DNA of 64,000 nt. Origin: Bordetella sp. FB-8 (GTDB lineage: Bacteria > Pseudomonadota > Gammaproteobacteria > Burkholderiales > Burkholderiaceae_B). The stretch is taken from assembly GCF_000382185.1 (NCBI RefSeq), contig NZ_KB907784.1, forward strand, positions 3,561,133 through 3,625,132. The letters are read 5' to 3'. The notes beneath the pieces are model-generated. The model was not told the DNA's origin, searched no databases, and was given only the letters and a program-made list of their open reading frames with translations. The translations under genes and the position numbers were made by a program. Positions 1-64,000 of the stretch are shown here, one piece after another (the stretch's first letter is position 1; each line of letters opens with the position of its first letter).

Positions 1-1
1 G

Positions 2-409
2 GCGCTGATGGGCACCATCATGATGACTGCGTGCAAGCAACTGGGGCTGGCCGGCGTGGTCATGGACGGTGCGGCGCGCGACAGCCTGGAAATCATCGAG
101 ATGGACTATCCGGTATTTGCGGCTGGAACCAACCCCAACGGCCCGACCAAGAATATCGGCGGGCGCATTGGGCATCCGGTGACCGTCGGCGGAATCACCG
201 TTCATCCCGGCGATTTCATCATCGGCGACAACGACGGCGTGGTGGTGGTCGAGCGTGAAAAAGTGGCCGGACTGCTACCCATGGCTGACAAGAAGGTCAA
301 GGACGAAGCCGCGCGCATCGCTGCCATCAAGGCCGGTGATACCGCCGCCAAGTGGCTGGACTCGTCGCTGCGCACCGCCGGCGTGCTCAAGGAAGGGGAG
401 ACGCTGTGA
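2..409 (+). CDS. RraA-family / HMG-CHA aldolase-like protein (5' end outside window)
   Basis: C-terminal part (about 135 residues) of a protein of the RraA / 4-hydroxy-4-methyl-2-oxoglutarate aldolase family; complete members have roughly 210-230 residues and the frame is open to the window edge, so the start lies upstream. Visible family features are the GAARD stretch with the conserved Arg-Asp pair that binds substrate and metal, and the C-terminal GDNDGVVVVER signature. The family includes divalent-metal aldolases/oxaloacetate decarboxylases and the RNase E inhibitor RraA; position in a catabolic cluster favours an aldolase or decarboxylase over RraA. The stop overlaps the GTG start of the next gene (GTGA), so translation is probably coupled. 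The exact substrate cannot be read from sequence. Confidence 0.85.
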   Translation, partial: ALMGTIMMTACKQLGLAGVVMDGAARDSLEIIEMDYPVFAAGTNPNGPTKNIGGRIGHPVTVGGITVHPGDFIIGDNDGVVVVEREKVAGLLPMADKKVKDEAARIAAIKAGDTAAKWLDSSLRTAGVLKEGETL

Positions 410-1353
410 GCACATCTCACCGCGACGGCGTCGGCAAGCCTGCCATTCTCGTCACTGCAGCCGACCTGGCGCCGCAGGCGCTGGAACTGCTGGACGCCTA
501 CGACATCGTCTACGCCGGGAAAAATCCCACTGAGCAAGACATCGTCTCGCTCTGCCGGGACCATGACCCGGTTGCGATCATCGTGCGCTACAGCAAGGTC
601 GGTGCGGCCGCGATGGACGCGGCACGCTCCTTGAAAGTCATTTCCAAACACGGCAGCGGCACCGACACCATAGACAAGGCCGCGGCGGCGGCGCGCGGCA
701 TCCAGGTCGTCGCGGCTGCCGGCGCCAATGCCGCTGCCGTGGCCGAGCAAGCCATGGCGCTGCTGTTGGCCTGCGCCAAGTCGATTGTGGGCTTGAATGC
801 CCGCATGCACGCAGGCTACTGGGACAAGGCCACGCACAAGAGCGCTGAACTTGCCGGCAAGACGCTCGGACTGGTCGGACTGGGCGCCATCGGTCGGAAA
901 ATGGCGCGCATGGCCGACAGCATGGATATGCGGATCCTGGGCTACGACCCCTATGCAACCGATCTTCCAGGCTATTTAAGCCGGGCCGATCTGGCAACGA
1001 TCTGGCGCGAGTCCGACGCGATTTCCCTGCATTGCCCGCTGACCGAGGAAAACCGCAACCTGCTCAATGCGCAAACGCTCGCGCAGTGCAAGCGCGGCGT
1101 ATACGTCGTGAATACGGCGCGCGGCGGCCTGGTCGACGAAATGGCGCTGCTCGAGGCAATCCGGTCCGGGCAGGTCAAGGCCGCGGGACTGGACAGCTTC
1201 GGCGTCGAACCCATGGCGGCCGGGCATCCGTTTCGCAACGAACCCGGCATCATTCTCAGCCCCCACATCGGCGGCGTCACGCAAGAAGCCTACGTCAACA
1301 TGGGCATTGCCGCCGCCAAGAACGCACTGGCCGCATTGCATGGCCAGGCCTGA
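406..1353 (+). CDS. D-isomer specific 2-hydroxyacid dehydrogenase (PGDH-like)
   Basis: A 315-residue NAD(P)-dependent 2-hydroxyacid dehydrogenase. The nucleotide-binding fold is marked by GLVGLGAIGRKMARMAD followed by an acidic/YDPYA strand end; the later NTARGGLVDE and SPHIGG motifs carry the catalytic Arg and His of the family. I chose the GTG at 406, which overlaps the upstream stop codon, because the longer in-frame extension has no family-like sequence. Similarity is to phosphoglycerate-dehydrogenase-like enzymes, but short, without ACT domain, and in a cluster with an aldolase-like protein, a cyclase and Bug proteins, so it probably reduces or oxidises a 2-oxo/2-hydroxy acid in catabolism rather than making serine. 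Confidence 0.9.
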   Translation: MSTSHRDGVGKPAILVTAADLAPQALELLDAYDIVYAGKNPTEQDIVSLCRDHDPVAIIVRYSKVGAAAMDAARSLKVISKHGSGTDTIDKAAAAARGIQVVAAAGANAAAVAEQAMALLLACAKSIVGLNARMHAGYWDKATHKSAELAGKTLGLVGLGAIGRKMARMADSMDMRILGYDPYATDLPGYLSRADLATIWRESDAISLHCPLTEENRNLLNAQTLAQCKRGVYVVNTARGGLVDEMALLEAIRSGQVKAAGLDSFGVEPMAAGHPFRNEPGIILSPHIGGVTQEAYVNMGIAAAKNALAALHGQA

Positions 1354-1365
1354 GCGAAGACAGCA

Positions 1366-2448
1366 ATGACGACTCTCCCGGGTCCACGCTGGAAGCATGC
1401 CCCACCCGCAAGTCATTGGGGGGAATTCGGCCCCGACGACCGGCTCGGCCGCATGAACCTCGTCGATCGAGGCAAGGTCTTGCAGGGCATCGCGCAGGTA
1501 CGCGAGGGACTGACGTTCTGCCTGTCGCTGCCCTTGGACATGCCGGGCGGCACGCAACTCAATCCCCGACGGCTTCCCACCCAGCGTTTCTCCACGCTGC
1601 GCGACGGCAAGAGTGTCGGCGCGCAGGGGTTTTGCTGGTCGTATGCAAGCGAAAACGAGGCGCTGACGGACGTGGTCTGCGACGATGTCCTGCTGATGAA
1701 TACGCAGTATTCCACGCAATGGGACAGCCTGGCCCACATGGGCAGCCGCTTCGACGCCGATGGCGACGGCTTTCCTGAAGCCGTGTTCTACAACGGATTT
1801 CGCGCCGGCGAACATGTGCTGGCCGCGGCCGAAGATCCGGCCGCCGTCGCCGAATGGGCCCGTTTCCCCGGGCCGGATGCCGGGGCATTGGGCATCGACA
1901 ACCTCGCCCGGCATGGCGTTCAGGGCCGCGGCGTACTGATCGACCTGGAGCGCCACGTCGGACGCACGCGACACGCCGTGGGCTACGACGAACTCATGCG
2001 GATCATTGAAGCCGATGCGGTATCGATCGAACCGGGCGACATGGTGTGCCTGCATACGGGATTCGGCGACACCTTGACGGCCATGAACCGCCAGCCGGAT
2101 GTTGCCCGGCTGCACGCGACAGGCAGCGGGCTGGACGGCAACGACCAGCGCCTGCTGGACTGGATTATCGACGTGCGGCTGGCCTGCCTGATCTGCGACA
2201 ACCCTGCCGTCGAACTGATCCAGACCGTCGGATTCGGCGGGCAAGGACAACCCATGCGCGGGCCGCGGCTGCCTCTGCACGAACACTGCCTGTTCAAGAA
2301 CGGCATCCACCTGGGCGAACTGTGGTGGCTGACCCCGTTGGCGCGCTGGCTGCGAGCGCATGGCCGCAGCCAATTCCTGCTCACCGCGCCGCCCTTGCGC
2401 CTGCCGGGAGCAGCCGGATCCCCTCTCACACCCATAGCCACCGTTTGA
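1366..2448 (+). CDS. Cyclase-family hydrolase (kynurenine formamidase-like fold)
   Basis: A 360-residue protein of the cyclase / kynurenine formamidase superfamily, metal-dependent hydrolases of amides or lactones. The family's metal-binding HxGTHxD region is represented by a variant, DSLAHMGSRFDADGDG, as in the long bacterial 'cyclase family protein' branch; GDMVCLHTGFGD and the C-terminal LPLHEHCLFKNGIHLGE stretch are also family-like, the latter supplying a conserved His and Glu. It starts 12 bases after the dehydrogenase gene and is followed by two solute-binding proteins, so it is likely part of the same catabolic operon. No signal peptide. Substrate unknown. Confidence 0.85.
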   Translation: MTTLPGPRWKHAPPASHWGEFGPDDRLGRMNLVDRGKVLQGIAQVREGLTFCLSLPLDMPGGTQLNPRRLPTQRFSTLRDGKSVGAQGFCWSYASENEALTDVVCDDVLLMNTQYSTQWDSLAHMGSRFDADGDGFPEAVFYNGFRAGEHVLAAAEDPAAVAEWARFPGPDAGALGIDNLARHGVQGRGVLIDLERHVGRTRHAVGYDELMRIIEADAVSIEPGDMVCLHTGFGDTLTAMNRQPDVARLHATGSGLDGNDQRLLDWIIDVRLACLICDNPAVELIQTVGFGGQGQPMRGPRLPLHEHCLFKNGIHLGELWWLTPLARWLRAHGRSQFLLTAPPLRLPGAAGSPLTPIATV

Positions 2449-2484
2449 CGCCCCTAGGGCAAATTTCAAAAACAAGGAGACAAC

Positions 2485-3447
2485 ATGAAGACATTGAAGA
2501 TATTGCTGGGCATCGTCCTGGCATTTTGCGCCCAGGCCGCCATGGCAGCCTATCCTGCCAAGCCTGTGCGCGTCATCGTCGGCTTTTCCGCTGGCGGCCC
2601 CACCGACATCGTGGCGCGCGCCTTTGCGGCCTACGCTGCGCATGAACTGGGACGATCGTTCATCGTAGAGAACATGCCTGGCGCCAACACCATCGTGGCG
2701 GCCCAGTTCGTCGCGCAATCGCCGGCCGACGGCTATACCTTGCTGTTTGGCGCAACCAACCATGCGATGCTGCCAGCGCTCTACAGCGACAAGATCAAGT
2801 TCGACGCCTTGCGTTCCTTCACCCCGCTTTGCTCGGTGGCCAGCAGCCCATCCGTATTGGTGGTCGGTCCCGCCATGCCGGTCAAGACCTTGGGCGACTT
2901 CATCGCCCAGCTCAAGGCCCAGCCAGGCAAGCATACCTTTGCGACGCCCGGCATCGGCAGCTCCGGCCATTTCGACACCGAACGCTTCCTGCGCCTGACG
3001 GGCACCTCGATGACGCACATTCCCTACAAAGGCGCATCCCAGGCGATATCCGACCTGATGAGTGGACAGGTCGACAGCTCGATAGCGACCCTGGGGTCCG
3101 TATTGCCCCAGATACAGGCCGGCAAACTGACCGCCCTGGCCGCTGCCACGGCCCAGCGCCTGCCGCAATTGCCGCAAGTGCCGACCTTCGCCCAGGCCGG
3201 CGTAAAGGGCTATACCGCCGAAGCCTGGTATGGGGTGCTCGGACCTGCAGGCATGCCGGATGCGGTGCGCCAGGCATTGATCCGCGCAGCCACCGACTTC
3301 GCCGAAGATCCCAAGACGGCCACCTCCCTGCACAGGCTGGGACTGCAGCCCCAGCACACCTGCGGCGATGCGTTCCAGGCCCGGCTGGCGCATGAAATCG
3401 ACGAATACAAGACCTTGGCACACGAACTGAACCTGCAAGCCCAATAG
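2485..3447 (+). CDS. Bug-family tripartite tricarboxylate transporter substrate-binding protein (first)
   Basis: A 320-residue periplasmic solute-binding protein of the Bug (Bordetella uptake gene) family. It has a cleavable signal peptide (about residues 1-22, ending near AQAAMAA), then the family start YPAKPVRVIVGFSAGGPTDI with the glycine-rich ligand loop, and FATPGIGSSGHFDTE plus IPYKGASQAISDL later. Bug proteins bind carboxylates or amides for a two-component membrane partner (TctAB), which is not encoded nearby; orphan Bug genes are normal in Bordetella. A clear ribosome-binding site (AAGGAG, 6 bases before ATG) supports the start. Immediately followed by a second Bug gene. Confidence 0.93.
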   Translation: MKTLKILLGIVLAFCAQAAMAAYPAKPVRVIVGFSAGGPTDIVARAFAAYAAHELGRSFIVENMPGANTIVAAQFVAQSPADGYTLLFGATNHAMLPALYSDKIKFDALRSFTPLCSVASSPSVLVVGPAMPVKTLGDFIAQLKAQPGKHTFATPGIGSSGHFDTERFLRLTGTSMTHIPYKGASQAISDLMSGQVDSSIATLGSVLPQIQAGKLTALAAATAQRLPQLPQVPTFAQAGVKGYTAEAWYGVLGPAGMPDAVRQALIRAATDFAEDPKTATSLHRLGLQPQHTCGDAFQARLAHEIDEYKTLAHELNLQAQ

Positions 3448-3492
3448 CCGCACCACCAGACAGCTCAATCGACAACTCAAAGGAGACAGACA

Positions 3493-4491
3493 ATGAAATA
3501 TCGCGTTTTTTCCAATCCCGGCAAATTCCTGACCGCGCTGCTGGGCACCGCGACCCTCTTGCTGGGCGCCGGCACGGCCCACGCCCAGGAGCAATGGCCC
3601 GCGCACCCCGTGCGCATCATCGTTCCCTATGGCCCCGGCGGGGCGGTCGACGTGGCCACGCGCAAGATCGCCCAGAAGCTGACCGAGCAGACCGGCCAGA
3701 GCTTCATCGTCGAGAACAAGCCTGGCGCGACGGGGACCATAGGCGTCAATTACGTGGCCCAGGCCAAGCCCGATGGCTACACCCTGGTCGCCAACGACAC
3801 GACCTATTCTCTCCTGCCCTATATCTTCAAGAAGCTGCCCTTCGATCCCGCCCACGATCTGCAGCCCGTTGCGGCATTTCTATTCGCGCCGATGGCCCTG
3901 GCCGTCAACGCCGACAGCCCCTATAAGTCGCTGAGCGATCTGCTGGCCAAGGCCAAGGCTGCGCCGGGAACCGTGAAATTCGGTTCGGGCGGGCCCGGCA
4001 CGACCCCCCACTTTGCCGCCGAGGGCCTGGCCATCGCCGCCCATGTGAAATTCATGCACATACCGTTCAAGGGCGCGGCCGAAGCCACGCAGGCGCTGCT
4101 GGGCCATGTCATCGACTTCCAGTTTGCCTCCACCACGGGGATCATGGGACCCGTGCAAGGCGGTAATCTGCGCCTACTGGCCGTCAGCGGCAAGACACGC
4201 CTGGCGGTCCTTCCCGATGTCCCGACTTTCGCGCAATCCGGGGTGAAGAACTTCGATGGGGTAGTCAACTGGACGGGGCTCTGGGCCCCCAAAGGCACGC
4301 CGCCCGCGGTCATGAACCGGCTGCAAAGCGAGATCGCCAAGGCCATGGCGTCTTCCGACATGCAGACGTTCGCACACAAGATGGGCGCCGACCCCCGCTA
4401 CGTGGACGCAAAGGGCTTCGCGCGCATGCTGCACGACAGCGGCGCCATGTGGAGTAAGGTAGCTCACGCGATCGCTTTCGAAAAACGCTGA
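3493..4491 (+). CDS. Bug-family tripartite tricarboxylate transporter substrate-binding protein (second)
   Basis: A 332-residue second Bug protein, 45 bases downstream of the first and with its own AAGGAG ribosome-binding site. Signal peptide about residues 1-32 (cleavage near AHAQ), followed by WPAHPVRIIVPYGPGGAVDV, the typical ligand-loop region, and HIPFKGAAEATQALLG. It is clearly a paralogue of, but not a recent copy of, the preceding gene, so the pair could offer different ligand specificities for one pathway. Exported to the periplasm. Ligand not predictable from sequence. Confidence 0.93.
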   Translation: MKYRVFSNPGKFLTALLGTATLLLGAGTAHAQEQWPAHPVRIIVPYGPGGAVDVATRKIAQKLTEQTGQSFIVENKPGATGTIGVNYVAQAKPDGYTLVANDTTYSLLPYIFKKLPFDPAHDLQPVAAFLFAPMALAVNADSPYKSLSDLLAKAKAAPGTVKFGSGGPGTTPHFAAEGLAIAAHVKFMHIPFKGAAEATQALLGHVIDFQFASTTGIMGPVQGGNLRLLAVSGKTRLAVLPDVPTFAQSGVKNFDGVVNWTGLWAPKGTPPAVMNRLQSEIAKAMASSDMQTFAHKMGADPRYVDAKGFARMLHDSGAMWSKVAHAIAFEKR

Positions 4492-4505
4492 ACGAAGAAT
4501 CCCCC

Positions 4506-5423
4506 ATGTTCCTGCTCAATGCATGTCAAATCCAGGATTTCTCGGTGTTCTCTTCGATGCCGGAGTCCTTGCGCCGGCCCCAGCGCAGCGCCTGGGCCGA
4601 CGCGAACCGTGCGGGCGCCGCGACGGACTGCTTCCTGGAAGGGCCGGTATTTGACGATACCGGCAATTTATATGTCACGGACATTCCGTGGGGACGCATA
4701 TTCCGGATAGACGGCTCGGGACTCTGGACGCTCGTGGCTGAATATGACGGGGAACCCAACGGCATGAAATTCCTGGATGCCGGCCGGCTGCTCATTACCG
4801 ACTATAAGAACGGCTTGATGCTTTTGGATCTGTCGACCGGACGCGTGGAGCCTTACCTGGAACGCCGCAACAGTGAGCGATTCAAGGGCGTCAACGATCT
4901 GATTTTCGACAACGCAGGCAATTTGTACTTCACGGATCAAGGCCAGAGCGGCCTGCACGATCCCAGCGGGCGCCTCTATCGCCTGCGAAAGAATGGGCAA
5001 CTCGATCTGCTGCTCGACAACGTGCCCAGCCCCAATGGCGTGGCCCTGTCGCCCGACGAACGAGTGCTTTACCTTGCGGTTACGCGCGGCAATTGCGTGT
5101 GGCGCGTGCCACTGCTGCCAGATGGCAGCGTCAGCAAGGTGAGCCAGTTTTTCACATCCTATGGCCCTAGTGGACCGGACGGCCTTGCCGTGGACGTGCA
5201 AGGCAATGTCATCGTCGCCAACCCGGGTTTGGGCTATGTATGGCTGCTCAATCCTCGCGCCGAACCCATCGTGGTCTGGCGCAGCCCAATGGGCACATCC
5301 ACCACCAATATTGCATTCGCAGGCCCTGGCAAGCGCACTTTGTATTGCACCGAGTCTGCCTCGGGTTCGATCCTGACCGCCCAGGCTCCGACTTCGGGAC
5401 TTCCTCTGTCACGGCTGCGTTAG
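4506..5423 (+). CDS. SMP-30/gluconolactonase/LRE-family protein
   Basis: A 305-residue six-bladed beta-propeller of the SMP-30/gluconolactonase family, metal-dependent lactonases. Family marks are EGPVFDDTGNLYVTDI near the start (metal-ligand Glu), GVNDLIFDNAGNLYFTD, SPNGVALSPDERVLY (conserved Asn-Gly) and GPDGLAVDVQGNVIVA (conserved Asp). It begins 14 bases after the second Bug gene, so it probably closes the catabolic operon; a lactonase next to a dehydrogenase would fit an aldonate or lactone route, but this is inference. No strong ribosome-binding site precedes 4506; an in-frame ATG at 4557 is an alternative start. The only export-like stretch is weak. Confidence 0.85.
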   Translation: MFLLNACQIQDFSVFSSMPESLRRPQRSAWADANRAGAATDCFLEGPVFDDTGNLYVTDIPWGRIFRIDGSGLWTLVAEYDGEPNGMKFLDAGRLLITDYKNGLMLLDLSTGRVEPYLERRNSERFKGVNDLIFDNAGNLYFTDQGQSGLHDPSGRLYRLRKNGQLDLLLDNVPSPNGVALSPDERVLYLAVTRGNCVWRVPLLPDGSVSKVSQFFTSYGPSGPDGLAVDVQGNVIVANPGLGYVWLLNPRAEPIVVWRSPMGTSTTNIAFAGPGKRTLYCTESASGSILTAQAPTSGLPLSRLR

Positions 5424-5447
5424 GTCCGCGCGGGCGCCTGAAAGGCA

Positions 5448-5482
5448 ATGAATGGGCGAACCCACAGTGCCGGCCCATTCAT
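5448..5482. terminator. Stem-loop between convergent genes
   Basis: A perfect 10-base inverted repeat (ATGAATGGGC / GCCCATTCAT) with a 15-base loop lies between the end of the lactonase gene and the stop of the minus-strand Nudix gene. There is no U tract on either side, so intrinsic termination is only a possibility; it may simply protect 3' ends. Confidence 0.35.
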
Positions 5483-5487
5483 CAAGC

Positions 5488-6216
5488 TCAAAAACCCGGA
5501 TCCTCGACCCTGAGTACCGCGCTGAGCAATGTACGGTACAGATTGCGCAGCATTCCCGCCGTGGCTCCCCAAATGAAATATCCTTCCCAGGGCATGGCGA
5601 AATACTGGCGCTGGCGGCCATCGGGCAACTGGGCCTGGTACAACCTGTGATTGGCCGGATCCATCAGAAACGCCATGGGCGTCTCGAACACCTCGGCGAC
5701 CTCGAAGTCATCGGGGGTCAACGCGAACCCGGGGCTTACCAGCCCAACCACCGGCGTCACGGCAAAACCGGTGCCGGTGGCGTACTGGGGCATGGTGCCC
5801 AGCACTTCCACGTGAGAATGCGGCAGGCCGGTTTCTTCGAATGCCTCACGCAAGGCAGCCTCTATAGGGCTGGCGTCTTCGGCTTCGATGCTGCCGCCGG
5901 GAAAGCTGATCTGCCCGGCGTGGTCGCGCAAGTGCACCGTACGTTGGGTGAGCATGATGTGCAAGCCTTCAGGACGTGCCACCAGCGGCAACAGCACGGC
6001 GGCTTGGCGCCCGGTGGAGCGCAGATCGGCTCCGCCTGACTTCTCGTCCTGCTGCCACCCCGGAATGGCCGACCATAGCCGGCGAAACGGCTCAGGCTCG
6101 AACCACTGCCGGCCAAGGGCGGACAATCCCTTATCGGCCACCTGCCAGGGCTGGTTCGACGGATCGAAGCCGGGCGCGAACGCATTGCGAGATCGAGGGG
6201 ATGCGGAGTCGGACAT
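5488..6216 (-). CDS. Nudix hydrolase, CoA pyrophosphatase type
   Basis: A 242-residue Nudix protein. The Nudix box GSIEAEDASPIEAALREA continues with FEETGL (pattern GX5EX7REUXEEXGU), and it is preceded by the UPF0035-type stretch LTQRTVHLRDHAGQISFPGG characteristic of CoA-diphosphatases such as NudL. The family splits CoA and CoA derivatives into 3',5'-ADP and phosphopantetheine. The start is ATG at 6216 (MSDSASPRS); the frame is open further upstream but that would read through the rplS terminator. It lies downstream of rplS, separated by that terminator. Confidence 0.9.
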   Translation of the reverse strand: MSDSASPRSRNAFAPGFDPSNQPWQVADKGLSALGRQWFEPEPFRRLWSAIPGWQQDEKSGGADLRSTGRQAAVLLPLVARPEGLHIMLTQRTVHLRDHAGQISFPGGSIEAEDASPIEAALREAFEETGLPHSHVEVLGTMPQYATGTGFAVTPVVGLVSPGFALTPDDFEVAEVFETPMAFLMDPANHRLYQAQLPDGRQRQYFAMPWEGYFIWGATAGMLRNLYRTLLSAVLRVEDPGF

Positions 6217-6229
6217 GATGAATCGGTGT

Positions 6230-6261
6230 AAAAAAGGCACCCCACCGGGTGCCTTTTTTTT
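6230..6261. terminator. Rho-independent terminator after rplS
   Basis: GGCACCC / GGGTGCC 7-base stem with a 4-base loop, flanked by A6 and T8, so it can act on either strand. It sits between the rplS stop and the Nudix start on the minus strand and should end or attenuate the rplS transcript. Confidence 0.85.
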
Positions 6262-6292
6262 GCCTTGCAAGGGCTTCGGGCTGAAAACCGGG

Positions 6293-6679
6293 TCAGGCCT
6301 GGGCTTGCCGCTGGGTCTTGCTGACCAGCTTTTCCTTGATGCGAGCCGACTTGCCCGAACGGCTGCGCAGGTAGTACAGCTTGGCACGGCGCACGTCGCC
6401 GCGGCGTTTGATTTCGATCGAAGCGATCTGCGGCGAATACAGCTGGAAGGTACGTTCAACCGCTTCGCCCGACGAGATCTTGCGCACGATGAAGGACGAG
6501 TTCAGGCCACGGTTGCGACGAGCGATGACCACGCCTTCGAAAGCCTGCACGCGCTTGCGGGTGCCTTCGACCACGTTCACGTTGACGATCACGGTATCGC
6601 CGGGGCCAAAGTCAGGCATGGCTTTGCCGCCGGTCAGGCGAGCAATTTCTTCCTGCTCGAGAGTTTGGATGAGATTCAT
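6293..6679 (-). CDS. rplS: 50S ribosomal protein L19
   Basis: A 128-residue protein matching bacterial L19 over its whole length: [15 protein letters not shown] at the start, [20 protein letters not shown], the [18 protein letters not shown] core and the basic C-terminal [20 protein letters not shown]19 lies at the 30S-50S interface. Start ATG at 6679 (earlier in-frame TTG extension is not L19-like); GGAG lies upstream. In many bacteria rplS closes an rpsP-rimM-trmD-rplS operon, but those three genes are not upstream here; instead a promoter lies at 6759-6787. Confidence 0.98.
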
Positions 6680-6758
6680 GGAAATTAGCTCCTTAAGCAT
6701 CTTGCCAGCAGAGGAGAAAGTTGTTTTGTCTGTAGGCAGAGGATGAAGCGAACCCAAG

Positions 6759-6787
6759 ATTCTATACCAAAAAACCTATATATGCAA
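6759..6787 (-). promoter_or_regulatory. Candidate sigma70 promoter of rplS
   Basis: Read on the minus strand: TTGCAT, 17 bases, TAGAAT. It lies 80 bases upstream of the L19 start, in an AT-rich stretch, and no other gene intervenes. Confidence 0.55.
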
Positions 6788-6827
6788 AGCACTTAGCCCT
6801 TTCTTCACCAATACAGTCCTTGGCCGG

Positions 6828-6854
6828 CACAGCACAGCACAGCACAGCACAGCA
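6828..6854. repeat. Pentanucleotide tandem repeat (CACAG)5
   Basis: Five perfect copies of CACAG plus CA, in the spacer between the small membrane-protein gene and the rplS promoter. Short tandem repeats of this kind can change copy number by slippage; here it is outside any coding frame and about 40 bases upstream of the putative -35 of rplS. Confidence 0.9.
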
Positions 6855-6942
6855 AGCCTAAGTATCGAGGCTGCCCATCGGATTGAACCGCACCGCTCTG
6901 CGCGTCAAGCCGCAAGCACCGAGACCGAGCAGCCGGATTTGC

Positions 6943-7287
6943 TCAAAAACCCGCAACCGCGCCCAGCCACATGAGAGCGGGAATGGCGATGCCCCAGGCG
7001 ACAACCATCAGCACGTCGAGCAGCATGTCCTTGCGCGACACGATCTGGCTGGAGGACAGCTTGCGTACGTCGCCCAGCGACGACGCCGGCCGAAAAACGG
7101 GTGGCTGCGCTGCCGTCGACTGGGGTTCGGGCGGAAAAGGCCATTTGCGCGCAGGGACCTGCGCCGCAGGCTCCCGGAGCGGGGCCTGGCCCGAGCGGGA
7201 CTTGCCGGGGGCGGACACACCGAATGCCGGCTGGCGCAAACCCGAAACCGGCAGCGAGGGAAGAACAGCTGAAGCGGCGATGCTCAT
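6943..7287 (-). CDS. Hypothetical single-pass membrane protein
   Basis: A 114-residue protein I do not recognise. The N-terminal two thirds are Pro/Ala/Ser-rich and probably disordered; the C-terminus holds one strongly hydrophobic segment (about residues 88-112, DVLMVVAWGIAIPALMWLGA) preceded by a basic/polar stretch, suggesting a tail-anchored inner-membrane protein. The start is supported by an AGGAG site 5-6 bases before the ATG. Monocistronic between the radical SAM gene and rplS. No function assigned. Confidence 0.6.
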   Translation of the reverse strand: MSIAASAVLPSLPVSGLRQPAFGVSAPGKSRSGQAPLREPAAQVPARKWPFPPEPQSTAAQPPVFRPASSLGDVRKLSSSQIVSRKDMLLDVLMVVAWGIAIPALMWLGAVAGF

Positions 7288-7349
7288 GGTGGCACTCCTG
7301 GGGTCTAACGGCCAGCCTGGGCATCATGCCCGCCTAGCCTTGGATCGGA

Positions 7350-8537
7350 TTAAACGAACAGGGACAACTGGGGAGACGTCGGGGTACTGCGGACACTGAG
7401 AATGCGGGTGACAGGAGGAACGAACTGCTGGCAGTCGAGCTGCGCCCGGGGGGTGAGGTTCAGGCCGTGCTTGCGCGCTGCAAGCGAAAATCGCTGGCGC
7501 AACAGGTCTGCCCAAAGGCCAGTGCCGCGCATACGGGTACCGAAGCGTGGATCGTTGCGACGGCCGCCGCGCAAGTCCTCGATGCGGTGCAGGACGCGTT
7601 CGGCACGGTCGGGGAAATGCGTGCGCAGCCACTGCTCGAACACCGCGTGGACTTCCCAGGGCAACCGGATCACGGTGTAGCTGCCCCAGCGGGCACCTGC
7701 CCCGGCCGCCTCAGCCAGTATGGCTTCGAGGAAGGCGTCGTTGATGAAGGGAATCATGGGCGCTGCCAGCACCCCGACCGGCACGCCGGCGGCCGTCAAG
7801 GTGCGCACGGCCTGCAGCCGGCGCCAGGGCGCCGACGCCCGGGGTTCGAGCGTGCGTGCCATGTCCGCATCGAGCGTGGTGATACTGACGTAGACCATGA
7901 CCAGATTGCGCTCGGCAAGAGCGGTGAGCAGATCAAGGTCGCGTTCGACCAGGGCATTCTTGGTGACCAGGGTGACCGGGTGGCGGGTTTCGAGCATGAG
8001 TTCGAGCAGTCCGCGCGTCAGGCGCCATTGCCGCTCGATGGGCTGGTAGATGTCGGTAGCCGAACCCAAATTGATGGGGGAGACACGATGACTGCGCTTG
8101 GCCAGATCGGCGCGCAGCGCCGAGACGGCGTTGACCTTGGCGGTCAGCTTGGTTTCGAAATCGAGTCCGGGCGAGTACCCCAGATAGGCATGCGTAGGGC
8201 GCGCGTAGCAATAGGCGCAGCCGTGTTCGCAGCCCCGGTAGGGGTTGATGGCCAGTTCGAAGGGAATATCGGGGGAATCGTTACGGGAGAGCAGCGTGCG
8301 GACCTGCTCGGGGCGCACTTGCGTCAGAGGAGCCGGCGCAGCGTCGCCCTCCTCGCCGACACAGTCGTCGGCAGCCTCGACCGCCCACTCGTTTTCGAGA
8401 GGTTCGACACGGGTATCCGACTGGTAGCGGTGCCCCACGTTAGTAACCGCACCCCGACCGCGCAAAGCGGCGGGGGCGGTAGCCGGGGACCCAGAACCGG
8501 CGGAAACAGCGAAAGAGGAACGATCGATGTTTGCCAT
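7350..8537 (-). CDS. PA0069-family radical SAM protein (SplB-like)
   Basis: A 395-residue radical SAM protein. The [4Fe-4S]-binding cysteines are in NPYRGCEHGCAYCYARPTH (CX3CX2C), followed by SplB-like features: DFETKLTAKVNA, GSATDIYQPIERQWRLTRGLLE and TLVTKNALVERDLDLL. These resemble spore photoproduct lyase-related 'DNA repair photolyase' proteins; the real substrate is unknown. ATG at 8537 was chosen; upstream of it, at 8545-8560, is a near-consensus LexA box, so the gene is probably DNA-damage inducible. From memory, the Pseudomonas aeruginosa homologue PA0069 is also among LexA-controlled genes. Confidence 0.9.
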   Translation of the reverse strand: MANIDRSSFAVSAGSGSPATAPAALRGRGAVTNVGHRYQSDTRVEPLENEWAVEAADDCVGEEGDAAPAPLTQVRPEQVRTLLSRNDSPDIPFELAINPYRGCEHGCAYCYARPTHAYLGYSPGLDFETKLTAKVNAVSALRADLAKRSHRVSPINLGSATDIYQPIERQWRLTRGLLELMLETRHPVTLVTKNALVERDLDLLTALAERNLVMVYVSITTLDADMARTLEPRASAPWRRLQAVRTLTAAGVPVGVLAAPMIPFINDAFLEAILAEAAGAGARWGSYTVIRLPWEVHAVFEQWLRTHFPDRAERVLHRIEDLRGGRRNDPRFGTRMRGTGLWADLLRQRFSLAARKHGLNLTPRAQLDCQQFVPPVTRILSVRSTPTSPQLSLFV

Positions 8538-8544
8538 TCGAGTA

Positions 8545-8560
8545 CTGTATAAAAAAACAG
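8545..8560 (-). promoter_or_regulatory. LexA (SOS) box
   Basis: CTGTATAAAAAAACAG, a CTGT-N8-ACAG palindrome with the flanking TA/TA of the full 20-base LexA consensus. It is 8 bases upstream of the radical SAM start, where repressor would block transcription or its initiation. Confidence 0.8.
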
Positions 8561-8806
8561 TACTTTTTGCAAGCAATCCATCGCCCTCAAATCGACGAGT
8601 CCAATTTACTCCAAGAAAAGACCCCTGGAGAACTCTTGATTTCGCCTGATGAAAAAACCTTCAAAAAATATTACAAGCTATTGTTTTTAAACAATTTATC
8701 AACAAAGCAACAGGGCAAAAAATTAATCGTTGACCTGTATTGGCCATTGCTGTTATCAGCTTATTCCCACCAGCGCCGGCAGCGCGCAGGGCGAACCATC
8801 GCACGG

Positions 8807-10444
8807 TCACTGCGGCAGCTTGCCCTTCGGGATGCCCAAGTGCTTGAGAGGGGCCACGGGTTGCTGCAATTGATCGAACGTGCATTGCACCGCATTATTG
8901 AAAGACACCACCACGATGGAACCCACCACATAGAGCTTGTAGTTGGAGGTAATGCGCACAGGCGGGTTGTCGCATTGATGGCTGACGGCGTCGCTCAAGC
9001 TGCCCGGCAGCGTGTCCATGGTCTCGCGCATGCGGTACTGGCCCAGCAGATCGCGCACCCACCCCCAGCCCGAGGTCAGATAGATGGGGACCAAGCGCCG
9101 CAGGAAGGGATACTTTTTCATCGTCAGGTTGAGCACCGGCGGATATCCGGCCGTGCCGTTCAAAACATAGTGCTCCAGGTCGACACCGCGCGCCGCATAG
9201 CGTTGGTTGATGTTGACGAAGTCATCAGCCAGGCTGGCGCTGATACGGTGTTCATAGCTGTTCTGCGCCTGCATGGCATAGCCGTAGACTGCTGCCAGGA
9301 GCAGCATGCTGTAGGCCGGCAGCCCCAGAAGCGTCCACAGGCCGTAGCGCCGCAGGCCAGCCCAAGGCACGGTTTCACGCCAATATATGCACAGCAGCAC
9401 CAGACAGGCCGAGATCAAGGCCCCGATACCCACCAGGATGCGCGGCTCGATCACGGCCTCGCTGAGAAACAGCAGAGGCCCCAGGGCACTGAGGGTCAAC
9501 GCCACCGGAATGATCGGAACAAGCACCACGAGACCAATGCGTCCGGCCAGACTACAGTACCGCCAGGAGCGGGCCGCATAGCGCAGCCCGAACATCAGGG
9601 CGATGACCAGGCCCAGCGCCAGCGCCGCCCTCAAAGGCCAGGAGCCGGTCTCGCTCAAGCCCTCGCGTATCAGCTCCCAATAGCTCAGCACATTGTCGGA
9701 CAAGGCCGACCACTGTCCGGGGCGCAGCAAGGCAGCGTGGTAGCTGGCATAAGGGTTGCGCAGGATCACATCGGCGATGATTTTGTAAGGAATCATCGCC
9801 GCCACCGCCTGGGCCAGACGGCCCAGCACCTGGCGCGCGAGCGTGCCGGGCGTGGCATCGCGCCACATCAGGTAGAGGAACTCCAGCACGCTCAAGACCA
9901 GGAAGGCATTGAGCGCGGGCTGGTACAGGCACAGCGTGCCCAACAGGCAGAGCGCGCCCCACCCCATTCTGCGTCCGCGCCACGGCGTCTCGCAGACCGC
10001 CGCAACGGCCAAGGTCAGGGCCAGCACCATGGTCAGCACGTCGAATTTGTACGACAAGTTTTCCAGGAAGAAGGGGCTGGCGCCCAGCGGAAAGGCGACC
10101 AGTGTCGCTGTCGCGGCATCGCGGATCGCGAATTTGCGGGCGACCAGCATGGCGCACCAGGCAAGAAGCAGCACGGCCAGGATCTGCGGCAGCGGCGTCA
10201 GATCGGTCAAGGGTGTGCCCATGTTGAGCGACTGCATGACCAGTGTGGTCAGCGGCCGGCCATCGCCCGTCCAGCCCGTGTAGCCGCTATGCACTCGGCC
10301 CAGGTCGTCCACGTAGAGGCGGTCGGCATGCAGGATGCAATAGGCGACGATGCCATTCAGAATCAGCGCGGCCTTGAAGACTGGCCTGTTCCAGCGCGGG
10401 ACGTCCAGATTCTGTGTAGCGCTTTGTGCTGGAGAAGTATTCAT
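8807..10444 (-). CDS. GtrII-type membrane glucosyltransferase-domain protein
   Basis: A 545-residue polytopic inner-membrane protein with about ten hydrophobic segments (for example AALILNGIVAYCI near residue 30, ILAVLLLAWCAMLVA near 95, LGLVIALMFGLRYA, IGLVVLVPIIPVALTLSALG). Between the first two segments is DRLYVDDLGRVHSGYTGW, in the position of the conserved acidic pair of the Glucos_trans_II (GtrII/GtrC) family, which transfers glucose from a lipid carrier to O-antigen or other surface glycans. No bactoprenol glucosyltransferase (gtrB) or flippase (gtrA) is beside it, so it is probably an orphan or housekeeping surface-modifying enzyme. An AT-rich 200-base spacer follows its 3' end. Confidence 0.8.
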   Translation of the reverse strand: MNTSPAQSATQNLDVPRWNRPVFKAALILNGIVAYCILHADRLYVDDLGRVHSGYTGWTGDGRPLTTLVMQSLNMGTPLTDLTPLPQILAVLLLAWCAMLVARKFAIRDAATATLVAFPLGASPFFLENLSYKFDVLTMVLALTLAVAAVCETPWRGRRMGWGALCLLGTLCLYQPALNAFLVLSVLEFLYLMWRDATPGTLARQVLGRLAQAVAAMIPYKIIADVILRNPYASYHAALLRPGQWSALSDNVLSYWELIREGLSETGSWPLRAALALGLVIALMFGLRYAARSWRYCSLAGRIGLVVLVPIIPVALTLSALGPLLFLSEAVIEPRILVGIGALISACLVLLCIYWRETVPWAGLRRYGLWTLLGLPAYSMLLLAAVYGYAMQAQNSYEHRISASLADDFVNINQRYAARGVDLEHYVLNGTAGYPPVLNLTMKKYPFLRRLVPIYLTSGWGWVRDLLGQYRMRETMDTLPGSLSDAVSHQCDNPPVRITSNYKLYVVGSIVVVSFNNAVQCTFDQLQQPVAPLKHLGIPKGKLPQ

Positions 10445-10491
10445 TGCGGGTTACATGCCATTTTAGGTTCGCGCAAGAGCATACCCGAATC

Positions 10492-10520
10492 AAAAAGGCC
10501 GGACGCTCGTGCGCCCGGCC
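10492..10520 (-). terminator. Terminator after the 1-Cys peroxiredoxin gene
   Basis: Read on the minus strand, a GC-rich hairpin (GGCCGGGCGC / GCGTCCGGCC with a 4-base loop) is followed by five T. It lies just downstream of the peroxiredoxin stop and upstream of the glucosyltransferase start. Confidence 0.75.
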
Positions 10521-10549
10521 CCGAATTACGGCCGATTGCCGGCCTGGGG

Positions 10550-11191
10550 TCACTTGTTGGGTTGCGGCGTGATGCGCAGATAGGGCCGCACGGCCTTGTA
10601 GCCTTTGGGGAATTTTTCCTTGAGCACGGCCTCGTCCTTGAGCGAAGGCACGATGATCACGTCGTCGCCGTCCTGCCAGTTCACCGGCGTGGCCACGCTG
10701 TGGCTGTCGGTCAGCTGCAGCGAATCGATCACGCGCAGGATCTCATTGAAATTGCGCCCTGTGCTGGCCGGATAGGTGATGATGAGCCGCACCTTCTTGG
10801 CCGGGTCGACGATGAATACCGAGCGCACCGTGGCCGTGGCGCTGGCATTGGGGTGGATCATGTCGTAGAGTTCGGAAACCTTGCGGTCTTCGTCGGCCAG
10901 GATGGGAAAGTTCACCGTGGTCGATTGCGTATCGTTGATGTCGTGGATCCAGTCCTTGTGCGACTGGGCACCATCCACCGACAAGGCCAACACCTTGACG
11001 TTGCGCCGGGCAAACTCGCTGGCAAGCTTGGCGGTATAGCCCAGTTCGGTGGTGCACACTGGTGTGAAGTCGGCGGGATGCGAGAACAGCACGCCCCAGC
11101 TGTTGCCCAGGTATTCGTAAAAACGAATGGGGCCGGAGGAAGATTGCTGTTCGAAATCGGGGGCGACGTCGCCCAGGCGTAGCTGTGCCAT
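10550..11191 (-). CDS. 1-Cys peroxiredoxin (Prx6 type)
   Basis: A 213-residue peroxiredoxin. The peroxidatic Cys46 lies in HPADFTPVCTTELG, which is the Prx6-type PxxxT/SxxC motif; SVDGAQSHKDWIHDI and FIVDPAKKVRLIITYP are also Prx6-like, and the C-terminal extension FPKGYKAVRPYLR is present. It reduces hydrogen peroxide or organic peroxides in the cytoplasm. No second resolving Cys of the AhpC type is seen. Monocistronic, with its own terminator downstream; a different, AhpC-type system is encoded at 37.8-40 kb. Confidence 0.93.
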   Translation of the reverse strand: MAQLRLGDVAPDFEQQSSSGPIRFYEYLGNSWGVLFSHPADFTPVCTTELGYTAKLASEFARRNVKVLALSVDGAQSHKDWIHDINDTQSTTVNFPILADEDRKVSELYDMIHPNASATATVRSVFIVDPAKKVRLIITYPASTGRNFNEILRVIDSLQLTDSHSVATPVNWQDGDDVIIVPSLKDEAVLKEKFPKGYKAVRPYLRITPQPNK

Positions 11192-11276
11192 GGAAACTCT
11201 CCTGCAAAGTTATGGGGCCATGTCGGTCATTCTGGCACCCAAGAAGGACAGGCAAAAATAGCCTGCCCGCATAATC

Positions 11277-13112
11277 TTATGTAATGCTGGCCTTTTCCCA
11301 TTGCATGCCGCACGCATCGGCAATAGCGCCGCCGCGCACCGCGGCCGACAGACTCAGCGCGCGCGGCAGGATATGCGCGGCATAGAACAGGCTGGTCGCC
11401 AGTTTGCGGCGGTGATAGGCATCGGTGGAACCCGCGGCCAGGTGCCTGCGGCAGACCAGAGCCGCGCGCGCCATCTGCCAGCCGCCATGCACCGTGCCCG
11501 CCAGCATCAGCAAGGGCACGCTGCCCGAATACACCGCCCTGATCTGTCCTGCGGCGTTCTGCACCACATAGGCCACGGCATCTTCATAGGCACAGATGGC
11601 CTGCTCGAAATTCAGACGCAGCAGCTCTAGCGCGTCGCGGTCACCGGCATCGGCCTTCTGCGCCTGAGCCGCCACAAACTTGAGCGTCTCGCGCATGGCG
11701 GTAATGCAAGCGTGGGCCGCCGCGCCGCCGTCGCGCGCGATCTTGCGGCCCACGAAGTCATTGGCCTGGATGGCCGTGGTACCTTCGTAGATGGGCAGGA
11801 TGCGGGCATCGCGGTAATACTGGGCCGCGCCGGCCTCTTCCATGAAACCCATGCCGCCGTGCACCTGGATGCCCAGCGAAGCCACCTCCACGGCCGCTTC
11901 GGTGGAAAAACCCTTCACCACGGGCACCAGGTATTCGTACAGGGCCTGCTGGCTCGCGCGCACGGCCGCGTCGGGATGGTGTGCGCCCAAATCGTGAGCC
12001 GCCGCAGCCACGTAGGAGACGGATCGTGCCGCCTCGGTCAGGGCCTGCATGGTCAGCAGCATGCGCTGCACGTCGGGGTGGTGCGCAATCGCCACCGGGC
12101 CGGCCGAACCCTCCACGGCGCGGCTCTGGATGCGCCCCAGAGCATAATCGCGCGCATGCTGATAGGCCCGCTCGGCCACCGCGACGCCCTGCTGCCCCAC
12201 CGCAAAACGCGCCGCGTTCATCATGATGAACATGTATTCCAGGCCGCGCCTTTCCTCGCCCACCAGATAGGCCACTGCGCCCTCGCCCACTTCGCCCTTG
12301 CCCGAACCGTAGATCAGTTCACAGGTCGGGCTGGCGTGTATGCCCAACTTATGTTCGAGCTTGGCACACCAGATGTCGTTGCGCTTGCCCAGACTGCCGT
12401 CGTCCTCGACCAGGAACTTGGGCACGATGAAAAGCGAGATGCCCTTCACGCCCGGCGGCGCGTCCGGCGTGCGCGCCAGCACCAGATGCACGATGTTCTC
12501 GGCCTGGTCGTGCTCGCCGTAGGTGATGAATATTTTCTGGCCGTAAAGCCGGTAGCTGCCCTCGTTCTGGCGCACGGCGCGTGAAGCGATCAGGGCCAGG
12601 TCCGAGCCGGCCTGCGGTTCGGTCAGATTCATGGTACCCGACCACTGGCCGCTGACCAGCTTGGGCAGATAGCGCTGCTGCTGCGCCTGACTGCCCACCG
12701 TTAGCAGCGCCTCAATTACCGCATCGGTCAGCATGGGACACAGCGTGAAGGCCAGGCTGGCTGATTGGAAGCTTTCATGCACCGGTGCCGCCACCAGCTT
12801 GGGTAGGCCCTGTCCGCCCCACCGCACGGGGTGCGGCAGACCTTGCCAGCCGCCCTCGCCATACTGAGCGTAAGCCTTCGCCCAGGCAGGCAGCACATGC
12901 ACCCGGCCGTCCTGCCAGACAGGCGGTTGACGATCGCCCTGCGCGTTCAACGGCGCCACCACCTCCTCGACCAACCGGGCGTTTTCTTCAAGTATCGCGT
13001 CGACCAGATCGGGGCCGATCTCCTCCTGGTTCGGCAGCCCGAGCACATCGGACAGGCCAGCCAGCTCGTTGAGCGTGAAACGTATGTCCTGCAGTGGAAC
13101 CTGATAGGCCAA
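11277..13112 (-). CDS. Acyl-CoA dehydrogenase with C-terminal extension
   Basis: A 611-residue flavoprotein of the long acyl-CoA dehydrogenase branch (fatty-acyl or methylmercaptopropionyl-CoA dehydrogenase-like). Features: MNLTEPQAGSDLALI and the following FAD/substrate strand KIFITYGEH, GVKGISLFIVPKF, ARFAVGQQGVAVAERAYQHA, and the catalytic-base region YRDARILPIYEGTTAIQANDF. The last about 130 residues form the extra C-terminal helical domain of this subgroup. Electrons would go to the ETF encoded just upstream (etfAB). The start is a TTG at 13112 with GGAG 6 bases upstream; no better ATG follows nearby. A perfect TATAAT (minus strand) lies at 13138-13143. Confidence 0.93.
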   Translation of the reverse strand: MAYQVPLQDIRFTLNELAGLSDVLGLPNQEEIGPDLVDAILEENARLVEEVVAPLNAQGDRQPPVWQDGRVHVLPAWAKAYAQYGEGGWQGLPHPVRWGGQGLPKLVAAPVHESFQSASLAFTLCPMLTDAVIEALLTVGSQAQQQRYLPKLVSGQWSGTMNLTEPQAGSDLALIASRAVRQNEGSYRLYGQKIFITYGEHDQAENIVHLVLARTPDAPPGVKGISLFIVPKFLVEDDGSLGKRNDIWCAKLEHKLGIHASPTCELIYGSGKGEVGEGAVAYLVGEERRGLEYMFIMMNAARFAVGQQGVAVAERAYQHARDYALGRIQSRAVEGSAGPVAIAHHPDVQRMLLTMQALTEAARSVSYVAAAAHDLGAHHPDAAVRASQQALYEYLVPVVKGFSTEAAVEVASLGIQVHGGMGFMEEAGAAQYYRDARILPIYEGTTAIQANDFVGRKIARDGGAAAHACITAMRETLKFVAAQAQKADAGDRDALELLRLNFEQAICAYEDAVAYVVQNAAGQIRAVYSGSVPLLMLAGTVHGGWQMARAALVCRRHLAAGSTDAYHRRKLATSLFYAAHILPRALSLSAAVRGGAIADACGMQWEKASIT

Positions 13113-13454
13113 GGTTGTCTCCTCGATTTATCCCATCATTATATTTCCGGTTCCCTCCCGATCGGCACGGGCGTGACGACATGTAAGGTAACGCGTAATG
13201 AGCGCGGCTTCGGCAAGGTCGACAGTCGGCCGGCATTCAAAAAAACCAACCGCCCGCCACGACGAGAAAAGCGTCTTCTCCAGCCCCATCCAATTCGAAT
13301 GCCGTGCCGGCATATTCGTGAGGGACGCCGCGCTCAAGGGCATGGTCGCCAAGAGGATGCAAGGCCACCGCTGAATTTCCGATTGCTCAATCGTCCGAGA
13401 CCGCCGGATCCCCCCGGCAGCCTCGGGTTTGCAGCATCACGCCGTATAGCGGCC
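13113..13454. other. Intergenic region upstream of the acyl-CoA dehydrogenase gene
   Basis: About 340 bases without a supported gene. It holds the GGAG and a TATAAT-like -10 for the dehydrogenase. A 74-codon open frame on the minus strand (13128-13352) has no ribosome-binding site or recognisable protein and is not called. No clear terminator was found after etfA. Confidence 0.5.
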
Positions 13455-14396
13455 TTAAAGCGCCTCGGCCAACTCGGGCACGAGCTGGAACAGGTCGCCC
13501 ACCAGGCCGTAGTCTGCCACGCCGAAGATCGGCGCCTCAGGATCCTTGTTGATCGCCACGATCACCTTCGAATCCTTCATGCCGGCCAGGTGCTGGATCG
13601 CGCCCGAAATGCCCACGGCCACGTATAGCTGCGGCGCGACGATTTTGCCCGTTTGGCCCACCTGCCAGTCGTTGGGCGCGTAGCCCGCATCGACTGCCGC
13701 GCGCGAGGCGCCCATGGCCGCGCCCAGTTTGTCGGCCAGCGGTTCGAGAATCTTGAAATTCTCGGCGCTGCCCATGCCGCGACCGCCCGAGACCACGACC
13801 TTGGCGCCTGCCAGTTCGGGGCGGTCACTCTTGGCCACCTCGCGGCCCACGAAGCTGGAAAGCCCCGAATCGGCGGCGGCGGCCAGCGGCTCCACCGCAG
13901 CCGAACCGCCCGTGGCGGCCACCGCGTCAAAGCCCGTCGTGCGCACCGTGATCACCTTGACCGCATCGCCCGACTGCACGGTGGCGATCGCGTTGCCCGC
14001 GTAGATCGGGCGCACGAAGGTATCGGCCGATTCCACGCCGATGATGTCCGAAATTTGCGCCACATCCAGCTTGGCCGCCACGCGCGGGGCCACGTTCTTG
14101 CCCGAGGCCGTGGCCGGGAACAGGATGTGGCTGTAACTCGAGGCAATGGCCAGCACCTGGGCCTGCAGGTTCTCGGCCAGGCCGTCGGCCAGATGCGGCG
14201 CGTCGGCCAGCAGCACCTTGGCCACGCCCGCGACCTGCGCGGCGGCATCGGCGACGGCGCGCACGCTGCTGCCCGCCACCAGCACGTGCACCTCGCCGCC
14301 GGCGTATTTTTGTATCCCCGCTGCCGCGGCCACCGTGTTCAGCGTCGCGCCCTTCAGGTGGACGTTATCGTGTTCGGCAATAACCAGGATCGTCAT
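13455..14396 (-). CDS. etfA: Electron transfer flavoprotein alpha subunit
   Basis: A 313-residue ETF alpha. It starts [11 protein letters not shown], and the C-terminal FAD-binding domain is clear: [60 protein letters not shown] and [22 protein letters not shown]. With EtfB it forms the soluble FAD/AMP heterodimer that passes electrons from acyl-CoA dehydrogenases to ETF-ubiquinone oxidoreductase. ATG at 14396, two bases after the etfB stop; a GTG at 14402 overlapping that stop is the alternative. Translational coupling with etfB is likely. Confidence 0.97.
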
Positions 14397-14398
14397 CT

Positions 14399-15148
14399 TC
14401 ACACCACCTTCGCTTCGTTCTTGAGCTTGTCCACCAGCGCGGCCACGTCAGCCACCTTGATGCCGGCCTTGCGCGCCGGCGGATCGGTCACCTTCAGCGT
14501 CTTGATGCGCGGAGCTGGATCGACGCCCAGGTCGGCCGGAGTCAGCGTCTCGAGCGGCTTTTTCTTGGCCTTCATGATGTTGGGCAGCGTCACGTAGCGC
14601 GGCTCGTTCAGGCGCAAGTCGGTGGTGACGATGGCGGGCAGCTTGATCTTGATCGTCTCAAGGCCGCCGTCCACTTCTCGGGTCACCGTGGCCGAACCAT
14701 CACCCAGTTCAATCTTGCTGGCGAAGGTGGCCTGAGGCCAGCCCAGCAGCGCGGCCAGCATCTGGCCGGTCTGGTTGGCGTCGTCGTCGATGGCCTGCTT
14801 GCCCAGGATGATCAGTTGCGGGGCTTCCTTCTCGGCCAGCGCCTTGAGCAGCTTGGCTACTGCCAGCGGCTGCAGTTCGGCGTCGGTCTGCACCAGGATG
14901 CCGCGGTCCGCGCCAATGGCCAGCGCCGTGCGCAGGGTTTCCTGCGCCTGGGCCACGCCGCACGACACCGCCACCACTTCGGTGGCCTTGCCCGATTCCT
15001 TCAACCGCGTGGCTTCTTCCACCGCGATCTCGTCGAACGGATTCATCGACATCTTTACATTGGCGATATCGACACCGGTCTGATCGCTCTTGACGCGCAC
15101 CTTGACGTTGTAGTCAACCACGCGCTTGACGGGTACAAGCACCTTCAT
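14399..15148 (-). CDS. etfB: Electron transfer flavoprotein beta subunit
   Basis: A 249-residue ETF beta: [20 protein letters not shown] at the start, [17 protein letters not shown], and the ETF-beta signature region with [31 protein letters not shown] and [11 protein letters not shown]. It binds AMP and pairs with EtfA, whose gene follows directly. The same strand and neighbourhood hold an acyl-CoA dehydrogenase, which needs ETF as electron acceptor. Confidence 0.97.
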
Positions 15149-15214
15149 CCAACAGTCTCCTATCTATCCGAGTAACCTTTCCGACTATGAAATTTTTACG
15201 GCAATCTTTCGATT

Positions 15215-16141
15215 CTACAGCTTGGACAGCGCCCGTATGTGGGCCACCACGCTGCGGCCCAAGGCCGACAGTTCATAGCCACCCTCGAGCGTGCTGACAA
15301 TGCGCCCCCCCGCGTGGCGGTCGGCCACACCCACGATTTTGTCGGTAATCCAAGCGTAGTCGGACTCGACCAGGCCCATCTGGCTCATGTCATCCTCGCG
15401 ATGGGCGTCAAAGCCCGCCGACACCAGGATCAGCTCGGGCCGGTGCGCGTCCAGCCGCGGCAGCCACTGTTCGGAGACGATGGCGCGCACGGCCGGCCCT
15501 GTGGTATAGGGCGGCACCGGCACATTGACCATATTGGCCGCCGGCTGGCTCGTCCCGCTGTGGGGAAAGAGCGGGTGCTGGAAGAAACTGCACATCAGCA
15601 CGCGATCGTCGCCCGCGAACATCTCCTCGGTGCCGTTGCCGTGATGCACATCGAAGTCGACGATGGCCAGACGCCGCAGGCCATGAACGGCCATGGCGTG
15701 CGCGGCGCCGATGGCGATATTGTTGAGAAAGCAAAAGCCCATGGCGCGGTCGCGGCAGGCATGGTGCCCGGGGGGACGAACCGAACAGAAGGCGGTCTCG
15801 GCCTGGCCCGTCATCACGGCGTCTACCGCCGCCACCGCGGCGCCGGCCGCGTGCAGCGCCGCATCCAGCGTATGGCAGTTCATCAGCGTATCGGGGTCCA
15901 GGGGGGTGTACTCGCCCTGCGCCGGCACGCTCGCCGCCAGGAAGTCGAGATACGCCGCCTCGTGCACGCGCAGCAGCGCCGCGCGGTCCGCCGCAGGCGC
16001 CGGGCGCGCATCGAGCAAGGACATCAGCCCGCTGGCCAGCAATTGATCGGATATGGCATCGAGCCTCTGCGGACTCTCGGGATGCCAGTCGCCCATTTCG
16101 TGCTGCCGGCACGACGGGTGGGTAAAATACAAGGTCTCCAT
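15215..16141 (-). CDS. Histone deacetylase-family (acetylpolyamine amidohydrolase-like) protein
   Basis: A 308-residue zinc hydrolase of the HDAC/AcuC/AphA superfamily. The active site is intact: RPPGHHACRDRAMGFCFLNN (His-His pair), IVDFDVHHGNGTEEMF (zinc-binding Asp and His), SAGFDAHREDDM (zinc-binding Asp) and TLEGGYELSALG. Bacterial members deacetylate acetylpolyamines, acetylated acetyl-CoA synthetase or other small substrates. The start is ATG at 16141 (METLYFTHPSCRQHEMGDWHP, truncated here after 20 residues); the frame is open far upstream but that part runs antisense through mltB. Its start is only 12 bases from the divergent mltB start. Confidence 0.93.
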   Translation of the reverse strand: METLYFTHPSCRQHEMGDWHPESPQRLDAISDQLLASGLMSLLDARPAPAADRAALLRVHEAAYLDFLAASVPAQGEYTPLDPDTLMNCHTLDAALHAAGAAVAAVDAVMTGQAETAFCSVRPPGHHACRDRAMGFCFLNNIAIGAAHAMAVHGLRRLAIVDFDVHHGNGTEEMFAGDDRVLMCSFFQHPLFPHSGTSQPAANMVNVPVPPYTTGPAVRAIVSEQWLPRLDAHRPELILVSAGFDAHREDDMSQMGLVESDYAWITDKIVGVADRHAGGRIVSTLEGGYELSALGRSVVAHIRALSKL

Positions 16142-16153
16142 AGGGAAGATTGT

Positions 16154-17323
16154 ATGTTCATGCTCAGGCGTTTGCTGCGGATCGGCGGGTTGGTGGTTCC
16201 CTTCATGCTTGCCGGCTGCGCTTCCTCCCCCCCCAGGACGCCTGTTCCAACCCTGCCCCCCACATCCTCGTCTTCCGGCGCGATACACATTGGACCGTCC
16301 GAACCCGGTCCCTCGGACGAACCGTCCTCCACCACCCTGCCAGACGGCCGGCTTCGCCCCGACGTGGACAACTTCGCGCGCGATCTGGCCGCCCGCCGGG
16401 ACCTGCCGCTGGATCAGGTGCTTGCAAGCCTGTCCGGCGCGCGCTATAGCGCGACGGTGGCGCGCCTGATCATGCCGTCCGTGCCCGGACACAAGGTGTG
16501 GCGCAGTTGGCTCACCTACCGCTCGCGCTTCGTCGAACCCAGGCGCATCCGCTGGGGCGCCGAATTCTGGCGCGAAAACGCCGCGGCATTGAATCAGGCG
16601 CAACAGCGCTATGGCGTGCCGGCCAAAATTATCGCCGGAATCATCGGCGTGGAAACCCTCTACGGCCGCAATATGGGCAGCTTTCGTGTGATCGATGCGC
16701 TCTCGACCCTGGCCTTCGATTACCCGGTGCCCGACAAGCCCGATCGCGCGGCGATGTTCCGCGGCCAGTTGGGCGACTTCCTCACGCTGGCGCTGCAGGG
16801 CAGGTTGGACATCGATACGCGCGGCTCGTATGCCGGCGCGATCGGCATGCCGCAGTTCATGCCGCGCAGCATCATGCAATACGCAGTGGACAGTTCGGGC
16901 AATACCGGCGGACATATCGACCTGGCCAACGATCCGGCCGCCGCCATCATGTCGGTGGGCAATTACCTGGCTCAGCACGGCTGGGTGCGCGGCGTGCCCG
17001 TATTCGCGCCGGTGCGACTGCCGGCAGACCCTTCCGCCCTGGTGGTGGGGGGGCTGGCGCCCACCATGAGCTGGGACCAATTGCAGGCCGACGGCGCCCG
17101 GCTGGCGCCTGGCGCCCAGGCCGGGAGATGGGGCCAGCAGCGGCTGGGCATCGTCGATCTGGACGAAGAAGCGCGCGGAACGGCGCAGTACCGGACGGGA
17201 ACGCCGAATTTCTTTGCGATCACGCAGTACAACCACAGCTACTTCTATGCGACGGCGGTATCGGATCTGGCGGATGCCGTCGCGCAGCAGGTGGGGCCGA
17301 TATTGGCGGGATCCGGGCTTTGA
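16154..17323 (+). CDS. mltB: Membrane-bound lytic murein transglycosylase B
   Basis: A 389-residue lipoprotein. The signal peptide ends in the lipobox FMLAGC, so Cys22 should be lipidated; residues 23-65 are a Pro/Ser/Thr linker. The catalytic domain has the MltB signature GIIGVETLYGRNMGSFRV with the catalytic Glu167, followed by TLAFDYP, GAIGMPQFMPRS and the C-terminal NYNHS-type YNHSYFYATAVSDLA. It cleaves peptidoglycan to 1,6-anhydromuramyl products at the outer membrane. Divergent from the HDAC-family gene with a 12-base gap between start codons, so each promoter must lie inside the other gene. Confidence 0.95.
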   Translation: MFMLRRLLRIGGLVVPFMLAGCASSPPRTPVPTLPPTSSSSGAIHIGPSEPGPSDEPSSTTLPDGRLRPDVDNFARDLAARRDLPLDQVLASLSGARYSATVARLIMPSVPGHKVWRSWLTYRSRFVEPRRIRWGAEFWRENAAALNQAQQRYGVPAKIIAGIIGVETLYGRNMGSFRVIDALSTLAFDYPVPDKPDRAAMFRGQLGDFLTLALQGRLDIDTRGSYAGAIGMPQFMPRSIMQYAVDSSGNTGGHIDLANDPAAAIMSVGNYLAQHGWVRGVPVFAPVRLPADPSALVVGGLAPTMSWDQLQADGARLAPGAQAGRWGQQRLGIVDLDEEARGTAQYRTGTPNFFAITQYNHSYFYATAVSDLADAVAQQVGPILAGSGL

Positions 17324-17392
17324 CTGCCTGGGTTCTTGATTCATCTGCGCGGCGTCGGGGTTCCAGCCGCCTCGCACGTCTCGGGAACCCGG

Positions 17393-18313
17393 TCAACCCT
17401 GCGAATTGAACACGCCGGTGGACAGATAGCGATCGCCGCGATCGCAGGCGATGAAGACGATGGTGGCGTCGTTCACGCGCTCGGCCAGGCGCAGCGCGGC
17501 CACCAGGGCGCCAGCCGATGAAATACCCGCGAAGATACCCTCTTCGGCCGCGAGGCGTCGGGCCATCTCTTGCGCATCGTTCTGCTCGATCGACTCATAT
17601 GCGTCGACGCGGCTGGCATCGAAAATCCTGGGCAGGTAGGCCTCGGGCCATTTGCGGATGCCGGGAATCTGCGAGCCGGGAGCCGGCTGGGCGCCGATGA
17701 CCTGGATGGCCGGGTTGCGCTCCTTGAGGTAAATGGACATGCCCATGATGGTGCCCGTCGTCCCCATGGCGCTGACGAAATGGCTAACGCGCCCTCCCGT
17801 CTGTTGCCAAATCTCGGGACCCGTGGTCTCGATGTGGGCGCGCGGATTGTCGGGATTCGCGAACTGGTCGAGCACCTTGCCCTTGCCTTCGGACTGCATT
17901 TCCATGGCCAGGTCGCGCGCGTATTCCATACCGCCCTTGTCGGCGGGCGTGAGAATAAGCTGGGCGCCATAGGCTGTCATGGAAGCACGGCGTTCCAGCG
18001 AAAGATTGTCGGGCATGATGAGGATCATGCGATAGCCGCGCATGGCCGCAACCATGGCCAGGCCTATGCCGGTATTGCCGCTGGTGGCTTCGATCAGGGT
18101 GTCGCCGGGCCGGATCTCGCCGCGCTCTTCGGCGCGCCGGATCATGGACAGGGCCGGCCTGTCTTTCACGGAACCCGCAGGATTGTTGCCTTCGAGCTTG
18201 GCCAGGATAACGTTGCCGCGCGCCGCGCCGGCCTGTCCGGGAATGCGCTGCAGGCGTACCAGGGGCGTGTTGCCGATGGTCTGTTCGATGGTGGGGTAAT
18301 CGATGATGTTCAT
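17393..18313 (-). CDS. cysM: Cysteine synthase B (O-acetylserine sulfhydrylase B)
   Basis: A 306-residue PLP enzyme. MNIIDYPTIEQTIGNTPLVR is the start; the PLP lysine is in EGNNPAGSVKDRPALSMI, and the phosphate-binding loop is EATSGNTGIGLAM. AMGTTGTIMG and GAQPAPGSQIPGIRKWPEAYLP are CysM-like. It makes cysteine (or S-sulfocysteine with thiosulfate) from O-acetylserine. ATG at 18313 begins the conserved sequence. It is convergent with mltB (69-base gap) and is the last gene of the minus-strand run from lapA. Confidence 0.96.
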   Translation of the reverse strand: MNIIDYPTIEQTIGNTPLVRLQRIPGQAGAARGNVILAKLEGNNPAGSVKDRPALSMIRRAEERGEIRPGDTLIEATSGNTGIGLAMVAAMRGYRMILIMPDNLSLERRASMTAYGAQLILTPADKGGMEYARDLAMEMQSEGKGKVLDQFANPDNPRAHIETTGPEIWQQTGGRVSHFVSAMGTTGTIMGMSIYLKERNPAIQVIGAQPAPGSQIPGIRKWPEAYLPRIFDASRVDAYESIEQNDAQEMARRLAAEEGIFAGISSAGALVAALRLAERVNDATIVFIACDRGDRYLSTGVFNSQG

Positions 18314-18401
18314 TGCTGGATGCCGAAAAATACAGGCTTCGATCATACCGCCCGGCCAAATTCCAACCCGGCATATCCATGTTCAATTCAGGGTGGCCTA
18401 C

Positions 18402-18827
18402 TCAAGGCCGCCCCGGCAGCCGCGCCGGCACGGGTCGGGGCGCGCCTGCCGGTGTGCCGGCAGCCGGGCTGCCGCCCACGGTAAGTCCGGCAGCCTGCAG
18501 GGACTGGGCCCGCTTCGGACCGATGCCCCGCACGCGATCGGAAAGATCCTCGATGGATTCGAAGCGGCCGCCACGCTGGCGCTCCTGGACGATGATGCGT
18601 GCCGTCTTGGGGCCGATGCCGCGCAAGGACTCCAGTTGCTCGGCGCTGGCGCTGTTGGCGTCGAGCGCGTGGGCCGACGATGCCATGACCAGGGCCAGAC
18701 CGCCCGCCACCGCCAGGCGCCCCGCCACACCACCCACGAACCGGCGGCCCGCCGGCAAAAGGCGGCCCATCGCGAAATCGGCGCGCGGCGCAGGCCGGGC
18801 AATCGTGTCGTTCAGAAAGGGATTCAT
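18402..18827 (-). CDS. ComEA-like helix-hairpin-helix protein
   Basis: A 141-residue protein. An internal hydrophobic segment (about residues 30-55, GGVAGRLAVAGGLALVMASSAHA) acts as signal peptide or anchor; then LDANSASAEQLESLRGIGPK and VRGIGPKRAQSLQAAGL form two helix-hairpin-helix motifs of the ComEA type, which bind double-stranded DNA. ComEA proteins receive transforming DNA in the periplasm, but short HhH proteins of this sort occur widely in beta-proteobacteria without proven competence. Start at 18827 is supported by AGGAG 6 bases upstream. The tail is Pro/Ala-rich. Confidence 0.85.
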   Translation of the reverse strand: MNPFLNDTIARPAPRADFAMGRLLPAGRRFVGGVAGRLAVAGGLALVMASSAHALDANSASAEQLESLRGIGPKTARIIVQERQRGGRFESIEDLSDRVRGIGPKRAQSLQAAGLTVGGSPAAGTPAGAPRPVPARLPGRP

Positions 18828-18949
18828 GCGCTTCTCCTGGTTGGCCGGGGTGCTGGATGCAGCCCGGCCGGCCATCATGCGCGGCGGCGCGCGATGCCGG
18901 AGAACGCGGTGTACGGAAATGTCCGTCCCGGGAAGTACCTAGCGCGGCC

Positions 18950-19939
18950 TTATTTGGCGCGCCAATAGCGCACGTATTCGGCTACGCCGGTTTGCACATC
19001 GCGCATGGGTTCAGTAAAACCAGCAGCGCGCAGATTGGATGCATCGGCCTGGGTATAGCTCTGGTAGTAGCCCTTCAAATCGTCGGGGAACGCCACGTAG
19101 CGAATGAGCCCGGCCTCGACCAGTTCGGCCAACGGCAGCGCCGCCTCGCCCTTCTCGGCGCGCAGCGTGTTGACCACGGCAGCGGCCACGTCGTTGAACG
19201 GCTGGGCGCGGCCGGTGCCGCAATTGAAGATGCCGGACTGCTCAGGGTGGTCGAGGAAGTACAGGTTCACGGCCACCACGTCCTGCACCGAGATGAAATC
19301 GCGGCTCTGCTGGCCGTCGCCATAGCCGTCCCAACCGCCGAACAGGCGCACATGTCCTTCGGCCAGGAACTGATTCATATTATGGAAGGCCACCGAGGCC
19401 ATGCGACCCTTGTGCTGCTCGTGCGGACCATAGACGTTGAAATAGCGCAGACCCACCACCTGCGCGACAAGCCGCTGCATGCGCCGACGCAGCACCTGGT
19501 CGAAAAGCAGCTTGGAATAGCCGTAGACGTTGAGCGGCGCCTCGTTGGCCGGCTCTTCCGCATAGACCGCCGAGCCGCCATACACGGCCGCCGACGAGGC
19601 ATACAGGAAGGGGGTGGCGCGGCTCTGGCAATATTCGAACAATTCCAGCGTGACGCGGTAATTGTTATCGAGCATGAATTGTCCGTTGCGCTCGGTCGTG
19701 TCCGAGCAGGCGCCCTGGTGCAACACGGCACGCACGTCGGGCAAGCGGCCTTCCCGCACGCGAACGCGGAAATCGTCCTTATCCAGGTAATCGGCGATGC
19801 GGCAGTCAGTCATATTGCGAAATTTGTCGCCATCGGTCAGATCGTCGACGGCGATGATGTCGTCGATGCCGCGGCGGTTCAGGCCTCGCACCAGATTGCT
19901 GCCGATAAAGCCGGCAGCGCCGGTAACAATATATGTCAT
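18950..19939 (-). CDS. hldD: ADP-L-glycero-D-manno-heptose 6-epimerase
   Basis: A 329-residue short-chain dehydrogenase-type epimerase: [20 protein letters not shown] (NADP-binding GXXGXXG), [20 protein letters not shown] and the catalytic [18 protein letters not shown] near the end is typical for HldD/RfaD. It converts ADP-D-glycero- to ADP-L-glycero-D-manno-heptose, the precursor of the LPS inner core. Its start is 3 bases from the hldE1 stop, so the two are coupled. Confidence 0.97.
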
Positions 19940-19941
19940 GA

Positions 19942-20886
19942 TCAGCCTCCCGCCAGTTCCGCGGCGGTGACGGTTGAAGTACCTAGCTTGCCCACCACAA
20001 TGCCGCCGGCTCGATTGGCCCAGCCCATGGCCTGGACCCAGGACAGGCCCGCGGCACGCATCAGCGCCAGAGTGGCCAGCACGGTATCGCCCGCGCCGGA
20101 AACGTCGAACACTTCGTGCGCCTGCGCGTCGACGTGCTCGCGCGAACCCGCCGAGAACAGCGTCATGCCTTGCTCCGAGCGCGTCACCAGCAAAGCCTCA
20201 AGCTGCAGGTGGGCACGCAGTAGCTGCGCGCGCGCGGTCAGGTCGTCCTCGTCCTTCCAGCGGCCCACGGCCTGGCGCATTTCTGAGCGGTTGGGCGTGA
20301 CCAGCGTCGCGCCCTTATAGCGATCGTAATCGTCGCCTTTGGGGTCGACCAGTACCGGCACCTTGTGCTCGCGCGCCAGGGCGATCAGGTCCTGGACGCG
20401 GTCCAGCGCGCCCTTGGCATAGTCGGACAGAACAATCACATCGTGATTGGGCAGATGGCGCGCCACGGCCGCGCTCACGCCATCTAGCGAGGTCTGCGCA
20501 GGACGCTGCTCGAAATCGATGCGCAGCATCTGCTGCTGTCGTCCCAGCACACGCATCTTGAGCGTGGTGGGATGCGCAGCGTCGCTGACTAGATCCGCAT
20601 GCACGCCGGCTTGCTGCGCAAGCTGGCCGACACACGCGCCGGCCTCGTCCGCACCCGTCACGCCCACCAGCGTGACCAGGCCGCCCAGGGCTGCGACGTT
20701 GCGCGCCACGTTGGCCGCCCCGCCGAGTCGGTCTTCACGGCGCGCCACGTGAACCACGGGCACCGGCGCCTCCGGCGAAATGCGGTCCACTTCGCCGAAC
20801 CAGTAGCGATCCAGCATGACATCGCCCACCACCAGCACGCGACTGCGTGCGATGGCACGGGCAGGAAAAGACGATATGTCGGTCAT
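19942..20886 (-). CDS. hldE1: D-glycero-beta-D-manno-heptose-7-phosphate kinase
   Basis: A 314-residue PfkB/ribokinase-type kinase: [55 protein letters not shown], and the ATP/catalytic [16 protein letters not shown] with the GAGD anion hole. Unlike E. coli HldE it has no C-terminal nucleotidyltransferase domain, so it is the kinase-only form (RfaE1/HldA-like) and the ADP-transferase must be encoded elsewhere. ATG at 20886 overlaps the lapB stop (ATGA). Downstream hldD acts in the same ADP-heptose pathway. Confidence 0.96.
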
Positions 20887-22139
20887 TCCAGTTCCTCCAG
20901 ACGACGAGGAGCCGAGGTTTCCCAGGCATTGCAGCCCGGGCATTGCCAATAGAAACGGCGCGGCTGAAAGCCGCAGGACTTGCAAACGTAGCGGTCCAAC
21001 CGCTGCGTGTGCTTGTGAATGAGGCTGCGCAGCAGGGTCAGATCCCCGCCGGGCACGGCATCGTCGCGGCGCGCATCAGTGGGCACGGCATCGGAAGCGC
21101 CTGCGGCCGGGCTGCCCGCCGTGGGGTTGGCCAGCTCGACTTCGAGCAGGCGATCCAGCCCAAGCAACGATGGATGGCTGCGCATTGCCTCGCGCGCGAA
21201 ACGCCAGGCCTGCGCCTGGCCTCGCTGGGCCCGCAACTCGCGGAAAACCACGTTGAAAAGATCGAGCGAGGCATGCTGCGCATAGTGCCGGCTGAGCACG
21301 TCCAGCCCCTGGGCCGCCTCGCCCGACTGGGTGTAATTGGCCAGCAGGCGCTCGGCCACCAGGCCCGCATATTCCGACGCGTCGGTCAGGACCGACTCCA
21401 GGTACAGGCGCTCGCGCTTGGGGTTCTGCTCGATCTGCGCCAACTGCGCGCGCAGCATGGCGACGCGCGCCCGCGCCCCGCGCGAGGCTGCCGCGTCGAA
21501 ACCTTTGGCTGCGTGATCGGCGGCGTCCAGCGCCACATTGGCAGCCTCGGCGTTCATTGGCTTGGCAGCCAGCGCCGTCTGCGCCAGTTCGCAGTGGTAG
21601 TGCACGATCTGAGGCACAGGCTCGTCCACCAGGCCTTGCAGCGTCTTGACCACCTCGATGGCGCGCGGCCAGTCGTGCTCGGATTCGTAGATGCGCACCA
21701 GCGAACGCAGCGCCGGCAAGGCAAAGCGCGTGTCCTTGAGCGTGTTGAAGGTGCTTTCGGCGCGATCCAGCATGCCGGCCTTGAGGAAATCCTGCGCTAG
21801 TTCGTGCTGGGCGTGGTCGCGCTCGGCCACCGGCAGATCGGCACGGTTCAGCAGGCTTTGATGCACGCGGATGGCGCGCTCCATTTCGCCGCGCCGGCGA
21901 AACAGGCTGCCCAAGGCAAAGTGCAGCTCGGTGGTTTCCGGATCGAGCTTGGCCACCTCGACGAAGGCGTCGATGGCCCGGTCGGGTTCTTCGTTGAGCA
22001 GAAAATTCAGGCCACGGAAGTACGAATCCGGCAGGGTGCGCGTTTCACGCAACATCTGACGAAAATCGAAGCGCGCAGCCACCCATCCCAGGCCGAACAG
22101 CATGGGAATGAAAATCAGCCACCAGGGTTCAAAATCCAC
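20883..22139 (-). CDS. lapB: Lipopolysaccharide assembly protein LapB (TPR + rubredoxin-like zinc module)
   Basis: A 418-residue protein: N-terminal membrane anchor (residues 5-22, PWWLIFIPMLFGLGWVAA), YFRGLNFLLNEEPDRAIDAF as the first of several TPR units up to about residue 340, and a C-terminal rubredoxin-like zinc site CKSCGFQPRRFYWQCPGC. LapB (YciM) works with FtsH and LapC to set LpxC turnover and links LPS synthesis with transport. It overlaps hldE1 by 4 bases and follows lapA by 33 bases, fitting an LPS operon. Confidence 0.95.
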   Translation of the reverse strand: MDFEPWWLIFIPMLFGLGWVAARFDFRQMLRETRTLPDSYFRGLNFLLNEEPDRAIDAFVEVAKLDPETTELHFALGSLFRRRGEMERAIRVHQSLLNRADLPVAERDHAQHELAQDFLKAGMLDRAESTFNTLKDTRFALPALRSLVRIYESEHDWPRAIEVVKTLQGLVDEPVPQIVHYHCELAQTALAAKPMNAEAANVALDAADHAAKGFDAAASRGARARVAMLRAQLAQIEQNPKRERLYLESVLTDASEYAGLVAERLLANYTQSGEAAQGLDVLSRHYAQHASLDLFNVVFRELRAQRGQAQAWRFAREAMRSHPSLLGLDRLLEVELANPTAGSPAAGASDAVPTDARRDDAVPGGDLTLLRSLIHKHTQRLDRYVCKSCGFQPRRFYWQCPGCNAWETSAPRRLEELE

Positions 22140-22172
22140 GTATCGTGCTCGATGCTAAGAAAAACAGCCGAC

Positions 22173-22493
22173 TCACAGCGGCGACATGGGTGCGATGGCC
22201 TCCGGCGACACCGGGGTCGGCGACGCGGCGGCTTGGGCCAGGGACTTCAGGCGGTCGACCTCGCGGCGCAGGCGCGAGGCCTCACGGCGGCGGCGCATGG
22301 CCATGGGCACCGTCAGCAGTAGGCCGAAAACGGCCCCCACCACGAAGGTGACCAGCATGACCACGATGAGCGGCACGTTCTGTATCGCGTAGTCGGCGTA
22401 AAAATTGACCTTGACCGGATCGGTGTTCTTCACGGCGAAGATCAATACGGCGATGAAGACCAACAGGCGCAGGATCCAGACGAAATAGCGCAT
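22173..22493 (-). CDS. lapA: LapA-family membrane protein
   Basis: A 106-residue protein with two membrane segments: residues 5-22 (FVWILRLLVFIAVLIFAV) and 41-63 (VPLIVVMLVTFVVGAVFGLL), separated by NTDPVKVNFYADYAIQNV, as in the LapA (DUF1049/YciS) family, then a basic coiled tail MRRRREASRLRREVDRLK. It precedes lapB as in other proteobacteria. LapA-LapB assist LPS assembly. Confidence 0.93.
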   Translation of the reverse strand: MRYFVWILRLLVFIAVLIFAVKNTDPVKVNFYADYAIQNVPLIVVMLVTFVVGAVFGLLLTVPMAMRRRREASRLRREVDRLKSLAQAAASPTPVSPEAIAPMSPL

Positions 22494-22621
22494 GAGACAG
22501 ACTCCCAGCTAGGAATTCGGACTTCGGGCTTCGGATTGTAACTTGCACGGCGGCCTAATCCCACCCGTCGACGGCCGTGCTAGATTGTCCGATACCATCA
22601 ACGAACACAGCGAGGCAAGCA

Positions 22622-23707
22622 GTGAAGACGCACAAGATCGCCGTCATTCCCGGAGACGGCATCGGCAAGGAAGTCATGCCCGAAGGCCTGCGCGTGGTCG
22701 AGGCCGCCGCTAGGCGATTCGGCATCAAGCTCGAATTCAAGCACATCGAATGGGCGAGCTGCGACTACTACGCCAAGCACGGCGACATGATGCCGGCCGA
22801 CTGGTTCTACCAGCTCAAGGACTGCGATGCCCTCTATTTCGGCGCCGTGGGTTGGCCCGACATCGTGCCCGACCATATTTCGCTCTGGGGATCGCTCCTG
22901 AAGTTCCGCCGCGACTTCGACGAATACGTCAACCTGCGCCCCGCCCGCCTCATGCCCGGCGTACCCTGCCCCCTGGCCGGCCGCAAGCCGGGCGATATCG
23001 ACATGTACATCGTGCGCGAGAACACCGAGGGTGAATATTCGTCCGTGGGCGGCAAGATGTTCGCGGGCACCGACCGCGAGTTCGTGCTGCAGGAATCGAT
23101 CTTCACCCGCAAGGGCACCGACCGTATCCTCAAATACGCCTTCGAACTGGCGCAAAGCCGGCCCAAGAAGCATCTGACCTCGGCCACCAAGTCCAACGGC
23201 ATCTTCATCAGCATGCCCTACTGGGACGAGCGCTTCGCCGAAATGGGCAAGCAGTACCCCGACGTACGCCAGGACAAATATCACATCGACATTCTGGCGG
23301 CTCGCTTTGTCATCAGCCCCGAGCGCTTCGACGTGGTCGTGGCCTCGAACCTGTTCGGCGACATCCTGTCCGACCTGGGTCCGGCCTGCACCGGCACCAT
23401 CGGCATCGCCCCGTCGGCCAACCTCAACCCCGAGCGCACCTTCCCCTCTCTTTTCGAACCCGTGCACGGCTCGGCACCCGACATCTACGGCCAGAACATC
23501 GCCAACCCGGTGGGCATGATCTGGTCGGGGGCCATGATGTTGGACTTCCTGGGCAACGGCCAGGGCGTCTACCGCCAGGCCCACGACGCCATCCTGCAGG
23601 CCATCGAGAAGACCCTGGCCGCAGGCCAGACCACGGCGGACCTGGGCGGCAAGCTCAATACCACCGAGGCGGGCAAGGCGGTCGCGGCGGCGCTCGAAGC
23701 GGTCTGA
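22622..23707 (+). CDS. Tartrate dehydrogenase / decarboxylating 3-hydroxyacid dehydrogenase family
   Basis: A 361-residue NAD-dependent enzyme of the isocitrate/isopropylmalate family, in the tartrate-dehydrogenase branch: KIAVIPGDGIGKEVMPEGL, ADWFYQLKDCDALYFGAVGWP, VNLRPARLMPGVPCPL, IVRENTEGEYSSVGG (substrate Arg/Glu), and SNLFGDILSDLGPACTGTIG with metal Asp residues. Such enzymes oxidise tartrate, D-malate or related acids. The GTG at 22622 is preceded by GAGG 6 bases upstream. It is the only plus-strand gene between ihfB and lapA, splitting a gene order that is usually continuous. Confidence 0.92.
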   Translation: MKTHKIAVIPGDGIGKEVMPEGLRVVEAAARRFGIKLEFKHIEWASCDYYAKHGDMMPADWFYQLKDCDALYFGAVGWPDIVPDHISLWGSLLKFRRDFDEYVNLRPARLMPGVPCPLAGRKPGDIDMYIVRENTEGEYSSVGGKMFAGTDREFVLQESIFTRKGTDRILKYAFELAQSRPKKHLTSATKSNGIFISMPYWDERFAEMGKQYPDVRQDKYHIDILAARFVISPERFDVVVASNLFGDILSDLGPACTGTIGIAPSANLNPERTFPSLFEPVHGSAPDIYGQNIANPVGMIWSGAMMLDFLGNGQGVYRQAHDAILQAIEKTLAAGQTTADLGGKLNTTEAGKAVAAALEAV

Positions 23708-23763
23708 TTGAAGCTGCCGGGTAACGGGCAAGAAACTCGAATACAAGTCCGCTTTGCAAACAA

Positions 23764-23790
23764 AAAACCCTTCCTGGTCGGAAGGGTTTT
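23764..23790. terminator. Bidirectional terminator between tartrate dehydrogenase gene and ihfB
   Basis: Perfect 11-base stem AAAACCCTTCC / GGAAGGGTTTT with the 5-base loop TGGTC; A and T runs on both sides allow termination of both convergent transcripts. Confidence 0.85.
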
Positions 23791-23816
23791 CTCTTTGGTT
23801 CGCCGCCATGAGAAGC

Positions 23817-24176
23817 TCAATGCATGGCGTGCAGATCCATCTCGGATGACGCGGGATCGGAAGACCCTTCAGCACTGCCGGCAAGTTGTTCGTCGGCAAC
23901 CTGGTCGACACGCTCGCGCAACTCCTTGCCGGCCTTGAAGTGCGGCACCTGCTTGCCAGGCACCAGCACCTGCTCGCCCGACTTGGGGTTGCGTCCGACG
24001 CGAGGAGACCGTTGCGACAGCGAGAAGCTGCCAAAGCCACGGATCTCGATGCGCTGACCCGTGGCCAGGGCCTGGGTCATGGCATCGAGCATGGTCTTGA
24101 CGGCGTAATCGGTGTCGCGGGCGGCCAACTGGGGATAATGGGCCGCCAACGCTGCGATCAGCTCCGACTTGGTCAC
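23817..24176 (-). CDS. ihfB: Integration host factor beta subunit
   Basis: A 119-residue HU/IHF-fold protein: [20 protein letters not shown], then [20 protein letters not shown] and [19 protein letters not shown], containing the intercalating Pro of the beta arm and the conserved GRNPKTG-like motif. With IhfA it bends DNA at specific sites. It carries an extra C-terminal tail of about 20-25 residues rich in Ser, Glu and Asp compared with E. coli IhfB (94 residues). Located 18 bases after rpsA, the usual order. Confidence 0.96.
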
Positions 24177-24194
24177 TGAGGCACCAACCCGCTA

Positions 24195-25904
24195 TCAGCC
24201 TTCGCCGCGCTGCTGGTCGAGCTTGGCCTTGAGCAAAGCGCCCAGGTTGGTCGTGCCCGACGAAGCGCTGGCTTCGGACATGCGCTGGATGGTCTCAGCG
24301 GTCTCGGCGTTGTCGCGAGCCTTGATCGACAGCTGAATCGAGCGCGTCTTGCGGTCGACGTTGATGATCATGGCTTCGATGTTCTCGCCGGCCTTCAGGA
24401 CCGTGGTGGCGTCTTCGACGCGGCCCGCGGAGATTTCCGAAGCGCGCAGGTAGCCTTCGACTTCGACCGACAGGGTCACGATGGCGCCCTTGGCTTCGAC
24501 CAACTTGATCGTGCCGGGGACGACGGCACCCTTGTCATGCGTAGCGACGAAGTTGTTGAAGGGATCGCCTTCCAACTGCTTGACGCCCAGCGAGATGCGC
24601 TCCTTGTCGGTATCGATGCCCAAAACCACGGCTTCGATCTCGTCGCCCTTCTTGAAGTTGCGCACGGCTTCTTCGCCGGTATCCGTCCAGGACAGATCGG
24701 ACAGATGCACCAGGCCGTCGATGCCGCCGGGCAGGCCGACGAACACGCCGAAGTCGGTGATCGACTTGATGGCGCCGCGGACCTTGTCACCACGCTTGAA
24801 GTTGGTGGCGAACTCTTCCCACGGGTTCTGGCGGCACTGCTTCATGCCCAGCGAGATGCGGCGACGGTCTTCGTCGATTTCCAGGACCATGACTTCGACT
24901 TCTTCGCCCAGGGTCACGACCTTGCGCGGATCGACGTTCTTGTTGGTCCAGTCCATCTCGGACACGTGCACCAGGCCTTCGATGCCGGCTTCGACTTCAA
25001 CGAACGAGCCGTAGTCGGTCAGGTTGGTGACCTTGCCGAACAGGCGCGTGCCTTGCGGGTAGCGGCGAGCCAGGCCCACCCACGGATCTTCGCCCAGCTG
25101 CTTGACGCCCAGCGAGACGCGGCTCTTTTCCTGGTCGAACTTCAAGACCTTGGCTTCGACTTCCTGGCCAACGGCCAGGACTTCGGAGGGGTGACGCACG
25201 CGGCGCCAGGCCATGTCGGTGATGTGCAGCAGGCCGTCGATACCGCCCAGGTCCACGAACGCGCCGTAATCGGTGATGTTCTTGACCACGCCCTTGACCA
25301 CGGCACCTTCGTGCAGGGTCTCGAGCAGCTTCTGGCGCTCTTCGCCCATGCTGGCTTCCAGCACCTGGCGGCGCGACAGCACGACGTTGTTGCGCTTGCG
25401 GTCGAGCTTGATGACCTTGAATTCGAGGGTCTTGCCTTCGTACGGCGTGGTGTCCTTGACGGGACGCAGATCGACCAGCGAGCCGGGCAGGAAAGCGCGG
25501 ATGCCGTTGGTCATGACGGTCAGGCCGCCCTTGACCTTGCCGGTGATGGTGCCGGTGACCAGTTCGCCGTTATCCAGCGCGGTTTCCAGCGACAGCCAGG
25601 CCGACAGGCGCTTGGCGCGGTCGCGCGACAGGATGGTGTCGCCGTAGCCGTTTTCCAGGGCATCGATGGCCACCGAGACGTAATCGCCGGGGTTGACTTC
25701 GATCTCGCCCTGATCGTTCAGGAATTCTTCGAGCGGGATGAGCGCTTCGGATTTCAGGCCGGCGTTGACGACCACGAAATTGTGGTCGATGCGCACGACT
25801 TCGGCGCTGATGACCTCGCCGGACTTCATGTCCTGGCTCTTGAGGCTTTGGGCAAACAGGTCGGCAAAGCTTTCGCCGCCGGTAGCTTGGTTAAGGGAAG
25901 ACAT
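24195..25904 (-). CDS. rpsA: 30S ribosomal protein S1
   Basis: A 569-residue protein with six S1 (OB-fold) repeats; repeated motifs such as [20 protein letters not shown] and [20 protein letters not shown] are plain to see, each followed by GLVHVSEM- or [12 protein letters not shown] strands. The first two domains bind the ribosome, the others mRNA. The length matches other beta-proteobacterial S1 proteins. The order cmk-rpsA-ihfB is conserved. A 134-base leader separates it from cmk, room for its own promoter and translational autoregulation. Confidence 0.98.
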
Positions 25905-26038
25905 TTAGGTTAAAGGTCCTGGCCGGAATTGGCCGTTAAAAATACACACCGCGACGCACGCAGTGGAGTGGTAAAACCTGCCGCCGCCACTCGGAATCGA
26001 ACACGGCCGACAGGACGTTGCTGCTTAAAAAACGCACA

Positions 26039-26704
26039 TCAATATGCGGAGATTACTTTCCACATATCCAACACGGCTTGCACCGTTTGCTCGAGGGTCA
26101 AGCATGACGAATCGAGCTCGCGGGCATCTTGCGCAGGCTTCAGCGGCGCAGCGGCGCGCTGCATGTCACGCGCGTCCCGCGCCCGCAAATCTTGCAAAAG
26201 CTCTTCTATATTAGCAGAAATTCCCTTATTGATCAATTGCTTATGGCGTCTTTTCGCCCTAGCCTCGGCGGCCGCGACAAGAAAGACCTTCAAGGGCGCA
26301 TCGGGAAAGACAACCGTCCCCATATCCCGACCATCAGCCACCAGCCCCGGCGCGACCCGAAAAGCCCGCTGCCGCTCCAGGAGCGCGCGGCGCAGATCAG
26401 GGTAGCCGGCGATACGCGAGGCCAGGTTGCCGACCTGCTCCTGGCGAATGGCGTCAGTGACATCCTCGCCCTTCAGGTAGATGCATTCGCTCTGGAATCG
26501 CACGTCCAGCCGCGCGGCGGCCTGGGCCAGGGCGGGCGCATCCTCGACCGCGATGCCGCGCCTGAGCGCAGCCAGGGCGGTCAGGCGATAAAGCGCGCCG
26601 CTGTCCAGCACCGACCAGCCCAGGGCCTGCGCGACGAGATGGGCCACGGAACCCTTGCCGGAGGCGGTGGGGCCGTCGATGGCGATGACTGGAATGGGAT
26701 TCAT
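26039..26704 (-). CDS. cmk: Cytidylate kinase
   Basis: A 221-residue NMP kinase: [20 protein letters not shown] holds the P-loop, then [32 protein letters not shown] (CMP-binding DGRD) and [16 protein letters not shown]. Phosphorylates CMP and dCMP. Placed between aroA and rpsA as in many proteobacteria. Confidence 0.97.
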
Positions 26705-26796
26705 GATGGGGAGCGATGTGGTTGAAATGTCGAATTCTTAACGCGCAAGTCCAATGGTTTCCCGTGCAGCAACACTGCCCGCACACGACAAACGCC

Positions 26797-28110
26797 TCAA
26801 TGACTCACCAACCCCGAATACACCTCGAAATACGTCGGAAAGGTCTTGCTCACGCAGCCGGGGTCAAGTATGCGCACCTTTGCCGGACCGAAAGCGGCCA
26901 GCGAAAAACACATGGCCATGCGATGGTCATCATAGGTGCCGATGTGCGCATCGCGCCATTGGAGGGGCGGCGCCACTTGCAACCAGTCCGGACCGGATTG
27001 GACCCGGGCGCCCAGCTTGGCCAACTCGGTATGCATGGCATGGATACGATCCGTTTCTTTGACGCGCCAGCTGCCGATATTGCGCAGGCGACAAGGGCCG
27101 TCGGCGTACAGCGCCAGGACCGCGGCCGTCATGGCGGCGTCGGGGATGAGATTGAAGTCGGCGTCAAAGGCGCGCAGCCGCTCCCCTGCGGCGACATGCA
27201 CACCGCGGGATTCAAGCCAGTCGGGACCGGCGTCGATGCGCGCGCCCATGGCCTTCAGGGTTTGGACAAAGGCCACGTCGCCCTGGATGCTGTCGACCCC
27301 CACGCCGCTCATGCGCACCGGACCGCCGCCGATCGCGCCCAGCGCCAGAATGTAAGAGGCCGACGAGGCATCGCCTTCGACCAGAATGCGACTCGGGCTG
27401 CGATAGATGGCGTCGGCCGGCACGGTGAAACGCTGCCAGCCCTCGCGCGCCACCGTCACGCCGTAGCGCGCCATCAGGTTGAGCGTGATTTCGATATAGG
27501 GCTTGGATATCAGCTCGCCGACGACTTCGACGACGACCTCCCGGTCCGCGGCACGCGCCAGCAGGGGCGAGATCAACAGCAAGGCCGTGAGGAACTGGCT
27601 GGACACATTGCCCTGTACCCGCACCGGGGTAGCTGCGCGCGGCCTTCCGCGGCCGATGCTCAACGGCGGATAGCCCGGCTGGCCCAGATACTCGACCCTC
27701 GCGCCCAGCGCGTTCAGGGCATCGACCAGGTCGCCGATGGGCCTCTCGTGCATGCGCGGCACGCCCGACAGACGATAGTCGCCGTCCATCAAGGCCAGTG
27801 CCGCCGTCATCGACCGGAACGCCGTGCCGGCGTTGCCCAGGAATATATCGGCCTGTTTGACGGGAAAGGACGCGGTGCCCTGCACGCGCGCACTGCCGCG
27901 GCCTCTTTCCTTCACCGGAATGCCCAATTGACGCAAAGCTGCCAGCATGACGCGAGTGTCGTCGGAATCGAGCAGGCCGGAAATTTCCGTGCTGCCCTCG
28001 GCCAGCGCGGACAGCAGCAGCACGCGGTTGGAAATGCTCTTGGAACCCGGCAGCGCCACGGTGCCCTGGGCCCGGGCCGCGTGCGGTAGGTCGAGATAGT
28101 CATGCGTCAT
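26797..28110 (-). CDS. aroA: 3-phosphoshikimate 1-carboxyvinyltransferase (EPSP synthase)
   Basis: A 437-residue enzyme of the shikimate pathway. Signatures: [20 protein letters not shown] (PEP/shikimate Lys-Ser), [20 protein letters not shown] (class I form GNAGTAMRPL-like) and [21 protein letters not shown]-terminal EVYSGLVSH. The ATG at 28110 shares a base with the tyrA stop (TAATG), so reinitiation is likely. The class I-like motif suggests ordinary glyphosate sensitivity, an inference. Confidence 0.96.
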
Positions 28111-28991
28111 TACGACTCCGTTGATCCGAGCCGCCAATCGCGGCGCGCGCATGCGGCGCGCTGCAGCAATTGCAGCAGCGCGGCACCGTCGCCGGCCGCC
28201 AGCGCCTGCTCGGCCTGATCCAACACGGCGCGTACGGCAAGCAACTCAGCCTGCATGGCAGAGCGGTTCGATAGAAAAATATCACGCCACATCTCGGGCG
28301 AACCCGCCGCGATGCGCGTGAAATCGCGAAAGCCCGAACCGGCCAGGCCCAGGCGCCGCTCGGAATCCGGCTCGCCCGCCACCTGCGCCATGTACGCGGC
28401 CGAAAGAAAATGAGGAATATGGCTTACCGAAGCCAGCACGCGATCGTGCAATTGGACGTCCATCTCGATCAGGCGCGCGCCGCAGTCCTGCCACGTCAGG
28501 CGCACCAGATCGACCGCCTGAGGCGGGTTTTCCGGCAAAGGACACAGCACCACGTTGCGATCCCGATACAGATCGGCATCGGCGGCATCCGGCCCGGTGC
28601 GTTCGGCTCCGGCAATGGGGTGGCCCGGCACGAAGCAGCCTATGTCCTGGCCCAGCGCCTGGCGCGCAGCGCGCGCCACCTCGGCCTTGGTGCTGCCGGC
28701 GTCGGTCAGCACGATGCCTGGCTTCAGGTGTGGGCGCATCTGGGCCAGCAATCGGCCCACGCTGCCCACCGGCGTGGCCAGCATCACCAGATCGGCGCGC
28801 TGCGCCGCCTCGGCGGCGCTCACGGCTTCGTCGATCAGACCCAATTCGCGGGCGCGCGCCAGCGAATTCGGATCGCGCCCGATGCCCAGCACGCGCCCCA
28901 CCCCTCCGGCGCGCCTCAGAGCCGCCGCAAAGGATCCGCCGATCAACCCGACGCCGATCACGGCCAACACCGGAACGCGCAGAGCGCTCAT
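28110..28991 (-). CDS. tyrA: Prephenate dehydrogenase
   Basis: A 293-residue monofunctional prephenate/arogenate dehydrogenase: [20 protein letters not shown] is the NAD-binding loop; [36 protein letters not shown] (catalytic His) and [13 protein letters not shown] are family motifs. It makes 4-hydroxyphenylpyruvate for tyrosine. No chorismate mutase domain is attached; that lies in pheA. Sits between hisC and aroA in the aromatic operon; start 28991 begins the conserved [13 protein letters not shown]. Confidence 0.95.
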
Positions 28992-29028
28992 GAAGCCCCC
29001 TTGGCACCCTTGAGGCGACTGGGCGCGT

Positions 29029-30147
29029 TCATTTGTCTTGCAGGATCTGCGCCAGCGCCTCGATGAAACGCTCGTTCTCCTGCGGCAGGCCGATGGAGAC
29101 GCGCAGCCACTCGGGCAGGCCGTCGTTGGCCGTGGGACGCACGATGATGCCGCGCTTGAGCAGTTCGAGATTGATGCGCGCGGCATCGCCCACGTGCACC
29201 AGCACGAAATTGCCATAGCTGGGCACATAGCGCAGGCCCAATTTCTCGAAGGCCTGCGACAGTTGCGCTTTGCCGGCCTTGTTGCTTTCGTAGGCTTGCT
29301 GCAGGAAGTCCGCATCCTTGAGCGCCGCGATCGCTGCGGCCTGAGCCAGCGTGTTCACGTTGAAAGGCTGGCGTACGCGGTTGAACAACTCGGTCAGGTA
29401 AGGCTGCGCGATCGCGTAGCCCACGCGCAGGCCTGCCAGGCCATAGGCCTTGGAGAAAGTGCGCGACACCACCAGATTGGGATAGCGGCGCACCAGTTCC
29501 ACGCTGTCGAAACGCAACTCGGGATCAAGGAACTCGTTGTAGGCCTCGTCCAGGACCACTGTCACCCGGTCGCCGTGAGCGGCGTGCACCTTGGCCAGGA
29601 AAGCCTCGATTTGCGCGCCGGTATGGAAGGTACCGGTGGGGTTGTTGGGGTTGGCCAGAAACAGCAGCCGCGTGTCGTCGGCGATGGCCTCGAACATCGC
29701 TTCCAGGTCGTGGCCGTAGTCCTTGGCCGGCACCATGATGTGACGCGCGCCGCGCGCCTGCGTGGCCAGGCGATACACCACGAAGGCATATTGCGCATAC
29801 ACAGCCGAGCTTTCCCTCGGCAGCAGCGTCATCGCAATCATCTCGAGCAGGTCGTTCGAACCGTTGCCCAGCGTCAGCCAATTCATGGGCACGCCGTAGC
29901 GCGACGACAGGGCCGATTTCAGGTCGAAGCCGTTGGCATCGGGGTAGCGCGCCAGCGTCGCGGCCGCCTCACCCAGCGCTGCGCGCGCCGAAGCCGGCAT
30001 GCCCAACGGATTTTCGTTGGAGGCCAGCTTGATGATGCGCTTCGGATCCAGCCCGTATTCTCGGGCCAGTTCTTCGATGGGTTTGCCGGCCTGGTAGGCC
30101 GGCAGGTTGCCGATATAGGACGGTGCTGCAAACTCTTGCTTGCTCAT
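29029..30147 (-). CDS. hisC: Histidinol-phosphate / aromatic aminotransferase
   Basis: A 372-residue class I/II PLP aminotransferase of the HisC type: KLASNENPLGMPASARAAL, LTLGNGSNDLLEMIAMTLL, FLANPNNPTGTFH, VVLDEAYNEFLD and the PLP lysine in SRTFSKAYGLAGLRVGYA. In this gene order (pheA-hisC-tyrA-aroA) the enzyme often serves phenylalanine/tyrosine transamination as well as, or instead of, histidine synthesis. Confidence 0.94.
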   Translation of the reverse strand: MSKQEFAAPSYIGNLPAYQAGKPIEELAREYGLDPKRIIKLASNENPLGMPASARAALGEAAATLARYPDANGFDLKSALSSRYGVPMNWLTLGNGSNDLLEMIAMTLLPRESSAVYAQYAFVVYRLATQARGARHIMVPAKDYGHDLEAMFEAIADDTRLLFLANPNNPTGTFHTGAQIEAFLAKVHAAHGDRVTVVLDEAYNEFLDPELRFDSVELVRRYPNLVVSRTFSKAYGLAGLRVGYAIAQPYLTELFNRVRQPFNVNTLAQAAAIAALKDADFLQQAYESNKAGKAQLSQAFEKLGLRYVPSYGNFVLVHVGDAARINLELLKRGIIVRPTANDGLPEWLRVSIGLPQENERFIEALAQILQDK

Positions 30148-30208
30148 GTCTGGCTCGATGTCTCGTGGATATTGTCGGAATCCGTCACTGCATGCCGCCG
30201 CACTCGGC

Positions 30209-31294
30209 CTACTGGGCCGGATACGAACCCAGCAGCTTGAAATACGCCACCTGCTTTTGCAGAATGGCCAGCGCCTTAGCCACCGCCGGATCGTCGCGAT
30301 GACCTTCGATGTCGACGTAGAAGTAGTACTCCCACTGCCCCGTGCGTGCCGGGCGCGACTCGAAGCGGCTCATGGACACGCCGTTCTCGGCCAGCGGCGC
30401 CAGCATCTCGTACACCGCGCCGGCCCGGTTGGGCACGGCTAGTATCAGGCTGGTCTTGTCGCGGCCGCTGCCTGTCGGCTGGATGCGGCCTATGGCCAGA
30501 AAACGCGTGCGATTCTGGGTGTCGTCCTGGATGCCGGCCTCCACCACGGACAGCCCCCAGGCCGTTGCCGCGGTCTCGCCCGCGATCGCGGCAACGCTCG
30601 CGTCCTCGGCTGCCACGCGCGCCGCCTCGGAATTGCTGGCCGCCGCCGCGGTGCGCAGGTCGGGATAATGGCGCGCCAGCCAGCCCTGGCACTGGGCCAG
30701 CGCCTGCGGATGAGCCGAAATCGTGGTGATGCCATCCATATTGCCCGAGCGTGTCATCAGGCAGTGGCGTATCAGGAGCGAACGCTCGCCCAGGATTTTA
30801 AGCGGTGAACTCAGCAAAAGGTCCAGGTTGCGATTGACTGCGCCTTCGGTGGAGTTCTCGACCGGCACCATGCCCACCTCGGCCTGACCGGCCTCCACCG
30901 CTCGGAACACCTCGTCGAAAGAGGAGCACGGCAGGCCGCTCACTGCGCGGCCAAAGTGCTCGTAAGCAGCCTGCTCGGAAAACGAGCCGCGCGGCCCCAG
31001 ATAGGCCACCGTCATGCCCCGTTCCAGCCCGCGGCAGGCGGAGATGATTTCGGTCCATACCGCAGCGATGGCCACATCGGGCAGCGGCCCCGGATTGCTG
31101 TCCTGCAAGGTGCGTATGACCTGCGCCTCGCGCTCGGGCTTGAGCACCGGCCCGTCGGCGTGCAGCTCGTGCTTGACCGCCCCAACCTCCTGGGCCGCGC
31201 GGGCGCGCTGGCTCAACAGATCGAGGATCTGCGCATCGAGCGCGTCGATGCGCGCCCGCAAGGGGGCCAGTCTGGCCTGCAATGTCTCATCCAT
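30209..31294 (-). CDS. pheA: Bifunctional chorismate mutase / prephenate dehydratase
   Basis: A 361-residue P-protein. Residues 1-90 form an AroQ chorismate mutase ([20 protein letters not shown]); then [36 protein letters not shown] and the dehydratase TRF motif in NRTRFLAIG; last, an ACT domain with [20 protein letters not shown] and [17 protein letters not shown] for phenylalanine feedback. Start ATG at 31294 overlaps the serC end by 8 bases. Confidence 0.97.
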
Positions 31295-32417
31295 AGCGTC
31301 GCTCGAAATCCTTGAGGTAGTCGACCAAGGCCTGCACACCTTCGAGCGGCATGGCGTTGTAGATCGAGGCGCGCATACCGCCCACGCTCTTGTGCCCCTT
31401 CAGGGCCAACAAACCGGCCTGGTCCGCGCCGGCCAGAAAGGCATCATTGAGCGATTCATCGCGCAACACGAAAGGCACGTTCATGCGCGAGCGCAGTGGC
31501 TTGTGCACCGGATTGCGATAGAACCCGCTTGCATCCAGGCAGCCGTACAGCAGCTCGGACTTGGCAATGTTGGCAGCCTCGATAGCCGCGACGCCGCCCA
31601 GCGCCTTGATCCACTTGAACACCAGCCCGGCCATGTAGATACCGAAGGTGGGCGGCGTGTTGTAGCGCGAATGCTCGGCCGCCACATTGGCATAATCGAA
31701 GGCCGAGGGGCAGATGGACAGCGCGTGGCCCAGCAGGTCGCGACGCGCGATCACCACGGTGACGCCGGCCGGGCCGACATTCTTCTGCGCGCCCGCGAAC
31801 ACCAAGCCCGTCTTCTCGATGGGCAAGGCGCGCGACAGGAAATGCGAGGACGCATCGACCACCAGCGGCACGTCGGGGGCGCCCAGCGCGGCCATATCCG
31901 GCCAGTCCATGTACTCGAGGCCGCCTATGGTCTCGTTGCTGCACAAATGCAGATAGGCCGCGTCCCGGTTGACGGTCCAGGTGTCCGTGCCCGGCACCCA
32001 GGTCCAGGGCAATTGTTCGCGCCCGTCGATCTGTGTGGCTTGCGCACTCGATGCGATGACGCGGGCATCGCCATAGCGGCCGGCTTCCTTGTGCGAGCGC
32101 ACGGACCAGTGGCCCGTCACCAGGAAATCCGCCGCCGGGCTGGCGCGCCGGCCCAGCAGATTCATGGGCACGATGGCGTTCTCGCCCAGGCCGCCGCCTT
32201 GCATGAAAAGAATAGCGTAATCGGAAGGCAGGGACAGCAGTTCGCGCAGATCGCCCTCGGCCTCATCGCAGATCTGCACGAAGTGCTTGCCGCGATGGCT
32301 CATTTCCATCACCGACATGCCGCTGCCGTGCCAGTCCAGCATCTGGGCGGCCGCCTGCCGCAGCACGGCCTCGGGGATGGCGGCCGGACCGGCCGAAAAA
32401 TTCCAGGGACGCGCCAT
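31287..32417 (-). CDS. serC: Phosphoserine aminotransferase
   Basis: A 376-residue PLP enzyme: [42 protein letters not shown], and PLP lysine in [18 protein letters not shown]-terminal [17 protein letters not shown] is diagnostic. It makes phosphoserine, and 4-phosphohydroxy-threonine for vitamin B6. GGAG 7 bases before the ATG. First gene after gyrA in the minus-strand run. Confidence 0.97.
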
Positions 32418-32435
32418 ACTGCTGCTCCTTCACCT

Positions 32436-35063
32436 CTATTGTGTATCTTGCTGCGCTTGAGCGCCGTCGTCCTGTTCCGCGACATCTTCTTCGTCGGCAT
32501 CGCTCTCGACCACGCGGCGCACGCCCGACAGGCTGCTGCCGTCGTCGACGTTGATGAGCGTCACGCCTTGCGTGGCGCGGCCCATCTCGCGGATTTCACT
32601 CACGCGAGTGCGCACCAGCACGCCGCCCGTCGTGATGAGCATGATCTCGTCGGCCGCATCCACCAATACGGCTCCCACCACCTTGCCATTGCGCGACGAG
32701 GTCTGGATGGCGATCATGCCCTTGGTGCCGCGGCCGTGGCGAGTGTATTCCACGATGGACGTACGCTTGCCGTAGCCGTTCTCGGTGGCGGTGAGCACGC
32801 TTTGCGACTCGTCGCCGGCCACCAGCAACGAAATCACCGACTGGCTGTCCTCGAGCATCATGCCGCGCACGCCACGGGCATTGCGACCCATCGGGCGCAC
32901 ATCGTTCTCGTCAAAGCGCACCGCCTTGCCGGAGTCGGAGAACAGCATCACATCGTGCTTGCCGTCGGTCAGGTCAGCGCCGATCAGGTAATCGCCCTCG
33001 TCCAGGTCAACCGCAATGATGCCGGCCTTGCGCGGATTGGAGAAATCGGACAGCGGCGTCTTCTTGACCGTGCCACGCGATGTGGCCATGAAGATGTAGT
33101 GATCGTCGCTGAACTCCTTGACCGGCAGCACCACCGTGACCTTCTCGCCGTCGGCCAGCGGAAACATGTTGACGATAGGCCGGCCGCGCGAACCGCGCGA
33201 GCCCGAAGGCACTTCCCAGACTTTCAGCCAATACACCCGGCCGCGGTTGGAGAAGCACAGCAGGTAATCGTGCGTGTTGGCGATGAAGAGCTGGTCGATC
33301 CAGTCGTCTTCCTTCATGGTGGTGGCCTGCTTACCGCGGCCGCCGCGACGCTGCGAACGGTATTCGGACAGCGGCTGGCTCTTGATATAGCCGCCGTGCG
33401 ACATGGTCACCACCATGTCCATGGGAGTGATCAGGTCTTCGGTGTCGATCTCGGTGGCATTGGTTTCGATCTCGGCGCGGCGCGTGTCTTTCGCGCCTGT
33501 CGAGAACTCGGCCTTGATCGCCGTGAGTTCGTCACTGATGATGTCCGTGATGCGCTCGGGGCGCGACAGGATGTCGAGCAGGTCGGAGATGTTGTCCATC
33601 ACTTCGCGGTATTCGCCGACGATCTTGTCCTGCTCCAGGCCAGTCAGGCGCTGCAAGCGCATGTTCAGGATTTCCTGCGCCTGGGTATCGCTCAGGCGAT
33701 ACAGGCCATCGCCCTGCAGGCCGTAATTGGCTTCCAGGCCATCGGGGCGATACGCCGCGCTGCCGCCCAGCACATTGCCTTCGGCGCGCGCCAACATCTC
33801 GCGCACCAGGGAGGAATCCCACGAGCGCGCCATCAGGTCCTGCTTGGCGACCGGCGGCGTGGGCGCCGCACGGATGATGGCGATGAAATCGTCGATATTA
33901 GCCAGCGCCACCGCCAGGCCTTCCAGTACGTGCCCGCGCTCGCGCGCCTTGCGCAGCTGGAACACCGTGCGGCGCGTCACCACTTCGCGGCGATGCAGCA
34001 GGAAGTAGTGGATCAGCTGCTTCAGGTTCAGGAGGCGCGGCTGGCCGTCGACCAGCGCCACCAGGTTCATCCCGAAGGTGTCCTGCAACTGCGTGTTCTT
34101 GTACAGATTATTGAGGACGACCTCGGGCACCTCGCCGCGCTTGAGCTCGATCACCAGGCGCATGCCGTCTTTGTCGGACTCGTCGCGGATATCGGAGATA
34201 CCTTCGATCTTCTTTTCGTTGACCAGCTCGGCAATGCGCTCCTGCAGCGATTTTTTGTTGACCTGATAAGGAATCGCGTCGACCACGATGGCCTGACGGT
34301 TGCCCTTCTCCATGTCCTCGAAGTGCGTCTTGGCACGCATCACCACCCGACCGCGGCCGGTGCGATAACCCTCGCGCACACCCGAGATGCCATAGATGAT
34401 GGCCCCCGTGGGGAAATCCGGAGCTGGGATGAGCTCGATCAGCTCGTCGACCGTGCATTCGGGATTGCGCAGGCAATACAGGCAGCCGTCGACCACTTCC
34501 GACAAATTGTGCGGCGGAATATTGGTGGCCATGCCCACCGCGATACCCGAACTGCCGTTGACCAGCAGATTGGGCAGGCGCGAAGGCAGCAGCAGCGGTT
34601 CTTGTTCGCTGCCATCGTAATTGGGGCCAAAATCAACGGTTTCCTGGTCAATGTCGGCCAGCAGTTCGTGGGCGATCTTGGCCAGGCGGATTTCGGTGTA
34701 GCGCATGGCCGCGGCGTTGTCGCCGTCGATCGAGCCGAAGTTGCCCTGGCCGTCCACCAGCATGTAGCGCATGGAGAAATCCTGCGCCATGCGGACGATG
34801 GTGTCATAGACCGACTGGTCGCCGTGCGGGTGGTACTTACCGATGACGTCGCCGACGATACGGGCCGACTTCTTGTAGGCCCGGTTCCAGTCGTTGTTCA
34901 GTTCGTGCATGGCGAACAGCACGCGCCGATGCACCGGCTTGAGGCCATCGCGCACATCCGGCAGGGCCCGCCCCACGATCACGCTCATGGCGTAATCGAG
35001 GTAGCTGCGGCGCATCTCTTCTTCCAGCGATACCGGAAGCGTCTCCTTGGCAAAGGAATCCAT
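32436..35063 (-). CDS. gyrA: DNA gyrase subunit A
   Basis: An 875-residue type IIA topoisomerase subunit: [20 protein letters not shown], catalytic Tyr122 in [13 protein letters not shown], and the GyrA-box QRRGGRGK in the C-terminal beta-pinwheel. The quinolone pocket reads [12 protein letters not shown], so position 83 (E. coli numbering) is Gln and 87 is Asp; Gln83 is, as I recall, the wild-type state in Achromobacter/Bordetella. The C-terminus has an acidic tail ending [12 protein letters not shown]. Confidence 0.98.
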
Positions 35064-35515
35064 ATTGAATTAGCGATTAGGTCGTCAAAGAGTAAGCCGG
35101 ACCCGGCCCTGGGATAAGTCCGGGGGCAAGCCGAGCCGATGGCCCTGGCCGGGAAACAGAAAATTCTATCATTGACCTACTTTTGTCCTGTCGGCCATTG
35201 CGCTGGCGCCAGAAATACGCATCAGCAGCCGAAAATCTGACAAATTCATGAATTTATTCAGTTCATCTCATTGAGGCTTGTTGCCAAAAACCAACAGGAA
35301 AATCCCTTACAGTGCCGAAAAGATCACATCCCGCGGCAATGCGAGAAGCGGGAGGCGCCAAAGCCCGGTAAATGGCTTAAGATTGTTTCCAGCACGCAGC
35401 CAGTGGCGCGCTTTGAACCTGTTCTTTGCACTGCTATACTGGCCCCGTTTTCCTAATATGCGGCGGGGGACGCTGCGAGTCACCTATCTCAGCTTCAAGC
35501 TCAACGAGGAGAAAC
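35064..35515. other. gyrA-ompA divergent intergenic region
   Basis: About 450 bases with no supported gene. It carries the 5' regions of gyrA (minus; a TAGAAT-like -10 at 35163-35168) and ompA (plus; promoter at 35413-35440). A 14-base palindrome AAATTCATGAATTT occurs at 35242-35255 in an AT-rich patch and might be a protein site. Confidence 0.6.
35413..35440 (+). promoter_or_regulatory. Candidate sigma70 promoter of ompA
   Basis: TTGAAC, 16 bases, TATACT, with an extended -10 TG. Transcription from here would give a 5' untranslated leader of about 70 bases before the OmpA ATG. Confidence 0.6.
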
Positions 35516-36091
35516 ATGAACAAACCCTCCAAATTCGCCCTGGCGCTCGCCTTTGCCGCCGTGACGGCTTCGGGCGCTGCTTCCGCCCAAACCGTCATCA
35601 ACAACTGGCACGGCAATTTTGGCGAAGTAGTCAAGAACAACACTGGACTGTGCTGGCGCGATAATTTCTGGACGCCCGCTACCGCTTCGCAAGCTTGCGG
35701 CGCCCAGGTTGCCCAGGCCGCCAAGCCCACGCCGGTGGCTTCGAAGGTCGTCTTTAACGCCGACGCCTTCTTCGACTTCGACAAGGCTGTCCTGAAGCCC
35801 GAAGGCCGCAAACTGCTGGACCAGGTCGCTACTCAAGTCCAGACCATCAACCTGGAAACCATCATCGCCGTCGGCTACACCGACTCGATCGGTTCGGTTG
35901 CTTACAACCTGAAGCTTTCCCAACGCCGCGCCAACGCCGTCAAGGCCTATCTGGTGGGCAAGGGCATCGACGCCAACCGCATCTACACGGAAGGCAAGGG
36001 CAAGTCCAATCCCGTCGCGAGCAATGCCACCGCCGCTGGCCGTGCCAAGAACCGCCGCGTGGAAATCGAAATCGTCGGTACCCGCAAGTAA
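35516..36091 (+). CDS. ompA: OmpA-family outer membrane protein
   Basis: A 191-residue exported protein. Signal peptide about residues 1-24 (ends ASGAASAQ); a short mature N-terminal region with two Cys (GLCWRDNFW... QACGAQ) replaces the usual large barrel; residues 80-190 form the OmpA peptidoglycan-binding domain: [33 protein letters not shown] and [20 protein letters not shown]. Length and layout match the small OmpA of Bordetella. AGGAG 6 bases upstream of ATG. Confidence 0.95.
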
Positions 36092-36134
36092 TTGCTGCCG
36101 ACGCGCGGCTGGCCCCCCCCAGCCGCTACAATGA

Positions 36135-36165
36135 AGAGCCTCGCCATGCGAGGCTCTTTTTTTTT
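36135..36165 (+). terminator. Rho-independent terminator of ompA
   Basis: Perfect 10-base stem AGAGCCTCGC / GCGAGGCTCT with the loop CAT, followed by a run of T. It lies just 10 bases ahead of the ubiG ATG, within its 5' leader. Confidence 0.88.
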
Positions 36166-36174
36166 CCTAATGCC

Positions 36175-36903
36175 ATGAGCACCGACACCTCCTCCAATAC
36201 CGGCGTGAATGCCGACCAAGCCGAACTCGATAAATTCAGTGCCCTGGCCTCCCGCTGGTGGGACCCGGAAAGCGAGTTCAAGCCTCTGCATGCCATCAAC
36301 CCCCTGCGCCTGGATTGGATACGCGAGCGCCTAGGCAGCCTTGCCGGGCGGCGCATCCTGGACGTGGGCTGCGGCGGCGGCATCCTGTCCGAAAGCATGG
36401 CACGAGCCGGCGCCGAGGTCACCGGTATCGATCTGGCAGAGAGATCGCTGAAAATCGCCAAGCTGCACGGCCTGGAATCCGGAATTAAGGTGGACTACCG
36501 CAATGTGCCGGTCGAACAGCTGGCGGCCGAGCAGCCCGCTTCCTTCGACGTAATCACCTGCATGGAAATGCTCGAACATGTCCCCGATCCGGGTTCCATC
36601 GTGCATGCCTGCGCCCAGTTGGCCAAACCCGGCGGTTGGGTGTTTTTCTCCACGCTCAACCGCAACCCCAAGTCCTTCCTGTTTGCCATCGTCGGCGCCG
36701 AATACCTGCTCAAGCTCCTGCCGCGTGGCACCCACAGCTATGCCAGCTTCATCAAGCCCAGCGAACTGGCGGCCTACACACGCAAGGCGGACCTGACCAC
36801 CGTCGAGCTCAAGGGCATGGAATACAACCCCCTCACCCAGGTCTATACGCTCAGCGGCAATACCTCGGTGAACTACCTGGTCGCCACACGCAAAGAGCAA
36901 TGA
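36175..36903 (+). CDS. ubiG: Ubiquinone biosynthesis O-methyltransferase
   Basis: A 242-residue SAM methyltransferase: [20 protein letters not shown] and NPLRLDWI at the start are UbiG-specific; [20 protein letters not shown] is the SAM loop; [15 protein letters not shown] and [14 protein letters not shown] follow. It does both O-methylation steps of ubiquinone synthesis. Stop overlaps the gph start (ATGA). Confidence 0.96.
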
Positions 36904-37574
36904 CCCTTATGAGCGCGCTGGTTTTATTCGACTTCGACGGCACCCTGGCCGATACGGCCCCCGACCTGGCCGCGGCAGCCAATGCTCAGCGCGCGCTGCG
37001 CGGCATGGCGCCCCTACCCGTCGACGTGCTGCGGCCCGTCGCCTCGCAAGGCGCACGCGGCATGCTGCGCGTGGCGCTGGATCTGCAGCCCGAGCATCCC
37101 GATTACGAAACCGCCCGCCGTCAGTTCCTCGATCATTACTCGGCCAATTCCACCGTGCACAGCAGGCTTTTCCCGGGCATTGCCGAACTGCTGGAACACC
37201 TCCGCATGCAGGGCCATGCCTGGGGCATCGTCACCAACAAGGCCACCCATCTCACGCGCCCCCTCGTTTCGCATCTGGGCCTGGCACGGCACTGCGCCAC
37301 CCTGGTATGCGGCGATACCACCCCCCACTCCAAACCCCACCCGGCACCGCTGTTGCACGCGGCCCAGGAAGCCGGTTTCGGCACCGACCGCTGCCTCTAC
37401 GTGGGGGACGATCTGCGCGACGTGCAGGCCGCACACGCCGCCGGCATGCCGGCCATTGCCGCCGCCTACGGCTATCTGGGCGATAGCGGCGCGGTCGATA
37501 CCTGGCGGGCCGAGGCGCGCGCCGACGACGTCGCGGGACTATGGCCCGCTATCACCGCTTTGCTGCCAAAATAG
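36900..37574 (+). CDS. gph: HAD-family phosphatase (phosphoglycolate phosphatase type)
   Basis: A 224-residue HAD hydrolase: [20 protein letters not shown] (nucleophile Asp), [15 protein letters not shown] (Thr/Asn motif II) and [20 protein letters not shown] (acidic motif). Paired with ubiG by a 4-base overlap. This gph-ubiG pairing is common; the substrate may be phosphoglycolate or N-acetylmuramate 6-phosphate (MupP-like). ATG 36909 is an alternative start. Confidence 0.88.
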
Positions 37575-37681
37575 CGGGTGTGCACCAGCGCCCGGCTCCC
37601 GCTCCCGGCGCGACACGACAGTTCTTTCCCTCCAATGATGCATGGGTCGACTTGTCGATATCGAGGGTTCACCCCCTTTGT

Positions 37682-37718
37682 ATAGTTAAAAACAATAGGT
37701 TTGATTTAATTAATAAAT
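37682..37718 (+). promoter_or_regulatory. Possible OxyR-type site upstream of ahpC
   Basis: An AT-rich stretch starting ATAG-N7-CAAT-N7-ATTT-N7-AAAT partly fits the spaced tetranucleotide pattern of OxyR sites (ATAG-N7-CTAT repeats). Only the first element is exact, so this is weak; position about 75-110 bases before ahpC is suitable. Confidence 0.3.
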
Positions 37719-37790
37719 TTGATCTAATCGACAAGACTCCCTAACATTGCATCCATACCGTCTTTTCACCCACGTACAGAGGAAATTGCA

Positions 37791-38354
37791 ATGTCTCTCG
37801 TCAATACCCAAATCAAACCCTTCAAGGCCCAAGCGCTGCGCGACGGCAAGTTCATCGAAGTGACCGAAGCCACCCTGAAGGGCAAGTGGGCCGTGATGGT
37901 GTTCTATCCCGCCGACTTCACTTTCGTGTGCCCCACCGAACTGGAAGATCTGGCCGACAACTACGCTGAATTCCAGAAACTGGGCGTGGAGGTCTACTCC
38001 GTGTCGACCGACACCCACTTCTCGCACAAGGCCTGGCACGACACCTCGGACGCCATCAAGAAGATCAAATACACGATGATCGGCGATCCGACCTGGGAAC
38101 TGTCGCAGAACTTCGAGGTTCTGCGCGCGGGCCAGGGTCTGGCCGACCGCGGCACCTTCATCATCGACCCCAACGGCGTGATCCAGGGCGTCGAAGTTAC
38201 CGCCGAAGGCATCGGCCGCGACGCCAAGGAGCTGCTGCGCAAGGTCAAGGCCGCCCAATACGTGGCCTCGCACCCGGGTGAAGTCTGCCCCGCCAAGTGG
38301 AAAGAAGGCGAGAAGACTCTCGCCCCCTCGCTGGACCTGGTCGGCAAGATCTAA
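37791..38354 (+). CDS. ahpC: Alkyl hydroperoxide reductase subunit C
   Basis: A 187-residue typical 2-Cys peroxiredoxin: peroxidatic Cys47 in [16 protein letters not shown], resolving Cys166 in [10 protein letters not shown], and [15 protein letters not shown], as in E. coli AhpC. It reduces organic peroxides and hydrogen peroxide and is recycled by AhpF, encoded 110 bases downstream. An AGAGGAAA ribosome-binding site precedes the ATG. Confidence 0.98.
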
Positions 38355-38464
38355 GTAACGCCGCGAGAGCGGCAAGCAGTATGCAAGCCCCCTGATGCCC
38401 GGGGCCACGAGTCCCGGGCACGCGCAGCAAGCCCACGAACTACCAGAACACAGGAAATACGATC

Positions 38465-40045
38465 ATGCTGGACGCCGCCATCAAGACCCAGATGCAAACC
38501 TATATGCAGATGATCTCGCAGCCCATCGAGATCGTCGCATCGGTCGATGACAGCGAGAAATCGCGCGAATTGATCGAGCTCCTGCAGGATATCGCCGCCA
38601 TGTCGGACAAGATCTCCTACACCGAACGTCGCGACGACAACGAGCGCAAGCCGTCCTTCAGCATCAACCGCCCCGGCGAAAATCTTGGCATCCGCTTTGC
38701 CGCCATTCCCCTGGGCCACGAATTCACCTCGCTGGTGCTTGCCCTGCTGCAAGCCGGCGGCCACCCGATCAAGCTCGATGCCGACGTGATCGAGCAGATC
38801 AAGAACCTCGACGGCGACTACACCTTCGAGACTTATATGTCGCTGTCGTGCCAGAACTGCCCGGAAGTAGTGCAGTCGCTCAACGTAATGTCGCTTATCA
38901 ACCCGCGCATCCGCAACACCACGATAGACGGCGCCCTCTTCCAGAACGAAGTCGAAAGCCGCGAGATCATGGCCGTTCCCACGATCTACCTGAACGGCGA
39001 GACTTTTGGTCAGGGTCGCATGGGCGTTGCCGACTTCCTCGCCAAGCTCGACGCCAATGCCAGCACCCTCGACGCCGCCAGGCTCAATGCCCGCGACCCC
39101 TTTGACGTACTGATCGTCGGCGGCGGCCCGGCCGGTGCAGCCTCGGCTATTTATGCAGCCCGCAAGGGCGTGCGCACCGGCGTGGTTGCCGAGCGTTTCG
39201 GCGGTCAGGTGCTCGACACGTTGGCCATCGAGAACTTCATCTCGGTCAAGGAGACCGAAGGCCCACGCCTGGCCGCGGCACTCGAAGAGCACGTCAAGGA
39301 ATATGGCGTAGATATCATGAATACGCAGCGCGCCGTCGAACTGATTCCTGGCGCGGATTGCATCCAGGTCAAGCTCGAAAACGGTGCCCTGCTCAAAAGC
39401 CGCTCGGTCATCCTGTCCACCGGAGCGCGCTGGCGCAACGTCAACGTGCCGGGCGAGCAGGAATACCGCAACCACGGCGTGGCCTACTGCCCGCATTGCG
39501 ACGGCCCCCTGTTCAAGGGCAAGCGCGTCTCGGTGATCGGCGGGGGCAACTCCGGCGTGGAGGCGGCCATCGACCTGGCCGGCATCACCGAGCACGTGAC
39601 CCTGCTGGAATTCGGTGAAGCGCTGCGTGCCGATGCCGTCCTGCAGCGCAAGCTGTACAGCCTGCCCAACGTCACGGTGCATACCTTGGCGCAGACCACC
39701 GAGATCACCGGCGACGGCACCAAGGTCAACGGCCTGACCTATACCGACCGCAAGACGGGCGAAAGCCGTCACGTCGCGCTTGAAGCGGTGTTCGTGCAGA
39801 TCGGCCTGGTGCCCAACACGGAATGGCTCAAGGGCACGGTGGCCTTGTCCAGGTTCGGCGAAATCGAGGTCGATGCCCGCGGCCAGACCTCGGTGCCAGG
39901 CGTATTCGCCGCCGGCGACTGCACTACCGTGCCGTACAAGCAGATCGTCATCGCCATGGGCGAAGGTTCCAAGGCCGCGCTCTCGGCCTTCGACCACCTG
40001 ATCCGCATGCCGGTGCCGGCCGAGGCGCAAGCCCTGGCGGCCTGA
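38465..40045 (+). CDS. ahpF: Alkyl hydroperoxide reductase subunit F
   Basis: A 526-residue flavoprotein. N-terminal tandem thioredoxin-like domain with redox pair Cys129-Cys132 ([10 protein letters not shown]), linker, then a thioredoxin-reductase-like part: [20 protein letters not shown] (FAD), active disulfide Cys342-Cys345 (YCPHCDGP), [17 protein letters not shown] (NADH) and [15 protein letters not shown]. It passes electrons from NADH to AhpC. AGGA 10 bases before the ATG. Confidence 0.97.
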
Positions 40046-40060
40046 CCGCCGCAATCCCCG

Positions 40061-41560
40061 CTATATGATCTCGCCGCGCACGTGGCGGCAGATCACGGTC
40101 GCCAACACGTCGAACGCGGCGTCGATACGATCGAGCGGCACCGAGGCGTAGCCAAGCAGCAGCCCCTGACGAACGCATGCGCGCCGCATGTAGTAGCGAC
40201 TCAGGGAGCGCACGATCACGCCGCGCACAAAGGCCTCCTTCGTGACGAGGCAGTCATCAACGTGGGGCGGCAGGCCCAGCACCAGATGCAGGCCGGCCTG
40301 CCCACCGTGGATTTCCAGGCTGTCGCCGAAGTGCCGCTCGATGGCCGCGATCATGGCCACCCGCCGTTCGGCATACAGATTGCGCACGCGGCGGATGTGC
40401 GAGGACAGATGGCCTTCGCGGATGAACTCGGCCAGGATCGACTGCGTGATCAGCTGCCCTTCACGGTATAACTCCGCGACTGCGACGGCAAAGGCGCTAG
40501 ACAGGTGCTCAGGCACGACCAGGTAGCCCACGCGCAAGCCCGGGAATAGCGTCTTGCTGAAACTTCCCGCATACAGCACCAGGCCGCTTTCATCGAGTCC
40601 CTGCAGGGAAGGCAGCGGCCGGCTGCCATAGCGAAATTCGCTGTCGTAGTCGTCCTCGAGAATCCAGCAGCCGTGCTGGCGGGCGTATTCCAGCAGCATG
40701 CGCCGGCGCGCGAGGCTCATGACCATGCCCAGGGGGTACTGGTGCGAGGGCGACACGACGATCAGCCTGGGCGGGCGCGACAGGTCCGCCGATGCCAGGC
40801 ACATGCCTTCGTCGTCCACCGGCACCGAAACCACGCGCAGGCCAGACGACAGTAGCAGATTGCGCACCCCCCAGTAGGAAGGCTCTTCGATCCAGACCAG
40901 GTCGCCCGGCTGGCACAGCAGCCGGGTCGCCACGTCCACGGCCTGGTGGATGCCCGTCGTCATGACGACCTGTTCCGCGGTGCCGTTGACCGACCGCGCG
41001 CTGTTCAGGTAGTTGGCGACTTCATGGCGTAGCGGCTCATACCCCCCCGCAGGCGCGTAGATGAGCAGTTCGGTCGGCGCGCGGCGCCAGTGCCTGCCCT
41101 GGATGCGGTTCCATGCCTTGTACGGAAACTCCGCTACGTCGGGGATCCCCGGCATGAACGCTCCCCATTGCCGGTTCGAGAAGCCGGCCCCCTCGATCAG
41201 CTTGCTGCCCCGCGGCGAAAGTCCCTGCGCCGGGCTCCGAGACGACGGAGCGCTGGCTCGGGCCTCCGCCTGGTCGGGCATGTCCTGGCTGATGTCGACG
41301 ACGAAGGTGCCGCGGCCGGTGGCGGCGGTGACATACCCTTCGATTTCGAGCTGCTCGTAGACCTGGAGCACCGTATTGCGCGCGATGGACAGGTCGCGGG
41401 CCAGGACGCGCGAGGACGCAAGCCGCGCACCCGCAGTCAGCCGGTTGTCCAGAATGGCGTCGCGGATCAGGCGGTACAACTGCCGGTAGGCCGGCTCGTC
41501 CGCGCCCACGTCCAGCCACTGCTGTAACCAGTCCGCCAGCGTGAACGATCCTGAATCCAT
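40061..41560 (-). CDS. GabR/MocR-type PLP-dependent transcriptional regulator
   Basis: A 499-residue fusion of GntR winged helix and type I aminotransferase. Residues about 17-90 hold the DNA-binding part (YRQLYRLIRDAILDNRLTAG, SSRVLARDLSIARNTVLQVY); from about 140 the aminotransferase fold, with PLP lysine in LYAGSFSKTLFPGLRVGYL and SPSHQYPLG. Start ATG 41560 is favoured by GGAG 6 bases upstream; ATGs at 41572/41575 are alternatives. It is divergent from gabT, and probably activates or represses it with GABA or a polyamine-derived aldehyde/amine as effector. Confidence 0.9.
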   Translation of the reverse strand: MDSGSFTLADWLQQWLDVGADEPAYRQLYRLIRDAILDNRLTAGARLASSRVLARDLSIARNTVLQVYEQLEIEGYVTAATGRGTFVVDISQDMPDQAEARASAPSSRSPAQGLSPRGSKLIEGAGFSNRQWGAFMPGIPDVAEFPYKAWNRIQGRHWRRAPTELLIYAPAGGYEPLRHEVANYLNSARSVNGTAEQVVMTTGIHQAVDVATRLLCQPGDLVWIEEPSYWGVRNLLLSSGLRVVSVPVDDEGMCLASADLSRPPRLIVVSPSHQYPLGMVMSLARRRMLLEYARQHGCWILEDDYDSEFRYGSRPLPSLQGLDESGLVLYAGSFSKTLFPGLRVGYLVVPEHLSSAFAVAVAELYREGQLITQSILAEFIREGHLSSHIRRVRNLYAERRVAMIAAIERHFGDSLEIHGGQAGLHLVLGLPPHVDDCLVTKEAFVRGVIVRSLSRYYMRRACVRQGLLLGYASVPLDRIDAAFDVLATVICRHVRGEII

Positions 41561-41592
41561 GATTGGCTCCATCATTTTTTTAAAAATGGCTC

Positions 41593-41615
41593 TGGATTGT
41601 AGACCAGACAATCCA
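41593..41615. promoter_or_regulatory. Perfect inverted repeat in the GabR-gabT intergenic region
   Basis: TGGATTGT - 7 bases (AGACCAG) - ACAATCCA, an exact 8-base palindromic pair centred between the divergent starts (41560 and 41669). Likely operator for the MocR regulator. Confidence 0.6.
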
Positions 41616-41668
41616 CATAATGGCCGCAAAACCCGCCCTTTGCTGCCATCTGTAGACGGACAGACCTC

Positions 41669-42934
41669 ATGGACAATCAAACCTGGCAAGCCCGCAAAAC
41701 CGAAGCGATACCCCACGGCATCGGCGTTCTGTGCGACTTCTATATGGATCGGGCGCTCAACGCAGAGCTATGGGACGTCCAGGGCCGCCGTTACATCGAT
41801 TTCGCCGCAGGCATCGCCGTCACCAATACCGGGCACTGCCACCCGCGCGTCGTGGCCGCCGTCTCGCAACAGCTGAACAAGTTCACGCATACGGCGTTCC
41901 AGGTCTCGCCCTATTCCAGCTACGTCGAACTGGCGGAAAAAATCAACGCACGCGCGCCTGGCAGCCACAAGAAGAAGACCGCCTTTTTCACCACCGGCGC
42001 CGAGGCCGTCGAAAACGCGGTGAAAATTGCGCGCGCGGCCACCGGGCGTACCGGTGTCATCGCGTTCTCGGGTGCGTTCCACGGCCGCACCTTCATGGGG
42101 TTGGCGCTCACCGGCAAGGTCGCTCCCTACAAGCTGGGATTCGGCCTCTTCCCCGGTGAGGTCTACCATGCGCCGTTCCCCAATGCCCTGCATGGGGTCA
42201 GCGTGCAGGATTCGCTCGACGCCGTCCAGGCCCTGTTCAAATCCGACATCGATCCGCGCCGCGTGGCCGCCATCATCGTCGAGCCGGTGCAAGGCGAAGG
42301 CGGGTTCAACGTCGCCCCGCCGCAGTTCCTGCAGGCGCTGCGCAGCCTGTGCGACCAGCACGGCATCCTGCTGATCGCCGACGAAGTCCAGACGGGCTTC
42401 GGACGCACCGGCAGGATGTTCGCCATCGAGCACTCGGGCGTCGTTCCCGACCTGATGGCCATTGCCAAGAGTCTGGCTGGCGGGATGCCCCTGTCCGGCG
42501 TCTGCGGGCGCGCCGACATCATGGATGCCCCGGTCCCCGGCGCCCTGGGCGGCACCTATGCCGGCAACCCGCTGGCCGTGGCTGCGGCGCTGGCGGTGCT
42601 GGACATCATCGATACCGAAAGCCTGGTCGAACGCGCGAGCGTCACGGGCAGCAGGCTGCGCGCCACGCTAAACGATCTGGCCGCCTCGACACCCGCCATC
42701 GCCGAAGTGCGCGGTCTGGGCGCCATGATCGCGGTCGAATTCCACCATCCGCAAGATCGCCGTCCCAACGCCGAACTGGCGGCCGGCATCCAGAAGCGGG
42801 CTCTGCGCAACGGCCTGGTCCTACTAACCTGCGGCGTCCACGGCAACGTCATCCGCTTCCTGTTCCCGCTCACGATAGAAGACGCCGTCCTGGATGAAGG
42901 ACTGCACATCCTTTCCGAAGCGATCCGGGGCTAA
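41669..42934 (+). CDS. gabT: 4-aminobutyrate aminotransferase (class III)
   Basis: A 421-residue PLP aminotransferase: GRRYIDFAAGIAVTNTGHCH, FFTTGAEAVENAVKIARAAT, FHGRTFMGLALTGKVAPYK, LIADEVQTGFGRTGRMFA and PLP lysine in MAIAKSLAGGMPLSGVCGR. These match GabT closely, though the enzyme may also act on putrescine or 5-aminovalerate. It is divergent from the GabR-like gene and followed by a polyamine-type ABC transporter, suggesting uptake plus first catabolic step. Confidence 0.92.
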   Translation: MDNQTWQARKTEAIPHGIGVLCDFYMDRALNAELWDVQGRRYIDFAAGIAVTNTGHCHPRVVAAVSQQLNKFTHTAFQVSPYSSYVELAEKINARAPGSHKKKTAFFTTGAEAVENAVKIARAATGRTGVIAFSGAFHGRTFMGLALTGKVAPYKLGFGLFPGEVYHAPFPNALHGVSVQDSLDAVQALFKSDIDPRRVAAIIVEPVQGEGGFNVAPPQFLQALRSLCDQHGILLIADEVQTGFGRTGRMFAIEHSGVVPDLMAIAKSLAGGMPLSGVCGRADIMDAPVPGALGGTYAGNPLAVAAALAVLDIIDTESLVERASVTGSRLRATLNDLAASTPAIAEVRGLGAMIAVEFHHPQDRRPNAELAAGIQKRALRNGLVLLTCGVHGNVIRFLFPLTIEDAVLDEGLHILSEAIRG

Positions 42935-42978
42935 AGACGCTCCGTCAACGTACACAACAACCCACAAGAGCCCGCCAC

Positions 42979-44076
42979 GTGTCCATCGCCCCGTCCGAGC
43001 CTTTAGTCCGCTTTCGCGGCGTCCAGAAATCCTACGACGGCCAGACGCTGGTCGTGCGCAACCTGGACCTTGACATCCAGCACGGCGAATTCCTGTCCCT
43101 GCTGGGGCCTTCGGGATCGGGCAAGACCACCTGCCTGATGATGCTCGCCGGCTTCGAATTCCCCACGGCCGGCGACATCGTTCTGGACGGCCAGCGCCTG
43201 AACGACGTGCCGCCCCACAAGCGCAACATTGGCATGGTCTTCCAGAACTACGCCCTGTTCCCGCACATGACGGTGGAAAGGAACCTGCACTACCCGCTGA
43301 AGGTGCGCAACGTCCCCGCCGACGAACGCGCCAGGCGCGTGGCCGAGGCGCTTGCCATGGTCCAGATGAGCGGGTTTGCCAAACGCTATCCGGGTCAGCT
43401 GTCCGGCGGGCAGCAACAGCGCATCGCGCTGGCGCGCGCGCTGGTATTCGGTCCCAAGCTGGTGCTCATGGACGAACCCCTGGGTGCGCTCGACAAGCAG
43501 TTGCGCGAACACATGCAGCTCGAACTCAAGGCGCTGCATCGTTCCCTGGGAATTACCTTCGTCTATGTCACGCACGACCAGAGCGAAGCGCTGACCATGT
43601 CCGACCGCGTCGCGGTGTTCGACCAGGGCGTGATCCAGCAGATTTCGCCCGTGCGCACCCTGTATGAGGAACCACGCAACCGCTTCGTCGCGAGCTTCGT
43701 GGGCGACTGCAACCAGATAGCCGGGACGGTCGAGACCCTAAACGGTGAAAACTGCGTGGTGCGCCTTTCCGACGGCACCGCCGTCCACGCCCTGAACATC
43801 GGCCGACTGCAGCCCGGCTCCGCCTGCATACTGGCGATCCGCCCCGAGCGTATGCGCATCGCCGAAGGTCCACAGGACGGCAACGCGCTGCCCGCGCAGG
43901 CCCAGGACCAGGTGTATTTCGGCGACCACGTGCGGCTGCGCTGCCGCGTCCTGGACTCGACCACCGTGTTCGTCAAGCTGCCGCTGGACCAGAGAGCATC
44001 CCTGAGCCGCGCCAGCGCCGGCAGTCCCTTGTTTCTTTCCGTACCCACCGAACACGTCCGGGCTTTCGAACCCTGA
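42979..44076 (+). CDS. ABC transporter ATP-binding protein, polyamine (PotA) type
   Basis: A 365-residue ATPase. Walker A GPSGSGKTTCLMMLAGFE, Q-loop FQNYALFPHMTV, signature YPGQLSGGQQQRIALARAL, Walker B VLMDEPLGALD, switch VYVTHDQSEALTMSD, then a TOBE regulatory domain (ILAIRPERMRIA near residue 290). Spermidine/putrescine subfamily. GTG start at 42979, 45 bases after gabT. Powers the two permeases encoded downstream. Confidence 0.93.
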   Translation: MSIAPSEPLVRFRGVQKSYDGQTLVVRNLDLDIQHGEFLSLLGPSGSGKTTCLMMLAGFEFPTAGDIVLDGQRLNDVPPHKRNIGMVFQNYALFPHMTVERNLHYPLKVRNVPADERARRVAEALAMVQMSGFAKRYPGQLSGGQQQRIALARALVFGPKLVLMDEPLGALDKQLREHMQLELKALHRSLGITFVYVTHDQSEALTMSDRVAVFDQGVIQQISPVRTLYEEPRNRFVASFVGDCNQIAGTVETLNGENCVVRLSDGTAVHALNIGRLQPGSACILAIRPERMRIAEGPQDGNALPAQAQDQVYFGDHVRLRCRVLDSTTVFVKLPLDQRASLSRASAGSPLFLSVPTEHVRAFEP

Positions 44077-44157
44077 CGCGGCGGTGTTCCTTCAACGCTG
44101 TTTTTCCGCTCGCAACAACCGACTGACCCAGCAAGCAAACCATAACGGAGACAATCC

Positions 44158-45207
44158 ATGAAAGTCAGCAAAAAGTTTTCCTCGCTCGCGTTCGCCTCGG
44201 CCCTTCTCGCCGTGGGAGCAGGACATGCGCAGGCTCGCGACCTTACTGTCGTCAATTTCGGCGGCGCCAATGGCGACGCGCAGAAGATCGCCTTCATCAA
44301 GCCGCTCGAAAAAGAGATGGGCAAGAAAATCATCGCCGTCGCCTATAACGGCGAGCAGGCCAAGATCAAGGCCATGGTCGATACCCACGATGTGGTGTGG
44401 GACGCCGTCGAGGTCGAGACCGGCGACCTGGGCCGCGGATGCGACGAAGGGCTGTACGAAAAACTGAACTGGGACCACATCGGCAAGAAATCCGATTTTA
44501 TCCCCGCCGCCGTGCGCGAATGCGGAGTTGGCGCCTTCGTGTGGTCCACCGTGCTGGCCTACGACGGCAAGGCCCTGAAGACAGCGCCCACGAGCTGGGC
44601 CGACTTCTGGAACGTGAAGAAATTCCCCGGCAAGCGCGGCATGCGCAAGGGAGCACGCTACAACCTGGAATTCGCCCTGATGGCCGATGGCGTGGCTCCC
44701 CAGGACGTCTACAAAGTGCTGAGCACGCCCGCCGGCGTGGACCGCGCCTTCAAGAAGCTGACCGAACTCAAGCCCTACATCCAATGGTGGGAAGCGGGGG
44801 CACAGCCGCCGCAGATGCTGGCCGCCGGCGACGTGGTCATGTCCACCGCCTACAACGGACGCATCAGCGCCGCCAATCAGGAGAATCACCTGTCGCTCAA
44901 GACCGTCTGGAACCAAAACATCTACGATCTGGACTACTGGGTCATCCCGACCGGAACGCCCAACAAGGCGCTGGCCGAGCAATACATCAAGTTCGCCACC
45001 TCGCCCGGCCCGCAAGCTGCCTATTCCCACCAGATCGCCTACGGTCCGACCAACAAGGCCGCCATCAAGAATCTCGACGCCAAGACCCTGGCCGACCTGC
45101 CGAACTCGCCCGAGAACGGTAAAAACGCCCTGCTGTCCAGCTACGATTTCTGGGCTGATCACGGCGAAGAGCTCGAACAGCGCTTCACCGCCTGGTCCAC
45201 GCAGTAA
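44158..45207 (+). CDS. ABC transporter periplasmic substrate-binding protein, polyamine (PotD) type
   Basis: A 349-residue exported protein: signal peptide about residues 1-25 (AVGAGHAQA), then DLTVVNFGGANGDAQKIAFI; WDAVEVETGDLGRGCDEGLYE and YNGRISAANQEN are in the ligand-binding lobes. Related to PotD/PotF-like proteins for amines. GGAG 8 bases upstream of the ATG. Middle gene of the transporter operon. Confidence 0.9.
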   Translation: MKVSKKFSSLAFASALLAVGAGHAQARDLTVVNFGGANGDAQKIAFIKPLEKEMGKKIIAVAYNGEQAKIKAMVDTHDVVWDAVEVETGDLGRGCDEGLYEKLNWDHIGKKSDFIPAAVRECGVGAFVWSTVLAYDGKALKTAPTSWADFWNVKKFPGKRGMRKGARYNLEFALMADGVAPQDVYKVLSTPAGVDRAFKKLTELKPYIQWWEAGAQPPQMLAAGDVVMSTAYNGRISAANQENHLSLKTVWNQNIYDLDYWVIPTGTPNKALAEQYIKFATSPGPQAAYSHQIAYGPTNKAAIKNLDAKTLADLPNSPENGKNALLSSYDFWADHGEELEQRFTAWSTQ

Positions 45208-45276
45208 CCCGCCGGATATCACTTCCGGCCCCGCCTCCCCGAGGGGCGGCGGGTTCTCACGCGAGCGAGCACCGGC

Positions 45277-46515
45277 ATGACGGCAACCCTCTTCGAATCC
45301 AATACCCGCGCCATCCGGTCGGCCATGCGCAAAGCCGACCGGCGGCGCAAGCTTCGCGCCTTTTTCCTGGTGGCGCCGCTGGTCCTGTTCCTGCTGGTGA
45401 TCTTCATTATCCCCATCGGCGCGCTGCTGGAACGCGCCATCGACAACCCGGAAGTCATCCATAGCCTGCCGCGCACGCTCGCTGCGCTCAAGTCCTGGGA
45501 CAAGACCTCCGAGCCCGCCCCGGCAGTCTACGATGCGCTGATCCAAGACCTGGGCAAAGTCCGGAACACGGCAAGCGCCGGCACACTGGCGCGCCGGCTG
45601 AACTACGAAATTCCCGGATACCGCTCGCTGGTGTTCAAGACCATGCGGCATCTTGAAACCGCCGATGCCGGCCAGAGCGCCAAGGACAGATTGCTCGGCA
45701 TCGACCCGCGCTGGGCAGAGCCCCGATTCTGGCGCGCCATCGTCGACAACGACTCGCGGTATTCGTCGTACTACCTGCTTGCGTCCATGGACCTGCAGCG
45801 CGATGCGCACGGCGACATCGTCCATGTCCCGGCCGGATCTTCGGCGTTTCGCGACATCTACGGCCGAACCTTCCTGATCAGCCTGGTGGTCACGTTGCTG
45901 ACGCTGGCGCTAGGCTACCCGCTGGCCTACTGGATATCCAGACTACCTCGGCGCAAGGCCAACCTGGTCATGATCTGCGTGCTCATCCCGTTCTGGACTT
46001 CCATCCTAGTGCGCATCGCCGCGTGGATCGTGCTGCTGCAGCGCGAGGGCCTGGTCAACAAGGCGCTGATGCACCTGGGCCTGATCGAGACGCCGTTCGA
46101 CCTCCTGTTCAACCGCGTCGGAGTCTACATCGCCATGACGCACATCCTGCTGCCCTTCATGCTGCTGCCCGTCTACAGCGTGATGCAGTCGGTGCCCGGT
46201 ACCTACCAGCGTGCCGCGATTTCGCTGGGTAGCCACCCGTTCGCGGCGTTCTGGCGCGTCTATGTGCCGCAGACCTACCCCGGCGTCGGCGCGGGCACGC
46301 TGCTGGTCTTCATCATGGCCATCGGCTACTACATCACCCCCGCCCTGCTGGGCGGCGCGAGCGACCAGATGATCAGCTATTACATCGCCTATTTCACCAA
46401 CGAAACCATCAACTGGGGCATGGCGAGCGCGCTAGGCTTCATCCTGCTCCTGGGAACGCTGCTGCTCTATTCGCTTTACCGGCGGCTGTCGGGACGGGAA
46501 CTCGGACTCGGGTGA
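45277..46515 (+). CDS. ABC transporter permease, PotB type
   Basis: A 412-residue inner-membrane protein, longer than usual because about 150 residues of soluble sequence lie between membrane segment 1 (residues 27-50, FFLVAPLVLFLLVIFIIPIG) and segment 2 (near 195, FLISLVVTLLTLALGYPLAYW). The cytoplasmic EAA loop is YQRAAISLGSHPFAAFWRVY. The inserted segment is presumably periplasmic; this long-loop form occurs in a subset of polyamine-type permeases. Confidence 0.9.
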   Translation: MTATLFESNTRAIRSAMRKADRRRKLRAFFLVAPLVLFLLVIFIIPIGALLERAIDNPEVIHSLPRTLAALKSWDKTSEPAPAVYDALIQDLGKVRNTASAGTLARRLNYEIPGYRSLVFKTMRHLETADAGQSAKDRLLGIDPRWAEPRFWRAIVDNDSRYSSYYLLASMDLQRDAHGDIVHVPAGSSAFRDIYGRTFLISLVVTLLTLALGYPLAYWISRLPRRKANLVMICVLIPFWTSILVRIAAWIVLLQREGLVNKALMHLGLIETPFDLLFNRVGVYIAMTHILLPFMLLPVYSVMQSVPGTYQRAAISLGSHPFAAFWRVYVPQTYPGVGAGTLLVFIMAIGYYITPALLGGASDQMISYYIAYFTNETINWGMASALGFILLLGTLLLYSLYRRLSGRELGLG

Positions 46516-46519
46516 CACC

Positions 46520-47368
46520 ATGCACAAACAGCTGAACCGCTTCCCGCCTCATGCCTCGCGCCTGGAAAAAGCCTGGTTTTACTTCCAGCGCTATTACTGT
46601 CTCCTGCTGCTGCTTTTCCTGCTGCTGCCGATACTGGTGATCGTGCCGCTGTCGTTCAGCGACAGCTCGCTGCTGCTCTATCCCATCCACGCTTTCTCGC
46701 TCAAGTGGTATCACGCGTTGTTTCACTCGGACGAGTGGATCCGCGCGACCCGCAACAGCTTCATCGTGGCGCCCTCGGCTACGATCGTCGCCACGGTGCT
46801 GGGCACGCTGGCCGCAGCCGGCCTGCACCGCACCGAGTTTCGCGGCAAGGGCCTGCTCATGGCAGTGCTGATCTCGCCCATGATCGTGCCGCTGGTTGTG
46901 GTGGGCGTGGGCATCTACCTATTCTTCGCCCCTTACGGCCTGACCAACAGCTATACCGGCCTGATACTGGCCCATGCGGCGCTGGGCGCGCCTTTCGTCG
47001 TCACTACGGTCACCGCCACCTTGCAGGGATTCGACCAGAATCTGGTGCGCGCGAGCAATAGTCTGGGCGCAGGGCCGGTAGGCACGTTCCTGCGCATCAC
47101 GCTGCCCATCATTGCGCCAGGCGTTGTGTCGGGAGCCTTGTTCGCGTTTTCCACCTCGTTCGACGAGGTCGTAGTAACGCTATTCCTGGCCGGCCCCGAT
47201 CAAGTTACCCTGCCGCGCCAGATGTTCACGGGCATACGCGAAAACATCAGCCCCGTGATTGCGGCCGTGGCCACGATACTGATCGTGTTCTCGGTGCTGC
47301 TGCTGCTGACGCTCGAATGGCTGCGCGGCCGCGCCCACGCCAAGACCGTCGCGCCGGATCCGGCCTGA
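46520..47368 (+). CDS. ABC transporter permease, PotC type
   Basis: A 282-residue inner-membrane permease with six predicted segments (LLLLFLLLPILVIVPLSFS first, ILIVFSVLLLLTLEWLRG last). The EAA loop is VRASNSLGAGPVGTFLRITL. It begins 4 bases after the PotB-type gene. Completes a gabT-ATPase-binding protein-permease-permease operon. Confidence 0.92.
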   Translation: MHKQLNRFPPHASRLEKAWFYFQRYYCLLLLLFLLLPILVIVPLSFSDSSLLLYPIHAFSLKWYHALFHSDEWIRATRNSFIVAPSATIVATVLGTLAAAGLHRTEFRGKGLLMAVLISPMIVPLVVVGVGIYLFFAPYGLTNSYTGLILAHAALGAPFVVTTVTATLQGFDQNLVRASNSLGAGPVGTFLRITLPIIAPGVVSGALFAFSTSFDEVVVTLFLAGPDQVTLPRQMFTGIRENISPVIAAVATILIVFSVLLLLTLEWLRGRAHAKTVAPDPA

Positions 47369-47399
47369 AGTGCCACGCCTGCCCCCTCGGGACGGCGCC

Positions 47400-49964
47400 T
47401 TACTTGCGCAGTGCGGGATGATCCGCCCGAGGCCTGTCCAGATAATAGCCCTGCACGAAATCGATGCCGTATTCCTGCAGCAAGCGCAGGGTTTGGGCAT
47501 CTTCCACGAATTCGGCCACGGTTTGCTGGCCCATGCTGCGTGCCACTTCGATGATGGAGCGCACGAACACCTGATTGCCGTGTTCCTGCGGAAGATCGCG
47601 GATGAACATGCCGTCGATCTTCAGGACGCCAACCTTCAGGTGCTTGAGGTAGGCAAACGAGGCGAAACCGCTGCCGAAGTCGTCCAGGCACAGGGTGCAG
47701 CCGGTGTGCCGCAGCGCGTCGATAAAGCGCTCGGCCTCACACAGGTCGGAGATGGCGGCCGTCTCGGTCAACTCCAGCAGCAGCCGCTGCGCAGCCACCC
47801 CGTGCTCGGCCAGCAACGTAGCGATGAATCCGGGCAGATCGGGGTCGTCGAGCGAGCGACCGGAAATATTGACGGCCAGCGCGGGCAGCCCCGGATGCGC
47901 GGCCAGCAACGCAATACTTTCGCGCACCACCCAGCGGTCGATATCGAGGATCCTGCCGCTTTTTTCGGCGTGGAGGATGAATTGACCTGGGAGGATGCAC
48001 TGCGTCGGGTCGGCTTCGTCCACCATTCGCAGCAGGGCTTCCAGGTGCGCCAGTTCGCCGGAGTCTGCGCGGTATACGCCCTGGAAGTGCAGACGTAACA
48101 GACTGCGCTCAAGCGCGCGGTCGATGCGCTCGTTCCAAGCCATGCGAGCCGCCATAGCCCGAACGGCGTCATGGTCGGGCCGGTAGATGCTCCAGCGGTT
48201 CTTGCCCAGGCGCTTGGCTTGGTACATGGCCATATCAGCGTGCGAGACCAATTCCTCGGCGCCTTGCCCGTGCTCCGGATAGTTCGCCACGCCCAGGCTG
48301 GTGGTCAGGCGCACGGTCCGGCCTTCGATTTCCAGTGTAGTGAGCGCCACGACGCGCACAATGCGCTCGGCCAGCGCCTGCACGCCTGCCGGCGTAGCAC
48401 GAGGCATGAACACGGCGAACTCGTCGCCACCCAACCGGCAAAGAATGTCGGTGTCGCGCATCAGCGCACCGGCTTCGCCCGCCACGCGAACCAGCATCGC
48501 GTCTCCGGCCAGATGGCCGAACGTGTCGTTGACGTACTTGAACTCGTCCAGGTCGAACAGCAGCACGGCGCCATGCTGGTCCGCACCCGAATCGTCCTTG
48601 AGGAAACGCGCCAGTTCGTCCTCGAAGCGGCGGCGGTTGTAAAGCCCGGTGAGCGCGTCACGTTCGGCCTGAGTGACAAGCTGCTCGCGCCGCTGCGCCA
48701 ACTCGGCCACCATGGTGTCGAAGGCCGCCGCCAGCCGACCCAGCTCATCAGGGCTGCCCAGCCCGATGGGCTGCGGCATACGTCCCTGACTCAGCGCGTC
48801 CACGGCATTTGTCAGCCTTAGCAAGGGGCGGGTTACCAGCGTATGAACACGCCTGCGCAGCAGCCACAGCAAGGGCAACAGGATCACCAAGCCGGTAACG
48901 AACATCGCCATCCAGCCCAGTTGCACCAGATGGTTGACGCGCGCCTGCGGCAGCACGTCGACCTGGAACCAGTCCGGTCCGCGGATGCGTGACCAGGCCA
49001 CCCACTGGCTGCCGTCGGGCGTACGGCCCGCGCCAGTGTCGGTATGAGCGGCTAACACCATGTGCTGCACCTGCTCGAGCGCCGGATCTTGCAGCATGGA
49101 AATTCTCAGCTGGCCCTGCGCTTGGGCGATGCGCCGGCGCAACTGTGAGTAGGCAATCAGGTTGCCATGACCGTCCATGATGAGCTGCCGCACGGACGTG
49201 CCGTTATTGCTGTCCACCGAATCGATCAAGGTCTGGATGGCCACATCGTGTCCTACGGTACCTATCCAGCGCCCCCGCCAGTCCAGTGGCGCGATGACCG
49301 AAACCATCCACGTGTGGACCTGTTTGTCCAGGTACACCGGCGTCCAGAAGACCTGGCGCTTGGGATTGCGGCGCGGATCGGAACCCCGCATGGTGGGGTA
49401 GTCGGCGTTGCTGGCGTTCGCGTCTGCGTTGCCGCCCCAATTGATGCCGCGGGAATACACCATCAACCCGTTTTCCACGAAATCCATGTAGACCGAGAAG
49501 AATGGCGGCACCAACGCCGGACCCTGCTCGCGCAAGAGATCGTAGCTGACCACGGCACGCAGTTTTTCCGAATCGGATAGGCCATCGGGCCCATTGTGCA
49601 GGTACAGCGTGGGCGCATTGATCGGATCCACCTGATCGAAGCGCACGCGCCACAAGCCATCAGGATCGAGTTCGAACAAATTATCAAAACGCGCGATAGT
49701 GCCGGGCGCAGCGTTGTCCAGACGCTGTACCAGTTGCGTACGCAGCCGGCGTACGCTGGCCTCGGCCTGCACGAGCAGACCTTCGTTGGTTTGCGCCTTC
49801 AGTTGCGCCCACTGCTGGATGACCAACGGCACGACCCGATCAGCCGCTAGCCGCAACGCGGCAAATCCCAATATCGACAGCGCCAGAAGCAATGCCAGGA
49901 ACAGCCCCCAAAGCGTCAGGGACAACCGGTGGATCAGCGAGGTATCGGGCGAGGCAGGCGGCAA
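47400..49964 (-). CDS. GGDEF-EAL cyclic di-GMP protein with periplasmic Cache-type sensor
   Basis: An 854-residue protein (from TTG 49964): membrane segment 1 (about residues 14-40), a periplasmic Cache-like sensor of about 300 residues, segment 2 with a following HAMP-like linker, then GGDEF and EAL domains. GGDEF motif LCRLGGDEFAVF is intact with the inhibitory RDTD site five residues before; the EAL side has LEALLRM and CLDDFGSGFASFAYLKHLK. Both activities look possible, so the net effect on c-di-GMP cannot be told. The TTG has AGGG 6 bases upstream; a GTG at 50057 is the other candidate and would add 31 residues. Divergent from ssrA. Confidence 0.88.
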   Translation of the reverse strand: MPPASPDTSLIHRLSLTLWGLFLALLLALSILGFAALRLAADRVVPLVIQQWAQLKAQTNEGLLVQAEASVRRLRTQLVQRLDNAAPGTIARFDNLFELDPDGLWRVRFDQVDPINAPTLYLHNGPDGLSDSEKLRAVVSYDLLREQGPALVPPFFSVYMDFVENGLMVYSRGINWGGNADANASNADYPTMRGSDPRRNPKRQVFWTPVYLDKQVHTWMVSVIAPLDWRGRWIGTVGHDVAIQTLIDSVDSNNGTSVRQLIMDGHGNLIAYSQLRRRIAQAQGQLRISMLQDPALEQVQHMVLAAHTDTGAGRTPDGSQWVAWSRIRGPDWFQVDVLPQARVNHLVQLGWMAMFVTGLVILLPLLWLLRRRVHTLVTRPLLRLTNAVDALSQGRMPQPIGLGSPDELGRLAAAFDTMVAELAQRREQLVTQAERDALTGLYNRRRFEDELARFLKDDSGADQHGAVLLFDLDEFKYVNDTFGHLAGDAMLVRVAGEAGALMRDTDILCRLGGDEFAVFMPRATPAGVQALAERIVRVVALTTLEIEGRTVRLTTSLGVANYPEHGQGAEELVSHADMAMYQAKRLGKNRWSIYRPDHDAVRAMAARMAWNERIDRALERSLLRLHFQGVYRADSGELAHLEALLRMVDEADPTQCILPGQFILHAEKSGRILDIDRWVVRESIALLAAHPGLPALAVNISGRSLDDPDLPGFIATLLAEHGVAAQRLLLELTETAAISDLCEAERFIDALRHTGCTLCLDDFGSGFASFAYLKHLKVGVLKIDGMFIRDLPQEHGNQVFVRSIIEVARSMGQQTVAEFVEDAQTLRLLQEYGIDFVQGYYLDRPRADHPALRK

Positions 49965-50094
49965 GATTACCCTTTTATTCAGCCTGAAACGGCATGGCCA
50001 CGAGTTTGTGCCAGCCCTGAATGTAGCTGAGCAGCGCCGTACTGATTGATTGCGCACGCGGCCCTAAAACCGGCTATTTTGATCAATTGCGGGT

Positions 50095-50100
50095 TACAAT
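50095..50100 (+). promoter_or_regulatory. -10 element of ssrA
   Basis: TACAAT, 8 bases before the predicted 5' end of mature tmRNA; no good -35 match is seen 17 bases upstream. Confidence 0.4.
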
Positions 50101-50108
50101 AGCTCTGC

Positions 50109-50530
50109 GGGGCCGATCCGGATTCGACGTGGATCAAGAAACAACTCAGCGCATGCCGAGCACCAGTAAGCTCGTAAAACCACTGGAAACAAACTAAACG
50201 CCAACGACGAGCGTTTCGCTCTCGCCGCGTAAGCGGTGAGCCGCTGCACCGATCTGTCCTTGGGTCGGGCGGAGAGGGGGCAACCCTTCTAAGGATTCTT
50301 GCATAGGGCCATAACCCCCGAAGCAAGCTCATCCTGAACCGCAGCAGCGTCATTTACAGGGAATCGGTTTGCGCTGGGGTCACACGGCGCCCGCTTAAAT
50401 TACGTGAATCGCCCTGGTCCGGCCTGTCGTCCGGCTAAGTCCAGGGTTAAATCCAAATAGGCCGACTACGCATGTAGAACTGATTGTGGACGGTTTACGG
50501 ACGCGGGTTCAATTCCCGCCGGCTCCACCA
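50109..50530 (+). ncRNA. ssrA: Transfer-messenger RNA (tmRNA)
   Basis: One-piece tmRNA of about 422 bases. The 5' GGGGCCG pairs with the 3' CGGCTCC before CCA to form a tRNA-Ala-like acceptor stem with one G-U pair; GGTTCAATTCC near the end is the T-arm. The tag frame at 50200-50232 reads ANDERFALAA then TAA, a beta-proteobacterial proteolysis tag. With SmpB it frees stalled ribosomes. The 3' end of ssrA is a classic integration site and everything downstream here is accessory DNA. Confidence 0.97.
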
Positions 50531-50546
50531 AAAACCCGTATCAATG

Positions 50547-50561
50547 AGTCTAAATTAGACT
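50547..50561. repeat. Palindrome AGTCTAA-A-TTAGACT after ssrA
   Basis: An exact 7-base inverted repeat with a 1-base centre, 17 bases beyond the tmRNA CCA; the half-site AGTCTAAA recurs at 50609-50616. Could be arm sites of a lost integrase or an old attachment boundary; this is inference. Confidence 0.35.
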
Positions 50562-50599
50562 AAAAAGCCTTAGAGATCAAAGCTCTAAGGCTTTTTTTT
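50562..50599 (+). terminator. Terminator of ssrA
   Basis: AGCCTTAGAG / CTCTAAGGCT 10-base stem, 7-base loop, A-run before and T8 after; strong and possibly bidirectional. Confidence 0.92.
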
Positions 50600-50623
50600 G
50601 CCCTAAACAGTCTAAATCAGTAT

Positions 50624-50883
50624 TGAACCGCCCCGGGTTTTGCGGAGGCTCTAACTCTTGAGAGAATAGAGCCATGAGCAAGAGCAATACGAGCAAGTTT
50701 TCCCCGGAAGTGCGTGAACGGGCGGTGCGCCTGGTGCAGGAGCACCGTGCGGACTACCCATCGCTGTGGCTGGCGGTCGAGTCGATCGCGCCGAAGATTG
50801 GCTGTTCATCGCAGACCCTGCTGACCTGGGTCAAGCGCCAGGAGATCGACAATGGCAAGCGCGAAGGGCTGACAAGCAGCGAA
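50624..50883 (+). mobile_element. Left remnant of an IS3-type insertion sequence
   Basis: Begins with TGAACCGCCCCGGG, an IS3-family-like terminal repeat, followed by the start of a transposase orfA. The element stops abruptly at 50883 where another IS starts; the rest is not found on the far side, so it was lost. Confidence 0.7.
50674..50883 (+). pseudogene. Truncated IS3-type transposase OrfA
   Basis: About 70 codons of an OrfA-type helix-turn-helix protein ([20 protein letters not shown], then [20 protein letters not shown]). The frame is closed by the TGA that is the first triplet of the next IS (50884). Nonfunctional. Confidence 0.85.
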
Positions 50884-50946
50884 TGACCCTGCCTCGATTT
50901 CACGTACATCAAGAAGTTGTTAACTTCAAAGGTACGGAGAATCGAG

Positions 50947-51267
50947 ATGAAAGAAGGCAGGCTGCCCAAGAGGCAGTACACAGAGCAATTCAAGGCAGAG
51001 GCTGTCAGGCTCGCGGCCTCGGTGGGCGGGCACGAAGCGGCACGGCGCCTTGGCGTGCCGGTGGCCACGCTGGGAAACTGGTCAAGGCGGAGCGTTGCCT
51101 CGGCCAGCACCGGCGTAGGGGCAGTCGCGGGGGAGGCGCCTACCCGTCGCCCCATCAGTGAGTTGGAGGCGGAGAACAGCCGCCTGCGCCGGGAATTGGC
51201 CGAAGCGAAGCTGGATGTAGAAATCCTGCGAAAAGCGACGGCGTACTTCGCCAAAGTGTCGCGATGA
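50947..51267 (+). CDS. IS3-family transposase OrfA
   Basis: A 106-residue protein with an N-terminal helix-turn-helix (KRQYTEQFKAEAVRLAASVG, GGHEAARRLGVPVATLGNWS) and a C-terminal leucine-zipper-like coiled coil (SELEAENSRLRRELAEAKLD) as typical of IS3 OrfA. Its stop overlaps the OrfB start (ATGA). Confidence 0.92.
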   Translation: MKEGRLPKRQYTEQFKAEAVRLAASVGGHEAARRLGVPVATLGNWSRRSVASASTGVGAVAGEAPTRRPISELEAENSRLRRELAEAKLDVEILRKATAYFAKVSR

Positions 51268-52127
51268 AGTACGCCTGGATCGACAAACATCGCGACCAGT
51301 ACCCTGTTAGCCGGTTGTGCCGCGTGCTGGGTGTCTCGCGCAGCGGCTACTGCCAATGGCGCGTGCGCCCGCCCAGCAAGAGGGCGTTGGCCAATCAGGC
51401 CCTGGATGCCAAGGTGGCCGCTCTCCACCAGGCCAGCCGCCGCAGCTACGGACGTCCTCGAATCGTGCAAAGACTGCGCCAGCAGGGCCAGATCGTCGGT
51501 GCCGAGCGGGTTCGCAAAAGCCTGCGGCGCCAAGGGCTGCGGCCGGTGTACAGAAGGCCGTTCGTGGTGACTACCGACTCGGCCCACCGCCTGCCGGTGG
51601 CGCCGAACCTGCTGGATCGACGTTTCGATGGCTGGCAGCCCGACCAAGCCTGGGTGGCCGACATCACGTATGTGCCCACCGGCGAGGGCTGGCTGTATCT
51701 TGCGGCAGTGATGGACTTGGCAGGCCGGCGGATCGTGGGGTGGTCGATGTCCGAGGCCATCGATGCGGGCTTGGTATGCGCCGCGCTGCAATCGGCCTGG
51801 TGGCAACGCAAGCCCGAAAAGGGTCTGCTCGTACATACCGATCGCGGATCGCAGTATGCCAGCGGGCGCTACCGAGCGTTGGCGGCCGGCCTGGGCATCA
51901 CGATGTCTATGAGCCGCAGGGCCAATGCTTGGGACAACGCACCGATGGAGAGTTTCTTCAAGACGCTGAAGGTCGAACGTGTCTACCAGGTACGCTACGA
52001 AACGCGGGCGCAGGCGCGGCTAGACATCGTCGACTGGATCGAGGGCTGGTACAACCGCCAGCGCCTGCACTCGGCCAACGGCTTCCTCGCCCCTGTCGCA
52101 TGGGAGAATGCCCGTTCGGCTGCATGA
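51264..52127 (+). CDS. IS3-family transposase OrfB (DDE integrase domain)
   Basis: A 287-residue integrase-core protein. DDE residues are seen in DQAWVADITYVPTGEGWLY (Asp), VHTDRGSQYAS (Asp) and MESFFKTLKVERVY (Glu), intact. N-terminal region GVSRSGYCQWRVRPPSKRAL is HTH_21-like. Appears functional; it can be made as OrfAB fusion by a -1 shift or by coupling. Confidence 0.94.
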   Translation: MKYAWIDKHRDQYPVSRLCRVLGVSRSGYCQWRVRPPSKRALANQALDAKVAALHQASRRSYGRPRIVQRLRQQGQIVGAERVRKSLRRQGLRPVYRRPFVVTTDSAHRLPVAPNLLDRRFDGWQPDQAWVADITYVPTGEGWLYLAAVMDLAGRRIVGWSMSEAIDAGLVCAALQSAWWQRKPEKGLLVHTDRGSQYASGRYRALAAGLGITMSMSRRANAWDNAPMESFFKTLKVERVYQVRYETRAQARLDIVDWIEGWYNRQRLHSANGFLAPVAWENARSAA

Positions 52128-52157
52128 CTTGATGTACGTGGAAACGAGACAGGGTCA

Positions 52158-52417
52158 CCCAAGATGTATTCGCGCAGCTCCATGTCGTCGCCCAATAGTT
52201 CGCGGGCTTGCTCCCATGCATCCTGCACTTGCGGCGTTGCTGGATTGCGGCCAATGAAGTCTCGGCCAATCTGAGGAAATTTTCCCAGCAAATCCGGCAG
52301 CACGTCATAGGCTTGATTGAGCAGACGCTGCGCGGCGGCATATGCGCCATTTTCAATCAGATACGCCAGTTCTTCATCAACCCTACGCTCGTAGGCTTCG
52401 CGCAGCACAACACGCAT
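52158..52417 (-). pseudogene. RelE/ParE-like toxin gene truncated by the IS
   Basis: The first about 86 codons are native: MRVVLREAYERRVDEELAYL, LLNQAYDVLPDLLGKFPQIG and ELREYILGD resemble ParE/RelE-superfamily toxins, lying just 3 bases after an antitoxin stop. The last beta strands are replaced by IS sequence (frame runs on to 51995). Probably inactive, which would free the antitoxin from selection. Confidence 0.8.
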
Positions 52418-52420
52418 GAA

Positions 52421-52756
52421 CTACACCCGCGCCTTGTGCGCGGCGATGGCTGCGTCCAGTTTTTTTTGACCGCGCGCCTTGGCCTGCTCCGGGTCGATGC
52501 CGGGCTTGCCCGCACGAATGTCCCGCATGCCACCAATCGCATCGTGCAATAGGCTTGCATGAAAACCGGCCTGGGCCTGTTTTTCACGCTCTAGCTCGTG
52601 GTAATAGTCGAGCTTGCGTGCATCCACCAAGGCCACATAGCTTTCGCCATTGCGCGTAATGATTTTTTCGCTACCAGCGCGAACCTCATCCGCCAAGGCC
52701 GTCAGGTTGGTGCGCGCTTTGTTGAAAGGAACGATGTCCTGGGAAGTGATGGGCAT
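52421..52756 (-). CDS. Phd/YefM-type antitoxin
   Basis: A 111-residue protein: MPITSQDIVPFNKARTNLTA, LADEVRAGSEKIITRNGESY and VALVDARKLDYYHELE are typical of the Phd/YefM fold; the C-terminal part is charged and would bind the toxin. Precedes the truncated toxin gene in the usual antitoxin-toxin order. Start 52756 chosen as the conserved MPITSQD; a palindromic operator lies upstream. Confidence 0.88.
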   Translation of the reverse strand: MPITSQDIVPFNKARTNLTALADEVRAGSEKIITRNGESYVALVDARKLDYYHELEREKQAQAGFHASLLHDAIGGMRDIRAGKPGIDPEQAKARGQKKLDAAIAAHKARV

Positions 52757-52774
52757 GACCATCTCCAAGCAGAA

Positions 52775-52808
52775 ATATATACAAAAACGTTAACGTATTT
52801 GTATATAT
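52775..52808 (-). promoter_or_regulatory. 34-base near-perfect palindrome, antitoxin operator
   Basis: Two 17-base arms (ATATATACAAAAACGTT and AACGTATTTGTATATAT) with one mismatch and no spacer, 19 bases upstream of the antitoxin start. TATATA/TTGTAT elements inside it fit a promoter under autorepression by the antitoxin. Confidence 0.75.
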
Positions 52809-52907
52809 AAATCAAGATGCCATGTGCAACTGACTCGGTACGTCGTGCCTCTTCGTAGACATCGTGTTTCCAGGTCAGATTGCGGAAGTTTCCTACCAAC
52901 GAACCGT

Positions 52908-53570
52908 TTACACAAAATTCTGCACACACTCCCAGTCCTGGTGAAAGTCTGTCTCAGCGAGGACTTGCTCGAGCTGGTAATCGCCAACGCGCCGGCTCTG
53001 CTGCGGCGGTCGGATGCCGATGGTCTCCAGAGCCCGGTTCAGCGACGTCGCCAGATCACGGTCAATTGGCTGCGCGCTGGCAACCGGGGCTGTTTCGTCA
53101 AACAGCTTGTTTGCTATGTCGGCCCGCAGATGGACATTTTCCCGGGCAGGACCTGCGAGCTTGCACCGTTGCGCCGGGTCGGACAGGAAGACCAGGGACT
53201 GGATGTAGGGCGTGCGACGTTTCTGAACAGTCAACTGCTTTCGCAGCAGCGATGCGAGCTTTTTTGCCTTGCGGTTCGTGAGCAGCAAGGGGTTGTCGTC
53301 AAAGTATTCGCGCGCTCCGTCTCGCCAGATCCAGGTGCGGGAGTCGCCACTGACCTCCCCGGGGCGGCTCTTGATTTCAACGAGGAAGATGCCGTAACGG
53401 GAAACGATCAGCAAATCGACTTCATTAATGCTCCCGTCATCGGCAACAAACTCGAAGTTGCTGTAGGCGCGAAAAGGCTCGCGGTTTGGCAGCGCGCGCC
53501 GCACAAAGTCGAGAGCGTCCTGCTCCCACGGAAATTGGGATGGCGAAATCGTCTTCCAGCGCCCACTCAT
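52908..53570 (-). pseudogene. NERD-domain protein, truncated at the start of a kinase domain
   Basis: A 220-residue frame. Residues about 20-150 form a NERD nuclease-related domain: SNFEFVADDGSINEVDLLIV (Glu-Val-Asp), then FLVEIKSRPGEVSGD with the ExK pair. The region RRVGDYQLEQVLAETDFHQD matches the start of the Ser/Thr-kinase domain in NERD-kinase proteins of defence islands (PglW-like), but the frame ends after QDWECVQNFV. Complete relatives are much longer. GGAGG 6 bases before ATG 53570 supports the start. Probably a deletion remnant. Confidence 0.75.
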
Positions 53571-53657
53571 CGGGGACCTCCGTCCGTGGTGACGCAGCAA
53601 GTCCGATGATGATCGGATGCACCCGACCTTCCTCTATTGTTTGGTGGAGGATTCATA

Positions 53658-54572
53658 TCAGTCGCAGTCCTGTTCTGGCTCAACGGGCTCTGGGCTTTCG
53701 TAGCCGGGTGCCAGTACAGCGCTTCGGACGCCATACAGCGCCAGGTGATTTCTGAGCCAGAGCCTGTGCTCAGGGCTGTTCAATTTATGGGTCGGTGAGC
53801 AGTCCACGCTCCATTTACGCAAGATGTAACCGGCCATGGCAGCGCGCAGCTTCATCTTCAACATGCCCCGCTCCATACCGTAGTCCATCTCGGAGATTTC
53901 AGGGTGCGGCTGGTCAGGGTGTGGAACCAGATCCAGCTCCAGAATTCGGGTCCACTGGATGTCCTGGTCATTGACTTCGTGAGAAGCCACCGGCATCCCC
54001 TTGAGCACCATTGGCTGCTTGATGCGGGTGATGACGAAATCTCTGAACTCTTGAGACTTGCGATCGAAGGCACGGACATGCCAGCGCAGGCCGTTGTCGA
54101 TCAGGGCGAAAGGAACGATCTCGCGATCCGACCGCCCGCTAGAGATTGAGTGGTACTCGATGCCAAGCGGACACCCCTGATGGATCGCCCGGGTCACCCT
54201 TGCCAGCACATCCAGATCCGGATGCGTAAGCCGTGACGGGCTTTCGCTGGCCACCCATGCCTTGAGCCGCATCGGCTCGCCGTCTCCAAAGCCCTGCGTC
54301 AGCCAAGACAGCGCCCGCTCCGCAGGAAAGTCGAAGATTGGGCGGAAGTCGGGCCCCAGGACGTAGGCCTTGCCTTTTGGGTCGTAGTCGATGTTGCCCG
54401 GAGATAATTCCTTGTAGAGCGCCAAATCCCGGGTTGCCGCTGCGGACTGGATGCCAAACCGCGCAACCAGGTCCTGCCGACGGATCTCCCCCACGAAGCG
54501 CACACGCAGCTCAATGAACGCGAGCCGGTCGCGCTGAGGCTGGGTTAGTTCTGCAAGTTGGTCTTTGGGCAT
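53658..54572 (-). CDS. WYL-domain transcriptional regulator
   Basis: A 304-residue protein: N-terminal winged helix (DRLAFIELRVRFVGEIRRQD, LVARFGIQSAAATRDLALYK), then a WYL domain with GIEYHSISSGRSDREIVPFA and the WHVRAFD motif in GLRWHVRAFDRKSQEFRDFV, then a C-terminal WCX-like region. WYL regulators of this form (BrxR/CapW-like) control defence operons by binding a ligand or nucleic acid. Divergent from jetA with about 157 bases between starts, so likely the regulator of the Wadjet operon. ATG 54572 begins the conserved part; no ideal ribosome-binding site. Confidence 0.88.
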   Translation of the reverse strand: MPKDQLAELTQPQRDRLAFIELRVRFVGEIRRQDLVARFGIQSAAATRDLALYKELSPGNIDYDPKGKAYVLGPDFRPIFDFPAERALSWLTQGFGDGEPMRLKAWVASESPSRLTHPDLDVLARVTRAIHQGCPLGIEYHSISSGRSDREIVPFALIDNGLRWHVRAFDRKSQEFRDFVITRIKQPMVLKGMPVASHEVNDQDIQWTRILELDLVPHPDQPHPEISEMDYGMERGMLKMKLRAAMAGYILRKWSVDCSPTHKLNSPEHRLWLRNHLALYGVRSAVLAPGYESPEPVEPEQDCD

Positions 54573-54729
54573 TCCTGAGTGCTCTATCGGGTTAACGAAT
54601 GCTTGTGCGGATTGTTGTATTAAGTATATAAGCCGCTTTAAAATGTGACAATACAATGTTTTTAATTCTTGTATACGTCGTACTATGATTACCGTATGAT
54701 GGGCAATGCCCGCACTTTGGAGCATGGGA
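54573..54729. promoter_or_regulatory. WYL-jetA divergent control region
   Basis: AT-rich spacer with inverted repeat TTGTATT (54615-54621) / AATACAA (54650-54656), a further TTGTAT (54669-54674), and TATGAT boxes at 54684-54689 and 54695-54700 as candidate -10 elements for jetA. Candidate operator for the WYL protein. Confidence 0.45.
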
Positions 54730-56190
54730 GTGAAAGCAGACAAAGCCATCGCAACCTACCGGCGCATGCGGGCGCAGCCGCCGTGGCGTCTGCTTGCCTC
54801 GACTACCGGGCCTACCGTCATTGGCCTGCTTCAATCTCATCTGTATGAGGGCGAGCGAAGCCTCCCTGCCTCCATTTTTCACGAACGCATCGCAAGAGAT
54901 CTGGAAGAGCTGCGCGCCCAAGGTGAAGACTTTCCTCAAACGGCGCAGGCGTATGTCGCCAGCTGGCTCGCCGATGGGTTCCTGGAGCGACGCTTCCCGG
55001 CTGGGGCTTCAGAGGAGGAATATGAACTCTCCACGGCGGCCGTCGAAGCCATTCGGTTTGTATCTGGACTGGCACAGCCGCACTCCGCTGCAACCGAAAG
55101 TCGCCTGACGCTCGTCATTGAAGCCTTGGCCCGACTTGCCGAGGACACCGACACTGACAAATTCCGCCGCATCGACCGGCTCATGGCCGAGCAAGCCCGC
55201 ATCGACAAGGAGATTGACGCTATCCAGAAGGGGCAGATGCGCGTGCTGCCTCATACAATGGCGCTCGAGCGCACGCGGGAGATCATCATGCTGGCCGACG
55301 ATCTGGCCGGTGATTTCCGCCGTGTCCGCGATCAGTTCGACCAGCTCAATCGCGATCTCCGTGAACGCATCATGGACAACGATGGCAATCGTGGAGATGT
55401 GCTGGATTCGCTGTTCGCCGGAATAGACCTGATTTCAGAGAGCGACGCCGGAAGGACTTTCTCCGCTTTCTGGCGATTGCTTACGGACCCAGAACAGGCG
55501 GCCACGCTCGACCAGGCGCTCGATAACGTCATGTCGCGGGAGTTCGTGGGGCAGCTCGAAGCCAAGGAAAGACGATTCCTACTGCGGCTAACGCGCACCC
55601 TTCTTGAGCAGGGCGGCATGGTTCACGAGGTGCTCCAGACTTTCGCGCGCAGCCTGAAGCACTTCGTCCAGAGTCGTGAATACCTCGAGCAACGCCGACT
55701 CAACCACCTACTGAAAGACGCCCAGCGCGCAGCACTGGCCCTGAAGAACGAGGTCAGGGCCACAGAAACCCTCCAGTACACGCTTGAGCTCACGAGCAGT
55801 CGATTGCGCTCCTTGTCCCAATGGGTGCTGCACGACCCATCACTACAAGCATTACCCGGGCAGATGGCAGAAGGGGATGCGCCGCCAATCGACCTGGAGT
55901 CTGTGAGCGAACTGGTCGCACAGTCGGAAATCGACTTCCGAACACTGAAGGCCAACGTGTTGGCAGTCCTGGATCAGCGCTCTCAGGCATCGATTGCCGA
56001 CGTGCTGGAGCAGTTCCCCGCTGCACAGGGGTTGGGCAGCGTCGTCGGCCTGCTTGCGTTGGGCAGTCGGCATGGGTTCAAGGCCGCCCACAGTGAAACC
56101 GTAGGCTGGGTTGGAGGCGACGACGAGCGTCGTAGCGCCCGAATTCCAAAGATCTTCTTTTTGAGGGAGCGGGCCAATGAACTGGTCTGA
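54730..56190 (+). CDS. jetA: Wadjet system protein JetA (MksF/MukF-like kleisin, DUF3375)
   Basis: A 486-residue kleisin-type subunit. KADKAIATYRRMRAQPPWRL and SERSLPASIFHERI-like GERSLPASIFHERIARDLEE are DUF3375 marks; next a winged-helix region, long helices (LAEDTDTDKFRRIDRLMAEQ onward) and a C-terminal winged helix, as for MukF/MksF. It bridges the JetC heads. GTG 54730 has GGAG 7 bases upstream; ATGs at 54706 and 54724 are alternatives with weaker sites. The gene overlaps jetB by 14 bases. Confidence 0.93.
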   Translation: MKADKAIATYRRMRAQPPWRLLASTTGPTVIGLLQSHLYEGERSLPASIFHERIARDLEELRAQGEDFPQTAQAYVASWLADGFLERRFPAGASEEEYELSTAAVEAIRFVSGLAQPHSAATESRLTLVIEALARLAEDTDTDKFRRIDRLMAEQARIDKEIDAIQKGQMRVLPHTMALERTREIIMLADDLAGDFRRVRDQFDQLNRDLRERIMDNDGNRGDVLDSLFAGIDLISESDAGRTFSAFWRLLTDPEQAATLDQALDNVMSREFVGQLEAKERRFLLRLTRTLLEQGGMVHEVLQTFARSLKHFVQSREYLEQRRLNHLLKDAQRAALALKNEVRATETLQYTLELTSSRLRSLSQWVLHDPSLQALPGQMAEGDAPPIDLESVSELVAQSEIDFRTLKANVLAVLDQRSQASIADVLEQFPAAQGLGSVVGLLALGSRHGFKAAHSETVGWVGGDDERRSARIPKIFFLRERANELV

Positions 56191-56884
56191 GAACGACGAA
56201 GCGGCAATGCCAGCCGAAGCACAAGCACCAGATGCTGCTCAGGCACCCGCCAACACCCTGTTCATGGGCGACACCGGCGAGTTGCCGCTGGATACCCGGC
56301 GCGCCCTGGTGCAGCTACTGGCAGGGCCATCGCTCGACAGACGTCGACATCCAAAACTCTGGCCGATCTTGGTACGAGACGAAGCGGTGATCCGTCGGCG
56401 CCTTGCCGAGCTGTTTCTCGAACTGGTTATCGACAGAGACGTACAAGTGGCTTTCACGCGCCAGGCAGATACCGGCGACCTTGAGGTGCCTCTCCTGTTG
56501 CGTCGCGCCCAGCTTACGTTCATTGACTCCATTCTGCTGCTTCACCTTCGCCAACGACTGACCCAGGCGGACTCGCAGGGCGACCGTGCCGTGGTGTCGA
56601 CAGACGAGATCACAGAGTTTCTCTCCCTCTACGAGCGCGCCGCCAATACCGACCGTGCAGGGTTCGTGAAACGAGTTCACGCCTCCATTGAGAAGATTAA
56701 GAAGCACAGCATCCTGCAGAAGATTCGCTCGAGCGAGGATCGCTTCGAGATTTCGCCGACGCTGAAGCTCCTCTTCTCGGCGGAGGAAATACAAGCGCTG
56801 ACGCACCTGTATCAGCGCATGGCGGCCGGAGAGACACCAGCGCAATTGGTTCAGACTGAAGCTGATGAGGAGGCCGACCAATGA
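56177..56884 (+). CDS. jetB: Wadjet system protein JetB (MksE/MukE-like, DUF4194)
   Basis: A 235-residue KITE-type subunit of the DUF4194 family. After an acidic tail it has DTRRALVQLLAGPSLDRRRH, VIRRRLAELFLELVIDRDVQ, a winged-helix with LLLRRAQLTFIDSILLLHLR, then TDEITEFLSLYERAANTDRA and KKHSILQKIRSSEDRFEISP, as in MukE/MksE. It binds JetA. Overlaps jetC by 4 bases (ATGA). Confidence 0.93.
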   Translation: MNWSENDEAAMPAEAQAPDAAQAPANTLFMGDTGELPLDTRRALVQLLAGPSLDRRRHPKLWPILVRDEAVIRRRLAELFLELVIDRDVQVAFTRQADTGDLEVPLLLRRAQLTFIDSILLLHLRQRLTQADSQGDRAVVSTDEITEFLSLYERAANTDRAGFVKRVHASIEKIKKHSILQKIRSSEDRFEISPTLKLLFSAEEIQALTHLYQRMAAGETPAQLVQTEADEEADQ

Positions 56885-59800
56885 TCCCGAAACCCCAAAC
56901 CGCCTCTTTGTTTGCCCGCGAGCAGTTCCGGATGACCCGCCTGCAGGTTTACAACTGGGGGACTTTCTCCGGCCTGCACGACGTGCCGATCAGCGAGCGA
57001 GGCTTTCTGTTTGTAGGTCGATCCGGCGCTGGGAAGTCAACGCTTCTCGATGCATTTTCGGCATTGCTGACGCCACCTCGCTGGATCGATTTCAACGCGG
57101 CTGCGCGCGAGGCGGACCGCAGTGGCCGTGACCGGAACCTCGTCACCTACATACGTGGTGCGTGGGCTGAACAGAAGGATGGGGAGTCGGGAGAAATCGC
57201 AACTCGCTACCTGCGCGCGGGGACGACCTGGTCTGCCTTGGCGCTGACCTACCAGAATGCGTTGGGTCAGTCTGTGGTGCTGGTTCAGGTGTTCTGGCTG
57301 CGAGGCAATGCGAACGGCAACGCCGACGTCAAACGCCACCACCTCGTCATGGAGCGGGCCTTTGACCTGCGCGAGCTCGAGGACTTCGGCCAATCCAACT
57401 TCGACATCCGTAAGCTCAAGCAGTCCTTCCCGGAGGCATTCGCCCGCGACGAATTTCGTCCCTATTGCGAACGGTTCTGTCGCCTGCTTGGCATCGAGAG
57501 CGAAATGGCGCTGCGTTTGCTGCACAAAACCCAGTCGGCCAAGAATCTCGGCGACCTCAATACCTTCCTGCGCGACTTCATGCTCGACAAGCCCGAGACC
57601 TTCGAGGTGGCGGATCGCTTGGTCAGCGAATTCGGCGAACTCAGTGCGGCCCACCAGGCAGTCGTCACGGCCCGCGAGCAGGTTCAAACGCTCGCGCCAG
57701 CGCGGGACCAGCACATCCGTAGGGACTCGTTGATGCTGCAGCGCAATGGCTTGGATGAGCTTCGACTGGGCGTGGACGGCTACCGAGAGACCCGCCGCAT
57801 TGATCTGCTCAAGCAGCATGTCGAATCCCTGCAGGTGCAAGCGAGTGGCACTGAAGGCGAAGTCAGTCGACGTCAAAGCACTCTGGATAACCATTCCACG
57901 ACCTTGCGCGATCTGGAGCGACAGCACCGTGAAGCAGGCGGTGATCAGATCGAGCAATGGGAAGCCGAGAAATTGGGGCTGGAGGGTCAGCGCACAGATC
58001 GCCTGCGCAAACGCGGTCAGGCCGAAGATGCGTGCAAGAAGCTGGGCTGGAGTCTCCCGGATTCGCCTCAATCTTTCGCTGAGCTGTTGGGCAGCGCGCG
58101 GCAGGAAGTCGAAAACTGGGAGCAGCGCAGCAACGATAGCCGCGCCGAGCAGTTCCGCCTGGACAGAGAAAAGAAGGATGCCGAGACCGCGTTTTCGCAA
58201 GCACTGAAAGAGGTGCAGGCACTTCAGCGCCAGCCATCGAACATTCCGGCGGACATGCTGGAAATGCGTCGAGACATCGCTGCCGCCATCGGAATCTCGG
58301 AGTCGGCGCTTCCCTTTGTTGGCGAACTCGTCGAGGTGAAGCCTGACGAGGCCGAATGGCAGGGAGCCATCGAGCGCGTACTGCACGGATTTGCGCTCTC
58401 ACTCCTGGTAGACGAACGCCAGTATTCGGCATTGGCCAATCACATCAACACCACCCACCTTGGGCAGCGCTTGGTGTATTACCGGACTGGCCGCCCGGAG
58501 ACGTGGCAGGCCAAGCCCATTGGTGCCAATTCGCTCGTCCTCAAGCTGAACGTCAAGGAGGGGACGTATGCCGATTGGCTCCAGGCCGAACTACGGCAAC
58601 GCTTCGATTACGCGTGCGTCGACTCTATTCAGTCCTTCAGGAGCGCAGATCGAGCCATCACCCGTGAAGGCCAGGTCAAGCACAGCAAAACCCGGCACGA
58701 AAAAGACGACCGTAGAAGTGTCGGCGACCGACGAAACTGGGTGCTCGGATTCGATAACCGGGAGAAGCTCGAGCTCTTTCAAGCTCAGGCGCAGGAACTG
58801 GCTGACACCATTTCTCGCCTCGGCGGGGAGATCGACAAACTCTCCGACCAAGACAAGAATCGTGCGACCCGAGCGATACAGTGCCAAACCCTGGTGAATC
58901 TCCAGTGGCAAGAAATAGATCTGCTCCCATTGCTGGATCGCATTTCCACCATTGAGCGACAGATCCGCGAAGCGCGGGAAGGCAATACAGCCCTACTGCA
59001 AATCAGTCAACGGATCGACAAGCAAAAGGACCTGGTTGAGCAGGCTGACAAGGATCTCCGCGAAGCCAAGGTCGCGCATGACTCAGTTCTCAAGCAGATC
59101 AAAGACAGCACGCAAAAGCTCGAATCCCTCCTTCAAGATGCTTCCAGAGTTTCATTGACCCCCCACCAGATCAAGGGGCTCGACGAACGATTCACCCAGC
59201 AGTCAGACGTGATCAGGCTCGAAAGCCTCGACAAGGTAACAACTGCTGTTGAGAGAGGGCTCAACACAGAAATCAGTGAGATCAAAGATAAGATCGCCGA
59301 GTGCGAGAAAGAAATAGAAGCACGCTTTGCCGATTTCAAACGGCAATGGCCGATGGACGCGGGCGATATGGACACGAGCCTTGCCAGCGCGCCAGACTTC
59401 TTCGCCAAACTGGTTCGGCTGGAGACGGATGGTCTGCCCGCCTATGAGCAGCGGTTCTTTGAATTGCTGCAGAACCAAAGTCACCAGAATCTGGCGGCGC
59501 TTTCCACCTACCTGAACGATGCGCGTAAGGCGATCCTGGAACGGATGGATCTGGTCAACGACAGCCTTGGCCAGGTGCCCTTCAACCAGAGCGCCAATCA
59601 ACGCACTTATCTCCACATCGACGCCAGTGACCGGCAGCTTGTCGACGTCAAGGAGTTCAAGCAGGAGATCCAGCAGGCGCTGAGCCATGCATGGACGGAG
59701 GATCGCGAGTTTGCCGAGGCACGGTTTCTGGCCTTGCGACGACTTGTTGATCGACTCGCCAGTCAGGACCCCGAGCAAAAGCGCTGGCGTGAGACTGTGC

Positions 59801-60255
59801 TCGATGTTCGACAGCATGTCGAGTTCATCGGACGGGAAATCGATGAAAGCGGTGTCGAGATCGAGATCTACCGCAGCGGAGCAGGCAAGTCTGGCGGCCA
59901 ACGGCAGAAGCTAGCCACCACGTGCTTGGCCGCAGCCCTGCGATATCAACTGGGCGGGAACGACCACGGCGTGCCGATGTACGCGCCCGTCGTGCTGGAT
60001 GAAGCCTTCGACAAGGCGGATAATGAGTTCACCGCTTTGGCGATGAACATCTTTACCAATTTCGGATTCCAGATGGTGGTCGCTACGCCGTTGAAGTCAG
60101 TCATGACCCTTGAACCATTCATCGGTGGTGCCTGTTTCGTGGATATCAGCGATCGGCGAGTCTCAGGCGTCCTGCTGATCGAGTACGACGGTGATCGTCA
60201 GCGGTTGAAGCTGCCAGAGCACGCACGAGAGGAGGCTAGCGTTGAAGCTTCCTGA
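56881..60255 (+). CDS. jetC: Wadjet system protein JetC (SMC/MukB-like ATPase)
   Basis: An 1124-residue SMC-like ATPase. N-terminal head: MTRLQVYNWGTFSGLHDVPI and Walker A GRSGAGKS at residues 46-53. Two long coiled-coil arms flank a central hinge (about residues 470-590, around LPFVGELVEVKPDEAEWQGA). C-terminal head: signature SGGQRQKLATTCLAAALRY (1004 on) and Walker B VVLDEAFDKAD with Asp1040-Glu1041. All ATPase residues are present. With JetA/JetB it would form the loop-extruding complex that senses circular plasmid DNA. Confidence 0.95.
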   Translation: MIPKPQTASLFAREQFRMTRLQVYNWGTFSGLHDVPISERGFLFVGRSGAGKSTLLDAFSALLTPPRWIDFNAAAREADRSGRDRNLVTYIRGAWAEQKDGESGEIATRYLRAGTTWSALALTYQNALGQSVVLVQVFWLRGNANGNADVKRHHLVMERAFDLRELEDFGQSNFDIRKLKQSFPEAFARDEFRPYCERFCRLLGIESEMALRLLHKTQSAKNLGDLNTFLRDFMLDKPETFEVADRLVSEFGELSAAHQAVVTAREQVQTLAPARDQHIRRDSLMLQRNGLDELRLGVDGYRETRRIDLLKQHVESLQVQASGTEGEVSRRQSTLDNHSTTLRDLERQHREAGGDQIEQWEAEKLGLEGQRTDRLRKRGQAEDACKKLGWSLPDSPQSFAELLGSARQEVENWEQRSNDSRAEQFRLDREKKDAETAFSQALKEVQALQRQPSNIPADMLEMRRDIAAAIGISESALPFVGELVEVKPDEAEWQGAIERVLHGFALSLLVDERQYSALANHINTTHLGQRLVYYRTGRPETWQAKPIGANSLVLKLNVKEGTYADWLQAELRQRFDYACVDSIQSFRSADRAITREGQVKHSKTRHEKDDRRSVGDRRNWVLGFDNREKLELFQAQAQELADTISRLGGEIDKLSDQDKNRATRAIQCQTLVNLQWQEIDLLPLLDRISTIERQIREAREGNTALLQISQRIDKQKDLVEQADKDLREAKVAHDSVLKQIKDSTQKLESLLQDASRVSLTPHQIKGLDERFTQQSDVIRLESLDKVTTAVERGLNTEISEIKDKIAECEKEIEARFADFKRQWPMDAGDMDTSLASAPDFFAKLVRLETDGLPAYEQRFFELLQNQSHQNLAALSTYLNDARKAILERMDLVNDSLGQVPFNQSANQRTYLHIDASDRQLVDVKEFKQEIQQALSHAWTEDREFAEARFLALRRLVDRLASQDPEQKRWRETVLDVRQHVEFIGREIDESGVEIEIYRSGAGKSGGQRQKLATTCLAAALRYQLGGNDHGVPMYAPVVLDEAFDKADNEFTALAMNIFTNFGFQMVVATPLKSVMTLEPFIGGACFVDISDRRVSGVLLIEYDGDRQRLKLPEHAREEASVEAS

Positions 60256-61405
60256 AGATGTTCGGCAGCTTCTTGCCCGTCGCTTTCAAAGCAAGCACCG
60301 CGAATGGTTGATCGGTGATCCGGGCGAGGTCCAATGGCCGCTGGAAGTTCCGCTCGGCATTCCGACGGAGCAGGCTGCACTGAGACAAGTCGACGGCGTT
60401 CGTGCTTGGGTGAGCGCATGGCAAGGCTGGCAAGGGGTCGGCACACTATCTTGGTGTGAGCGGCGATGGAAAGCGCTTGGCGTTCAGCGACTGCCAGAGA
60501 AACTGGCGTTACGAGGCCCTGAAGATGTTGCCCTGTGGATCGGTGCATCCGCACGGTGGGTTCGCGCCCTGTCTCGGTATCAGACGCTCACTGCTCTCTG
60601 GCCGGTACTTGCGCAGCAGTTGCCGAGATATTTTGATGTCCTCGCTGACTACCGCGATGCCGATTTCCATCGACTGGCAGAGATGTTGGATTGGATCAAT
60701 CGCAATCCGAAATCGAATCTCTACCCACGACAAATTCCGGTTGCCGGTGCCGACAGCAAATGGCTGGATTCTCGAAAGGGCATCATCTCTGACTTGATTG
60801 CAACGCTCCAGGGTGACCCAACAGGAGAGCGCGACTTCTTCTGGCGCTGCGGCTTGAGGGCACAGCCGCAGTTATTGCGCATGCGCGTTCTAGACCCGGA
60901 GTTAAGAACCCGTTTGGGCGGTCTTGGCGATATCTCCGCTCCCTGTGAGGAGTTCGCAAGCATTGGTGTACGACCAAAGCATGTCTTCGTTGTTGAGAAC
61001 CTTCAAACTGGCCTTGCTTTTGATGATCTACCAGGGGCAGTTGTGATCATGCGACTAGGCTACGCGGTTGACGTTTTGGGACAGCTTCCATGGCTACAAC
61101 AGGCGCAATGTATCTACTGGGGTGACATCGATACTCATGGCTTTGCCATTCTTAATCGAGCCAGAACATACATCCCAAGCCTGAAGGCCGTGCTGATGGA
61201 TGAGTCAACGCTGATGAGTCATCGCGATTTATGGGTCGAGGAGAAAGACCAGCACTCTTCCACAGAACTCCCACTACTCACCAATACCGAACAAAGGCTC
61301 TACCAGTCGATTAAAGGAAATGCCTGGGACCAACAAGTCCGCCTCGAACAGGAGCGGATACGCTGGGATGTGGCGTGGAATGCCATACAGGAAAGTATTC
61401 GATGA
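60242..61405 (+). CDS. jetD: Wadjet system protein JetD (toprim nuclease, DUF3322/DUF2220)
   Basis: A 387-residue protein: N-terminal DUF3322 part (EWLIGDPGEVQWPLEVPLGI, WCERRWKALGVQRLPEKLAL) and a C-terminal toprim/topo VI-like domain (DUF2220) with Glu252 in HVFVVENLQTGLAF and Asp295/Asp297 in IYWGDIDTHGFAILNRAR. These acidic residues chelate the catalytic metal for plasmid cleavage. Start is TTG 60242, overlapping jetC, with AGGAGG 6 bases upstream. Intact, so the operon looks active. Confidence 0.95.
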   Translation: MKLPEDVRQLLARRFQSKHREWLIGDPGEVQWPLEVPLGIPTEQAALRQVDGVRAWVSAWQGWQGVGTLSWCERRWKALGVQRLPEKLALRGPEDVALWIGASARWVRALSRYQTLTALWPVLAQQLPRYFDVLADYRDADFHRLAEMLDWINRNPKSNLYPRQIPVAGADSKWLDSRKGIISDLIATLQGDPTGERDFFWRCGLRAQPQLLRMRVLDPELRTRLGGLGDISAPCEEFASIGVRPKHVFVVENLQTGLAFDDLPGAVVIMRLGYAVDVLGQLPWLQQAQCIYWGDIDTHGFAILNRARTYIPSLKAVLMDESTLMSHRDLWVEEKDQHSSTELPLLTNTEQRLYQSIKGNAWDQQVRLEQERIRWDVAWNAIQESIR

Positions 61406-61431
61406 TCCAGGATCAGGGAGGTCAGTGGTGA

Positions 61432-61937
61432 GTGGAAATCGATGGGACCAGTCGGGTGTACCCCACAAGGGATGGCACTGCGTTGACGTGGTCGACCTGC
61501 GGGCCGACGGTCGCGTCCGCAGGCGAGACCGACTCCGCGACCTGCCAAATGTGCGGCAACGAGAAGATCCGCTACGTCCACATCATGGAGCATCCAGATC
61601 TGGACGAGAGCTTCGACGTAGGGTGCGTCTGCGCCGAGAAGATGAGCGGCGACTACGAGGGGCCGAAACGGCGTGAGGCTAAGTTGCGCAACCGCGCAGC
61701 ACGCCGGACCCGATGGCTGCAGCGCAAGTGGCGGGTGTCCCCAAGGGGAACAGCTTTCTGAACGTCGATGGGCACAACCTCGGCGTCCACATGAACAAGT
61801 TTAAGCGCTGGGGCTACCGGATCGGCAGCCGGTTCAGCACCAAGACCTACACAACCAAGGACGAAGCCAAGCTGGCCCTTTTCGATGACTTCTGGGCCGC
61901 GACCCAGGATGACGACCGGCTGTGGGCTTCGGACTGA
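61432..61937 (+). pseudogene. Frameshifted zinc-ribbon protein downstream of jetD
   Basis: Two overlapping frames look like one protein of about 168 residues. The first (61432-61761) has a Cys-rich CQMCGNEKIRYVHIMEH and DVGCVCAEKM, then a basic RREAKLRNRAARRTRWLQRK; it runs off at RVSPRGTAF. The other frame continues GVPKGNSFLNVDGHNLGVHM and YRIGSRFSTKTYTTKDEAKL to 61937. One base is missing around 61737-61745 (TCCCC/AAGGGG), either mutation, sequencing error or, less likely, recoding. Starts 27 bases after jetD, so possibly co-transcribed. Function unknown. Confidence 0.7.
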
Positions 61938-61983
61938 TTCCAGCAGGCTGGCGGACCAGTCGTAGACCAGGACACATCAAACA

Positions 61984-62139
61984 ATGAAAACAGACTTGAT
62001 CGAAAAGTACGAGCCGATTCTTTGTGGGCTTATGCCTCCGGTAGTGCGCGATCTGCGCCTGTTGATGGATGCAAGCGGCGACGTGAAGATCTATTACGCG
62101 CCATTCGAGTACATCAACCCCAGTGCGCGGATCGTTCTA
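61984..62139 (+). pseudogene. 5' fragment of a gene cut by the IS5-type element
   Basis: 52 native codons (MKTDLIEKYEPILCGLMPPV, then DVKIYYAPFEYINPSARIVL) before the IS end at 62140; the frame runs into the IS to 62190. The YYAPFEYINPSARIVL region recalls uracil-DNA-glycosylase-like hypothetical proteins, from memory and weakly. The rest of the gene is not found beyond the IS. Confidence 0.6.
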
Positions 62140-62966
62140 GGGCCTGTTAACACAAAACACGAAGACCATCGACAACCAGCACGAAGCTGAGAAAGCCGAG
62201 GAACATCGCATCGAGTTTTTCGAAGCGAGAAAATATCCTCCGAAACCCTTTTAAGCGGCGAAACAAGCGCTCGACTTCGTTGCGGCGCTTGTACATCTCT
62301 CGGTCGTATTCCCAGGGTTCGATGCGGGTGCTGATCGGTGGGACCACTGGGATAAAACCGAGGTCCAGAGCGAGCTGACGCGTCTGGTTGCCTTCATAGG
62401 CCCGGTCCATCAGCAAGTGAATGGGACGACTCGTTGCGCCCAGGCTCGCGAGCAACCGCCTACCTTCTGGCGCATCGTGCGCCTGCCCGGGGGACAAGCC
62501 AAACGTTACGGCCGTTCGAGCATCCGCGGCAACCATATGAATCTTGGTGTTCCATCCGCCTCGGGACTTGCCGATAGCCTGGGGGCCGTTTTTTTTAGCG
62601 CACCTGTCCCATCGGGATGCACCTTGATGCTGGTGCTGTCCAGCGACACCGCCTCGATCTTGATGCGCACGACCTGCTCGCGCTGCAGTTGCTCGAACAT
62701 CTTGTCCAGTACACCCGACTGGGTCCAGCGACGCATGCGCGTGTAGATCGTGTGCCAGTTGCCGAACCGCTTTGGCAGGCCCCGCCACTTGCAGCCATGT
62801 TCTGCAACGTACAGCATCGCGTTGACCACTTGCAAATTGGTCATGCTGACGTTGCCTCGCTGCTTGGGCAGACAATGTTCGACAAGGGCAAATTGCTCAG
62901 GTGTGATCTCCATGAACAACACTATCACGCATCCGAGGCATTAATTCAATTAGTGTTAACACGCCC
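62140..62966 (-). mobile_element. IS5-family insertion sequence (IS427-like)
   Basis: 827 bases with ends GGGCCTGTTAACAC and GGGCGTGTTAACAC as terminal repeats. CTA stands outside both ends, consistent with the CTAG target (TA duplication) of the IS427 group. Encodes one transposase made by a -1 frameshift. It separates two unrelated gene stumps. Confidence 0.92.
62147..62913 (-). CDS. IS5-family transposase (-1 ribosomal frameshift)
   Basis: First frame (62506-62913, 135 residues, MEITPEQFALVEHCLPKQRG) and second frame (to 62147) join at A8 on the coding strand (T8 at 62589-62596). DDE residues: AVSLDSTSIKVHPDG, LMDRAYEGNQTRQL and YKRRNEVERLFRRLKGFRRI. Typical IS427-type arrangement and probably functional. 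Confidence 0.9.
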
Positions 62967-63190
62967 TAGCCCGTGGTCTTACTTTCCCATCGGACAGGGA
63001 ACACATCGGTACGGCCGCGGAAGAGCCGTCGGAAGATAGCGACCTTCTCGTCGGTGGACAGTCTCGATGGCTCGACGGGCGGTGCGGACGGCTGCTGCTG
63101 TGCCCGCCATTCGATGCCGTGCGATTCGAGCAGCGCGATCAGCCGGCCGTTCTCCGCGCGCAGCGTGGTGAACTCATCACTGTCCGCCAT
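62967..63190 (-). pseudogene. TOTE conflict system primase/helicase protein, N-terminal fragment
   Basis: About 74 native codons: coiled-coil start MADSDEFTTLRAENGRLIAL, then RLSTDEKVAIFRRLFRGRTD and VFPVRWESKTTG, after which the IS begins. This is the N-terminal signature of archaeo-eukaryotic primase/DEAD-helicase proteins of TOTE conflict systems. The primase, helicase and nuclease domains are missing. It overlaps the upstream 182-residue gene by 14 bases. Confidence 0.75.
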
Positions 63191-63725
63191 CAAATCCATG
63201 CTCGACCAGCAGGTCGTCCATGTCGTCACCAACGCCATAACCCAAGTTGTGGCCGAGGCTTCGGACAGCAGCGAGGCGACCCAACAATGCGTACCTGCGT
63301 CCCTCGGGCAAAGCGTCGATCAATTTCAACGCCTGCCCGAACATACGCACCAGGGCGTCGAAGTAGCCCTCGTCCTGCGAACCGACATCGTTGCTAAAGC
63401 CCGCCGCCCGCTCGCAGAAAAATACCATCAGCTCGGCCAGGCTCTCCGGCTGACCGATGGCCTTCTTGTAATCCGCGATGGCCTTTTTGGCCTTCGCGAC
63501 CGAGGTGTCCTGATTCTTGAACACATCGGGCCAAAGCCAGCGGTCGATGGTTACCTTATACGGCTTCAGCACATCGTCGCCGAGCCCGAAGCGCGCGTGC
63601 AGGAACGCCTGGTTATCTTTGCTGGCGGCGTAGAGGTCCTGCAGCAGGCCGATCAAGCCCGAACGCTCGAAGTCGGCAAGCTTCTCCTTGACGTCGCTCC
63701 ACCCCGGCGCTTTCTTTGCAGCCAT
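63177..63725 (-). CDS. Hypothetical protein, TOTE-linked
   Basis: A 182-residue alpha-helical, intact protein: WSDVKEKLADFERSGLIGLL, LHARFGLGDDVLKPYKVTID, KAKKAIADYKKAIGQPESLA and MFGQALKLIDALPEGRRYAL. I recognise it only as a protein seen beside TOTE-type genes or other defence genes; no catalytic motif is evident. The ATG at 63725 lies 2 bases after the stop of the small frameshifted gene upstream. Confidence 0.75.
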   Translation of the reverse strand: MAAKKAPGWSDVKEKLADFERSGLIGLLQDLYAASKDNQAFLHARFGLGDDVLKPYKVTIDRWLWPDVFKNQDTSVAKAKKAIADYKKAIGQPESLAELMVFFCERAAGFSNDVGSQDEGYFDALVRMFGQALKLIDALPEGRRYALLGRLAAVRSLGHNLGYGVGDDMDDLLVEHGFDGGQ

Positions 63726-63727
63726 GC

Positions 63728-63879
63728 TCACGTGTTCTCCAGCTTCAGCAGTTCCTTGGCGGCATCCTCCCGCGCCAGAACGCGGCCTCGTTCTGCCCGA
63801 GCGAATGGCGGTAAAAATCGGCGTCAATCCAGCAACGCTGGGATGCCGTCAAAAATACCGTCAAAAAGTAGCGCAGCAT
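63728..63879 (-). pseudogene. Small frameshifted gene upstream of the 182-residue protein
   Basis: Starting with ATG 63879 the frame reads MLRYFLTVFLTASQRCWIDA, DFYRHSLGQNEAAFWR, then turns into an unrelated end (GRMPPRNC). A different frame continues REDAAKELLKLENT and stops 2 bases before the next ATG, the expected coupled end. The 152-base length is off by two, consistent with two extra bases (or one lost) near 63770. Function unknown. Confidence 0.5.
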
Positions 63880-64000
63880 TCTTCGCTGATCACTTCGAAA
63901 GGTTTTTTACTGCAACAAAAAATCCATATCTTTCAATAGCTTAGAGTTTTCGAGAAGCACCATTGATATCGTGCTCACGTACATCAAAAATCGATATAAA

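What the first reader, a model, noticed from the sequence alone, without database searches (positions are those of the whole stretch)
54573..61405. Complete type I Wadjet (jetABCD) operon with a divergent WYL regulator
Four overlapping genes encode DUF3375 kleisin, DUF4194 subunit, SMC-like ATPase with intact Walker A (residues 46-53), SGGQ signature and DEA Walker B, and a toprim nuclease with Glu252/Asp295/Asp297. Known from the family: Wadjet/Mks complexes recognise and cut circular plasmids. No frame breaks are seen, so the system is probably active. A WYL protein as its divergent controller is an inferred, little-described arrangement.
Basis: partly seen in the sequence, partly recalled or inferred. 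Interest (0 to 1): 0.85.

Follow-up and report, generated by a model that had tools for sequence, protein, structure and literature searches.

The report
Plasmid-cutting Wadjet beside a chimeric regulator
This is an intact copy of a known bacterial anti-plasmid system (Wadjet), and the regulator gene beside it is a natural hybrid whose two halves match relatives of two different defence systems, which suggests that this regulator gene can serve as a swap point between systems.

Summary
Window 54706-61405 encodes a complete, uninterrupted type I Wadjet operon, jetABCD. The divergent gene (53658-54572, minus) encodes a 304-aa BrxR/CapW-family regulator; best solved relative BrxR of E. fergusonii, 7qfz, E 1.1e-85. 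The operon alone is a new member of a known kind, and a divergent WYL regulator is already described for CBASS.

Its first ~400 bp, the intergenic region and jetA match Wadjet-linked loci best; its last ~500 bp and a truncated pglW (BREX) gene behind it match pglW-linked loci best. In 57 of 57 parent pairs no shuffle reached the observed switch, and the best breakpoint lies inside the gene. Among the 80 nearest relatives this regulator sits between exchangeable neighbours, Wadjet in 19. The 5'-half linkage is clear for 12 of those 19, not for the other 7, and not for non-Wadjet systems.

Best reading: a BrxR-type repressor controls Wadjet from a shared promoter region, and its gene was a recombination joint between two systems. 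Regulation is inferred.

The parts
54706..56190 (+). jetA (DUF3375, kleisin-type subunit), 494 aa
   Evidence: PADLOC JetA1 E 4.8e-205; Pfam DUF3375 3.8e-157
56177..56884 (+). jetB (DUF4194, MukE-like), 235 aa
   Evidence: PADLOC JetB1 E 4.5e-99
56881..60255 (+). jetC (SMC-like ATPase), 1124 aa
   Evidence: PADLOC JetC1 E 0; PDB JetC 8dk2 1.8e-78; Walker A, SGGQ and DEA motifs
60242..61405 (+). jetD (toprim nuclease), 387 aa, TTG start
   Evidence: PADLOC JetD1 E 3.7e-138; PDB MksG 8b7f 9.6e-37, JetD 7til 9.2e-10; E252, D295, D297
53658..54572 (-). BrxR/CapW-family wHTH-WYL regulator, 304 aa, chimeric gene
   Evidence: PDB 7qfz 1.1e-85; mosaic tests
54030..54354 (-). zone holding the inferred recombination breakpoint in the WYL gene (gene nt 219-543, 14 of 30 parent pairs put it at nt 408-438, about 54135-54165)
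   Evidence: triplet tests, 30 parent pairs and 57 parent pairs
54573..54705 (.). shared divergent intergenic region between WYL gene and jetA (133 bp)
   Evidence: the same 133-bp gap in 10 of the 19 jetA-adjacent loci among the 80 relatives; the others 130, 155, 112, 96 or -8, by first start codon; conserved blocks
54623..54651 (-). promoter-like site for the WYL gene, TTGTCA-17-TATACT
   Evidence: consensus scan, 10 of 12 matches, 0.4 sites expected by shuffles; the -10 block is highly conserved across loci
54685..54695 (.). position of a short conserved palindrome (consensus GTGGTTATCAC on the WYL strand), degraded in the window; overlaps a candidate jetA -10 (TATGAT, 54684-54689)
   Evidence: arms of 5 pair at >=80% in 50 of 80 aligned sequences; a second candidate near -28 reaches 45 of 80; the -10 candidate was read by eye and not found by the scan
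52908..53600 (-). 5' remnant of pglW (BREX kinase), truncated: about 215 of about 1405 codons remain
   Evidence: NCBIfam BREX_PglW, 1-224 of 1391; 206 of 214 residues identical to the start of the 1405-aa PglW in L049

Best explanation
A complete type I Wadjet operon (JetABCD) sits back to back with a BrxR/CapW-family regulator. By what is known of the family (recalled), JetABC is an SMC loop-extruding motor that recognises circular DNA and JetD cuts it. The regulator most likely binds the shared 133-bp region as a dimer, represses its own promoter and the jetA promoter, and is released by a ligand in its WYL domain. The locus formed by homologous recombination inside the regulator gene: the DNA-binding half, operator region and Wadjet came from a Wadjet-linked locus, and the sensor half with pglW behind it came from a BREX-linked locus. 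BREX was later lost except for the 5' end of pglW. Shown: gene identities, intact frames and motifs, the mosaic regulator gene, and the exchangeable neighbours in relatives. Inferred: repression, the ligand, the operator, the order of events, and present-day activity.
For: Wadjet. Regulator family: phmmer to BrxR 7qfz 1.1e-85, CapW 9c5g 7.8e-31, BrxR 7t8k 2.5e-22. Module: in 19 of the 80 nearest WYL relatives jetA is the first gene on the divergent side, with JetA 94-99% identical to the window. Chimera: over WYL nt 1-400 the 14 closest of 81 sequences are 11 jetA-adjacent loci plus L055 (jetA about 1.5 kb away), L081 (jetA fragment) and L062 (no jetA in the 2.3 kb held); over nt 421-885 the three pglW-linked loci are the top 3 of 81 (88.0, 85.2, 84.3%; next 77.2%). 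Triplet tests: 30 of 30 chosen parent pairs (10 of the 19 Wadjet-linked loci x 3) with no shuffle at the observed value (2000 shuffles each, 20000 for L052/L050; 117:13 informative sites left, 24:114 right), and 57 of 57 when all 19 are used (1000 shuffles each). JetA shows no such step: 91-100% per 50-aa bin after the first bin, which is 82-98%. Hinge: 29 upstream x downstream combinations among 58 loci with both sides classed; Wadjet occurs with 10 first-gene classes downstream, of which one is the window's own pglW remnant (set by hand), one a transposase, and two lead to the same BREX type. Precedent: capW divergent from CBASS, BrxR repression.
Against: No canonical BrxR operator (10-11 bp arms, 5-bp spacer) was found in the window's intergenic region. 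The short conserved palindrome there is degraded in the window. No expression or binding data. WYL is not a general Wadjet partner: 6 of 79 JetA loci. In 7 of the 19 jetA-adjacent relatives (L058, L060, L074, L077, L078, L088, L111) the 5' part of the WYL gene and the bin next to it are no closer to the window than in loci without Wadjet, and their left-hand ratios in the triplet test are weaker, such as 70:34. With the Wadjet class left out, same-upstream pairs are not more alike at the 5' end than at the 3' end, so the two-sided rule is not shown for all systems. Shuffles ignore relatedness. The best 80 of 150 relatives were held. No triplet control with a non-Wadjet 'parent' was run.
Confidence: 0.7

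Rival explanations
1. The WYL gene is a leftover of the lost BREX (pglW) system and has no role in Wadjet control; jetABCD runs from its own constitutive promoter.
For: pglW lies directly behind the WYL gene on the same strand, and full-length pglW follows WYL in L049 (in L050 and L051 the contig ends within 1.1-1.4 kb). 73 of 79 JetA loci have no WYL gene in the held flank, though 11 of the 79 hold under 900 bp upstream. The conserved palindrome is degraded in the window, and by eye the TATGAT -10 candidate is nearer the consensus than in relatives.
Against: The N-terminal DNA-binding half, the intergenic region and jetA come together from Wadjet-linked loci, and 4 of 4 loci with JetA over 93% identical that were found without the WYL gene, the window included, carry it divergent. 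The gene is open with no frame break.
Confidence: 0.2
2. The WYL protein activates rather than represses jetABCD, as other WYL regulators of the DNA damage response do.
For: WYL activators exist (PafBC, SiwR, DriD; starts of abstracts seen in the listing). No classical operator was found.
Against: The nearest studied relative, BrxR of E. fergusonii, is a repressor, and so, as recalled, is CapW.
Confidence: 0.12
3. The mosaic pattern in the WYL gene reflects uneven selection or chance, not recombination.
For: The 3' third of the gene is less conserved in general: 77.0% against 83.1% at the 5' third in pairs that share neither neighbour.
Against: The 3' half is most alike to pglW-linked loci and the 5' half most alike to Wadjet-linked loci, a reversal that a uniform gradient cannot give; 0 shuffles reached it in 57 of 57 pairs; the similarity carries on into the flanking gene on each side.
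Confidence: 0.03

Closest known systems
Type I Wadjet (JetABCD), as in PDB 8dk2, 8as8, 8q72, 7til
   Same: Four subunits, order, motifs and operon overlaps
   Different: Ordinary sequence divergence. JetD scores higher against MksG (8b7f) than against the solved JetD proteins. A BrxR-type regulator is attached, seen in 6 of 79 JetA loci.
BrxR of E. fergusonii (7qfz), PMC9122601
   Same: Same protein family over residues 6-292; adjacent to a defence system
   Different: There BrxR lies upstream of the BREX genes that it represses and has a defined inverted-repeat operator; here it is divergent from Wadjet, no such operator was found, and the gene is chimeric.
CapW of CBASS (7tb5, 7tb6, 9c5g), PMC9122588
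   Same: Divergent WYL regulator upstream of a defence operon, opposite strand
   Different: The system controlled is CBASS; more distant in sequence (E 7.8e-31 to 5.8e-27).
pglW-linked regulator loci L049, L050, L051
   Same: 3' half of the WYL gene and pglW 5' end
   Different: No JetA match in the held flanks; pglW is full length in L049.

Membership tests
Type I Wadjet | JetA, JetB, JetC and JetD of type 1 in one operon | tested here: met
   PADLOC type-1 models are the best hits for all four; overlapping genes
Type I Wadjet | JetC ATPase motifs (Walker A, signature, Walker B) | tested here: met
   GRSGAGKS at 46, SGGQ at 1004, DEA at 1040; four residues checked, the same in 20 of 20 relatives
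Type I Wadjet | JetD toprim acidic residues | tested here: met
   E252, D295, D297, the same in 20 of 20 relatives; aligned to MksG and JetD chains
Type I Wadjet | Cleaves circular plasmid DNA in the cell | not testable with these tools
   needs an experiment
BrxR/CapW-type WYL regulators | wHTH-WYL-C-terminal homology over the whole protein | tested here: met
   residues 6-292 of 304 aligned to 7qfz, E 1.1e-85
BrxR/CapW-type WYL regulators | Located beside a defence operon | tested here: met
   jetABCD divergent, pglW remnant behind
BrxR/CapW-type WYL regulators | Inverted-repeat operator upstream (not obligatory: inverted repeats found for 193 of 347 homologues in PMC9122601) | tested here: inconclusive
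   no long inverted repeat; a short conserved palindrome exists in the relatives but is degraded in the window
BrxR/CapW-type WYL regulators | Binds DNA and represses the adjacent operon | not testable with these tools
   needs an experiment
BREX (pglW type) | Full pglW and partner genes | tested here: not met
   only about the first 215 of 1405 codons of pglW remain; a Phd-type antitoxin gene and an IS follow

The most novel reading that the evidence does not exclude
A BrxR-type regulator gene with its two-way promoter region acts as a portable recombination joint: bacteria swap whole defence systems on either side of it by homologous recombination inside the gene. This yields chimeric regulators that keep the DNA-binding half with its operator and divergent system (here Wadjet) and exchange the sensor half with the co-directional system (BREX and others), so that two unrelated systems come under one switch.
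Probability: 0.4. Interest if true: 0.7.

Novelty: new variant of a known kind. Interest (0 to 1): 0.45.

Why it matters
Defence islands change content fast, but how whole multi-gene systems are swapped while staying under control is little understood (my own framing). A conserved regulator gene that doubles as the crossover point would explain both. The window is a clean recombinant, and the relatives give a natural series in which the idea can be tested. For Wadjet it offers a testable regulator: the listings of the searches made here (open-licence PMC papers, at most 20 listed per search) showed no paper on control of Wadjet by a WYL protein beyond the co-localisation in PMC9122601.

Tried and rejected
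Long inverted-repeat operator: searched in the window and across the aligned upstream regions of 80 sequences (arms 8-11 bp); nothing stood out. Short arms of 5-7 bp gave the palindrome used here and several candidates of similar score; I treat it as a lead only.

Integration into tmRNA: the last 25 bases of the tmRNA gene occur once in the genome with up to 3 mismatches, so no att duplicate was found and I do not claim an ssrA island boundary.

Plasmid carriage: megablast of 53650-61410 against 72,556 plasmid records gave no match. tblastn of the WYL protein gave 699 records, all under 60% identity.

A general rule that the 5' half of the WYL gene follows the upstream system and the 3' half the downstream system: strong with Wadjet loci included, but with the Wadjet class removed same-upstream pairs are more alike along the whole gene, and 7 of the 19 jetA-adjacent relatives do not share the window's 5' type. 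I dropped the general form of the claim.

WYL as a usual Wadjet partner: rejected, 6 of 79 JetA loci. Of 29 WYL loci held from the order sample 1 has jetA within the held flank of about 1.5 kb.

Rows dropped before counts: L029 and L030 (same contigs as L128 and L092, by equal contig length); also L047 and L071. Loci without a classed gene on both sides were left out of the pair tests: 58 of 82 used, 57 of 82. In one search the window's downstream class was set by hand to that of the pglW loci, because the automatic pick had taken an antisense frame. In one search I had picked 10 of the 19 jetA-adjacent loci; one search repeats the test with all 19. The 79 JetA loci are the best-scoring places taken: 20 stretches from the family search (22 of 200 genomes with JetC), 30 loci from the class search (39 of 369 genomes), 29 new loci from the order search (50 of 399 genomes). 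Pfam and PADLOC scans named representatives of neighbour classes, not every member.

Full report
What is there. Four overlapping genes at 54706-61405 (+) encode JetA, JetB, JetC and JetD. All four have PADLOC type-1 Wadjet models as best hits (E 4.8e-205, 4.5e-99, 0 and 3.7e-138) and matching Pfam domains. JetC matches solved JetC (8dk2, 1.8e-78), and JetD matches MksG (8b7f, 9.6e-37) and JetD (7til, 9.2e-10). JetD E252, D295 and D297 and JetC K52, S1004, Q1007 and E1041 are the same in 20 of 20 Wadjet-linked relatives.

The regulator. The divergent gene is 53658-54572 (-), 304 aa. The 363-aa ORF starts upstream of the ATG from which relatives align. phmmer gives BrxR of E. fergusonii (7qfz) at 1.1e-85 over residues 6-292, CapW (9c5g, 7tb6, 7tb5) at 7.8e-31 to 5.8e-27, and BrxR 7t8k at 2.5e-22. 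It is a BrxR/CapW-family protein and the only match found in its genome.

What lies behind it. On the same strand, 52908-53600 is a 5' remnant of pglW, the BREX kinase: 206 of 214 residues identical to the start of the 1405-residue PglW in L049. DNA similarity to the pglW loci ends at 52932. A Phd-type antitoxin gene and a transposase gene (rve domains; I take it as IS3-type) follow, then the tmRNA gene at 50109-50530. So a BREX system, or part of one, once stood there and is gone.

Relatives. A scan of genome contigs with the regulator found 150 relatives; the best 80 were kept, 78-90% identical. By their titles most are beta- or gammaproteobacteria; the exceptions are one Acidithiobacillus, three MAGs named only Pseudomonadota (L071, L086, L110) and one MAG named Propionibacterium (L122). 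In 19 of these 80 the first gene on the divergent side is jetA. L055 has jetA about 1.5 kb away, and L081 has only a jetA fragment. In three (L049-L051) pglW follows. The rest have other neighbours.

The chimera. Compared with Wadjet-linked loci such as L052-L054, the window is 94-97% identical in the three 100-bp bins inside jetA, 87-91% in the two bins next to the regulator's start and 92-98% over the first 400 bp of the regulator gene; it then falls to 61-84% for the rest of the gene and to background behind it. Compared with the pglW-linked loci the pattern is reversed: low on the jetA side (up to 74% in the bin next to the regulator), 72-86% in the first 400 bp of the gene, 79-93% in the rest, and 81-94% in the pglW bins. 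By closest match, nt 1-400 pair with Wadjet-linked loci (11 of the best 14 of 81 are jetA-adjacent; the others are L055, L081 and L062), and nt 421-885 pair with the three pglW loci, which are ranks 1-3 of 81. Triplet tests on 10 chosen Wadjet-linked x 3 pglW-linked parents gave no shuffle at the observed value in any of 30 pairs; the best single breakpoint falls at nt 219-543 in all 30 and at nt 408-438 in 14 of 30. With all 19 jetA-adjacent loci the result is the same in 57 of 57 pairs, breakpoint at nt 219-540. In protein terms nt 410 is about residue 137, inside the WYL domain (Pfam WYL covers residues 121-186 of the 304-aa protein, shifted by 59). The winged-helix half thus stayed with the operator region and Wadjet, and most of the sensor and the C-terminus came with pglW.

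A dissent within Wadjet. Twelve of the 19 jetA-adjacent relatives share the window's type of intergenic region and 5' regulator end to a greater or lesser degree (L128 least). In seven (L058, L060, L074, L077, L078, L088, L111) jetA is 94-98% like the window's overall, yet the bin next to the regulator is about 70% and the first bins of the gene are 80-91%, as in loci without Wadjet. There Wadjet is joined to another type of regulator 5' end, so the junction must lie nearer jetA. The 5' half and Wadjet therefore do not always travel together.

The joint. Neighbours of the relatives were clustered. Divergent side: Wadjet; LysR regulator; ADP-ribosylglycohydrolase; a patatin-like phospholipase that PADLOC calls Effector and that I take as CBASS (recalled); others. 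Co-directional side: PsyrT, SNF2 helicase (C3a139), BREX (BrxC of three models, PglW), Hhe/PDC-S37, DUF6079, type I methyltransferase, GmrSD, genes with weak to moderate Lamassu LmuB similarity, and in L065 a transposase first (representatives only). Among 58 loci with both sides classed there are 29 combinations, and Wadjet occurs with 10 first-gene classes downstream; one of the ten is the window's own remnant, one is the transposase, and two (L060 type and L111) lead to the same BREX type. Pairs sharing only the upstream class are more alike at the 5' third (89.1 against 80.7% at the 3' third); pairs sharing only the downstream class are nearly level (85.0 against 83.9%); pairs sharing neither stand at 83.1 and 77.0%. 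With one locus per combination, 0 of 300 label shuffles reached the difference in 20 of 20 draws. Against this: with Wadjet loci removed, same-upstream pairs are more alike along the whole gene, not at the 5' end only, and label shuffles ignore relatedness. I claim the joint firmly for the window, in part for Wadjet loci, and as a hypothesis for the rest.

How often is WYL a Wadjet partner? Of 79 JetA-bearing loci found through JetC or JetA (family, class and order samples; best places only), 6 carry a WYL gene divergent from jetA; 68 of the 79 had at least 900 bp of upstream sequence to look in. All 4 with JetA over 93% identical carry it, the window included. The other two are distant (L047, JetA 32%; L190, JetA 58%). 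So the pairing is the habit of one Wadjet clade and is seen now and then elsewhere. Of 29 regulator loci held from an order-wide sample, 1 has jetA beside it.

Control region. The gap is 133 bp, as in the window, in 10 of the 19 jetA-adjacent relatives. A sigma-70-like promoter for the regulator (TTGTCA-17-TATACT, 54651-54623) is found where 0.4 are expected by chance, and its -10 block is among the best conserved columns. On the jetA side a short palindrome (consensus GTGGTTATCAC) is conserved (50 of 80 sequences pair at 80% or more) and overlaps a candidate -10 that I read by eye. In the window it reads ACGGTAATCAT, which breaks the palindrome and gives a TATGAT hexamer on the jetA strand. 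If this is the operator, the window's Wadjet may be less repressed; this is inference. The long inverted repeat known for BrxR was not found.

Comparison with print. PMC9122601 (section 22 and passages read) reports BrxR homologues co-localised with many systems, Wadjet among them, 29 of 347 with systems on both sides within 50 kb, and calls the islands highly mosaic. PMC9122588 (passages) reports capW consistently upstream of CBASS on the opposite strand. PMC9122589 (passages) gives the Acinetobacter BrxR operator. I saw no report of recombination inside such a regulator gene, nor of Wadjet control by one, in the searches (listings; open-licence papers; no bioRxiv collection). That is not proof of absence.

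Host. Equal contig lengths tie two genomes of its family to Pusillimonas minor and a Lautropia mirabilis MAG, so it is a betaproteobacterium of that broad family (taxonomy recalled). None of the 10 same-genus genomes listed in the family sample has a JetC match, so the operon looks acquired.

Verdict. The Wadjet operon is a sound new member of a known kind. The regulator's family is known and its divergent placement has precedent. The chimeric regulator gene and its possible role as a joint between exchangeable systems are the part worth a second look.

Noticed in passing
60242-61405 and JetD of 20 Wadjet-linked loci: JetD has two allele types: the first 150 residues are 76-100% identical to the window in all 20, but the rest (nuclease half) is 43-78% identical per 50-aa bin in 11 and 70-100% in 9, while all keep the acidic residues. 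This looks like a second swap point, in the nuclease.
   Followed up: partly
56881-60255, JetC residues about 701-800: This segment of JetC is 58-72% identical to the window in 14 of 20 Wadjet-linked loci but 86-92% in L060, L074, L077, L078, L088 and L111, six of the nine loci that share the window's JetD allele.
   Followed up: no
51995-52768: A Phd-type antitoxin gene (52421-52768, minus) is followed by an open frame (51995-52417) that runs into an insertion sequence (50884-52157), so its partner gene is probably cut.
   Followed up: no
L002:7318-12717 (about 6.8-12.2 kb beyond the window's right end): A 1799-aa protein joins an AAA_11/AAA_12 helicase, MkoC-like (E 1.1e-138), to a Toprim and a bacterial DNA topoisomerase domain: a helicase-topoisomerase fusion near other defence genes.
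   Followed up: partly
L002:1963-5019 and 14025-14927: AbiEii (type IV toxin-antitoxin) with an unscanned neighbour that may be AbiEi, a TrbI conjugation gene and a tyrosine integrase-like gene that matches only part of its profile: parts of an integrated mobile element beside the window.
   Followed up: no
62147-62928, and L002:13073-13801: An insertion-sequence transposase (DDE_Tnp_1) in overlapping frames near the right end of the window; the same 242-aa frame appears again about 13.7 kb on, in the opposite direction.
   Followed up: no
50000-64000: GC falls from mostly 61-67% to 57-61% to the right of about 50000, where the tmRNA gene lies, in keeping with an acquired region.
   Followed up: no
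L095, L116, L066 and others: In 18 of 82 sequences compared the gene divergent from the regulator belongs to a LysR-type regulator class rather than a defence gene (Pfam run on one, the rest by clustering).
   Followed up: no
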